This document shows positions 1-43,688 of a stretch of DNA of 43,688 nt, in pieces. The DNA is taken from positions 1-43,688 of IMG/VR virus record IMGVR_UViG_3300025889_000226; one strand, written 5' to 3'. Under the pieces are notes generated by a model. The model was given only the letters and a program-made list of their open reading frames with translations. It ran no database searches and had not been told where the DNA came from. The DNA is from a virus. Each line of letters begins with the position of its first letter. Position 1 is the first letter of the stretch. The position numbers and the translations under genes were made by a program.

Positions 1-3000
1 TGACAATTGGCTTACCTCCATTGTAAAGACGAGCATAAGGAGTTCTGCTATTAGTACGGTCGTACTCATATGCATCACCAGCATCCCAAGCAGGTCGAAT
101 GCCGAAGCCTCTTACTGGTGCTTTACGAACATCTTCACCACGAGTATTACCCCACCAATCTACGAGATAATATCCGACTGCACCTTCGATGGTGCTTACC
201 CCAAGCCCCTGTGAATCACCCCACCAATCACGAGGAGCAGTTGAAGCATTACGAATAATACGAACAGGACAACCGAAGGACCGTGTCATACGACGACCGT
301 CGCTGTAGCGTACTTGCCATTCTGCTTTATCAGGACCAAGCATACCGCTAAAATTAGTTTGACGCTCCATAACACCAACATAGGTGGTAGGTAATGTGGT
401 ATTAGAAAGACCAGCACCACCTGAGTAATTCCAATCTTGCGATTCATATTCTGTTAAAGGACCGGCTTTGTACCCAACAGTGAAGTTGCTGGCACCACTG
501 TAAGTTGCAGCCTCTTGGAACGCACGCATACCATAGTGACCCCATTGCGGTCTATTCCATGCTTGACGAAGCCCGAATCTATATCCAAATGGATAAGTGC
601 GAGTTGTCACGAGGCTCGATGCTATAGCGAGTCCGTCACTTACAGCATATAAGCCGTTATCATCAGCATCTTCCCAGTGTTTTCCACCTGATGCAGTATA
701 AGAACGAGGTACATGCCATCCTGCTGACCAAGCAGCATAACCGTCTAATCTACTGATTAATGGACCACCACGGCTACCACTGGACCAGTAATGACTCAAC
801 ATTACACTTGAACTACCTTGTGCCTCATAACCAGCCATAGCATGAATATTTGATGGTGTTTCAGCCGTTCCATCTGCACCAAAGTAGACTGTAGCACCGG
901 ATGCCGGTGTAAATAGAATATCAGTCGTGAGAGTAATATCAGTTCCACTAACACCTCCCCCTGCTACTTTTCCAAGTATTTTATTTTGAACAAAGAGATA
1001 GTCACCGCCCGTGACACCATCACTGCTAATATCGGCACTAAATGTGATGACAGAAGGAGAGCCTGTGACTGACGAAAATGTACCTGAAAGATTAGACGGA
1101 GGTTTAGGTGTCTTAAAGTTAAGATTGAATGGACCAAGACTGGCTGCGTAGTTCACAGCATGATAATGAACAGTTTCAAAATGCTCAGGAGTTGAGTTAT
1201 ACGCTGCTTTGTCAATAGCACGGTCACTGGTAGCACTACCCCATGTTCGTGTGCTATCTGAATAGAAAGTGTGAGGTCTACCGAGATTCGGATGCCATGC
1301 ACAAATAAAAGCATCAGGCGTATAGAGGCTATTTGTATCTCTTGTTCCCAGTCGCAATTGGTCAATGTTAAGCGACAAAGCACTATTTTTCTCAAATAAT
1401 AGTGATGATATGTCTCGACTATAAGGTCTTGTTAATCGAAGCACACTGTCATTTGGTGGCATGTTTGTAGCAGTAGTAATGAAACGATAAGGTTGATTCA
1501 TTGTAGCGAGACTGTGAGTAGTCCCAGTTCTTTTTGTGTAAGTAATGGTTTGGATTTCACCGTTAGCATCTGTGTAGTATAATTGTTGATTATAATACGG
1601 AACTTCGGGGAATAGCGACGCATCATCAACTTCAATGTAGGCTCCGGTACTGCTACTTTGTACTGTAGCCACTGGTGAAAGTGAAACATTGGCTAATACC
1701 TTTGAATAGAAATCAGGACTAATAGAAGGATAACCTGCTAAAGTCAATTGAGCACCAATTGCACCGTGAGACGCTCGGCAGAACTCGTAGTAATTATCAA
1801 GACGATGAAGAGCGAGGTGTCTAAATCCAGTAGCCGTGGAATCATCAGGACCTACTTTGTGTATTATACTCCACCACGGAATATTCAATGTATATCCGGG
1901 TGTTGAATCGCTAAACATAGTAGCGTGGTAAGGTTGAGCACGACGAGTAAATGCTGGTGATTCACTACCTTGTACTCCGAATGCATTATAAAGCAGCATT
2001 GGTGGTATATTAGTGAACTGGCTGCCGTGGTCGGGGTCATGGTCGAGTATCAATTCGTTAACAAATATCTCACAGCCTCGTACATCAGCGAGCGTCGCTT
2101 CGGCAAGGATGAGAGTCGCCCCTCCAATCGCTGTACCTCTTTCATCATCGTACTTTATGCCGACAACAAGATGCACTTGTTGACCTGTTAGTTCACGAGC
2201 AGTACCATCAGGTAGCCCCGATGCACTACTATTATTGTGATGGAAACCTGTTATCTGTTGTTTTCGTAAATTAGGCTGTATGACTATTTGATAAGCACCA
2301 ACTTCGGCGGGGTCAGGGAAATGACCGTCTTGTGTGTAATTAGCACCGGCTTCAAGAACTATTGAATGTCCTCCTGCCTTATTCATGTCACCAGCAGTAC
2401 CTTTTGAAGCGAGAACACCATAGCCGTCAAAGCGAACCTTAGTTTCAAACATAAGTGTAAATGCTCCACCATGAATGTCACTGGGACCGCTCGGTGTAGC
2501 AGTCAGACTACCTATACGAAGTGGAGAATTGAGCGGGTGTAGATAATCGGTGATTGAACTGCTTAGTGTAGTAGTTGTAGGTGTGACATTGTCATAGAGT
2601 TTAATGAAGTCAGCATTTTGTAGAGTCGCTCTACGCTCAGCCTCATGTTTACCATAAAGTCCCTGATACGCAGGATGTGCCCAATGTCCCGGTAGCATAG
2701 GCATTGTAGCGTTAACAAAGTGGTGTCCCATACGAGGCATCGGCATAGGCGTTAACTGAGGTTTATTGTATCGTTCTATTGCTAATTCAGTAGCACTACC
2801 AGTCAAATACTCAGTGTGTGCCATGTCAGGACTATTACCACTTACTTCTGCGTGGTCACGCAAACGGCGTGCTGCAAAGAAGCGTGTGCTTCCAGCAGGT
2901 ATGTAGTAAGAAGGAGTGATAGTTATTGTAGAGGAAGATGGCGGGTTATCAATAAGGAATTGAGCGAAGTCGATGTCGCCCACTACTCCTGTAAATGTAT

Positions 3001-6000
3001 CACCGCTAATGCCAGTGTATGAAACGACAACGGAATCAGTTGCTGTTTTTAGGCGAAGAAATCTTCTATCATCACTAACTTCTTTTGTACCGAAATTAGC
3101 ATTGAAAATGCGTGTGTTAATTGTAGCCGATGATGTAAGAACGCCACTGCTGTATGAATTTACTGTCAAAGTCTGACTTTCTACTCCATTGCTATGCGTG
3201 TAAGTAGTGGAGTATCTGTCAGTGTGACTATGACCCATCTTAGTGACATGGAAGAATAAAGTACGGTCATGTAATTCATAAGATGATTGTAAAGTACGAT
3301 TATTAGTTGCATCTACCCAACCATCTTTTGTGCTATCAGGGTAAGTTGAATCTTTTGCTATATGTTCCCAACCCAGTTCATTCATTGTTGGACCATAGCG
3401 TGGACCCTTGACCGCATTATCAAACAAGTGACCAAGATGAGAAGCACCAAGGTCAGGGTGTATCATACCACCGTCGCCCATTGTCTCATTCTGATAGGCT
3501 TGCAGTCTATCGAAACCACTACGAACAATGATATTACCCGGTATAGATTCAGGGTCAGGTAGTTGAACTACAAGATTAGGCTCAACTGAACTATTAGCCA
3601 CTGAGGGTGATAATCCATTAGCGAGTCTCTCACCTGCGGAACTAAAGGCACGAATAACTACACCAAGTGGTGAACCTCCACTTAAAGTGTGAGTTTGACC
3701 AGTATCATCAATAACTTCTATATCTTCAAACTGCAAATGCTCGTTTGGAATTTCAAGGACATTTCTTAATTCAGTTGGGTGTTTTTCAGCCAATTGTGGA
3801 TGGGCTAACTCTTGAGCCTGTAAAACGGGTAGCATAGCGGAATTAGTTGTTTCAAATGAGAATCGCACATTACCAAGTAATTTTTCACCAGTAGTATATC
3901 CTGTTCCCCCACTTACTCTATTAACCCAAGGAACAGCACCTAAACCACGAGCATTCACAGCAGGCATAGATAGACTACCACCATCCATTCTCTTCCATAC
4001 TATATGCTCAATATTGAAATTCTTAGCAGGTGAGCGATTATACATTTCATATGCATTAACATCGCCTATCCAAAATGTGTTGCTTTGTTTTGTACCACCA
4101 AACAATGTTGAAGGTTGAACACTCGCTGATGAGTAAAAGTCAGCAGCAACATTTCTTTGTGCTCCAGCACTAACTGAGAAGTGTGAACCTATGCTCTTAT
4201 CGAGGTCGAAGAAGAGGTCACCAGTTTCTTTGAAACATGGCTCCGCATTTTTTAATTCAACATCGCTACCAGCAGCCGGATGCAACTCAATCGCAGCATC
4301 AAATGGAGGACCGTCAAGAGCATTAGAAGCGGTATAATCAGGAATAGTCGGTCGAATGGTTGCTGTATGAATAAGGGCTTCAACATTCGGTCCAGCGTGA
4401 GCAGGTGCATAGAAACGGTCTTGGTCGTGAATACGGTCATCCCATCGAACAGTACCAGCCTTAGATAAATCAGAAGCGTCTGCTAATCTAAGCCAATCAC
4501 CCATGCTCTTTTGTCCATCACGGTCTGTTTTAGCAATCAATGCTAATTCTGACTCATGTGAAACTACAAGGAATGCACGAGAGAACACACCTTGCATGTG
4601 TGTAAGTTCTTTCTGCATTTCAGGCTCATTTTCCATTATAGGTGGAGTGTTAAAATCACTTCCATCGACAAAACCAGTTGTGTATGAACCTACACCGTCA
4701 GCCATGTTGAATGCATCTTGAGGAGCATCAGGGTTGCTATTAGAAGGGAAGGCTGCGAGAGCCAGCGAGCCGTCATTAGGAGGGGAAGATTCAGGACTAT
4801 TCGGCATAGGTGTAATGTTTGGTAAATGACCGAGAACACTGGCACAACTCATACTTCCACCATAAGGTGAAAATCCAAGTGAAGAGTGCCATGCACCTAA
4901 TCCAGCAGCGTAAGTACCTGTAGCGTTGACATCTAATGTATTTAGATAAGAGTATCTTTCACCGTGCCAGCCCACTACACCTACTGGTTTTGTACGGTCA
5001 ATAGCATCAACTAAGCCGTTGAAATGAACTTGACCATATCCATTGCCTCTATTTGAATTTCTCCATGTATGTACTCCGGCTTTTGTCCAAATATACAGTT
5101 TCAATCCAGCAGGTACTGGTACAAGGTCAGGGAATGTCAAAGGAACAGAATCAAGATAATTATCCCATGTAGCGATGCTTTCAAAAGCAGTATAACCAGT
5201 AATGCGATTAGAACCAAGGAAGAATTTTATGTGGTAATCTGTGCCACTTTTCATAATAATTCTACTATGATACGGAGCAAAAGCAGGTGAATCTTCTGAG
5301 CCAACTCCAGTAGCAAAAGAGTTGCTTGTACGAATCCAACCGCTTTCAGGTATTTGCTTAGCAGCAAGATTGTCAGTACCAAAATTAATTGTCAAATATG
5401 AAGCATTCAAATTAGTAGATAGACTTGTGGCTTTAGCGTATTCTAAAATGCTATTTCCGTCAATCTCATGCCATCCGTAGCGGTCTTGACGCATGGTGTT
5501 GCTAAAACTTGGTAAGAAGGTACCACCCATGGATTTCAAAGCCCCTCCGCCGGGGTAAGTATTTATAGCAGCACCGATTAAAGCAGCGAGTTCTTCACCG
5601 TTCTGACATCGGGTAGCGTCAACCGCTATGTACTCCATGTTAACATCGCTTGTGTCTAATGTTTCAGCAACAAAGGAGCCAGCAACGCCGTACAATACTT
5701 TTGTCGCTAATGGTGCTGCTACACGGAATGCACTTGGGTGTAATTCGTCACCGCTTTTACTACTTTTACTCACACGACTATCGTCATCGGGATGTGGTGG
5801 ATTGAATGTGATTTGATTGTCCATCCACGAGCCACCGGGATGATACCCGCCATCCATGTGGAAACACCAGTCTGAACTGCTTGCCATAGCAAAGCCCATG
5901 AACACACCGTGACGATTTGGGTGAGCCATTCGATAATCGTGAACATTACTTAATGTAAGATTTGTTGCACCTGAGGTAAATACTTCACCGTACATTCTTC

Positions 6001-9000
6001 CTGATTCGGGGCGTTGACGCAAAATCTCAACATTAGGTTTACCCTGAGCAGGCTCCCAGTTTAGCGTTTGCCTCCAGTGGAATCTACCACGAGCGAGTTG
6101 ATATGTACTACTTTCAGGCATGTAGTGATTATTATTATTAGTGATATGATTAGGCATAAAATGCTTATTTGACCCTCCGCCCTCAGGGACAGCAGACCAA
6201 GTATTTCCAACAGTCAAAGCACGACCGGGATGTGGTTCAAAGGTATTGACAGGAGTTGCTACTTCCTGAGTGAACGGGAATGCCTGCCCCGGTCCAAAAA
6301 TAAGGAATGTGGTTTTGTTTTCGACTCCTTCACGATGGTCGTTGTACCGAGCAGTAGGGTGAGCGAAACGCAATGCTAACGGTATAGGAACTTGAATAGC
6401 GACTCCAGCAGTATAAGGTGCAGCGTTAGGATGAGCAGGATTTACTACTTGCGAGCCACCCATAATGTCAGGACTGAGAATGTTATCTTGATTAAAGAAC
6501 GGTGGGTTGATAGCACCACGATGCTGGTTTAAAAGAGCGGTACCGGGGAAGAATGCCATAATAGCATTACAATCAATTAATGAGAATGACGATAATGTTT
6601 CATTTGCGTGCTGAATGCCAGCCACACCAGTTGGACCATTAGCATATGGATGTGTGTACTTTTCACTATAATCGTTTTTAGTACCATCATTAACATCAAT
6701 AGTCACTCCGCTAAAGCCACCGCCGAAGAATAGTGGAACTGAGTGGTCACTACTATCACGCCCACCACGGAAAAAGACCTGTGCTCTTGAATGTAAACTA
6801 CCAAGAACACGAACACCAGCAGTCCTAAAAGCACGCTCAATATCCCCAAATCTTTGAATTGTAGGGTCAGTAGCAGGCTTGCTATCAGGTAAAGTCCCAA
6901 TTAGAGTATCTTCGTCAATAATAAAGTGGTCGAGTGAATTACCCCCATGGGCAGCAAGACCGTTGTTTAGTGTTTCTGCTAAACCTGATGCATAATTACT
7001 AAAGTAAACTGTCGACTGACTACCGAAAGATGCGACCTTATCATATGAACTGATAGTATTACCTTCATTACCTGCTGGTATGAAGAAGTGCCATGTAGCC
7101 CCGCTATTTGGAGCCAAACCTACTTCGGGGAATATTGCTGAATTAATGTAAGAGTCATTATCATCAGTTTCAATTGTTGGGTTATTCACCATCGGTAGAA
7201 TATGGTCACCGGAATAAGCAGTGAAGCGTTGTCCATTGAGATTTTGTTCCCATATTTCTATATCAACTGGTTCATTACTTGAATCGACAAGCACAGGAGA
7301 TGCAGTGTTAGCATTAGAACCACGCCCTTTTGTAGTCACTTGCACGACAGTATAGGGTATATAACCAACTTCTGCTCTACGCCCTGCATCAATTTCAGCA
7401 TCTGTAGAAGAGCGATTATCAGATGGTAAGGTGATACCGTTATTTGTCATTTTAACGAATTGAATGTCACCATGTTCAACATGAGCAGCCTGTATTGCCA
7501 TATCTTTATGAATAGTCGCTGAAAAGAAATCAGATATTGGTCGAACATTACGATTTACATTATATGCTCGAATGCGAATAGCATCCTCAGCAACACCCCA
7601 TTCACCTAATGTTCTACCATCACCTGCGAAAAACTCTCTACAATCGAAAGGTATTCCTTCTTCGACATTTGGATTTGGAAGGTTAATAGCAGTTGTAATT
7701 AAGGCTGCCAATAATTCATCAGTCACGAGAGTGGTCCAATTCACACAGGAGGAGACAAGAGCACGAATCGCATTGCCAGCACCATTGCCGTTTCCAAACT
7801 GAGTATCTAATGCTGTAATTGTAGTGCTTGTAGCATAAGTATGAGAGGACATGAACGGAGTACCTTCAACTCCATAGAACACATGAGTACCAGCACTATC
7901 ATTACGGGTCCTACTTGTGTAAGAAAACATATGTCCCCATGAACCTTGAAGGCTTGCATCATTAAACGGGTCTGAGACTTGAATAACCCCGTTGTTAAGA
8001 GGGAAACCCATATAGCCTAAAACATCAAAATGAGGGCATGAGTCATACGGGTCCTCAAATTCAAGTGTGATAGTTCCAGCAGCAGCATCATAATTTGCTT
8101 TACAATCATATGCAGCGTTAGGACTTGGTACACCATTCCATCTATTACCCTTCCAACCAATTAATGTTGCATTGCTTGGGTTAGCACCAAATCTTCCCGT
8201 AGCGTCTCCAAGCCCATGCATGTGAGAACCTATTGTTAAACCACCTTGCCCTGCATCTCTATCATCTATGTAAATTACAATTTCATCTTCAAGAGTGTCA
8301 GGTAATTGAGTTTCATCTAATGTGAAGTCTTTTCCAATGCTTCTGTAAACTATACGAATACCATGCCTATTTCCAAGATGGTCTACGAATTGGAATCCGT
8401 ATAAAGGTGAATTTCCAATAGCGTCATGTGAAACTTCGGAAGCAAGAACATGACTTGTGTAGGTAGAGGGGATGGTATCGTTAGAACTGTTGTAAATTTC
8501 TCCATAGTGTTTTTCAAAACGCTTATCGCCCTTTCTTCCAAAGCCCCATTCTCCAGCATCCGGTGCGAAACCGGGTATTCCTGCTGCTACTAAACCACCA
8601 AAGTTTACACGACCTACTGCTTGTGAGCCACTTCTCAGACCTTCGGTGTATGATGTGACATAACCTTCTGCTTCAAGTGATTCAGTGTTGACTGTATTGA
8701 ATGATTGACCTGAACCTGTCACCATTGACATTGCACGCATGACTGGGTCCGATGATTCGTCACCTCTTTGTGCGAAATCCGCATTAGATTTCACTTGTGA
8801 TGATGATGCGTCAGGTATTGTGTATTGACGCAGTGAAGTAATAGGTGCAAACGGTCGACCATGTTTATTCAACGGCATAGGTGCAGGGTGCATATTTTCT
8901 CCACTGAGTTCGTCAGGTTGACACCAAAATGTTCTAAATCTTCCACCGTGACCAATTAAAAATTCGGGTTGATAAGTAGACTGACCACGAGAATTGTCAA

Positions 9001-12000
9001 GCCACACTGCAAAATTACGACCTGTAGCACCCGGCACAGTGCTATGAATTACAATCGAAAACCCTTCTCTACCGTTTAAATCTTGAACTACACGACCAAG
9101 GTGAGCACGGAAATAACCCATATGTGTACCCATGTCTTGACTGTTGAATGCTTTATCAGAATCCCACCAAACAGCAGGATTGAATGCAGAACCTGTTTGA
9201 CCTGTTGTTGAATTAGTGCGTGCATTCTTAGCACCTGCTTGATTTATGATACGGACTACTTCACGGGCAGCAGCCTCAATATCTGTCACACCTTCACGAG
9301 TAGATACTTCACCGCAATCAATTGTTAAACGACGAGTGAAATCCATATCAGTCCAATGTTTCAAATGCTGGAGTCTTTGCTCACTATGGTTGCTAAGGTC
9401 AAGAGTGTTTGAACGAATCCCACGGAGTGCAAGGAAGGCTGGTATAACACGAGTACCGTCAGGTGTGTCGAATAAAGTTGAAGGGTCCCTCGTAGAAGCA
9501 TTAGTTTTATTTTCACGATGAAGCGTTAACGCTACAATGAAGCGGTCGAGATTTGACCTAACTTTACGGGTGTAATTATGCGATTCATTAGCCCAGTAAG
9601 AAAGAGCAACAGCGTCGTTTGTTCGAGGTAAAATACTGTCTCCAAGTGAACGCTCACTAAATGGACCGCCGATATAATATCCTGTGTGTACGATATGTCC
9701 ATGAGCCTTACCATATTGGTTAATACGGTCAAGGTTAGTTAAGTGAGCAGAAACACCTGTTGGAGAAATACGAGCACGGAAATAACCAGTTGTACCACCG
9801 TTTACTAAAATTAAGTCATTGTGAGTATATCCAGTACCGGCATTATTGATTGTAGCAGCAGTAATAGCACCTCCTGATGCTGTGATGTTTAATGTGAGTC
9901 CTGTACCTGAGCCTGTTATCGCAGTGGTCGCTACCCCAGTAGCAGTAGTATATCCAGTACCATTAGGAGTCCCAGTAGCGTAGTAATCTACTAATGCTGT
10001 GACCTTTCCACCAATGGGTGCTTTCATAACACTGGCAGCATAATGATTAGCAAGGTCGTGTGCGTAAGCACTCTCCATAAATCGAGAGCGAACAGTTGAA
10101 CGCAGATACTTATTTTGAGTTGGATAACCAGCAGCAGTGTCAATCTGAGTAATATAGCCATGTTGACCTGCTCCGTTATACTGAATACCGTATTTACCAA
10201 GGTCAATTTGGTCAGTACCATCGGCTATATTCTGAGCAGTTGTATGGCGTTGGAAACCTATTTCAGCAGCCTTTGGACTGGATTGTACTTGCATATGTAA
10301 ATCTTGGAAAGCGATAAATTCACGGTCGTGAGCGACATCATACAACAGAACACGAGCGTGGTCGTCATTATTCAACACTGGGTCGACATAGGCGACGACG
10401 GGTGGATTGCTAATTCCTAATGTAGCGTAGTTCAATTCTATCGTTGTGTTTACATGTTGAGCGTAATTTTCAGCAGTTTCTCTACAAGTATTTCCAATTA
10501 GGAAGTTTTCAAGTGGAATGGAATCACGAGCATTCGCTGCTAAAGAGCCTTTACCTCCATTGAAGTCCTTCCATACTAATGCCTCATTATAGACACCACG
10601 GCTTTTAGCAAACATTCCTTCAACAGCGTAGGGATTATTGTAAGTCATATTTGCCCAAATAGTGTCTCCGTGCCTTAATCCACCGTTAGCATATGGGAAA
10701 AGCCATGAGCGGTTTAGAATAGCATCATCATCATTTTTCATAACATCTGAGCATCCTACTCTCAAATACGCTTCAATACTACCACCAGCACCGACAGTGC
10801 TTATTAGGTCAACTAAAACTGCCGACAACATATTACCTACAAGATTGATGACCGTATCTGTTGAAGGTGGTGATTGAGCCTGTCCCTCATCAATTGATTC
10901 AACAGTACCAAGATAGAAAACTTGCTCCACTACACTGGTGCCCGTGTTAAATCTTTCACAATAAACTTCATCACCAACTTGAACATCAAGTCCAGTTGTG
11001 TTGGCTTGGAGTAAACCTGTGTGAGTTGCGTTAGTGACCGTAATAGCCAATTTAGTAGGTGTAGGTGAACTCTTGATAGTCCAAGGATGACGACCGGAAG
11101 GTGGTCGATATGTTTGACTTATGTTTAAATTAGTTTCAAGACTTCTGCTTAATTTATCTTCTTCAAAACCAATATCGAAACCTCGATGCGTTAAGAGAGC
11201 ATCTTGGTTTAGAATAAACTCAGACTGAGTAGCATCGAGGTAATTAGGAAGAGAGCCTCCTTTATTGTAAATATCTTCTACGAGTATTGAATTACGATAC
11301 TGCTCGTTGCTGGTAGGTGAGCCACTCAAAGCACTCCATGTAGCAGTAGCATCGCCCCAGTAGATAAAGCGTCGAGTAGTGCCATCAGGTGATGATGTTT
11401 CAAGACTATAGTTGTAGTCACCTGTTTCAAAAGCGATGTTTCCATTACTGTCAATATTAGGAGTGACATTAGGAAACAGTTCAGCCTGCTCTTCGCTAAA
11501 TGACAATACAACAAGACCAGTGAAAGTTGACCCGTTCATTATAGGTGTGACCCCAAGAACCTCTCCTGTAGCCCTACCTGTTTGAACACGAGGAGCGTGA
11601 GGATTAGTTGTAGGTCCAGCCTTAAATTCAACAGCACTTACATACTGACGAAGCCCGTAATCTACATTACCGCCTTGAGTTTTCACGCTCGCTGCATCAT
11701 AGTAATATTCACTTCTTCTTTCAATTGCAGATGAAGGGGACAAAGGACTTCCTTCAAGAGCAACTAAAGATTCAGATTGAGAAGAGCCACCTACAAGAAG
11801 AGTCATCCCTACTTGATGAAGTCGTATAAAATCCTCAGAAAAAGCCCATGGTTCATCTTCAAATTCAAGATAACCGTCAGTGGCAGGGTCGTTTTCATAA
11901 ATAATCCAATCACCACTTGGTAAAAATGCACGCTGGTGTCTTTGCACTTCTTCGACATAGAAATAATCAGGCTCAGAACCTGATACTTTGTTGATGTCAG

Positions 12001-15000
12001 CAGCAGGGAAAATTTCAGGATTTGATACATACAATCGGTACATACCACTTACAACTTCCGCTTTATGCTGTATAGAAGCACTTCGAGTATATTCATCTTG
12101 TGAAAGTGAATAAGCATATGCAGCCTGAGCAGTACGGTCACCCGGTGCTATCTCAGGGTATCTTCTACCTACAGGTGAAGGGTTCCAAGTGTGAGCCGTC
12201 ATTGTAGGGTCAAGATGAAGTTTTAATGAGTTATCAGGACCGGGAAAAATACCCTCAGCAGCATTTTCAAAGAATTGCTCATTAAAGAAAGGAATCTCCA
12301 CAAGAGCACGAGTGCTTGCGAATTGAGTACCTAATTGATAATCATGAGTGACAGTGTCCATTGATTGAAACATACGGTCGTTAACAGTAGTACCGTCTGA
12401 TGCTGCGTTTTCCATGTAAAAATTACCATCACCGAGTATAATTTCACCAAGTGAAAACGATGCAGAATTACCACTGGCTACTGCTCCTGCTTCTGCACTT
12501 AATCCCGATGCGTCTAACCACTCGTAAAAATTGGCTACCTCAGAACCATCAGGTAAAACGAATGTGCCACTACCCACAGTGGCATCAGTAAAGAAGAAAG
12601 CAACTCCGCTTTTACTACTGTATTCAGCACTCGCACCTGTTTTCAAAAACAATCTCCCTTTCTTTGGGAACGGATAAGTACCCCAAGCCTTGAGGTCATC
12701 TGCTCCATTGTTAAGTGCTCTAACTTCAATATACTGCACACGGTCGGCAGGCGTTGTGTCACGGTCAACATGAACTAATGTGGCGAAACAAGAGAAGCCA
12801 TATCTTGTATTATAAGGCAGTCTTGAAAGAGTGCTTGGGTCAAATGAAGGATTAGTGTCATATGCACCTTGACCTATACCTCCGAGAGTCACTGATACAA
12901 CAGGAGCATTGGGGTCAATTTCTTTGACGACATGCGAGTCAGGACTACCTGAGCCGATTTCATCAACGCTACGGTCAATCGCTGCTGAATTTATACCAAC
13001 ACATCGAACTCTCGTAAAGCGAGAGCCTTCGTCACTTTCTTCTTCTGCAACACTACGAAGACGAGCACGAGTCATCAGGAACATCACAGTGACATAGTGA
13101 GAATCACTACCGTGAGTTAGTTCTGATTTTATATGCCTCAATTGCGTTGTACGATTTCTATCAGATGGTTGGACAAATATACGCTGAGAGATAGTAGGTA
13201 AAGCAACAGCGTGGTTGTCGATAATGTCAAACATTTCATGAACAGGACCAAAAGACGCTGCGATACCAGTATCAAATTGACCATCGCTCGGAGAAGTTAA
13301 ATCGAGTGCTGGCTCTCTTCGAGGGTTAGTGTATGTGCCAGCACTGTTCGCTTCTATGATAATGCGATGAAATACTGATTCATGGTCGGTACTTGTTGTA
13401 TGCGACGCATTGATATTTTGAGGTGGTCGGCGTGGCTCATCACGAACTGTGGTATAGTTTTGAGGGGTATAGCGTTCATCTAATTCATCGTCACTCTCAT
13501 ATCCTTCGCTGTTATCACCCACAAGAGCATGAGTAAAGGATGCTTGAGCGAAATTACCTTCACGGGCACCTGCGACTTCAATGATGCCACCGGGCGAGTG
13601 AATCGTAGCCCCGCTACTTAAAGCAGACTCAATTGCATCAATAACATATGTAGAGCCAGTAAGAAGATGATTTGATGCAGGTACAGTCTTTTCCACCATC
13701 AACATTGGAGCAGTTTTATTCATACTGGCTCCTGTAAAATCAATAGCATTGTAGTGAATTTCTACAAACGGTGCCATATTATACGATGAAAGGTCTACTT
13801 CAAGAATAGCGACTCTACTGGTGGCTGACGGTCGAAGATGGTGCTTTCGGATATTCGCATCTACTTGACCTACTTCTTGAGGCACAGGTCCTTTCAAAAC
13901 AAACGGTTTAGCGTCAAACTCTACATTTGTACCACTACCTCCGATAGCAATCAACTTTCTCAATGCTCCTGTTAAACCGTTATCTACTGCTTCATATGCA
14001 GTGCTGCTTGATATAACATTGATAATTTGTGACTGTGCAATGTCTCGATAATAGTCTACTTTACTATTGATAGGAAATTGTTTATCAATACCTTTGGCTG
14101 ACTCGTCAAAAATTAAATCCACAATGTCGGCATTGCCTACTTGCTGGTCAAGAATTTCTTCATTAGCACGAGGCATATTACGAAGGTATTGATGCCCGTT
14201 AACATGATTTAGAATATGCCTACCTGAATGACCAATTTGAAATGATTCATCAAGCCCACTTGTCCAATTCACAGCAAAAGGATTGTTAGGGTCATTTGTT
14301 GTAGTAGCCATACGGCTGGAGAAAACAATGCCGTGTTGTTCTAAATCACTTTCATCAAGAATCATTTGTCCAGTTCTATCAATTAACTGGGATGCGAGAT
14401 GAGGAGGTTGGTAAGGGCGACCCGTACCGTTGTCGAGTAGTAAGTCAGCAGATACAACCACAAAGTAGTCGTCACCAGTTGCAGCACTACGAGAATGTAG
14501 AACAGGGCGTAGCCCATCACCGTTGGTGGAAGTGTTGAAATCAAGATGAATACTACTGACGAGCAACGCTCCCGTATCGACATTGATGTTATGGAGTCGG
14601 ACACGCTCAGGTGGAGACTGATTCGGTTTTTGATTGTCTCTATTGATAGCCCCCGGATTGATAAGAAGATTGTAGGGTACATGGGGCACAGCATGTGTTT
14701 GTTTCGTACCGGGTGTAGTTTTGTAATCAACAACACTATACTTCCCAGTGGAGTAAGGAGAGGCGGTAAAATCAACAGTGCCGGAAGATACAGATTTCCC
14801 TGTTAGAGTAGATGCTAATGAAGCAGCATCGCTTGTGCTGATGTTAATCGCTGAAAGATTACTTGCTGATGAAATCGAGTTGATAGTAAACAGTCCTTCA
14901 ATCGGCTCAATCGGCTCTTCAAAACGAAATAGAGCAAGAGTGTTAGTATTGACTAACGCAGCATTTCTACTTGTCATCTCACTACTAAAAGAAGATGAAA

Positions 15001-15661
15001 TATGTATGCTTTCAATAATTCCCCTAAACTGTCCACCTGAGCCTCCAACATAGACATGAGCGTCAGACTCAGGTAGTGTGAAATCACCGGGAATCCTTTC
15101 TTCCGCCATCAACTCTCCATTAATAAAAAGAGAAGCAGTTGAGCCACCTACCTTAGCGACAACATGAATAAGAGGGCGTTGATTAATGTTCAAATTTGTA
15201 GCATCATCTTTAGCGGAATCAAAACGATTGTATGAATCATCAAAAGAGCCAAATGTTGTACTTGGATAAACTGTTCCATCGTACCCTGTGCTTACTTCTG
15301 TAGCAGTAGTGAGTATTATTTTTCGTAAGCCACCTTCACTAATGACATTGACTTCAAACTTAGCAGGTCCGGGCGTATCTACATTACCTATACTCAATTG
15401 AAATTGTTTTTCTTTTGAAAGAATGACACCACCGCAGTCAGGAGTCACCCATGCTTCTATTGCTATGTCTCCACCGAGAGCATCACTAATTACACTCCCT
15501 ACACGAGCACCTTGAGATGAGTCGCTAATTATATCAGAAGCACTACGGTCACCATCAGCAGTATCACGACCTAATTTACTAAATACACCTTGTGGTATAA
15601 TGACCCCATCACTCACGCCATCAAAGAAAAGAGCGTGATTTGATTGAAGCATGACCGGCAT
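1..15661 (-). CDS. Giant distal tail / host-recognition protein (>=5,220 aa, C-terminus outside window)
   Basis: A single frame stays open from an ATG at 15661 to the left edge; codon phase agrees at both ends and at the internal points I checked. The start follows GAGGTGA plus an A-run, 9 bases after the upstream gene. Residues about 60-255 look like a LamG/concanavalin-A-like jellyroll: AIEAWV opening, SKEKQF strand, FINGEL (the lyNG signature), HVYVGG, then a closing strand ending ALFRFEE. Residues about 1885-1960 hold Gly/Thr-rich strands (GTGYTTATG, AGTGYT) common in tail fibres. Residues about 4395-4550 (FTLMFETKVRFDG, VHLVVGI, IFVNEL) look like a second LamG-type fold. The rest is Ser/Thr/Gly/Asn-rich and beta-like, with few cysteines and no obvious membrane segment. 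Position after the tape measure and a baseplate-like gene points to the tail tip or fibre, with glycan-binding domains for host attachment. The function is inferred; size is directly seen. Confidence 0.85.
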   Translation of the reverse strand, partial: MPVMLQSNHALFFDGVSDGVIIPQGVFSKLGRDTADGDRSASDIISDSSQGARVGSVISDALGGDIAIEAWVTPDCGGVILSKEKQFQLSIGNVDTPGPAKFEVNVISEGGLRKIILTTATEVSTGYDGTVYPSTTFGSFDDSYNRFDSAKDDATNLNINQRPLIHVVAKVGGSTASLFINGELMAEERIPGDFTLPESDAHVYVGGSGGQFRGIIESIHISSSFSSEMTSRNAALVNTNTLALFRFEEPIEPIEGLFTINSISSASNLSAINISTSDAASLASTLTGKSVSSGTVDFTASPYSTGKYSVVDYKTTPGTKQTHAVPHVPYNLLINPGAINRDNQKPNQSPPERVRLHNINVDTGALLVSSIHLDFNTSTNGDGLRPVLHSRSAATGDDYFVVVSADLLLDNGTGRPYQPPHLASQLIDRTGQMILDESDLEQHGIVFSSRMATTTNDPNNPFAVNWTSGLDESFQIGHSGRHILNHVNGHQYLRNMPRANEEILDQQVGNADIVDLIFDESAKGIDKQFPINSKVDYYRDIAQSQIINVISSSTAYEAVDNGLTGALRKLIAIGGSGTNVEFDAKPFVLKGPVPQEVGQVDANIRKHHLRPSATSRVAILEVDLSSYNMAPFVEIHYNAIDFTGASMNKTAPMLMVEKTVPASNHLLTGSTYVIDAIESALSSGATIHSPGGIIEVAGAREGNFAQASFTHALVGDNSEGYESDDELDERYTPQNYTTVRDEPRRPPQNINASHTTSTDHESVFHRIIIEANSAGTYTNPRREPALDLTSPSDGQFDTGIAASFGPVHEMFDIIDNHAVALPTISQRIFVQPSDRNRTTQLRHIKSELTHGSDSHYVTVMFLMTRARLRSVAEEESDEGSRFTRVRCVGINSAAIDRSVDEIGSGSPDSHVVKEIDPNAPVVSVTLGGIGQGAYDTNPSFDPSTLSRLPYNTRYGFSCFATLVHVDRDTTPADRVQYIEVRALNNGADDLKAWGTYPFPKKGRLFLKTGASAEYSSKSGVAFFFTDATVGSGTFVLPDGSEVANFYEWLDASGLSAEAGAVASGNSASFSLGEIILGDGNFYMENAASDGTTVNDRMFQSMDTVTHDYQLGTQFASTRALVEIPFFNEQFFENAAEGIFPGPDNSLKLHLDPTMTAHTWNPSPVGRRYPEIAPGDRTAQAAYAYSLSQDEYTRSASIQHKAEVVSGMYRLYVSNPEIFPAADINKVSGSEPDYFYVEEVQRHQRAFLPSGDWIIYENDPATDGYLEFEDEPWAFSEDFIRLHQVGMTLLVGGSSQSESLVALEGSPLSPSSAIERRSEYYYDAASVKTQGGNVDYGLRQYVSAVEFKAGPTTNPHAPRVQTGRATGEVLGVTPIMNGSTFTGLVVLSFSEEQAELFPNVTPNIDSNGNIAFETGDYNYSLETSSPDGTTRRFIYWGDATATWSALSGSPTSNEQYRNSILVEDIYNKGGSLPNYLDATQSEFILNQDALLTHRGFDIGFEEDKLSRSLETNLNISQTYRPPSGRHPWTIKSSPTPTKLAITVTNATHTGLLQANTTGLDVQVGDEVYCERFNTGTSVVEQVFYLGTVESIDEGQAQSPPSTDTVINLVGNMLSAVLVDLISTVGAGGSIEAYLRVGCSDVMKNDDDAILNRSWLFPYANGGLRHGDTIWANMTYNNPYAVEGMFAKSRGVYNEALVWKDFNGGKGSLAANARDSIPLENFLIGNTCRETAENYAQHVNTTIELNYATLGISNPPVVAYVDPVLNNDDHARVLLYDVAHDREFIAFQDLHMQVQSSPKAAEIGFQRHTTAQNIADGTDQIDLGKYGIQYNGAGQHGYITQIDTAAGYPTQNKYLRSTVRSRFMESAYAHDLANHYAASVMKAPIGGKVTALVDYYATGTPNGTGYTTATGVATTAITGSGTGLTLNITASGGAITAATINNAGTGYTHNDLILVNGGTTGYFRARISPTGVSAHLTNLDRINQYGKAHGHIVHTGYYIGGPFSERSLGDSILPRTNDAVALSYWANESHNYTRKVRSNLDRFIVALTLHRENKTNASTRDPSTLFDTPDGTRVIPAFLALRGIRSNTLDLSNHSEQRLQHLKHWTDMDFTRRLTIDCGEVSTREGVTDIEAAAREVVRIINQAGAKNARTNSTTGQTGSAFNPAVWWDSDKAFNSQDMGTHMGYFRAHLGRVVQDLNGREGFSIVIHSTVPGATGRNFAVWLDNSRGQSTYQPEFLIGHGGRFRTFWCQPDELSGENMHPAPMPLNKHGRPFAPITSLRQYTIPDASSSQVKSNADFAQRGDESSDPVMRAMSMVTGSGQSFNTVNTESLEAEGYVTSYTEGLRSGSQAVGRVNFGGLVAAGIPGFAPDAGEWGFGRKGDKRFEKHYGEIYNSSNDTIPSTYTSHVLASEVSHDAIGNSPLYGFQFVDHLGNRHGIRIVYRSIGKDFTLDETQLPDTLEDEIVIYIDDRDAGQGGLTIGSHMHGLGDATGRFGANPSNATLIGWKGNRWNGVPSPNAAYDCKANYDAAAGTITLEFEDPYDSCPHFDVLGYMGFPLNNGVIQVSDPFNDASLQGSWGHMFSYTSRTRNDSAGTHVFYGVEGTPFMSSHTYATSTTITALDTQFGNGNGAGNAIRALVSSCVNWTTLVTDELLAALITTAINLPNPNVEEGIPFDCREFFAGDGRTLGEWGVAEDAIRIRAYNVNRNVRPISDFFSATIHKDMAIQAAHVEHGDIQFVKMTNNGITLPSDNRSSTDAEIDAGRRAEVGYIPYTVVQVTTKGRGSNANTASPVLVDSSNEPVDIEIWEQNLNGQRFTAYSGDHILPMVNNPTIETDDNDSYINSAIFPEVGLAPNSGATWHFFIPAGNEGNTISSYDKVASFGSQSTVYFSNYASGLAETLNNGLAAHGGNSLDHFIIDEDTLIGTLPDSKPATDPTIQRFGDIERAFRTAGVRVLGSLHSRAQVFFRGGRDSSDHSVPLFFGGGFSGVTIDVNDGTKNDYSEKYTHPYANGPTGVAGIQHANETLSSFSLIDCNAIMAFFPGTALLNQHRGAINPPFFNQDNILSPDIMGGSQVVNPAHPNAAPYTAGVAIQVPIPLALRFAHPTARYNDHREGVENKTTFLIFGPGQAFPFTQEVATPVNTFEPHPGRALTVGNTWSAVPEGGGSNKHFMPNHITNNNNHYMPESSTYQLARGRFHWRQTLNWEPAQGKPNVEILRQRPESGRMYGEVFTSGATNLTLSNVHDYRMAHPNRHGVFMGFAMASSSDWCFHMDGGYHPGGSWMDNQITFNPPHPDDDSRVSKSSKSGDELHPSAFRVAAPLATKVLYGVAGSFVAETLDTSDVNMEYIAVDATRCQNGEELAALIGAAINTYPGGGALKSMGGTFLPSFSNTMRQDRYGWHEIDGNSILEYAKATSLSTNLNASYLTINFGTDNLAAKQIPESGWIRTSNSFATGVGSEDSPAFAPYHSRIIMKSGTDYHIKFFLGSNRITGYTAFESIATWDNYLDSVPLTFPDLVPVPAGLKLYIWTKAGVHTWRNSNRGNGYGQVHFNGLVDAIDRTKPVGVVGWHGERYSYLNTLDVNATGTYAAGLGAWHSSLGFSPYGGSMSCASVLGHLPNITPMPNSPESSPPNDGSLALAAFPSNSNPDAPQDAFNMADGVGSYTTGFVDGSDFNTPPIMENEPEMQKELTHMQGVFSRAFLVVSHESELALIAKTDRDGQKSMGDWLRLADASDLSKAGTVRWDDRIHDQDRFYAPAHAGPNVEALIHTATIRPTIPDYTASNALDGPPFDAAIELHPAAGSDVELKNAEPCFKETGDLFFDLDKSIGSHFSVSAGAQRNVAADFYSSASVQPSTLFGGTKQSNTFWIGDVNAYEMYNRSPAKNFNIEHIVWKRMDGGSLSMPAVNARGLGAVPWVNRVSGGTGYTTGEKLLGNVRFSFETTNSAMLPVLQAQELAHPQLAEKHPTELRNVLEIPNEHLQFEDIEVIDDTGQTHTLSGGSPLGVVIRAFSSAGERLANGLSPSVANSSVEPNLVVQLPDPESIPGNIIVRSGFDRLQAYQNETMGDGGMIHPDLGASHLGHLFDNAVKGPRYGPTMNELGWEHIAKDSTYPDSTKDGWVDATNNRTLQSSYELHDRTLFFHVTKMGHSHTDRYSTTYTHSNGVESQTLTVNSYSSGVLTSSATINTRIFNANFGTKEVSDDRRFLRLKTATDSVVVSYTGISGDTFTGVVGDIDFAQFLIDNPPSSSTITITPSYYIPAGSTRFFAARRLRDHAEVSGNSPDMAHTEYLTGSATELAIERYNKPQLTPMPMPRMGHHFVNATMPMLPGHWAHPAYQGLYGKHEAERRATLQNADFIKLYDNVTPTTTTLSSSITDYLHPLNSPLRIGSLTATPSGPSDIHGGAFTLMFETKVRFDGYGVLASKGTAGDMNKAGGHSIVLEAGANYTQDGHFPDPAEVGAYQIVIQPNLRKQQITGFHHNNSSASGLPDGTARELTGQQVHLVVGIKYDDERGTAIGGATLILAEATLADVRGCEIFVNELILDHDPDHGSQFTNIPPMLLYNAFGVQGSESPAFTRRAQPYHATMFSDSTPGYTLNIPWWSIIHKVGPDDSTATGFRHLALHRLDNYYEFCRASHGAIGAQLTLAGYPSISPDFYSKVLANVSLSPVATVQSSSTGAYIEVDDASLFPEVPYYNQQLYYTDANGEIQTITYTKRTGTTHSLATMNQPYRFITTATNMPPNDSVLRLTRPYSRDISSLLFEKNSALSLNIDQLRLGTRDTNSLYTPDAFICAWHPNLGRPHTFYSDSTRTWGSATSDRAIDKAAYNSTPEHFETVHYHAVNYAASLGPFNLNFKTPKPPSNLSGTFSSVTGSPSVITFSADISSDGVTGGDYLFVQNKILGKVAGGGVSGTDITLTTDILFTPASGATVYFGADGTAETPSNIHAMAGYEAQGSSSVMLSHYWSSGSRGGPLISRLDGYAAWSAGWHVPRSYTASGGKHWEDADDNGLYAVSDGLAIASSLVTTRTYPFGYRFGLRQAWNRPQWGHYGMRAFQEAATYSGASNFTVGYKAGPLTEYESQDWNYSGGAGLSNTTLPTTYVGVMERQTNFSGMLGPDKAEWQVRYSDGRRMTRSFGCPVRIIRNASTAPRDWWGDSQGLGVSTIEGAVGYYLVDWWGNTRGEDVRKAPVRGFGIRPAWDAGDAYEYDRTNSRTPYARLYNGGKPIV

Positions 15662-15670
15662 TTTTTCACC

Positions 15671-16882
15671 TCATGCAAGTGCGTCGATTGGTGCAAAGAC
15701 CATTTGATATGTGTAAAGTTGCTCACCAGCACTATATGACACATCGAATTTTTGAATTGCCCCTTGGATGCCAGTTGCATTGTCATCGGTGCTAAATTCG
15801 ACAGATGTTGAATTGTCATTTCCTTGCGACATTTTTGAGTCAACTGTTTGAAAGCCAGTACGAATTAAAAAATTACGAGCGGTGTATTTTTTACCATCAG
15901 GTGCTTGTATCATTGAATTGTATGGAATTTGAATACCTATCGGGTAATCTCCTTCAACTTTAAAATAATCAGCAATACCAACACCAACACCAGCAGCAGC
16001 ACCAGCAAAAGCAACAGCAGCACCACCACCAGTGGCTACAGTAGCAGCAACTGCACCTACACCGAGTAAAGTACCTCCAACTATGGCACTACCTAATCTT
16101 TGTGTGTTGTGTAAAATACCGTACAAATCTTGAACTTTATCACCGGCTGACTTCACAATGCTCGACGCATCTGAGCCACCTGTGAATTGAGTATGATAAG
16201 GGAAGAAATCACTACTATTACTAAAAGACACACTTGATGAGCGAGACATTGGTCCACTGGTCGATTGAGTAATTGTGAGTAAAGTATTACCAGCAGATGG
16301 TACAATTTCAGAAGTGGTAAGAGATGTAGTAAATTCCCCAAATGTCGCTATTGCAGCAGCGACAGCAGTAGCCAATTGAGGTCCTGTAATGAAAGTTGAA
16401 GTAGCAGTATCTTTGACTCGAATATTTCCACCGCTAATATGACCGACAGAACCTGCATTGGCGTAGAAATAAATGTTATACCCTGTTCCACTTTTTGAAT
16501 AAAGAGTAAGCGAATACGACCCGCCTGCTAACTTTACATAGTCAGATGAAGTAATAACTTGACCGGAGCCAAATGCTTGAGCGTTTTTATTTTCAATTCC
16601 AAAATCAATTTGAGCAATTGCAGCAGAAGCCGTAGGAGTCCTTCTCGATAAGTCGTCATCGACAAATATACCTTCGATAATAATAGTCGAGTTCGACCTG
16701 TTTAAGTCTATACCAAATCTTTTACCACCAGTAAACGGCATAGACATACCACCAACTTTTCGCTCCACACTTAATGCAATAGAAAGAGCATTGAGTTCCA
16801 TTCCACCTTCATAACCAGCACTACGCATAGCCTTAGGGTCGTCAAAAAGAAGGCGAATAGGAGTACCATAGCCGTCAGACAT
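15671..16882 (-). CDS. Putative baseplate / distal tail protein with internal hydrophobic segment
   Basis: 403 aa if started at ATG 16882, which sits 8 bases after GGGAGG; an in-frame GTG at 16888 is too close to that site. It follows the tape measure gene directly, the usual place for distal tail or baseplate hub proteins. The N-terminal 90 residues are beta-rich (GGKRFGIDL, TIIIEGIFVDDD). Residues about 110-240 look like an inserted beta module with a short helix (LATAVAAAIATFG) and a strand pair (NTLLTITQSTSG) rich in Ser/Thr. Residues 266-304 form a long Gly/Ala/Val hydrophobic stretch containing GVGAVAATVATGGG, which could insert in a membrane or host envelope. The C-terminal 90 residues return to beta structure and may complete the first domain. 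No family recognised with certainty; role is from position. Confidence 0.7.
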   Translation of the reverse strand: MSDGYGTPIRLLFDDPKAMRSAGYEGGMELNALSIALSVERKVGGMSMPFTGGKRFGIDLNRSNSTIIIEGIFVDDDLSRRTPTASAAIAQIDFGIENKNAQAFGSGQVITSSDYVKLAGGSYSLTLYSKSGTGYNIYFYANAGSVGHISGGNIRVKDTATSTFITGPQLATAVAAAIATFGEFTTSLTTSEIVPSAGNTLLTITQSTSGPMSRSSSVSFSNSSDFFPYHTQFTGGSDASSIVKSAGDKVQDLYGILHNTQRLGSAIVGGTLLGVGAVAATVATGGGAAVAFAGAAAGVGVGIADYFKVEGDYPIGIQIPYNSMIQAPDGKKYTARNFLIRTGFQTVDSKMSQGNDNSTSVEFSTDDNATGIQGAIQKFDVSYSAGEQLYTYQMVFAPIDALA

Positions 16883-16884
16883 AC

Positions 16885-18210
16885 TCACATCCTCCCTCGC
16901 ATTGTCGTACCACCGAGAGCACGAGAGACTTCTTGCTGAATCATATTACCCATTGAGCGAGCCAGTTCACGCTTGTCCGTGCGGTCAGTTATACCACTTG
17001 GATTGATGCTGATGTTAAATGTATTTCCACCGCCACCGCCACCACCTTTCATTTCAACAGGAATAGAGCGACCTCCTGATAACGGCACAACAGCCTCAGT
17101 TCCATGTAGCATAACAGGATAACCACTGTTTGGTCCACTGGCTACCCCACCTTCAGAAAATCCAAGTAAGTCACCTGCACCACCAATAGCACTACCAAGA
17201 AGGTCACCGCCTGCTGATAATATATCAGCGAAGCCGTCTATAATAGGTTCGAGTAAATCCCATATCGCTCCGCAAAGCCATAATATACCGTCAAATATCG
17301 GCTCAATAATGTTATCATACGCCCAACTCATACCGTCTACAAGTAAATCCCATGCATCTATGAAAGGAGAAAAGATTATTTTACCAGCCAATTTAGTTGC
17401 TTCCCATAAAGGTCCTATGGTATCTGCCCATGATTGTGACATAGATGTCGTAATCAAATCCCAATTTTCGTAAATAGATACAATTGCTTCAATCAATGGA
17501 CCAAAAATGAACATAATAGGTGTCACGACATAAGCATCCCAAGCGTTAGCCATAGCAGTGATAACACTACTCCATCTATCGCTTATACTTCCTAAACCTC
17601 CAAAGATAGCCTCGACAAGAGGATTGATAAGAATACCAAGACTGTTATTCCACACATCTTTCATGCCACTCATGACCGCATCCCAGTCTCCTTTTGCTAA
17701 AGCCATACCAACTTTGAACAAGTCGATAAACGGTTGAATTACTGGCATAATTACAGCATCCCATATTCCAGCCATAGCATCCATAACACCTTCCCAATCT
17801 CCTCGTGCTAATGCCATACCTGCCATGAACAAGCCAACAAATATGTCAATGAGAGGCTGAATTGTAAGGTTCCAAGCGACCTCTAACGCTGCTACTAATA
17901 TCTCCCATGCGACTAAAATAATGTCAAATGCCGTTCCTATTGTGGCTGATAAAAAGGTCGCTATCAATGTAATTAAAGGCTCAGCGACTGCGTAAAAAGC
18001 ATCCCAAATCGGCATGATATTTTCATTCCACCATGCCTTAAACGAGGCAAATTGCTCTCTTAGCCAGTCAATAGCAGGTCCGATGAAACTCAGAATAGCG
18101 GAGCCTACACCACCGATAATTCCACCCAATGAACTAAACAGTCCAGTCAATCCACCCGCAGAAGCAGTTAATCCACTTAGAGCGACCGTTAAACCTGCTA
18201 ATGCTACCAT
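16885..18210 (-). CDS. Tape measure protein (short, Trp-rich repeats)
   Basis: 441 aa from ATG 18210, 8 bases after GGAGG; the stop of the preceding T frame and this start share one base (TGATG). The C-terminal third carries the familiar tape-measure signature GGVASGPNSGYPVMLHGTEA followed by VVPL, a Gly run, then NTFNISINPSG and an amphipathic tail. The N-terminus is hydrophobic and Gly-rich (residues 1-50). Residues about 117-310 contain imperfect repeats of 35-40 residues built on a P-[LF]-[IV]-[DE] turn, a GDW/RW/NW tryptophan and a second W, for example GMALARGDWEGVM and GMALAKGDWDAVM. Tape measures set tail length and are threaded through the tail tube during assembly. At the usual 0.15 nm per residue this predicts a tail near 65 nm, short for a siphovirus. 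Preceded by the G/T chaperones, as expected. Confidence 0.9.
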   Translation of the reverse strand: MVALAGLTVALSGLTASAGGLTGLFSSLGGIIGGVGSAILSFIGPAIDWLREQFASFKAWWNENIMPIWDAFYAVAEPLITLIATFLSATIGTAFDIILVAWEILVAALEVAWNLTIQPLIDIFVGLFMAGMALARGDWEGVMDAMAGIWDAVIMPVIQPFIDLFKVGMALAKGDWDAVMSGMKDVWNNSLGILINPLVEAIFGGLGSISDRWSSVITAMANAWDAYVVTPIMFIFGPLIEAIVSIYENWDLITTSMSQSWADTIGPLWEATKLAGKIIFSPFIDAWDLLVDGMSWAYDNIIEPIFDGILWLCGAIWDLLEPIIDGFADILSAGGDLLGSAIGGAGDLLGFSEGGVASGPNSGYPVMLHGTEAVVPLSGGRSIPVEMKGGGGGGGNTFNISINPSGITDRTDKRELARSMGNMIQQEVSRALGGTTMRGRM

Positions 18211-18506
18211 CAAAAGTCCTCCATTTCTAACCAGTCATAATCAAGAGAGACAGTCTCCCGCCCTCCGCTCTTTGCCTCTTGTTGACGACGCTTCATTTGT
18301 TTTTCCTCTTGACTCCTGCCAACAAGGGTCCATACGAGAGATTGTTGAAAAGTTTCAGGAGACATTTCATGAACTTCTTTGAGTGATATATTGAAATGTT
18401 TAGCCACGATATACCCCCATAATTCTATTTGCATTGCTATGTCTTTCTTGCTGGCGACGGTCTTACGACTGAGGAACTCCTCAGTCTCTAAGCGTCGCCT
18501 TTCGTA
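18210..18506 (-). CDS. Tail assembly chaperone T extension, made as a G-T fusion by -1 frameshift
   Basis: This frame lies -1 to the G gene and is open from 18536 down to the stop at 18210. A -1 slip of the Phe codon at 18506-18508 onto the overlapping UUU would give a 214-aa fusion, 116 residues of G plus 98 from this frame, joining as LQGDF/YERRRLETEEFL. An ATG at 18434 would give a separate 74-aa protein, but I see no ribosome-binding site before it. The region contains helix-type sequence typical of T domains (WGYIVAKHFNISLKEV, then MSPETF) and a basic, Gln-rich end (KQMKRRQQEAK). In lambda-like systems G and G-T bind the tape measure and tail tube subunits and are absent from the virion. 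The gene order chaperone, frameshift, tape measure is retained here. Confidence 0.72.
   Translation of the reverse strand, partial: YERRRLETEEFLSRKTVASKKDIAMQIELWGYIVAKHFNISLKEVHEMSPETFQQSLVWTLVGRSQEEKQMKRRQQEAKSGGRETVSLDYDWLEMEDF
18467..18486 (-). promoter_or_regulatory. Perfect hairpin downstream of the frameshift site
   Basis: An inverted repeat GACTGAGG-N4-CCTCAGTC (8 perfect base pairs, 4-base loop; it can close one pair further) starts 2 bases past the stop codon of the G-like gene and 19 bases past the proposed slip codon. It lies inside the T frame. It may stall the ribosome and favour the -1 slip, though the spacing is longer than the 5-9 bases common for stimulators. Confidence 0.5.
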
Positions 18507-18853
18507 AAATCTCCTTGTAGCATTTGTCCAACTTTTTCAGGACTTGGTAAAACAGCAGCAATTCGCTGACCAATCTCACCTTTGAGATTGAGCAGTTCAT
18601 TGACTGTAAGTTCAGGATTAGTTCTTACTATCCAGTGTGAGAAAGCGTGCTTCCAGTATGATTCGAGGTCAAGAGACATTACGCCGTCTTTTATGTCCAA
18701 CATTTCTTGAGCAGCCCTTTGAATGTCGAAAAAGGAAATATCCCTAACCCACACTTCTAAGACGACTTCGGGGTCGCCGGGGTCTACGGGGATTTCGTGT
18801 TTCTGTTCATTCGTCTGTCTCAGTAATTGGTTCTTCATTGGTATTCTTGGCAT
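18488..18853 (-). CDS. Tail assembly chaperone (G-like)
   Basis: 121 aa from ATG 18853, preceded by GAGGTGGAG and overlapping the end of the SAP-domain gene by 47 bases. Small, mostly helical after a beta-like start (EVVLEVWVRDISFFDIQ), with WKHAFSHWIV and a C-terminal helix. Size, place just before the tape measure, and the overlapping -1 frame all match phage lambda G-type chaperones, which vary too much in sequence for motif-level proof. The last codons are GAT TTT ACG AAA GGC GAC GCT TAG; the GAT TTT pair forms the likely slip site. Confidence 0.72.
   Translation of the reverse strand: MPRIPMKNQLLRQTNEQKHEIPVDPGDPEVVLEVWVRDISFFDIQRAAQEMLDIKDGVMSLDLESYWKHAFSHWIVRTNPELTVNELLNLKGEIGQRIAAVLPSPEKVGQMLQGDFTKGDA
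18502..18511 (-). promoter_or_regulatory. Probable -1 ribosomal frameshift site
   Basis: The mRNA reads GAT TTT ACG in the G frame. A four-U run lets the Phe tRNA move back one base and still pair with UUU, after which UAC is read and the T frame is entered. The T frame is open on both sides of this point. It is not a canonical X XXY YYZ heptamer, so the exact slip codon is inference. Confidence 0.5.
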
Positions 18854-19346
18854 CTATCTCCACCTCGGTTGCAGCCACATCATCTGTGGGGGCATCCACC
18901 TCTTCCTCAGCAGCCGTTTCTACGGGGGCTTCGGACACTGGCGTGGACTCGGATATTCCCTCATCATTTCGCTTCAAGCGTAAAGCGAGTTCTGCTTTTG
19001 TGCCGGAGACGGGGAGTTCTCGGACACGGCATTCTTCTTTCAATTCAGCAAGAGTCATAGCATCATACGATAAAGATGCAGGGAAATCTTCGCTGTTTGG
19101 AATTTCTTCTACAGTAGCAGGCTCTTCGACAAGAGGCTCAGCGACTTCTTCTACCACTTCTTCTACCACTTCTTCTACAGGAGCAAGTAGTGCGTTTAGC
19201 GTTTCTTCAATCAAACCTCGTGAACGGTAAACAGCACCTGCTTTTGATTGTTCAGCAGTCAATCCGATTTCAGCACCATACCATTCAGCGTACTGTTCAG
19301 GAGTAGAGCGTCGGAATTTGTAAACGGCTTGAGAAGTAGTTGGCAT
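18807..19346 (-). CDS. Acidic SAP-domain protein between tail tube and chaperones
   Basis: 179 aa; ATG 19346 follows GAGGTGAAAAAAC. Residues about 97-126 (MTLAELKEECRVRELPVSGT, then KAELALRLK) fit the SAP helix-extended loop-helix motif, usually a nucleic-acid-binding module. The N-terminal 50 residues form a separate helical segment (YAEWYGAEIGL). Residues 57-81 are an acidic tract made of VEEV repeats encoded by three tandem 12-base copies. The C-terminal 50 residues are acidic and low-complexity. SAP-like modules also occur in phage head and tail proteins, so DNA binding should not be assumed. Function unknown; position suggests a tail or assembly role. Confidence 0.75.
   Translation of the reverse strand: MPTTSQAVYKFRRSTPEQYAEWYGAEIGLTAEQSKAGAVYRSRGLIEETLNALLAPVEEVVEEVVEEVAEPLVEEPATVEEIPNSEDFPASLSYDAMTLAELKEECRVRELPVSGTKAELALRLKRNDEGISESTPVSEAPVETAAEEEVDAPTDDVAATEVEIDAKNTNEEPITETDE
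19144..19179 (-). repeat. Tandem 12-base repeat encoding VEEV
   Basis: Three copies of the plus-strand unit ACTTCTTCTACC, the last with its final base changed, inside the SAP-domain gene. They encode an in-frame acidic run of VEEV units; copy number can vary without a frameshift. Confidence 0.85.
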
Positions 19347-19357
19347 GTTTTTTCACC

Positions 19358-21313
19358 TCAACAATGGAATAGAGTATCTGTCGATATAACACGGATGGCT
19401 TTTGGCGACACCTTTAGAGGAGCACGGATTGGTCCTTTGTCTTCAGGTATAGGCAATGGAGCCTCAGTAATAACATAGTCGTCAAGTAAAATATCAATTC
19501 GCTCACGAGTAGCACCGCTTCCAGCCTTTGTGAATGAAAGGCGTATCATGTTATCAGAACTTGCTGAGAAATCAACAGCACGACGCATGTTGTGATAGAA
19601 GATTGGGTCATCCACAATAATTTCCATGTCTAAAGTGTATTCAGTTTTACCTTCTATGGCAAGAGAGGCGTTCCTACTACCAGCGAAAGGCACTTGGTCA
19701 GTCTCACTATCGGCTATTGGAGAGCCGTTGATAGTGTAGAATTGCTGAACTCCAGTGCTACCGTTTAGAGTGAAAGAGACGACTTGACCGATACGAGTTC
19801 CAGCGAGGTCAATTGTACCATTGTAGAACATGTATGGTTTTTGTGTACCTTTTGCTATACCGCTTTCTTTACGCTTAGCATCGGTGTTAGCAGTGTCCTC
19901 AAACATACGGTGAGTGTTGTATCGGTCACCCGGTGCAGTCTCAAGGCGACCAGTGTCTGTATAACAAAGAGCAGAATCGAAGTTAACTGTCATTCTTAAC
20001 GCAGCATCAGTATCAGCAGTGAGTGAAAAGTCTTTGACTTTACAACCACGGAATACACGGGTTAGTTGTTTAGTGTCAGATATTCCACCGTCTACAACAT
20101 CGTCATCGACTCCGTCGCTATCCCTGCGTCGAATGCTGACTTCCATAGCAAAGGAAGGTATTGAACTGCGAGAATACAAAAGACGCTTAACGGGATTCTG
20201 AATATTACCTGTCGACTCACGATTCGGGCTACCGATTGCATTGTCGGCTGAAAATCGAGCAAAACGAATGACTGTATTATCAGCGTGTGGAAAACACAAA
20301 CCGTCATCGAGGAAAATTGTACTTGCAGTAATGGCTACAATTCTGCGAATTTCACTTGTTTCTGTTTTATCAAAATAAGTAGTTTCAGGATTCGCCACAG
20401 CACCAAATTCAGTGCCATCAGCACTATCAGCCTCGTTGTAAGTGATGACATCAGCACGAGTTTCATCTTTGATAATAACATAATCACCTGCCCCTACAGT
20501 AGAAGAGCCAGTGCTAAAAGTAGGAGTACCTGTACCGTCAAAAATAATAGATGTCGCACCAACTTTTGTAGCACCGTTAAGAGCGTAATCGTTGCTGACA
20601 CATAACGAATCATAGGTTGTACCTACATCAACAGCCTCCATGCCAAGACAGTAGTACAACCATCGTGGGTTATGCATGTTAACTTCAAAAGACCCACCTT
20701 CGTTAAGGAAGCGACCGGGTACTTGAACGGCTACATCACGACCAAGCCCTACAACATGATAACGCTTCAAATCCACTTTTGTTTCAGGAAGCGTCACAGT
20801 AGCAGCCAATCCAAGAAATTGGTCAGTAAGCACTGACTCACTTGAGTCAGTTGCTGTGTCATTATAACCCATGCTAACATCAACAGAAGGAAGAGTGAAA
20901 GCATGAAAATGAAGAGCATCGTCTGTACTACTGGTTGCACCAGCAGCAGGAGAGACATCAGGATTCTTTAAAGCAGGAGTCACAACGAAATCAGTTTCTG
21001 TAGCACCGGGATGAGTATCTACTACAGTGTAAAGTCTACCAGTGGAATGAGCGTCATCCTCAGGGAAATTACTACCTCCTATGATACTCAATTTGGCACC
21101 GACAAGCATCCCACGAGGTAATTTCAATACACCTGATTCAACTGGTGTGTCAGCAGCCCCACCGCTAAGACGAATAGTGCTTGTGTCTGCCGATGCATCA
21201 GTAGACTGATGAGTGAAAGAAAAACTTCCAGCATAGTTATGTTTCAATTCTAATCCTGTTTCATGACCGAAAGAAATTTCGGTCAAATCTCCTTTATACA
21301 CTGTCGACGGCAT
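19358..21313 (-). CDS. Major tail tube protein, enlarged
   Basis: 651 aa from ATG 21313, which has GGGTGA upstream; an in-frame GTG at 21322 lacks a ribosome-binding site. Beta-rich throughout. The ends look like one tail-tube fold split by insertions: an N-terminal strand set (TEISFGHETGLELKH, SFSFTHQ) and a C-terminal set (ASLAIEGKTEYTLDMEIIVD, then IRLSFTKAG and RIDILLDDYVITE). Between them are Ser/Thr/Gly/Asp-rich beta segments (about residues 95-170 and 225-330). Typical tail tube proteins are 150-250 aa, so this one probably exposes decoration domains on the tail surface. It lies after the neck genes and before the chaperones and tape measure, the canonical place. Tail tube identity is inferred from order and fold pattern. 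Confidence 0.65.
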   Translation of the reverse strand: MPSTVYKGDLTEISFGHETGLELKHNYAGSFSFTHQSTDASADTSTIRLSGGAADTPVESGVLKLPRGMLVGAKLSIIGGSNFPEDDAHSTGRLYTVVDTHPGATETDFVVTPALKNPDVSPAAGATSSTDDALHFHAFTLPSVDVSMGYNDTATDSSESVLTDQFLGLAATVTLPETKVDLKRYHVVGLGRDVAVQVPGRFLNEGGSFEVNMHNPRWLYYCLGMEAVDVGTTYDSLCVSNDYALNGATKVGATSIIFDGTGTPTFSTGSSTVGAGDYVIIKDETRADVITYNEADSADGTEFGAVANPETTYFDKTETSEIRRIVAITASTIFLDDGLCFPHADNTVIRFARFSADNAIGSPNRESTGNIQNPVKRLLYSRSSIPSFAMEVSIRRRDSDGVDDDVVDGGISDTKQLTRVFRGCKVKDFSLTADTDAALRMTVNFDSALCYTDTGRLETAPGDRYNTHRMFEDTANTDAKRKESGIAKGTQKPYMFYNGTIDLAGTRIGQVVSFTLNGSTGVQQFYTINGSPIADSETDQVPFAGSRNASLAIEGKTEYTLDMEIIVDDPIFYHNMRRAVDFSASSDNMIRLSFTKAGSGATRERIDILLDDYVITEAPLPIPEDKGPIRAPLKVSPKAIRVISTDTLFHC

Positions 21314-21323
21314 CCGGCTCACC

Positions 21324-21773
21324 CTATGGCACTAACTCCGCAAAGATAACAACTTCGATTTGGAAGGTCATGCGGAATAAATTTTTCGTTCTATCTGAAA
21401 GGTCAGTTCGAGTCTTGAAAACCATACGGTCAAAGTTAACTCCATCACCTTTTCTTTTAATGTGAATGAGGCGACGCACCTCATTTTCCATGTCTTGAAG
21501 ATGTTTTCGAGACTTGGTAGTTCTCATATCTACTGTGATATTTACACGAGTTGTGACGAAATCATAGAGGATTTCAGGGGCTTCTTCATTGTGAGCCGTC
21601 TCATAACACATGATGTAATCGGATTTTTTCATATCAATTCTTTTTCCACGCTCAGGTGTCAAAGTAGCGATGTCAGCGATGATGGGTTTGATGTTTGAAG
21701 TGTTGCCACGATTCCAGTCATTAAGAGTGTTAATGACTGAGTCCAATGACTCATTCCATGTTGCTACCATCAT
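21324..21773 (-). CDS. Putative tail terminator / neck protein
   Basis: 149 aa; ATG 21773 overlaps the previous stop (ATGA), with GGAGG 4 bases upstream. The next codon is also ATG (21770) and is better spaced, so the first residue is uncertain. Alternating helices and strands (DFVTTRVNITVDMRT; LFRMTFQIEVVIFAE) resemble small tail-terminator and tail-completion proteins, which cap the tail tube and join it to the head. The final strand with alternating hydrophobics, and the position just before the tail tube gene, support this. No catalytic or metal motif is visible. Confidence 0.55.
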   Translation of the reverse strand: MMVATWNESLDSVINTLNDWNRGNTSNIKPIIADIATLTPERGKRIDMKKSDYIMCYETAHNEEAPEILYDFVTTRVNITVDMRTTKSRKHLQDMENEVRRLIHIKRKGDGVNFDRMVFKTRTDLSDRTKNLFRMTFQIEVVIFAELVP

Positions 21774-22114
21774 TCAGCCTCCTTCTTGTAAGCATCAATG
21801 TCAGGCACTAAATTACCACCAGTGAATTTCAATTTGTAAGTCACAAGTGCTGGCGATTCAGTTAACATTCGCTTATCTACCCTATCCAATGCTGCCTTAA
21901 GAGTGCTTTGGTCGGCAGGTCTACCTCGTGCCTCATATTCACCGCTTTCGTTTCGCACGATACCATCCATACCAAGTTCCTGTTGCTCTACAACTCGACG
22001 GTATGATTCAGGTGTATTCATAACAATTTGACGCAACTCTTCTTGACGCTTAGGCTCAAGCATTTCTTGAGTGAGATGTACGACAAGAAATTCGTCAACC
22101 TCAGCCTTACCCAT
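21770..22114 (-). CDS. Small neck/connector protein, unknown
   Basis: 114 aa; ATG 22114 follows a GAGTGATGAAGA leader, 6 bases after the connector gene. The N-terminal half is charged and helical (EFLVVHLTQEMLEPKRQEEL). The middle has a likely loop (ARGRPADQST) and the C-terminal 25 residues are strand-like (ALVTYKLKFTGGNLVPDI). It is translationally coupled to the putative terminator gene. Its place between head-tail connector and terminator suggests head completion, but I do not recognise the family. Confidence 0.6.
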   Translation of the reverse strand: MGKAEVDEFLVVHLTQEMLEPKRQEELRQIVMNTPESYRRVVEQQELGMDGIVRNESGEYEARGRPADQSTLKAALDRVDKRMLTESPALVTYKLKFTGGNLVPDIDAYKKEAE

Positions 22115-22120
22115 TCTTCA

Positions 22121-23740
22121 TCACTCAAACAAAACAATCTCTTGATAGCGAGGTAAGATTTTATCAATTTCAGCCTGTAGTAGTTGTACTTTCGCAGTTA
22201 TGTCTATATTACTTGTACCCTCAGGTAGTAGGACAGTACGGTCATCTGACATCAAAAGGTCGATAACCACCATCTTTGTAGCAACTTCTTCTATCGCTTT
22301 TTCGAGATAACGCTCCCCGTAAATGTAAGACACCTTGACAGCATTCCATTCAAAGAATGGATATGAGTTGTTGAAGTAAATGATGCCCTGTTCAAAGTCC
22401 ATCCACCAATCTTTGAGACGAGCGTTATCACCACTGGAACTACCGCCCTGTAGGTCGACGCTCAACTTGTGCTGAGTGAACTCTTCCGTGCTGAGACTAC
22501 TATACCATCCACCAGCAGTGGCAATTTCCCAAGCACTACCTGACCATCGCTCAATATCAAGCAAGGCTGTAGATGTCTTGCTGCTGTAGCGGTAGATTTC
22601 ATTGTTTTCATCGACCAAGACACCAGCAGCCGTGAAATCATCAGTTGCCGAGAAAGTGATACCGTATTTACCAGTGACAATGACCTTACCAGTCATGGCA
22701 CCGTTGACTCGTGTAGTTTGCTCAATGGTGACTGAACTATCAGAAGACACGATGCTACAAGATTCTCCGCCCTTTACTGGTCGCATACTGGTGACCTTTA
22801 CTACCCCGCTACCAAGGTCGGAGTTAGCAGTAGCAAAGAACTCATTGTTGACAGCAACATTAGAAGTAGAACCTTCAAGAGTAAACGATGGTGAAAATTC
22901 TACTGCTGCTTTGCTGACACGGTCTTCTTTGTTGATGAGGTCGGCAAGGTTCTGAGCAGTGGTTGTAGCGTCGAAGTCAGCACGCCACTCACCTGTCCCT
23001 GTGCCGTTCTTCAAGAGGGCGACACTACCATTGCCGGGAGAAAAGGCAATATAGCCGTCGATGGAACGAACATCGGCTGGAATCTTGATGCGAGCCTCAG
23101 CAGCACCAATCTCACGATAATCATCACCTTGCCATAATTCAAGGCGTAAAATTTGCTGAACATTCCTAAACAATAAGGGGGTAGTACCCACATAATCAGT
23201 ATAATATCGCCTTCTGTATGGCTTATATGTATCAAAATTGATGTACTCAGCAGTCACAAGATAAGGTCGCCAAGCGTTGTGAGTGATGTTGTCAATCTTA
23301 TCTTGAACTTCACGAATACGAGCCTGCACGATTGCCTTCGTGACTCCTCTTTGCCTTCCAACTTTAGCGTTAGTGAAAGAGGACAAATTCTGAACTTCTG
23401 CATTGTCGGCTACTTGGAAGTCAGCAGCAGTTATAGTATCAGTAAATTCTAATTTTACCCCATTAGCACCCCCATTAGTGATAGCGGTAATCTCACGCTC
23501 GATACCAAGCGGATTAGCGTCACTATAGATGAGGATAGTATCTCCAACTTCTGTTCCACATCTACGGTAATCTTCACCTGTAATGTAGACTCCGTCACTG
23601 TCAGAATCAGATGCCACTGTGACTGGCTCTTGAGGACCTATACCGAGATAATCAGCAACTTTCTGAGGGGTAGTATATACTGTAGCCGTTGGGTCAAGAG
23701 GTCGTGTTTCACCTTCGCCGGGACTGAAAACAACTGGCAT
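22121..23740 (-). CDS. Head-tail connector protein with inserted beta domain
   Basis: 539 aa; start and previous stop share a base (TAATG at 23740). The N-terminal TTPQKVADYLGI and C-terminal helices (LEKAIEEVATKMVVIDLLMS, then IDKILPRYQEI) resemble gp6-like head-tail adaptors, which are normally 100-180 aa. Helices at 131-155 continue the adaptor-like part. A long insertion fills about residues 215-450, rich in Ser/Thr/Gly, with a module of short helix (TTAQNLADLINKEDR) followed by strands. Adaptors dock to the portal and form the neck; the insertion may add fibres or collar mass. The connector role rests on position and end-motif resemblance. Confidence 0.6.
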   Translation of the reverse strand: MPVVFSPGEGETRPLDPTATVYTTPQKVADYLGIGPQEPVTVASDSDSDGVYITGEDYRRCGTEVGDTILIYSDANPLGIEREITAITNGGANGVKLEFTDTITAADFQVADNAEVQNLSSFTNAKVGRQRGVTKAIVQARIREVQDKIDNITHNAWRPYLVTAEYINFDTYKPYRRRYYTDYVGTTPLLFRNVQQILRLELWQGDDYREIGAAEARIKIPADVRSIDGYIAFSPGNGSVALLKNGTGTGEWRADFDATTTAQNLADLINKEDRVSKAAVEFSPSFTLEGSTSNVAVNNEFFATANSDLGSGVVKVTSMRPVKGGESCSIVSSDSSVTIEQTTRVNGAMTGKVIVTGKYGITFSATDDFTAAGVLVDENNEIYRYSSKTSTALLDIERWSGSAWEIATAGGWYSSLSTEEFTQHKLSVDLQGGSSSGDNARLKDWWMDFEQGIIYFNNSYPFFEWNAVKVSYIYGERYLEKAIEEVATKMVVIDLLMSDDRTVLLPEGTSNIDITAKVQLLQAEIDKILPRYQEIVLFE

Positions 23741-24039
23741 TACTCTCTCGCCTCCTCACTGCGTTTTACAAGATTGTATTCCATTGGTCGTTGACATGAG
23801 CCACAAAGTTCACGCCACAGGAAGTGAAGCATCCCGCAGTGTTTACAGCGAGTGCCTGAACCTATGTTCATGACATCTGCTGCTTCGCTATTACGATTAC
23901 GCTGTTGTCTAACTATGCCCTTCAAAGGATTTTCAGGGTCAACGAATGCTGATTTGTCAAGTGATACATCTGAGCGAATGCCTTGTTTTTGAAATCGACT
24001 TATGTCATCGAAGTCAATCTTTGATATATCGAAGCCCAT
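23740..24039 (-). CDS. Small zinc-ribbon protein
   Basis: 99 aa; ATG 24039 follows GTGAGGG. A CKHC (Cys 65, 68) and a CGSC (Cys 79, 82) pair form a classical treble-clef/zinc-ribbon four-Cys site. The N-terminal 60 residues are charged with no evident fold. Adjacent to the connector gene and sharing its start, so probably part of head-neck assembly. Zinc-ribbon proteins of this size are common in archaea and their viruses; the partner is unknown. Confidence 0.7.
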   Translation of the reverse strand: MGFDISKIDFDDISRFQKQGIRSDVSLDKSAFVDPENPLKGIVRQQRNRNSEAADVMNIGSGTRCKHCGMLHFLWRELCGSCQRPMEYNLVKRSEEARE

Positions 24040-24054
24040 ACATTTCCCTCACGC

Positions 24055-24231
24055 TCATGTAGTAGACACGATAAGAAATACATTTCCAAGAATCATGACT
24101 GGGTCAACAGCAATAATAGTATTCGCACCCTCAGCAGCAGCAACATCAGCCGTCATAGTCGATGACAGCGTAGAAGTGTCACTGAAATCTTTCGGTGAAT
24201 ACGGTCCAACTACCACAGTGGTCGTAGCCAT
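24055..24231 (-). CDS. 58-aa small structural-type protein
   Basis: Read directly as a 59-codon frame from ATG 24231, with GAGGTGA 7 bases upstream and a TGA at 24055. The protein opens MATTTVVVGPYSPKDF and ends VMILGNVFLIVSTT, with an Ala-rich middle. Two hydrophobic strand-like ends suggest a small beta protein, perhaps a capsid decoration or a partner of the preceding 103-aa protein, which has similar composition. It fills the gap between two good genes with normal spacing (11 and 15 bases). Function unknown. Confidence 0.65.
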   Translation of the reverse strand: MATTTVVVGPYSPKDFSDTSTLSSTMTADVAAAEGANTIIAVDPVMILGNVFLIVSTT

Positions 24232-24242
24232 TAGTCATCACC

Positions 24243-24554
24243 TCAAGAGCGACGACCTATTACAAACCATGTTCCGCCGACTACCGAAGGACCTGCTTCT
24301 GCTGCTGTGATTGTTAAAGTAGTACCACTAACGGTTGCTACATCACTCGCCTCTATTGTGACAAGGCTTGCACTGGCACCTGCTTCGGGTAGAGCCACTG
24401 AACTTGTAGCAGTAGGTGTCACTGCTGCAAAGTCTATGCTTGACAAAAGCGAACTTAAGTCAATTTCTTCAGGACCTGCACCCGATGTGTATGTGCCTGT
24501 GATTATCATTCTGTCTCCGAAATATGTCGGTCTGTTATCTATTGTATTTGCCAT
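24243..24554 (-). CDS. Small beta-rich head protein (possible decoration)
   Basis: 103 aa; ATG 24554 follows GGAGATGAATAATT, the strong leader type also seen before the capsid gene. Composition is Ala/Ser/Thr/Val with alternating strands (DRMIITGTYTSG, ASLVTIEASDVATVSGTTLT, GGTWFVIGRRS), no cysteine and no signal peptide. It lies in the run after the major capsid gene, where decoration or capsid-stabilising proteins are normally found. That role is inference from position, composition and strong initiation signal. Confidence 0.65.
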   Translation of the reverse strand: MANTIDNRPTYFGDRMIITGTYTSGAGPEEIDLSSLLSSIDFAAVTPTATSSVALPEAGASASLVTIEASDVATVSGTTLTITAAEAGPSVVGGTWFVIGRRS

Positions 24555-24556
24555 AA

Positions 24557-24955
24557 TTATTCATCTCCTTCTTCTAATTCTTCAAGATTGTCTGCTACCA
24601 TCTCTTCTGTTTCTGCGACTCCGTCAGGACTCATAACAGTTGCGACGATTTCGAGTAATTGTGTTTTAGTTGCATAACCCGATGGTTTTAGATTGTAAGA
24701 AGCCAGCCACTTTTGAATGTCTTTTTTACTCCAACCCGAATCAGGGATGCCATCTTCACCATGGTCGATAGTACGCTCATCTGCCTCGGCTTTAGTCCAA
24801 CCTTCAATTCTGAAATTTTCAGCATCGAGGCGTGGTGCGAAATAGTCCAACCATGCAGAAGTTACTTCTACAGGTCGGTTTTGTTCCCAGTCACGCATGG
24901 TTGGGTCTGTCGCACGACGAACATGTGAACGCCCAATGTATGTCACTGTAGGCAC
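24557..24955 (-). CDS. Head-module protein with SAP/HeH-like C-terminal domain
   Basis: 132 aa; starts at GTG 24955 with GAGGTG upstream. The N-terminal 50 residues are a small beta-type domain (TVTYIGRSHVRR; VEVTSAWLDYFAPRL). Residues about 75-108 (WSKKDIQKWLASYNLKPSGY, then TKTQLLEIV) look like a SAP or HeH fold: helix, extended loop with Gly, helix. The end is very acidic (EELEEGDE). It resembles in layout the SAP protein beside the tail tube. Such modules in phage head genes may bind DNA or other head proteins. Role unknown. Confidence 0.65.
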   Translation of the reverse strand: MPTVTYIGRSHVRRATDPTMRDWEQNRPVEVTSAWLDYFAPRLDAENFRIEGWTKAEADERTIDHGEDGIPDSGWSKKDIQKWLASYNLKPSGYATKTQLLEIVATVMSPDGVAETEEMVADNLEELEEGDE

Positions 24956-24965
24956 TTAAAGCACC

Positions 24966-25370
24966 TCACGAGTAAAATACTAAAAGTTGACCACTGGTGA
25001 CTGCACCTGTTGCTTCTAAAGTGATAACTTTACCACTGAATGAAAGTCCTGCGGTTTGAGCATTGTTTGCAGTAAATGAAGTCAAAAATGCTCCAGTAAT
25101 TGCACTGATACCGCCAGCGAGAGTGACTGTATTACTGTCAGCGATATTCGCCAATGTCACTATAGCCATCTTTGGTGCTGCGTCATATCCATTTGCTCCA
25201 TCGCTGTTAGAAGCGTTGAATGTACCCGGACCACCGCCCGGATATGATACATCTGCTGCCCCATCTTGCCACTCAGTGGTGTCTTGCGACCCTGCTCTAA
25301 GTTCCCATGCTCCGGTGACTGTTGCTGTTAAAGTGCCACCTGCTGCTGTTGCTGTTAATTCTGCTGCCAT
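24966..25370 (-). CDS. Probable capsid decoration/cement protein
   Basis: 134 aa; ATG 25370 lies after a GGAG site at 25381-25384 and an A-rich leader almost identical to that of the major capsid gene 35 bases upstream, so high expression is likely. Sequence is Ala/Thr/Gly/Ser-rich and strand-like (GGTLTATVTGAWELRA; GKVITLEATGAVTSGQLLVF), with one Gly/Pro/Asn-rich loop region (about residues 40-65). No cysteine. Immediate position after the capsid gene and the matching leader suggest a protein made in stoichiometric amounts with the capsid. No family recognised. Confidence 0.6.
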   Translation of the reverse strand: MAAELTATAAGGTLTATVTGAWELRAGSQDTTEWQDGAADVSYPGGGPGTFNASNSDGANGYDAAPKMAIVTLANIADSNTVTLAGGISAITGAFLTSFTANNAQTAGLSFSGKVITLEATGAVTSGQLLVFYS

Positions 25371-25404
25371 ATTTTTTCATCTCCTATTTTTTTTATTATT
25401 GTCC

Positions 25405-26577
25405 TCACTGCAAATCACGGATGCTACCTTGAGCACGGAAGAATGTTGTCCAAACTTCACCCATTGTTCGGTATAGACCCTCTTGTCCCAATCTGTTGAT
25501 TGCGAATGGGTCACCTGTTTCAATGCCTGACTCGAAGTATTGAGTAGGAATTGCAGTTGAGAAGTAAAGATAATCTGTATCAAGGAAGTACATTCTGCTG
25601 ATACCGTCTTTTTCGACATCTTTGGAAGGAATGATTGGGACTCCGTTGTAGGTTGCTACAATGAATCCTGCTTCAATACCCGGAACACCCTTAACACCGT
25701 TGTAGGTAGGTGTGACTCTCTTTTCTTCCATGAATCTTTGTTGTGCTTGTAGAAGTTGTTGTAGTCTCATTAGAGTGTCATATCCAGTTAGGATAACCTT
25801 AGGATTACCACCAAGTTCCCACATTCTTTGGAATACATCATCCAATTGGTCAAGAGACATAGTTCTCCTGTTTGCTGAATCTTGGTCTGAACCACAGTTA
25901 ACAACAGCGTTGGACCAAGAGTTTGCACTTCGGTCGATGCTGTAGATGTCAAGGTCGTTTGCTCCACAGTGGTCTGCTGCTGCTGAACCAGTTTCCATTG
26001 ATGTAGTACCACCGGATGCTCCACCGTCGTTTCCGGTGATTCTGTCCAATGACTCGAAGTTGTTTCCTGCTACAGTGTCTGAGTCAGTCAAAAGCATTTT
26101 GTTTACCATTTCAGCGTGGTGCTTACCCATTTCTTCTTTGAGAACTGAACGCATGTCGCCCATACCGTCATCCTTGTCAGCAAGGAAAACAGCAACTTCG
26201 CTAACATCGAATGAGTGAGCGATTGTCTTTGGCTTTGCTGCAATGTGTTGGAAGGTTGGCTTGATTGTTTCAGGTAGTGTACCGTTTTCTGCAATTCCGC
26301 CAGTTAGGACTCCGCCGTTTGGTTTGTCAGTAATGACTCTCCAACCGCTTCTTTCCCATGGTTTCTTTGGTAGAATTGAGAATGCGTTAAATTCTTGGTT
26401 CAACTGTGACCAAACTTTGCGACCGTAAATTGCTTGGTATGTACCAGCAGTGGTGCTTAGCATTGGTGAGTCTGCTTTCAATAGTTCGCTACCAGTATAT
26501 GAATAACCCATTGAGTTGCCAGCACCGTAGTAGTACCTCTCCATATCTGTGACTGTTCTTACATAATTTCTTGCCAT
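25405..26577 (-). CDS. Major capsid protein, HK97 fold
   Basis: 390 aa from ATG 26577. An upstream in-frame ATG at 26586 overlaps the ribosome-binding site (GGAG at 26587-26590, 9 bases before 26577), so the start is MARNYVRTV. HK97-type layout: N-arm and E-loop region (about 55-115), spine helix (MRSVLKEEMGKHHAEMVNKM), A-domain with helix LDQLDDVFQRMWELGG followed by PKVILTGYDTL, and P-domain strands GVPIIPSKDVEKDG and RMYFLDTDYLYF. An insertion rich in Gly/Ser/Asp (about residues 170-225) may sit on the capsid surface. There is no long N-terminal delta domain, consistent with a separate scaffold. Follows the protease/scaffold gene by 27 bases, as in HK97-type head modules. Confidence 0.88.
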   Translation of the reverse strand: MARNYVRTVTDMERYYYGAGNSMGYSYTGSELLKADSPMLSTTAGTYQAIYGRKVWSQLNQEFNAFSILPKKPWERSGWRVITDKPNGGVLTGGIAENGTLPETIKPTFQHIAAKPKTIAHSFDVSEVAVFLADKDDGMGDMRSVLKEEMGKHHAEMVNKMLLTDSDTVAGNNFESLDRITGNDGGASGGTTSMETGSAAADHCGANDLDIYSIDRSANSWSNAVVNCGSDQDSANRRTMSLDQLDDVFQRMWELGGNPKVILTGYDTLMRLQQLLQAQQRFMEEKRVTPTYNGVKGVPGIEAGFIVATYNGVPIIPSKDVEKDGISRMYFLDTDYLYFSTAIPTQYFESGIETGDPFAINRLGQEGLYRTMGEVWTTFFRAQGSIRDLQ

Positions 26578-26586
26578 ATTTTTCAT

Positions 26587-26590
26587 CTCC
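26587..26590 (-). promoter_or_regulatory. Strong ribosome-binding site of the capsid gene
   Basis: GGAG followed by ATGAAAAAT and then the capsid ATG. The same GGAGATGAAAAA leader precedes the decoration-like gene (GGAG at 25381-25384) and the nested scaffold start (27463-27466). It shows that the in-frame ATG at 26586 belongs to the leader rather than to the protein. Confidence 0.75.
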
Positions 26591-26616
26591 TTTTTTTCAT
26601 TACTTATTTTTGAGTA

Positions 26617-27453
26617 TCACTCTTCTCGGAATAAACCTCCAGCGAGTTGGTGAACTTCTTCCCATGACATATTTGCGAGGTCCTGTGTTGTTGGTACCTC
26701 AATTGCAGGGGAAACGGATTTTGCTATGGTTGTAGATTCACCTACAGTTCCAATGTTGTCGATTCGCTCGGATAGAGCGTTGATAGATTTCATGATTTCA
26801 TCAAGAGGTTTTCTTGCATCGAATGCTTGTGCCTCAGCCTTTGCGACTGCTTCTGCGGATTCTTGTGCGTATCGTGCTTCAAAGTTTGACTCCATTGCTT
26901 TCCTTAGTTCTTCTTCTTGCTTTGCAGCCTTGAAAACTTCGTAAGCACTCTCGTATTGAGTAGGGTCTACTGATGTGACGAAATCGGATTTGCTAACTTC
27001 TCCTCCTCGGCTTAGTCCAGCACGGCTTAGTGCGTTAGTAGATGGTGAGCCACCTTCTTGTGCTCGACCCTTTACTTGACCAGCGAAGCGGGTATCGTAG
27101 TCTGAAAGTTCCTCAGGTGTAGAACCGAGGTTTGCTTTGGAAATTCCATCGAAGTGGGCACGGGCACCATCGGTGTCAACGCCAGCAGACTTCAAGGTGT
27201 TTTCCATCCAGTCAAGATACTCAGCAGAAATGACATCAGAATACTCGGATTTCTTAGAGTCATCCTTTTCTTCATCTTTCTTTTCATCGTCTGCTTTGTA
27301 TGCTTTTTCAGGCATATCCTTTTCTTCATCTTTTTTGTCGTCTTTCTTAGTGTTCTTGAGTTGCTCAGGTATTTCTCCCTTTTCCATAGAATCGAGTCTA
27401 CCTTCGAGCCTCTCAAGTACGCTGTTCATTTGTTCCATTACATCATCGCTCAT
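26617..27453 (-). CDS. Nested in-frame scaffold protein (internal start)
   Basis: An internal ATG at 27453 (Met193 of the protease reading frame) has GGAG 9 bases upstream (27463-27466) in the same leader as the capsid gene. It would make a 278-aa scaffold, MSDDVMEQMNSVLERLEGRL onward, containing a coiled-coil start, an acidic/basic linker (DDKKDEEKD), a helical body and the MSWEEVHQLA end. Nested scaffolds from in-frame starts are known from lambda (Nu3 within C). The N-terminus resembles that of the small protein at 34302-34631, which supports this Met as a real protein start. Translation from this site is inferred. Confidence 0.65.
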   Translation of the reverse strand: MSDDVMEQMNSVLERLEGRLDSMEKGEIPEQLKNTKKDDKKDEEKDMPEKAYKADDEKKDEEKDDSKKSEYSDVISAEYLDWMENTLKSAGVDTDGARAHFDGISKANLGSTPEELSDYDTRFAGQVKGRAQEGGSPSTNALSRAGLSRGGEVSKSDFVTSVDPTQYESAYEVFKAAKQEEELRKAMESNFEARYAQESAEAVAKAEAQAFDARKPLDEIMKSINALSERIDNIGTVGESTTIAKSVSPAIEVPTTQDLANMSWEEVHQLAGGLFREE

Positions 27454-28029
27454 TTTTTTCATCTCCTTGTTTTTGTCTTCTTTTAGGATTTTGAATGTTG
27501 CCTCAGGGTTTATTCCTTTTTCACAGATAGTGATTTCGTGTAATTCGAGTTTGCTGATTTCTTGATAATTACCATGGGAGTTGTCGTGCTTTCGTACTCT
27601 TTTGAATGCTTGACCTCCAATGCTGAATCCCGTTAAGTTCCCCTTCCTGACTTCGGCTGCCACTTCTCGTGCCTTTTCGATGTCATTTCTAAGTTGAACT
27701 ACGACGAACATTCCAGCGTCATCAACTTCGCTCTTCCATAACCTCCCTTCACTGTCTGTATATTGTGGAATGACTTCTCCTACCTGAATGTTAGAATGAG
27801 CGAGTTGCACATTTCTATACTTCGGGTCAGCCATGTACTTCTTGAAAGCGTCTTTCAAGGCTGAACGAGTTATCAAATCCCCCTGTTTGTCGACCAACTC
27901 AACACTGGCATAACCTGCGACCACAAGGTCATTGCTCCCTTTGAGGAGCGAGAGGTTATCTTGTCGAGTTCGGAGCAACACACTAACCAGTCCTTGTCTT
28001 GTTCTCCTACATAAATAAAGCGGAATCAA
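26617..28029 (-). CDS. Prohead maturation protease fused to scaffold
   Basis: 470 aa if begun at TTG 28029, whose bases overlap the stop of the 1799-aa gene (TTGA). A GTG at 27981 with AAGGA upstream is an alternative start. Protease domain about residues 33-185: GYASVELVDKQGDLI, His78 in LAHS, Ser136 in LTGFSIGGQ, and Glu162/165 near LELHEITICEKG, matching the HK97-type (U35) serine protease pattern. Residues 186-300 are Lys/Glu/Asp-rich and coiled, and 300-470 are helical scaffold-like. The C-terminus has MSWEEVHQLA (454-463), shared with the small gene at 34302-34631. The protease cleaves scaffold and capsid during maturation. It directly precedes the capsid gene. Confidence 0.88.
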   Translation of the reverse strand: MIPLYLCRRTRQGLVSVLLRTRQDNLSLLKGSNDLVVAGYASVELVDKQGDLITRSALKDAFKKYMADPKYRNVQLAHSNIQVGEVIPQYTDSEGRLWKSEVDDAGMFVVVQLRNDIEKAREVAAEVRKGNLTGFSIGGQAFKRVRKHDNSHGNYQEISKLELHEITICEKGINPEATFKILKEDKNKEMKKMSDDVMEQMNSVLERLEGRLDSMEKGEIPEQLKNTKKDDKKDEEKDMPEKAYKADDEKKDEEKDDSKKSEYSDVISAEYLDWMENTLKSAGVDTDGARAHFDGISKANLGSTPEELSDYDTRFAGQVKGRAQEGGSPSTNALSRAGLSRGGEVSKSDFVTSVDPTQYESAYEVFKAAKQEEELRKAMESNFEARYAQESAEAVAKAEAQAFDARKPLDEIMKSINALSERIDNIGTVGESTTIAKSVSPAIEVPTTQDLANMSWEEVHQLAGGLFREE

Positions 28030-31000
28030 TCTTTTTCCGATTCTGCTTCATAAGCAGATGACTGCTCCTCATTTTTTCGATTCAATCTTTTGCTACGAGC
28101 AACCGGGTATTCTTCCTCCGGGTCCTCGGTTGGTCTGTCAATCATATCCCAATCAGGTAATGATTGCTCAGATGTAAGTGAAGTAGGTCCACGAGGTGAT
28201 TCTATTTGTGACCCTACATCTATTCCTAAGCCACGAACACCAGCACCACCTGTCATTTTTTCTTTTTCAACACGGTCAACAAGATTAGCGATTCTCATAA
28301 TGGTTTTAGCCATGTCCTCTATGTTTTTTGGTTTGAGAACATTGGCTTCATCATCAGCATCAATGATACCTGCCGACTCATCTTCTGACTCTTTTCTATG
28401 TTTAGGGTCGGACATACTACGGGATTCTTCCATTTTTTCAGGCTTTATTCCCTTTAACATTAGTGAGGCAGCCGTATTCCATAATGGCTTTACACTTTCA
28501 GCCAACAATACTGGATAGTCACTACCTTGAAGTTCACCAAGACTGGAACGAGGAGAGTGTGCCCAAGTACCATGGAAATTACTGTCCATTTTGTAAATCA
28601 CAGTATCAACCTCAGGGAAAGTAAGTACAAGTTTATCATCATCAATATCAACTGAGAAGTGAACAGGGAGAACTGGATGAGACTTCGTTAACAAGGAAAG
28701 TGTTTCTAAAGATGCAGGTGCATCATCGCTTTCACCAATTACTTTAGATGTAGCAACATCATAAATTGTCTTTTCACCACGCTTTTTAGATTTAACACCT
28801 GATACAGATACATTAACTATGTCGCCTTCACTAAACGGCTTAGGACTTGTCACTGTACCTACATCGAGATAAGATTCACCTTCGTATTCAACTCCACGAT
28901 TACCAAGTCCTTCTGCATCGAGAGGACCTGCACCGAGGCGATAAGTGAAAGGACCCTTACCACGAATGTCGAGAATAATTAGACTGACTTTCTTATCAGG
29001 GCGAAGTAAGAACCACTTAGGGTGCCTTCTTTCACCACGCATGTAAGTCGAAGTAGCGTCACGGAGTAAAATACGATTACCGGATTCTCGTAAACTTTCT
29101 ATGATAGCAGGGAGTCCTTCGTCGTCAGTTAAGCGAAGATTGTGAGGTCCGGGTATAATGATATGTTCATGACTGTCGAATTGACCACGAAGAACTTTCA
29201 AACGCTCACGAACATTCATGTCTGCTATATTAGAATCATCGTACTCAAGAATATCTACAATATGAATTTCCTTACCGCTTCGCACTCCATCCAACATCCA
29301 ATTTTTATCGCTCAGTGCTTTTAGTTGTGATTTATCTTCTGAGGATAGGGCGACTTCACCGTTTACATCATAAGCACTAATACGACTTCCTTTACGCCGA
29401 ATAATAAATCGCTCACCCTCAGGAAGTAATGATGCAGCCCATTCGCCACTAAAGCCACGAAGAGCATCGAAATCTTTCAAAGAAAATATGCGGTGCATCG
29501 GTAAGACTGGGAGTGGTTTTTCACCATCATTTTTGATAAGCACATCAGGGTCCATTAACGCTACCAATGATTTACCAATGTCAACTGGCATGTCACTTTC
29601 AGCACGACCACCTTGTACGATGTTCGGTTGAATTGCATTTGGTACACTTGGGAATTGACCGGGTTGAGCAAGAACCTGTTCAACCGTATCTTCCCCATGG
29701 ATAGCATTGAGTAAAGGAAGTTGAATTGAATGGAGGTATTGCTCATTTGGCATCTTTGTACCACCTATGAAATTTTGTCCATCCCACTCTACACCAACTG
29801 TAGGTTGCATACGATACCCATGTTCCATTCCTCCACTGGTATAGTAGTCACCGATGTTTGCTCCTTTAAGAGAGGTAGCAGGATGAATCTCACGACCACC
29901 TTGACGATTTAATACAGTTTGAGTAGTATTTTTATCAACTTTATTCGCAGCAAAATGCTTTGCGTCAATGGCAGATGGGTTGACTGCGATGACATCATGA
30001 ATAAGAGACTTCACACCCTCTTTGAGTTGACTTCCTCTTGGGTCTTTCACAGGACCCATTGAATGATGAGTTAAACCATATTTAGCAGCCTCTTCTTCAT
30101 ACCCACGACTAAACAAACGAGGTATGACTCCTAACTTTCCAGTGTAAGATGTCTTTACCCAATCATTCAAACCTTTAGTGCTTTTACCTGTACCTTCTTT
30201 TCGCCCAGTTGCTGCTTTTTGACGCTCAGCCTCACGATAGCGTTGTACGATTGGCTCGTTGTCATAGACTTCATCAAATTTATCAATATGATTAATGTGT
30301 TTGTCATGTTCTAAAGAAATGTCTTGACCACGAGGATGAAACTGCATTCCAGTTCCAAGTAAACTTCCATGTGTCATAGCACGAAGTCCACCTGTTTGTG
30401 GTGCTGAATTGAGGAGTTTTTCAGCAAGATTGTAATGTTGCTTGTAAAGAGGGTCACTTTCATCAAAGTCAAAACCAAGAGCACTCATTACATCTTCAAC
30501 AGACATTTCACGAGTAATATCTACACCGTGTTCTATGACACTTGACATCATATTACGATGTGGTATGATAGTTTCTCCTGTCACTTTTGATGCAAGACTA
30601 CTTGCTGACTCACGCTCTTCTTCATCAAGACCGGGTCCGTAAGTTGTCAATTGATGAGCGTCATGAGGTACACGCATTAACATTCTATTAGCGTCATAGA
30701 ATAATCTACTGGTGTTAGAAAGAAACTTCAACTTATCCGAAGAATCGAAGGCACTGGGGTCTGCTTTTTCCATTATAGGTTTTAATTTCTTAGCCATAGA
30801 TAGAATAGCCTGTAGGTCAGTTGCCATTTTTTCGTCAAATTGTTGATGATGATAATTAAAAGCCCTACCGCTTTTTTCTTTCATTCCTTCTGCCTCTTCA
30901 AGATGACGAAGATTAGTTTTAGCATCTTGTAAGCGTGACATCAAATCCTCAGGCATATTTTTTTCATCACCAGCATACATAGAAATCATATCTTCAAGTT

Positions 31001-33425
31001 GCTCTACTTGATGTTGAGCGTATTCAACATCTTCTTGATATTCAACACTTGAACGAACTGGCATCTCCTCTACACTTTTTCCTGTTAACCCATGGAAATT
31101 TGAAAACACCTGAGGGTTTTTAGGGTCGTGACTTCGAGCCTGTTCAAATTTAGGTAATTTCATTTTATCATGAGTGAGCATAATGAAATCAGCAGGGTCA
31201 TGAGGAGGATGTAAGCGACCAAGGCGAGTAGTCACATTATGCGTTAATTTAGCATTATCAGCCCATCGAGTTTCACCACCCGCTTCACCAGCAGCCATAA
31301 TTGGGTTATGAGAAGATGTAGGGTGTCTTTCAAGTCGATGGTCATAACCTTTTTTTCCTATCAAATCATAACGCTCGTCAGGACTACGATGTCCTAATTC
31401 GTTAGCAACACCGGGGTCTAATGAAGAGTGACCTGTAAACATAGTTTGCTTTGTATTTCTACTTTGAAAACGAGTTTTTCTACCGTACTTTTGATTTGTA
31501 GAAGCATCCCATAAAGATTGAGCATCTGAATGCGTGTCACCTTTTGAGTCAGCGAATCCACGAATAACGGGAACATACCTTGAAAACAATCCCATGTTTT
31601 TCCTATTTGGCATAATCATTCCATCTTTTGTGATGTTGCCTATTAAACTTTCACCGTTTTCATCCTTAGGCATCCAATCATGAAGCATTTCTAAATGAGC
31701 AAGACTATCACGACCTGCACCACCTCGAATGTAGGGCAAATGGAATATTGCACCATTACCTATAGGACCATGTTGAGTTCTCATCCATAAATCACTTTCA
31801 TCCTCAGGAATAGCGTCGTCACGAGGTCCATTAAATCCTGAATAAGAATGTGAGTCAACATTTCTAACCTTTTTATGTAATAGAATATCAGCGAATGCCT
31901 CACCCTTACCTTGCTCAAGTTTCTTTAGGTCGGCAAGCGATAATGGAGATTCACTTTCTTTAAAATGACCTTTACCAGTAAACGAATACTCGCCGTCTTT
32001 GTCACGCTTTACACCTAATAAATGATGTAATGCTGCCTCATTAATTCCCGGTTTTACTCCAGTTTCAGCCTCTTTCATTCCAGCAAGTGGCTCTTTACCT
32101 GCAAGTATTGTTTTAGCAGTAGCGTATCTTGAAAGTCCATTTAGATGAGTTAGAGGCTCTCCTCCTTCTTCGTTGTGTTTTTCATTTAACGCATTTATGA
32201 TAGCCTGTGCCATAGTACCGTGTTCTTCATGAGGAGTTTCATGAAGAGCGGTATGAAGCACTTCATAAGAGTGGTCGCTTAAATCTCGAATATCATCTAA
32301 TCCCTCAATATGCTTACGCTGGTTTTGAGATGTGTGAATTTGACCTCGCATTTTGTGGAAAAACTCAGGAGTGAAACGATGGGCTATGTTTCTTTTAATT
32401 CGACCGACTGACATTTTTTTACCATTGTCCAATGTAATTTTCTGCACTTCGTCTCCACCTAAAAGTGAACCTTTACTCATAAGATGTTCAACTACTTTGT
32501 TTCTATTTTTAGGTGAAAGCCATTCAAGACCTAAATTGTAGCCTCCCCATCCTAAAGAAGTGCGAAGTCCCTCGTCATCTTCATCCTTATTCATCCAACC
32601 TTGGATAGCGTCATCCATATGGGCTTGTGCTATAGCAAAATCCTGCTCCTCAGGAGTAGCGTGTTCCTTCGTTAAAGCAGTGACTGTTTCAGGATTTTCT
32701 TGTTTCCAATTTTCAAGATTATCGAGATAAAGGTCATGAAGATGTGAATCATGAAGAGGTCCAGCAAAGGGATGAATCACTTCATTAGTATCAGTATCTG
32801 TGTGACCTGTAATGTATTTGTTGCCCTTCTTTTGATGATGAGACTCTTGTAATGACTCATGCTGTTTTACCTGCTCAGCCAACGAGCGTGCTCCGGGTTT
32901 AGCGGGTAAGTAGAAATCTCGTAGTGTCTCAATGTAGGCTGGTAGACCACTAACTACATTTTGATGTAAGAGAGGGTGATGTATGTCTTGGAAGGGATGG
33001 TCGTTTGGATAAAGAGAGTGTTCAGAATAATTCGCTTGAGGAAATAGAGATACAAAGTCGTGAACACTCGCTTCACCAAATCTTCCAGTCCAATGATGAC
33101 TTGGTATAATATCGGGAAGTCGACCAGTGGAATAGTAAGACTGTCGCTCTTTTCTTTCACGACCACGCTCTTCCATACCGCTACGCTCTTGTGCCCGTGC
33201 CTCTTTTCTTCTTCTACGCCTTTCAGCGATAGACAATTCTTCTTTAGCGACAATGTCACAAATAAAATCATCAGGACCTTTTCTTACTTCATATCCGTGT
33301 TGATACAAATTTTCACTGGCTAAGATGAAATTAGCAGCAGAATTTTCATAATCAAGTTCATCGAGAATTGATTTCAAAAGTTCTGAGCGTGCTCGTAGAT
33401 ACCAATCTGTAGCATCTTCTCGCAC
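28026..33425 (-). CDS. 1799-aa protein with degenerate DNA-ligase-like region
   Basis: Starts at GTG 33425 with GGTGGTGA upstream. Residues 1-110 are helical and very Arg/Glu-rich (AERRRRRKEARAQE). Residues 110-800 are His/Asn/Gly-rich with no family I recognise. About 830-960 is coiled-coil-like (VEQLEDMISMY). Residues about 1310-1580 resemble an ATP-dependent DNA ligase: GFSGEWAAS in place of motif I KxDG, WMLDG then IVDIL, TSTYMRGERRHPKW, then an OB-fold-like stretch. The motif I Lys, the motif III Glu and the motif V Lys appear missing, so it may be a pseudoenzyme. The C-terminal 200 residues are charged and probably disordered. Its place between portal-proximal genes and the protease suggests a virion or assembly protein, perhaps ejected. 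The ligase link is a visual match only. Confidence 0.8.
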   Translation of the reverse strand: MREDATDWYLRARSELLKSILDELDYENSAANFILASENLYQHGYEVRKGPDDFICDIVAKEELSIAERRRRRKEARAQERSGMEERGRERKERQSYYSTGRLPDIIPSHHWTGRFGEASVHDFVSLFPQANYSEHSLYPNDHPFQDIHHPLLHQNVVSGLPAYIETLRDFYLPAKPGARSLAEQVKQHESLQESHHQKKGNKYITGHTDTDTNEVIHPFAGPLHDSHLHDLYLDNLENWKQENPETVTALTKEHATPEEQDFAIAQAHMDDAIQGWMNKDEDDEGLRTSLGWGGYNLGLEWLSPKNRNKVVEHLMSKGSLLGGDEVQKITLDNGKKMSVGRIKRNIAHRFTPEFFHKMRGQIHTSQNQRKHIEGLDDIRDLSDHSYEVLHTALHETPHEEHGTMAQAIINALNEKHNEEGGEPLTHLNGLSRYATAKTILAGKEPLAGMKEAETGVKPGINEAALHHLLGVKRDKDGEYSFTGKGHFKESESPLSLADLKKLEQGKGEAFADILLHKKVRNVDSHSYSGFNGPRDDAIPEDESDLWMRTQHGPIGNGAIFHLPYIRGGAGRDSLAHLEMLHDWMPKDENGESLIGNITKDGMIMPNRKNMGLFSRYVPVIRGFADSKGDTHSDAQSLWDASTNQKYGRKTRFQSRNTKQTMFTGHSSLDPGVANELGHRSPDERYDLIGKKGYDHRLERHPTSSHNPIMAAGEAGGETRWADNAKLTHNVTTRLGRLHPPHDPADFIMLTHDKMKLPKFEQARSHDPKNPQVFSNFHGLTGKSVEEMPVRSSVEYQEDVEYAQHQVEQLEDMISMYAGDEKNMPEDLMSRLQDAKTNLRHLEEAEGMKEKSGRAFNYHHQQFDEKMATDLQAILSMAKKLKPIMEKADPSAFDSSDKLKFLSNTSRLFYDANRMLMRVPHDAHQLTTYGPGLDEEERESASSLASKVTGETIIPHRNMMSSVIEHGVDITREMSVEDVMSALGFDFDESDPLYKQHYNLAEKLLNSAPQTGGLRAMTHGSLLGTGMQFHPRGQDISLEHDKHINHIDKFDEVYDNEPIVQRYREAERQKAATGRKEGTGKSTKGLNDWVKTSYTGKLGVIPRLFSRGYEEEAAKYGLTHHSMGPVKDPRGSQLKEGVKSLIHDVIAVNPSAIDAKHFAANKVDKNTTQTVLNRQGGREIHPATSLKGANIGDYYTSGGMEHGYRMQPTVGVEWDGQNFIGGTKMPNEQYLHSIQLPLLNAIHGEDTVEQVLAQPGQFPSVPNAIQPNIVQGGRAESDMPVDIGKSLVALMDPDVLIKNDGEKPLPVLPMHRIFSLKDFDALRGFSGEWAASLLPEGERFIIRRKGSRISAYDVNGEVALSSEDKSQLKALSDKNWMLDGVRSGKEIHIVDILEYDDSNIADMNVRERLKVLRGQFDSHEHIIIPGPHNLRLTDDEGLPAIIESLRESGNRILLRDATSTYMRGERRHPKWFLLRPDKKVSLIILDIRGKGPFTYRLGAGPLDAEGLGNRGVEYEGESYLDVGTVTSPKPFSEGDIVNVSVSGVKSKKRGEKTIYDVATSKVIGESDDAPASLETLSLLTKSHPVLPVHFSVDIDDDKLVLTFPEVDTVIYKMDSNFHGTWAHSPRSSLGELQGSDYPVLLAESVKPLWNTAASLMLKGIKPEKMEESRSMSDPKHRKESEDESAGIIDADDEANVLKPKNIEDMAKTIMRIANLVDRVEKEKMTGGAGVRGLGIDVGSQIESPRGPTSLTSEQSLPDWDMIDRPTEDPEEEYPVARSKRLNRKNEEQSSAYEAESEKD

Positions 33426-33438
33426 ATTCTCACCACCA

Positions 33439-34305
33439 TCAGTAGCGAGTTCGCATGTATTCTGATGGGTCGTAGCGGTCCTCGTCTATTCGTTCACCGG
33501 CTTCCATTGTACCTTCAAGACCGGGGCAATCATCACCAAATCCGAATCGACATCCTGTAAATTGATTACCACCGCATTGTCGGCAAACTGCTTTAGCAAC
33601 TGCATCTTTTGCTTTAGCAACTGCTTCTTGTGCTTTCGTTAAATTACCATCAAGGACTTGTCGAGGAACTCCATCACCGTCATGAGGATTCATTTGAGGA
33701 GAAAGGCTCTCAATGTTTACTGATTCTGAGGTAGCACCTTTGTTAGTGACATCCGTACCTGTGTATAGATGTTGATTTGTGCTGTAGTAAGCATTGCGGG
33801 TTTGTCCACCACTTTCAGCAGCGAACATAATGTTTTGAGGCTCGGAATTAAAAGTAGTAATAAAGTTAGGCTGTGAACCCATTTCTGAGGATTTTTGCAT
33901 TTTCATACATCCTGCTTTACACATACCCATTTTATTCATTTTATCACCACACTTAGGACAGGATTTACATTCACAAGGTTCCTTTCCACAATCACATTTT
34001 GCTGCTTTTTGAGTTTCATCGTCAGATAAAGGGAACTCTCCAGTTTCACGCATACCCGGTCTGTTAGTCGCTATTTCTTGCATTTTACCACGCTTTGAAG
34101 TCCGTGGTGTACCTGCACTTAATGGATATGTATCGTTTGCTTTTTTCTTAGCATCGTTATCACCTTTTCCATCAGCAGCGAAATGAGGTACCTTCTTACC
34201 TTCATGTTCAACCATTTCTAATTGTTCAGCCTTTTCGAGAAGGCGTTGTGCTTTGTTTAGTAATTCTTGGGCTTCACGGCTACTTGTTGATGGGATAGGT
34301 TTCAT
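33439..34305 (-). CDS. Cysteine-rich zinc-binding head-module protein
   Basis: 288 aa from ATG 34305, which overlaps the previous stop (ATGA) and follows GAGGTGA; an in-frame ATG at 34359 lies inside the previous gene and is less likely. Residues about 10-35 form an amphipathic helix (REAQELLNKAQRLLEKAEQL). A first Cys cluster at 104-133 (CDCGKEPCECKSCPKC, then C and C) has eight cysteines. A second at 241-260 (CRQCGGNQFTGC, then DDC) has four. Between them is a Ser/Asn/Thr-rich region and a KAQEAVAKAKDAVAKA helix. It likely binds two or three zinc ions. Function unknown; location is with portal and head genes. Confidence 0.7.
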   Translation of the reverse strand: MKPIPSTSSREAQELLNKAQRLLEKAEQLEMVEHEGKKVPHFAADGKGDNDAKKKANDTYPLSAGTPRTSKRGKMQEIATNRPGMRETGEFPLSDDETQKAAKCDCGKEPCECKSCPKCGDKMNKMGMCKAGCMKMQKSSEMGSQPNFITTFNSEPQNIMFAAESGGQTRNAYYSTNQHLYTGTDVTNKGATSESVNIESLSPQMNPHDGDGVPRQVLDGNLTKAQEAVAKAKDAVAKAVCRQCGGNQFTGCRFGFGDDCPGLEGTMEAGERIDEDRYDPSEYMRTRY

Positions 34306-34631
34306 GCTGTCACCTCGGTGCTTTTTGCTTGTTCTGCCATTTCGTGTATTTCTTCCCATGACATTTGGTGAATTTCAGTATTAGAAAAATCGCTGTGTCC
34401 TTTGATGATTGCGTCGTCGGCAGCACGGAATGCGTCTACTTCGACATCCTCACTTAATGGAGTCATTGAAGATACATATCCTGCTTTGCGGAGAAGAGAA
34501 GTAGGGTCCCTAATGGCTTTACGAAGTAAAGCGTTTTCATGCTTGAGTGATTGAAGGTCGCTGTCCATACTTTCCATTTTGGAAATTAGAGTATTCATTA
34601 ACCGCTCCGTTGGAGATACTTCATCACTCAT
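34302..34631 (-). CDS. Small coiled-coil protein resembling a mini-scaffold
   Basis: 109 aa; ATG 34631 follows GAGGCGA. N-terminal coiled coil (MSDEV, then MNTLISKMESMDSDLQSL) resembles the start of the nested scaffold (MSDDV, MNSVLERLEGRLDSME). The C-terminus MSWEEIHEMA (90-99) matches the scaffold end MSWEEVHQLA. The middle is short and acidic. It looks like a shortened paralogue of the scaffold; it might bind the capsid or portal through the shared tail. This role is inferred from the shared ends. Confidence 0.7.
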   Translation of the reverse strand: MSDEVSPTERLMNTLISKMESMDSDLQSLKHENALLRKAIRDPTSLLRKAGYVSSMTPLSEDVEVDAFRAADDAIIKGHSDFSNTEIHQMSWEEIHEMAEQAKSTEVTA

Positions 34632-34640
34632 AAAATCGCC

Positions 34641-34994
34641 TCATGAATCAGGGACAAATCGACCAAAAGTTCCACGGTGAACTTGCATACCCCTGTGAGT
34701 TCGTGCTGGAATTACTGTGCCGGGAAGAACTGCATCACGCTGAGCACTGTCAAATTTTTGACCACTGGCGTTCATTTTATTCAACAAAGGATTAGGTGAA
34801 TCAAAATCAATAACCTCTCTTTGACTCTTTACAATAGCAGTGTGAATGTCCTCAGACAAGTACCCTGCGAACTTGATAACTTCATTGATGTGACTTTGAG
34901 CCTCATTCGCATTTCCATCCTCTAAGGCTTTAGCGAAAGCCTCACTGTGAACTGCCATTTTTCTTGCCATTGGGTGCATTTTCAATAAATCCAT
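34641..34994 (-). CDS. Small helical head-module protein, unknown
   Basis: 117 aa; ATG 34994 follows GAGGCGA, 43 bases after the portal stop. Residues 1-60 are helical (MARKMAVHSEAFAKALEDGN; INEVIKFAGYLSEDIH). The C-terminal 45 residues are Arg/Gly/His-rich and extended (PARTHRGMQVHRGTFGRF), possibly RNA- or DNA-contacting or a portal-binding tail. No metal motif and no known family. Same transcription unit as portal and mini-scaffold. Confidence 0.6.
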   Translation of the reverse strand: MDLLKMHPMARKMAVHSEAFAKALEDGNANEAQSHINEVIKFAGYLSEDIHTAIVKSQREVIDFDSPNPLLNKMNASGQKFDSAQRDAVLPGTVIPARTHRGMQVHRGTFGRFVPDS

Positions 34995-35037
34995 ATGCTC
35001 GCCTCGGTTAGTCGTAGTAATGTCGCCTTAAAAGATA

Positions 35038-36750
35038 TTACTGCCCTCTCGGTAATCGAGCATCTAATAATGCTCTACTGTTTTGTTGCTGAATACTTGG
35101 TTCCATACCACGCTGCTGAACGCTTGATAGAGGAGCACCTGCTCCTGCTGATGAGCGTTGTTGTGGTCGTGCTGGTGACCTTGGAGTTCTAATCCCCATA
35201 CCTTCTCCGCCGGGTTGTGAAGGTGGCATCATTGGAGGCATTGCTCCTTGACCACCGATAGGTTGAGAAACCGGAGGCATCATCGCTGCTTGACCGGGCA
35301 TCTGTTGGGGAGCAACCGCTTCACTACCTCCGGGTTGCTTGCGATATACAAATCGGATGTCTCGGTCACCTTCTTCTAACAGTTCAGGCTGATAGCCGAG
35401 CATTTGCATACGCTGAGCAAGGTTGACTTCCATTTCATCACGGCGTAGTCGAGTAATTTCATCTTCTTCCTCATTTGGATAAAGAGTCAATTTCCAATCA
35501 GTGACATCCATTTCTTTTAACATTCGAGGGAATAAATTGTCTGTGTAAACTTTTTGACCAAACTCAACAGCACGGTTAGTGACGAGAATTTGTAGACCTT
35601 CGTTATTCAAACCACCGGATTTACCATTGTCAATCATAAAGATACTGGAGACACCATAGAATGCTGCGATTCTATTTCGTATCTCGTCACGAACAGCAAT
35701 GTATTGCATCTCTTCAAGAGTGTCCATAAATTTGACCCAGTTAACTCCACCTCGACCCGATGAAGATTCAATTCCAACTTTAGGCACATAGTGAGGGTCA
35801 CGCTCCATTTTTTCATCGACAGATTTCCAAAACGACTTCATTGATTCAAGATTATCTGTTGTCACTGAAATGATACCTTTTGGAGTCCTACGCTTTTGAT
35901 AAGCAGTGTAAATGTAATTGTCCATAGCAGTAAGACTCATTGCTTGTCTCCACATTGTATTAACAGGACTTCGACCGTACAGTTTCGATGGATTGTATTT
36001 ACTGATATGAATAACTTCACCTTTTGTGAAGTATTGATTCTTACCGCTACCAGCCATATTGACATAATGAGCATCAACAAGACGAGAACCACATGTTTGA
36101 CACTTTGGCTCTTGACCCGGATATGCCACTTGGTCACGATGAATGCGACAGATTTTGTAGCGACCACCACGAACACCACGCTTGTCAGCGATAATTCTCA
36201 TGAAAATAGGGTCACCACGAATAATGTTTTTCACACGATAGAATGCAATCTCCCCACTTTCAGGGTCGACATAGTATTCTTTGATAAGAATAAGAAAAGC
36301 ATCATCAATGATATTGAGGTCATTTTCTATTTCACCAAGCACTTGCATGAATGTTTGCTCCATGGCGTTTTCTTCATTGAGTAGCCATTTAGGATAGATA
36401 ACTTGCTCAGGGTCAGGGTCACGCACAGCACCACCGCATGTTTTACATGATTCAACATCATGATGAAATTCCTCATCACATTCAGTACACTTTTTACGGA
36501 ATTTTTTCTCCCAATGATAACCACGACGAAAAATTTCTTGGCGAAGTTTAGATTGAACTGTGCGAAGAATTAGATTTTCTTGACTTACAGCGTAAAGTGC
36601 CGGTAGGGTAATCCCTTGTGCGAGAACAGGCTCTTGAATACCAGTTGTGTATAACGGCATTTGTGGTTCAGGTGTGGTCCTGCGACGGAAAGGACTTGCT
36701 AACGCTGATAGAAATCTACTGACTGGACCTTGTTGTTCTTCTGCCATCAT
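35038..36750 (-). CDS. Portal protein with two zinc-ribbon insertions
   Basis: 570 aa; ATG 36750 overlaps the preceding stop (ATGA) and has GGAGG 4 bases upstream. The core shows portal features: ITLPALYAVSQENLILRTVQ, a clip/stem region, the GKNQYFTKGEVIHISKYNPS wing segment, SPVNTMWRQAMSLTAMDNYI, and the crown-side RNRIAAFYGVSSIFM followed by the GLNNEGLQ motif. Two Cys insertions are unusual: Cys 88, 91, 102, 105, and Cys 201, His 204, Cys 217, 220. Residues 472-570 are Pro/Gln/Met/Gly-rich and likely disordered. The portal forms the dodecameric DNA gateway and docks the terminase. Located downstream of TerL; zinc sites may stabilise the wing. Confidence 0.88.
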   Translation of the reverse strand: MMAEEQQGPVSRFLSALASPFRRRTTPEPQMPLYTTGIQEPVLAQGITLPALYAVSQENLILRTVQSKLRQEIFRRGYHWEKKFRKKCTECDEEFHHDVESCKTCGGAVRDPDPEQVIYPKWLLNEENAMEQTFMQVLGEIENDLNIIDDAFLILIKEYYVDPESGEIAFYRVKNIIRGDPIFMRIIADKRGVRGGRYKICRIHRDQVAYPGQEPKCQTCGSRLVDAHYVNMAGSGKNQYFTKGEVIHISKYNPSKLYGRSPVNTMWRQAMSLTAMDNYIYTAYQKRRTPKGIISVTTDNLESMKSFWKSVDEKMERDPHYVPKVGIESSSGRGGVNWVKFMDTLEEMQYIAVRDEIRNRIAAFYGVSSIFMIDNGKSGGLNNEGLQILVTNRAVEFGQKVYTDNLFPRMLKEMDVTDWKLTLYPNEEEDEITRLRRDEMEVNLAQRMQMLGYQPELLEEGDRDIRFVYRKQPGGSEAVAPQQMPGQAAMMPPVSQPIGGQGAMPPMMPPSQPGGEGMGIRTPRSPARPQQRSSAGAGAPLSSVQQRGMEPSIQQQNSRALLDARLPRGQ

Positions 36751-37976
36751 AGACCCTCCGCATACTTTCCGATGGTATCTGCGTCAACGCCCCATGAGTT
36801 AAGAAGTTCGGAAGATTTCTTGGCATCATCTTCCCAATTTTTGAAACGAACTAACCGCTTTAACTCTTCTTTTCGCACAGGGTCCTTTTCTTCAATAAAG
36901 GACAATACAGCCTTCGCTTGTAGTCCTTTCATTTTAAGATGTGGTAAAACACCATTTAGGAATTTACGAAGGTCTGCCTTAGAATAAAATTGTAGGCGAT
37001 GTTGACTGCGAGTTGAATTTTTGTGAACCTTATTATCGAGAGATAAGACTCCACACTCCATTGTTTTGTAGAGGTCCTCACAATGTACTCTCCCTCTTTC
37101 CCCAGTAGCAATCATACCAGCACGAGGTTCACCTCTTTCTGTAATTGTAATGTAGCCGTCAGCATCGAGGAAGCCAGCACCGTAGGACCATACATCTTTC
37201 AAAACTAAACCTTCATTAGAAACACGAACATATGTGCCTCTTTCACTGCCCTTCATAATGTCATATTCCTCACCATATAGATTAAGTAAAGTGGAATACT
37301 TTCGAGATGTAAATGATTTTTGCATTATGCCTGCATCGTTTATGTTGCTTTGTAAATCAGATACATGCATGGGTCCGTTATTCAAAAGTTGCTGAGATGA
37401 GAACTCTAAGTATGCCTGCTCATGTTTAGTTAATTTGTCAGATTGAAACAAAGCAGTACGCCACATTTTACGAGCATCACTTCGGTCACGCATAGCAGAA
37501 GCCCATGCTTGTTGCTCTTCTTCACCCCAAACATCTTCATGTTCATCAAGCATTTTGAGTGTCACTTCTGCCTTATCCCATAATTGACAGGCTTTTTGTA
37601 ATGATATAGCACGAGCCTCACCGAATTGTCGAAGGTGTTTGAGAGAGCGGTCAGACAAACCTAATCCCTTAATGCAGTGCTCCATTCCATCAGACCAAGA
37701 CAAATTACGAATTGTCAACTCAGTCTCAAGGGCTTTGATAGTTCTAATATCCCCAATAAAATAATCTATATCACTTGAATCGTCTTTATTGTGCCTACGA
37801 GCCTTACGAAGTCTTTTTACTAATTCATCAGCAGTACAGTTCATTTTAGATTCAAACCAACCATCACCATTTGGAGCGAAGCGATAGGTCTTACGAATGG
37901 CTTCTACAGCCTCTTCTTGATAGGGGTAATCAGCCTTAATGACAAGGTCATCTTCGATAAGTGCAGACCCCCACAT
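36747..37976 (-). CDS. LAGLIDADG-motif protein with winged-helix-like region
   Basis: 409 aa; ATG 37976 follows GAGGTAG. Residues 265-274 read YGAGFLDADG, a clear LAGLIDADG-type motif with its acidic pair, and the following 90 residues have the expected pattern (YITITERGEP, HRLQFYSKADLRKFLNGVLP, KGLQAKAVLSFIE). One motif copy implies a homodimer if active. Residues 180-255 look like a winged helix (MHVSDLQSNI; SERGTYVRVSN). Residues 8-60 weakly resemble an N-terminal helicase-associated domain (YPYQEEAVEAIRKTYRF, GDGWFES). No intein splice blocks, so it is either a free-standing homing endonuclease or a domesticated DNA-binding protein. Coupled to portal translation by ATGA. Confidence 0.72.
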   Translation of the reverse strand: MWGSALIEDDLVIKADYPYQEEAVEAIRKTYRFAPNGDGWFESKMNCTADELVKRLRKARRHNKDDSSDIDYFIGDIRTIKALETELTIRNLSWSDGMEHCIKGLGLSDRSLKHLRQFGEARAISLQKACQLWDKAEVTLKMLDEHEDVWGEEEQQAWASAMRDRSDARKMWRTALFQSDKLTKHEQAYLEFSSQQLLNNGPMHVSDLQSNINDAGIMQKSFTSRKYSTLLNLYGEEYDIMKGSERGTYVRVSNEGLVLKDVWSYGAGFLDADGYITITERGEPRAGMIATGERGRVHCEDLYKTMECGVLSLDNKVHKNSTRSQHRLQFYSKADLRKFLNGVLPHLKMKGLQAKAVLSFIEEKDPVRKEELKRLVRFKNWEDDAKKSSELLNSWGVDADTIGKYAEGL

Positions 37977-38009
37977 AATTCTACCTCACAAGATACCTCT
38001 ATTTAACAC

Positions 38010-38411
38010 TCAATGCCCCGTCTGTTGTTGATGTTGACTTAATGCCATATAATTGGGAAACAAATTTCCACAAGTATAGCATTGCTCCAAACGACCGAAT
38101 TTGTGCATATCTTCTTTTACAATAGTAGGTTTACCACCAACACCCTGCTTCTTGGCTCGCTTGCGTTTTGTAGCAGCACGCTTTTGACCTTCACTCATTG
38201 AACCACTGGTTTTCGGAGTCTTATCGCTTACCTTAACAGATGGGCGACACTTAGGGTAGCCTTTGCTGGAAGTCTTGGCTTTCGACCTACCACACGGTGG
38301 ATGTTTTCCAGTTTTCGGGTCTTTACGAGATACATCAACCCACTTTTCCTTAAACCAACGATTTAGGTTTTTGACAATAAGAACATCATGACAAGTACAT
38401 CGGTCACTCAT
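38010..38411 (-). CDS. Basic protein with C-terminal C2H2 zinc finger
   Basis: 133 aa; ATG 38411 overlaps the previous stop (ATGA). Residues 23-58 carry KWVDVSR, then CGRSKAK and YPKCRPS, a block I recall in small proteins of uncultured marine phages and some cyanophages. The middle is strongly basic (KRAATKRKRAKKQ). The end is a textbook C2H2 finger: Cys111, Cys114, His127, His133 (C-x2-C-x12-H-x5-H) with Phe118 and Leu124 at core positions. DNA or RNA binding is likely. C2H2 fingers are frequent in archaeal viruses and rare in bacterial phages. Function in packaging or regulation is not known. Confidence 0.75.
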   Translation of the reverse strand: MSDRCTCHDVLIVKNLNRWFKEKWVDVSRKDPKTGKHPPCGRSKAKTSSKGYPKCRPSVKVSDKTPKTSGSMSEGQKRAATKRKRAKKQGVGGKPTIVKEDMHKFGRLEQCYTCGNLFPNYMALSQHQQQTGH

Positions 38412-38566
38412 TTAACCTTCACCTTCCGAGTTTTTTGCTTGTCAATAAGTGCATAACATGGGCACTTAGGTGCTTTCGCTGAACATTGCATGACCCCTTT
38501 GAGCATACAGACACAAGGAGTTTTCTTTGTACCTCCACAACAACAAGAGTCACGCTTTAGTTTCAT
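38408..38566 (-). CDS. 52-aa cysteine-rich mini-protein
   Basis: Frame read directly: ATG 38566, TGA at 38408, overlapping both neighbours by ATGA. The protein starts MKLKRDSCCCGGTKKTPCVC and has eight cysteines in 52 residues (8, 9, 10, 18, 20, 28, 35, 37), then a basic tail KTRKVKVK. The pattern suggests one or two metal sites, or a disulfide-poor zinc knuckle. Overlaps on both sides, as used elsewhere in this genome, argue that it is real. Too short for most gene callers. Confidence 0.65.
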   Translation of the reverse strand: MKLKRDSCCCGGTKKTPCVCMLKGVMQCSAKAPKCPCYALIDKQKTRKVKVK

Positions 38567-38733
38567 TTCTTCTTCCCCTTTTTCCCTCGAAACTTACCCT
38601 TACAGTATTGAACAGCCCAACCGTTAGCATAGGCTGACGGATAAACTTTGAATTTACGCTTGGCTGCTGCTTTACCTTCGGGACATAATTTCTTACGAAG
38701 GTCATCAAAACAGATGTCAAACGGGTCACTCAT
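38563..38733 (-). CDS. 56-aa basic mini-protein
   Basis: Frame read directly from ATG 38733 to TGA 38563, 4 bases after the 401-aa gene and overlapping the next start by ATGA. The core RKFKVYPSAYANGWAVQYCK followed by GKFRGKKGKKK is a motif I recall in small proteins of marine viruses next to KWVDVSR-type proteins. Two to three cysteines, strongly basic end. Likely nucleic-acid associated; function unknown. Confidence 0.7.
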   Translation of the reverse strand: MSDPFDICFDDLRKKLCPEGKAAAKRKFKVYPSAYANGWAVQYCKGKFRGKKGKKK

Positions 38734-38737
38734 ATTT

Positions 38738-39943
38738 TCACCACTTTACTTTGTTAGCCCAATATGCTGCACTCATCGGTCCACGAGCGATATTCTTTGC
38801 GTGTCTTGCTTTGAATGATTTTTGCTTTTTTGCCCTCTTACCAGTAGGATTACTTTCAGTGACAGTCTTAGCACCTTTTTGTCCAAAGCGAATTGTCTTT
38901 ACTTTACCACCTGAACGAGCCACTACGATATGTGACTTCTTAGGATGATTAGGTGTACGCTTTGGTTTGTTGAATCCACTTACACCAGCACGAGCGAGAC
39001 GAGGGTCACGCTTTTTGGCTTTCACTACATCCCATGCTATTTCCATAGGACTGCCACGCTGAACCATGTCTTGGTCAGCGAAGAACTGAGTAGGGTCCTC
39101 TTCACGAAGTTGTGCAAGAGCATCTTGACCTTGAGCAGTCAAAGCATCAGCACGATTCTTTTGACGCTGCATTTGTGACATAATTCTCATAAATTCACGG
39201 CGTTGTTCAGGGTCGTAAAAATTAGGATTCTGTTTCATATCTTGATAATCCGCTCCTGCTTTACCTTCACCGTACAAAAATCGAGCAAACGCTTCTTGGT
39301 CCTCTTCGTCATCACCAAGCACACGAGAAGCATCCATACCAAGACGATTGATAGTAGCCTCTCGAAGTGCAGGTCCTCTTTGCATTTGTGAAGCAACATC
39401 AGCAAAACGACGAGCCTGTCCTGACTCTCCTGCTTCACGCATACGCTGTGATTCTTGCATGAGTTCCTCAGGACTGGCTTTTGCTACATCAAAACTGGCA
39501 TTCTTCATTTGACTGAAAATATTAGCGTAAAAGTCCTCTTCTTCGGTAGGCTCTTTTTCTTGCTCTTTTAGTCTCTCCATCATCGGCTTACCCTCCATAA
39601 ACTGATTTACATCCTTTAACGATGTAGGTCTACTCATACCTCCTGACTGCACATCGTCTTGAAGATTAATCTCAGGTGGCTCTTCCTCAGGAACATAATT
39701 TGGGTCGTTAAGGTCACCTTGTTGATAGCGAACTTGGTTCTTAGCAGCATTCCCTGCTAACATTCGAGCGTATTTGTTAGGTAATGGTTTTTTTGTACCT
39801 CTTACATTTTCACTACTCAGCCTATCCATTTTCTCTTTTGTATCAGGGTCAGCCTCTTTTTCAGGGTTTTTCATGTGGGGCTTTGCCACTGAAATGACCA
39901 ACACCATACCTTTACCTTTCTTTCCAACTTTTTCTTCTTTCAT
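38738..39943 (-). CDS. 401-aa accessory protein with conserved basic C-terminal domain
   Basis: Start at ATG 39943, which overlaps the terminase stop by ATGA; an in-frame ATG at 39955 would overlap it by 16 bases. Most of the protein is Glu/Gln/Arg-rich helix (residues 60-310, e.g. RMREAGESGQARRFADVASQ) and likely extended or coiled. The last 70 residues are basic: SHIVVARSGGKVKTIRFGQK, then KSFKARHAKNIARGPMSAAY and WANKVKW. I recall this end as a stand-alone small protein of marine viruses. It may be a DNA-packaging or head-associated factor. Role not known. Confidence 0.65.
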   Translation of the reverse strand: MKEEKVGKKGKGMVLVISVAKPHMKNPEKEADPDTKEKMDRLSSENVRGTKKPLPNKYARMLAGNAAKNQVRYQQGDLNDPNYVPEEEPPEINLQDDVQSGGMSRPTSLKDVNQFMEGKPMMERLKEQEKEPTEEEDFYANIFSQMKNASFDVAKASPEELMQESQRMREAGESGQARRFADVASQMQRGPALREATINRLGMDASRVLGDDEEDQEAFARFLYGEGKAGADYQDMKQNPNFYDPEQRREFMRIMSQMQRQKNRADALTAQGQDALAQLREEDPTQFFADQDMVQRGSPMEIAWDVVKAKKRDPRLARAGVSGFNKPKRTPNHPKKSHIVVARSGGKVKTIRFGQKGAKTVTESNPTGKRAKKQKSFKARHAKNIARGPMSAAYWANKVKW

Positions 39944-41424
39944 GGTATCATCCATCCATCTTTCTTTCTTGGTTTACCCGTTATCCACTCGTCAAATCCG
40001 GGCATGAAGTCATCCAACATAACAACACTGCCTCTAAACTCCTTTGTAGCCCAATTAGCAAGGGCAAGGCTCATGGCAAGGTCATCGTGAACTCCGACGC
40101 TTTCGAGTCGCCCATTTTTTTGCATACCGAATCGGGTCAACTCTTCTTCTAATTTGTGAGTAAAACGCTTTGAGCGTTCATCTCCATATGGCGTTTTTAT
40201 TTGACCCTGCTCAAACGCCATGAGCAGTGACATGAATAAACTCTCTTTACGAGTTCTTGTCGTCATAAATGTACGAATAGGAATATCCTGACGAATATCT
40301 TGAAGTTCCATAGCAAACATACGCTGAAAGTTGTTGCCTTCAAGTTCGATAAGGTCAGGTTGGAATTTATTATTGAGAAGAATAATTTGACGCTTCTGTG
40401 CTGCTGAACCCATACCCTGCTCGTGTACGATACCTACAATTTGTTTCACATCTTCATCAGGTAGTGTTCGTAGAACAGTCATAGCAGTATAGTCAGCGTT
40501 CTTATCAGATGCTATTGCAGTGTCCCAACCAATGAAATGATGACCAAGAACACCGACACGGTCGCCGTTTTCATCATACTCAGAATCTGCTACATCAAGG
40601 ATTTTCAAATCGTGGTCACGAGCCTTTTCAAGCAAAGCCATCGGAAACATACTCGCTACATCGTGAATCGGCTCACACAAATATTCACGAGTAAACTGAA
40701 TAGCAGGCATCGACATGCGTCGCTGTTCAAGTGCTTCAAGACTCCAACGCTCAGCCCAAAGCGGTTCACCTTCTCTATTAATCGCAGGGTATGTTTCAAC
40801 TACGAATGTTTCAGTCTTTTCTAACTGAGCGTATAGGTCATTATAACTGAACGGAGTTCCAACCATCATGAGACGACCACTGTGGTGAAGAACTGGAAGC
40901 AATACACCATAAAACCAGTCAGCAGCACGCTGTAATTCACTTCCAGTTGTACCCCATAGAATATCGTCACATAGTACAACATCGGGGTGGAATCCACGAG
41001 TACCTCCACCGACAGACTTCGCCATGATACGACTACCGTTGGTAAACTCGAAGTATGTCTTTCGCCATGGTTTACCAGTTGGTTTAAGGTCTTTCAAACA
41101 AGGAGCACGCTCGATATTACCACGAATGAATCTCATGTGTTCAAGAGTCTGCTCAAGAGAGTGTGAAAATATCATGATGTGAGTGCCGGGATTGAAGGCT
41201 GCAATCCACAAAGCGTAGGACATAAAGAATACAGACTTACCGTGGTCACGAGACGCTTTCACGCAGTAGTATCGGTTTTCATTCAATCCTTTATCCCACG
41301 AACCATGGTGATTAGCATAATCAAATTCTAACACGGTTTCAAAGAAATATTTGAATGAGCGAGCAGACATTTTCTTGTCCATTTCAATGACAAGTTCTTG
41401 CATTTCAGCAGATTTCTCATTCAT
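39940..41424 (-). CDS. terL: Large terminase subunit
   Basis: 494 aa; ATG 41424 overlaps the previous stop (ATGA). ATPase domain: Walker A-like KASRDHGKS (56-64), Walker B VVLCDD (149-154, with Asp154 where Glu is usual), and VGTPFSYND as the coupling motif (188-196). Nuclease domain of RNase H fold: GWDTA with Asp301, LEGNN with Glu362, and HDDLAMSLALA with Asp447/448. The protein drives DNA translocation into the prohead and cuts concatemers. Length is normal for the family. Upstream genes may include the small subunit. Confidence 0.95.
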   Translation of the reverse strand: MNEKSAEMQELVIEMDKKMSARSFKYFFETVLEFDYANHHGSWDKGLNENRYYCVKASRDHGKSVFFMSYALWIAAFNPGTHIMIFSHSLEQTLEHMRFIRGNIERAPCLKDLKPTGKPWRKTYFEFTNGSRIMAKSVGGGTRGFHPDVVLCDDILWGTTGSELQRAADWFYGVLLPVLHHSGRLMMVGTPFSYNDLYAQLEKTETFVVETYPAINREGEPLWAERWSLEALEQRRMSMPAIQFTREYLCEPIHDVASMFPMALLEKARDHDLKILDVADSEYDENGDRVGVLGHHFIGWDTAIASDKNADYTAMTVLRTLPDEDVKQIVGIVHEQGMGSAAQKRQIILLNNKFQPDLIELEGNNFQRMFAMELQDIRQDIPIRTFMTTRTRKESLFMSLLMAFEQGQIKTPYGDERSKRFTHKLEEELTRFGMQKNGRLESVGVHDDLAMSLALANWATKEFRGSVVMLDDFMPGFDEWITGKPRKKDGWMIP

Positions 41425-42650
41425 GACTGGTCACCTGCCATATTTTGGTCAGTGGATGATTGTTTCTTTCCACTATACTGGGCTGCTAATTCAGCACCTT
41501 GCTTAGTTGCATCAACGCCACCTTGTGGTGTGGCTCCAAAAGCAGCAGCCTGTTCAGCAGGGTCAGTAGTAATAGTTTGTTGAGTAGTTGGAGGCGTAGG
41601 CGACGCTGTTAGAGGTGCTGCTGGTCCCATACCCGGTAATGTCCTTTGACCTTGACCACCGGGCACTGTACTCATTGGAGGAGTAAACAACATTTGGGTA
41701 TCAAGAGACACAGCAGGATTGAAAGTTCGATGCTGTCTTTGCTTTTGCTCTCCTCGGACTTGGACTAATTCTCTATGTCGTTGTGGTAAGTCTTGAGGTC
41801 GATTGTACTGAAACATTCCTTCAAGAACTTTTTTTCTCGCATCCAATTGTTCAGGCGTAGCACCTCTAAAATCTTTCATAGCCCTTGTTCGACTAAATGG
41901 TTGTACTGCCACTGGAGGAGGTGAAGCGGTAGGCTGAGCAACTGCTACTGGGGTTCTTCGCATAGAAGATAAGGCTTGACCTGCTCTTTGCCTCATTTGA
42001 CCTGCTTTTTCTCTCATACCTGCATAATCTTGCTCACCTAAGCGAGAGCCTGCATATCCTCCTATTGCTTGAGCCGTAGGTGATGTTGTTTGATATGTAC
42101 CCATAGCACGAATGCCTGCTGAGCCTAATCCTGCTTCCAATCCTTGACCTGATGCTCCCGCTTGCTCAAGTGCAGTCAAAGCAGATAATCCGGCAAGAGC
42201 ACCTGAAAGACCAGCCCCTAATCTTCGACCTAACACACCTACTCTTCCTGCTCTTTCAGCACGAGTCTGTATTGCTTGTTGCTGTGGGTCTGTAAGAGGA
42301 TGTTTTCGCCCTGCCCTATCTAATAAGCGTTTAGCACTTTCTCCACCATAACGCTCTTGTTGACTACGGTATTCACCAGCCTTTGCTTCTCTTTCAAGAG
42401 TTGCTTTTTGTCGTTGTAATTCCGCTTTCGCATCAGTATCTGCGATTTCAGCAGGAGAAATCATTTCACTCAATTGTTGTTGAGCCTCAGCAGCCCTTGC
42501 TCTCGCAGCATCTACTGCAATTGGGTCCCTTTGAGTTGGTGTAGTCATTGGGAGTTGCTTTTCTTTCTTCTTAGAAGTTAGTGGAATCTGAGCACCTTCT
42601 CCTACTGGTGCATAGAACTCAACAGACTTTCGCACGAGGACTTTACCCAT
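41421..42650 (-). CDS. Ala/Gln/Pro-rich protein upstream of terminase
   Basis: 409 aa; ATG 42650 shares a base with the previous stop (TGATG) and follows GGGGGG; a TTG at 42653 is less likely. Residues 45-135 are a charged helix (AVDAARARAAEAQQQL). Residues about 137-205 are Gly/Ala/Leu-rich (RRLGAGLSGALAGLSALTAL), possibly an amphipathic or membrane-active stretch. The last 180 residues are Pro/Gln/Thr-rich and probably disordered. No family recognised. Could be a packaging cofactor or an ejected virion protein. Confidence 0.6.
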   Translation of the reverse strand: MGKVLVRKSVEFYAPVGEGAQIPLTSKKKEKQLPMTTPTQRDPIAVDAARARAAEAQQQLSEMISPAEIADTDAKAELQRQKATLEREAKAGEYRSQQERYGGESAKRLLDRAGRKHPLTDPQQQAIQTRAERAGRVGVLGRRLGAGLSGALAGLSALTALEQAGASGQGLEAGLGSAGIRAMGTYQTTSPTAQAIGGYAGSRLGEQDYAGMREKAGQMRQRAGQALSSMRRTPVAVAQPTASPPPVAVQPFSRTRAMKDFRGATPEQLDARKKVLEGMFQYNRPQDLPQRHRELVQVRGEQKQRQHRTFNPAVSLDTQMLFTPPMSTVPGGQGQRTLPGMGPAAPLTASPTPPTTQQTITTDPAEQAAAFGATPQGGVDATKQGAELAAQYSGKKQSSTDQNMAGDQS

Positions 42651-43687
42651 CAAATCCCCCCTACACTCATTTTCACGACTTTAACTACATCAGATGAAAT
42701 GTTAAGTCGCTTTGCTATTCTTTCCCAATCACCCATTTGATGTGCTATTGAGCGAACATCTATTGGCGTGAGACTCAAATGTTTTGCGAGATGACGAACT
42801 CCTTGCTCATCAGCAATATTGACAGGGCGTGTTAATGCGTGCTTCATGACTTTGTCATTTTGTAAAGCATCGTCACGCTGCATTTGCTCCATGGCTTTCA
42901 TCAAGCGGTCAGTCTCAGGCAACATGTTGTCCTGACTCTTCATGTACTCAGTAAGTAAACGCTGTCGTGGGTCACCAAAAGTTTGTTGGAACCTTTGCTC
43001 TTGCTCAGTCAACTCTCCAGTGCCCGGTGTAGGACCAATACCAGTCAGTCGCATAAACTCACGAAGATTTGCAGGGTCTGCTTGACCTACACCCGCACGA
43101 GCAGCCTGCTGTTCAGGTGTAAGACGACCCACAGGAATACCACCAGTGCGTCGAACTGCTACAGGTTGAGGTGCTACGGGTTGAGGTGCTACGGGTTGAG
43201 GTGCTGGAGCCATAGGTGGAGTAGCAGCAGGTGGTGGAGAAGGGCGTGCCTCCGTGACGGGTCGGCGTGGTGCTGGTTCAGGTCGTGGTGCTGCACTCGG
43301 AGCAGACGGTGCCATAGCGAGGTCAGTCACGAATGGAACATGTTCAGGTACAGAAGGAATCAATTCCTCAGGATAACCCATTACAGTTCTTCCAGCAAGA
43401 CCACCTTCGGGCAGTTCATCGGGAACAGCACGACGCTCTTCGTGTCCAAACGCACGAGCCATCATGTCTGCGATTGCATTTATTGCTTGTCGACGAGCAT
43501 CTACATTTTCTTGTTGCATACCTTCGGTAGTGACTCCTAATGCCTTTAACTCAGCAGGGTCAGGTTGGTAATGCCTTAAATTACTTGTACCATCTTCATG
43601 TGCCCCTGAAAGCATAGCCTTCACATACATCTGAGCCATGTTTTTGTGAGTGCTTCCGTTTTTCGTCGGATGTTTTGTACCTGACAT
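42650..43687 (-). CDS. Pro/Ala-rich protein with helix-turn-helix-like C-terminus (possible small terminase or virion protein)
   Basis: 345 aa from an ATG at 43687, one base from the window edge, so it may be complete or an internal Met of a longer gene. N-terminal helix (NMAQMYVKAMLSGAHEDG), then a Pro/Ala-rich linker at about 108-178 with three QPVAP repeats. Residues about 295-340 (GVRHLAKHLSLTPIDVRSIA, then DWERIAKRLNISSDVVK) look like a pair of helix-turn-helix units. Placed two genes before TerL, where small terminase subunits sit, and DNA-binding HTH is common in those. Identity is tentative. Confidence 0.55.
   Translation of the reverse strand: MSGTKHPTKNGSTHKNMAQMYVKAMLSGAHEDGTSNLRHYQPDPAELKALGVTTEGMQQENVDARRQAINAIADMMARAFGHEERRAVPDELPEGGLAGRTVMGYPEELIPSVPEHVPFVTDLAMAPSAPSAAPRPEPAPRRPVTEARPSPPPAATPPMAPAPQPVAPQPVAPQPVAVRRTGGIPVGRLTPEQQAARAGVGQADPANLREFMRLTGIGPTPGTGELTEQEQRFQQTFGDPRQRLLTEYMKSQDNMLPETDRLMKAMEQMQRDDALQNDKVMKHALTRPVNIADEQGVRHLAKHLSLTPIDVRSIAHQMGDWERIAKRLNISSDVVKVVKMSVGGI
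43159..43203 (-). repeat. Three tandem 15-base repeats encoding QPVAP
   Basis: Plus-strand unit CTACGGGTTGAGGTG repeated three times, the first copy with one change (CTACAGG). In frame within the Pro-rich linker; copy number can vary without a frameshift. Confidence 0.9.
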
Positions 43688-43688
43688 G

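What the first reader, a model, noticed from the sequence alone, without database searches (positions are those of the whole stretch)
1..15661. One unbroken viral reading frame of at least 5,220 codons
The left third of the window is a single minus-strand frame from a good ribosome-binding site to the edge, with no stop. Phase matches at the start, at several internal points I checked (e.g. around 12060 and 8740) and at position 1. Viral structural proteins over 5,000 aa are rare. It is not closed at the left edge, so the true size is larger. Size exceeds the tape measure more than ten-fold, implying a large tail-tip organ or fibres.
Basis: seen in the sequence. Interest (0 to 1): 0.72.

Follow-up and report, generated by a model that had tools for sequence, protein, structure and literature searches.

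The report
Giant tail protein of archaeal virus
A virus that probably infects abundant uncultured ocean archaea carries one gene for a single protein of about 5,700 amino acids, most likely a huge tail-tip attachment protein, and every related virus contig that reaches this position carries the same giant gene.

Summary
Window 15661→2 (minus strand) is one open frame of 5,220 codons with no stop, cut by the left contig edge. Relatives close it: 14 complete copies of 5,447–6,126 aa, 46–82% identical to the window, align with it end to end and continue 452–473 aa past its cut, so the window protein should be about 5,675 aa (~610 kDa). More unbroken frames above 5,200 aa exist. All 18 blocks of 300 codons are under purifying selection, so this is neither chance nor an assembly join.

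The virus fits the magroviruses (tailed viruses of Poseidoniales archaea, thermosome-carrying group). The gene lies in the tail module, two genes after the tape measure. It starts with a lectin-like jelly roll. The remaining ~4,900 aa gave no convincing Pfam or PDB match, and PHROG matches only to one small plug-in domain. Relatives differ notably by ~70-aa domains inserted at many sites.

Best explanation: a tail-tip or tail-fibre adhesin (inferred, not shown). A homologue is already deposited in UniProt without a name; I found no paper that describes the protein.

The parts
2..15661 (-). Giant ORF, 5,220 codons present, C-terminus (about 454 aa) missing beyond the left edge
15666..15670 (-). 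GGTGA Shine-Dalgarno before the giant ORF
   Evidence: read from sequence
14993..15472 (-). LamG / concanavalin-A-like jelly roll, about residues 64-223
   Evidence: Pfam PF13385 in 37 of 41 homologues (the window itself scores 27.4, just under the 27.6 cut-off); AF2 model and Foldseek
9764..9988 (-). Plug-in domain type A, residues 1892-1966; absent from several relatives, present at two further sites in others
   Evidence: PHROG 697, 438, 4406, 5342, 6005, 460
869..1099 (-). Plug-in domain type C, residues 4855-4931; absent from L095, L096, L098-L100; folds confidently on its own in the model of a homologue
1457..1678 (-). Small beta domain, about residues 4662-4735; predicted with confidence in the model of a homologue (approximate mapping)
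15671..16888 (-). 405-aa ORF directly upstream, no family match; by position a distal-tail-protein candidate (inference)
16885..18213 (-). Tape measure protein, 442 aa as called
   Evidence: PHROG tape-measure families, best E 1.2e-10
19358..21322 (-). Tail protein, 654 aa (weak minor-tail / tail-tube matches); homologues carry domain B
25405..26586 (-). Major capsid protein
   Evidence: PHROG 24667, E 2e-58
26617..28029 (-). Head maturation protease
35038..36750 (-). Portal protein
39940..41424 (-). Terminase large subunit

Best explanation
The ORF encodes one giant virion protein (about 5,675 aa, ~610 kDa when complete) of a magrovirus-type tailed virus of marine archaea, and the most likely role is a tail-tip or tail-fibre adhesin. 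Shown: the frame is real, conserved and collinear in a clade, lies in the tail module two genes after the tape measure, begins with a lectin-like jelly roll, and carries small interchangeable beta domains at many points. Inferred: conserved parts anchor it to the tail end, the long body forms a largely beta-structured arm or tip complex, and the jelly roll and plug-in domains touch glycans or proteins on the host surface. Plug-in gain and loss, plus occasional recombination within the gene, would let the binding surface change without rebuilding the scaffold. Whether it is trimeric, or cleaved after translation, is unknown.
For: Structural gene order terminase, portal, protease, capsid, tail genes, tape measure, 405-aa ORF, giant ORF. 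LamG domain in 37 of 41 homologues, with AF2 model and Foldseek matches to concanavalin-like lectins, marine phage LamG proteins and cyanophage baseplate wedge initiators. Domain A is shared with phage baseplate, tail-fibre and virion structural families. Domain B occurs both in giant homologues and in the 654-aa tail protein of relatives. Site 670, a domain B insertion point, lies between a predicted strand and a helix of a confidently modelled domain. G001 and G020 are 96.6% identical upstream, but the middle of the giant gene falls to 71-91%, as a swapped binding region would. No conserved polymerase motif, no membrane span.
Against: No virion proteomics or microscopy. The ~4,900 aa after the jelly roll gave no convincing family or PDB match. 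The C-terminal model failed (mean pLDDT 36.5). In five other close pairs with comparable data the giant gene is as conserved as, or more conserved than, its neighbours, so it is not a typical hypervariable adhesin gene overall.
Confidence: 0.62

Rival explanations
1. It is a virion surface protein, but on the head or along the tail (decoration fibres or whiskers) rather than at the tail tip.
For: LamG and plug-in beta domains are common on many virion surfaces; PHROG families matching domain A include head and connector proteins.
Against: Its gene lies at the distal end of the tail module, immediately after tape measure plus one ORF, not next to the capsid genes.
Confidence: 0.15
2. It is a polyprotein that is cut into several tail or baseplate proteins after translation.
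For: Very long, with conserved stretches separated by variable insertion sites; the virus has a head maturation protease.
Against: No repeated cleavage motif or internal protease domain was seen, though I did no dedicated search; no homologue split into separate genes was found apart from one at an assembly gap.
Confidence: 0.12
3. It is an internal virion protein (second tape measure, ejected protein or virion RNA polymerase), as with the 5,002-aa tape measure of Thermus phage P23-45 (PMC10770324).
For: Comparable size in a tail module.
Against: A separate tape measure is present; no D-x-D-x-D motif is conserved among the homologues; strand-rich model with a lectin fold.
Confidence: 0.05
4. 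It is an artefact of assembly or chance.
For: Single truncated contig as given.
Against: 14 closed full-length homologues, hundreds of related stretches, uniform purifying selection.
Confidence: 0.01

Closest known systems
Unnamed UniProt viral protein A0A1B1IU10 (BFVD fragment 1)
   Same: 49% identity over about 1,225 columns to the N-terminal 1,200 aa; clearly a homologue
   Different: No name or function in the tables at hand; full length not seen here
Magroviruses (order Magrovirales, e.g. Apasviridae, Aoguangviridae; PMC12999244, PMC10768690, PMC5332604)
   Same: 90-110 kb tailed-virus genomes with divergent PolB related to Druskaviridae, RFC, PD-(D/E)XK nuclease, chaperonin, opposed replication and structural modules
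   Different: The papers I could read do not describe this giant protein; PMC10160649 lists a LamG (Laminin_G_3) match as an auxiliary metabolic gene
Giant tape measure protein gp96 of Thermus phage P23-45 (5,002 aa, PMC10770324)
   Same: Single tail-module protein of about 5,000 aa
   Different: That one is the tape measure with an N-terminal RNA polymerase; here the tape measure is a separate short ORF and the giant begins with a lectin fold
Tail-fibre adhesins of haloarchaeal tailed viruses (Hafunaviridae, PMC8651126)
   Same: Proposed role, host attachment of archaeal tailed viruses
   Different: Those are glycine-rich adhesins in a hypervariable region; no homology tested or claimed
Promiscuous Ig-like domains on phage tail proteins (reviewed in PMC8718954)
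   Same: Small beta domains added to tail proteins of different phages
   Different: Domains A, B and C have no Pfam match; B and C have no PHROG match

Membership tests
Magrovirus (thermosome-carrying group, Nishimura clade 1) | Tailed-virus structural module with HK97-type capsid, portal, protease and TerL | tested here: met
   PHROG matches in the window
Magrovirus (thermosome-carrying group, Nishimura clade 1) | Family B DNA polymerase related to that of Druskaviridae | tested here: met
   In relative G002, not in the window, which lacks the replication module: Pfam PF00136 and best INPHARED hits to Halorubrum HRTV-type viruses
Magrovirus (thermosome-carrying group, Nishimura clade 1) | Archaeal-type (group II) chaperonin gene | tested here: met
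   PF00118 in 14 of 14 near-complete relatives; the G002 copy is closest to thermosome models, slightly under their cut-offs
Magrovirus (thermosome-carrying group, Nishimura clade 1) | Genome of about 90-110 kb | tested here: met
   Many relatives' contigs are 95-111 kb; the window itself is a 43.7-kb fragment
Magrovirus (thermosome-carrying group, Nishimura clade 1) | Direct clustering with named magrovirus genomes | not testable with these tools
   OR863078 and ON649702 are not held
Magrovirus (thermosome-carrying group, Nishimura clade 1) | Poseidoniales host | tested here: inconclusive
   Chaperonin scan of bacterial and archaeal genomes gave one distant archaeal match; host rests on literature
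Phage tail-fibre or tail-tip adhesin | Gene in the distal tail region after the tape measure | tested here: met
Phage tail-fibre or tail-tip adhesin | Carbohydrate-binding or other host-binding fold | tested here: met
   LamG jelly roll by Pfam and by fold; binding itself untested
Phage tail-fibre or tail-tip adhesin | Faster divergence or exchange than neighbouring genes | tested here: inconclusive
   One pair shows it clearly; five comparable pairs do not
Phage tail-fibre or tail-tip adhesin | Presence at the tail tip of particles | not testable with these tools
   No cultured virus
Virion RNA polymerase / giant tape measure (P23-45 type) | Conserved D-x-D-x-D catalytic motif | tested here: not met
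   Scattered matches, no conserved position; L098 has none

The most novel reading that the evidence does not exclude
A clade of abundant marine archaeal viruses has merged its host-binding apparatus into one polypeptide of 5,300-6,100 aa, among the largest virion proteins known, and tunes it by moving ~70-aa plug-in domains between sites in the gene, between genes and between viruses, while the scaffold stays under strong purifying selection.
Probability: 0.35. Interest if true: 0.7.

Novelty: new variant of a known kind. Interest (0 to 1): 0.52.

Why it matters
[quoted passage not shown] If the reading is right, one gene, about 16% of the 107-kb genome of the closest relative, is the main candidate for that step and gives a defined target for expression, structure and binding tests. 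It also bears on annotation: a LamG domain reported as an auxiliary metabolic gene of magroviruses may in some genomes be the first domain of this tail protein (a suggestion, not tested on their genomes). Few viral proteins of this length are described, and how one folds, assembles and is packed on a virion is an open question.

Tried and rejected
Chance or assembly artefact: rejected. Split gene: G021's break lies at N runs; G009 and G027 run off contig ends; G015's contig ends before the gene should start. Internal repeats: all-against-all profile comparison of 300-aa segments gave nothing above 16% probability, so it is not a detectable tandem-repeat protein. Virion polymerase: no conserved motif. 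The idea that the middle is generally hypervariable came from one pair and did not hold in five others; I withdrew it as a general claim. C-terminal AF2 model: too poor to search. Similarity search of isolated phages with N-terminal, middle and C-terminal pieces: nothing credible. Foldseek hits of the N-terminal model to PAPP-A, pentraxin and clostridial neurotoxin binding domains reflect the shared jelly-roll fold at about 10% identity; I read no functional kinship into them. Named magrovirus records are not in the phage collection.

Full report
Observation. The minus-strand frame from 15661 to base 2 is 5,220 codons without a stop; the other five frames hold 252-624 stops each and the chance expectation is about 10^-135. 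Third-position GC is 29% against 54% and 47% at positions 1 and 2, which is coding behaviour. GGTGA lies at 15666-15670 just before the ATG. The record is a 43,688-base virus contig and ends at the window's edge, so the stop had to come from relatives.

Relatives. A scan of viral contigs with the neighbouring tail-module ORF 22121-23740 gave 225 related stretches. Nineteen of 20 larger contigs encode a match to the N-terminal 1,000 aa at 39-83% identity; the exception ends before the gene would begin. Fourteen complete copies of 5,447-6,126 aa were read in full. They align with the window end to end at 46-82% identity and run 452-473 aa past its truncated end. The window protein is therefore expected at about 5,675 aa, ~610 kDa by comparison with its closest relative (612 kDa). 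A second scan from the C-terminus found 328 related stretches; in the 43 I examined the frame is closed and the C-terminal ending (GHKGDV...DHSGD or PKGS.GD...GDHSG) is recognisable. More frames of 5,264-6,072 aa were seen without being read in full. pN/pS is 0.08-0.26 in all 18 blocks of 300 codons against the closest relative.

Which virus. The window has terminase, portal, protease, capsid, tail genes and tape measure in order. The 107-kb closest relative adds a family B polymerase nearest to those of haloarchaeal Druskaviridae-type viruses, replication factor C and a group II chaperonin, a PD-(D/E)XK nuclease and a SNF2 helicase. The chaperonin family is found in all 14 near-complete relatives. 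Literature reports viruses of Marine Group II archaea with divergent PolB, one clade with thermosome genes and others with GroEL (PMC5332604), and 90-110-kb magrovirus genomes with opposed structural and replication modules (PMC12999244, PMC10768690). This fits the thermosome-bearing magroviruses. I could not cluster with named genomes because they are not held, and a genome scan gave no host.

What the protein looks like. A LamG / concanavalin-like domain is found in 37 of 41 N-terminal homologues. The AlphaFold2 model of residues 1-1200 (mean pLDDT 69) is mostly strand, with several well-predicted domains up to about residue 890. Foldseek returns jelly-roll lectins in PDB and, among viral models, marine phage LamG proteins, cyanophage baseplate wedge initiators and one direct homologue, A0A1B1IU10, at 49% identity. 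The remaining ~4,900 aa gave no Pfam, PDB or PHROG match beyond chance-level or single-member hits and the one plug-in domain. The C-terminal 1,200 aa are strongly conserved but could not be modelled as a monomer (pLDDT 36.5), except for two small inserted domains that did fold. An obligate multimer would explain this but is not shown.

Plug-in domains. Length differences are concentrated at discrete sites. Three domain types of 68-80 aa account for many of them. Type A is in the window (residues 1892-1966) and at up to three sites in others, and it matches phage baseplate, tail-fibre and virion structural families. Type B is absent from the window but sits at one to four sites in eight of the 15 giants compared; copies at equivalent sites in sister genomes are 97-98% identical in DNA, while copies at different sites are about 70-78% identical over their length. 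It also occurs in the 654-aa tail protein of relatives and in unrelated ORFs of other viral contigs. Type C is in the window at 4855-4931. This is a pattern of small domains gained and lost within a conserved scaffold; the transfer mechanism is not known.

Recombination. G001 and G020 share 96.6% identity in the upstream genes and 91-99% in the first ~2.5 kb and last ~1.5 kb of the giant gene, yet 71-91% in the middle ~12 kb. This looks like exchange of the central part with flanks retained. Five other close pairs with comparable data do not show it, so it is an instance, not a rule.

Interpretation. Position after the tape measure, a lectin-like start, plug-in domains shared with other virion proteins, and the absence of polymerase motifs or membrane spans make a tail-tip or tail-fibre adhesin the best reading (0.62). 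Head decoration, polyprotein and internal protein remain possible with decreasing weight. The giant tape measure of P23-45 (5,002 aa, PMC10770324) is the nearest size precedent I read; it differs in kind.

Novelty. The virus group is known and a homologue is deposited without a name. Within the open-access papers searched I found no description of the protein; key papers on magroviruses were not readable here, so 'undescribed' is provisional. I rate it a new variant of a known kind: a tail adhesin candidate of extreme length with interchangeable domains.

Noticed in passing
28026..33425 (-): A 1,799-aa ORF between portal and head protease genes with no Pfam or PHROG family match above noise; conserved in length (1,857 aa) in relative G002. 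Unidentified, possibly a virion protein.
   Followed up: no
18807..19346 (-): 179-aa ORF in the tail module with a SAP (nucleic-acid-binding) domain, E 4.4e-11; unusual at that position.
   Followed up: no
L084 5643-7118 (relative G002): The chaperonin gene lies about 5 kb downstream of the giant gene on the opposite strand and is present in all 14 near-complete relatives. It might help fold the giant protein; speculation.
   Followed up: partly
L200, L273 and other loci: Domain B (~68 aa, GM.VSGTGIP core, no Pfam or PHROG match) is widespread in viral contigs, in the 654-aa tail protein of relatives and in unrelated ORFs; it could merit its own family entry.
   Followed up: partly
window residues about 4398-4430 (about 2374-2470, -): By eye a second LamG-like stretch (GGAFTLMFETKVRFDGYGVLASKG); not supported by Pfam.
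   Followed up: no
L088 vs L089 (G001 vs G020): Central part of the giant gene apparently replaced in otherwise ~97% identical genomes.
   Followed up: yes
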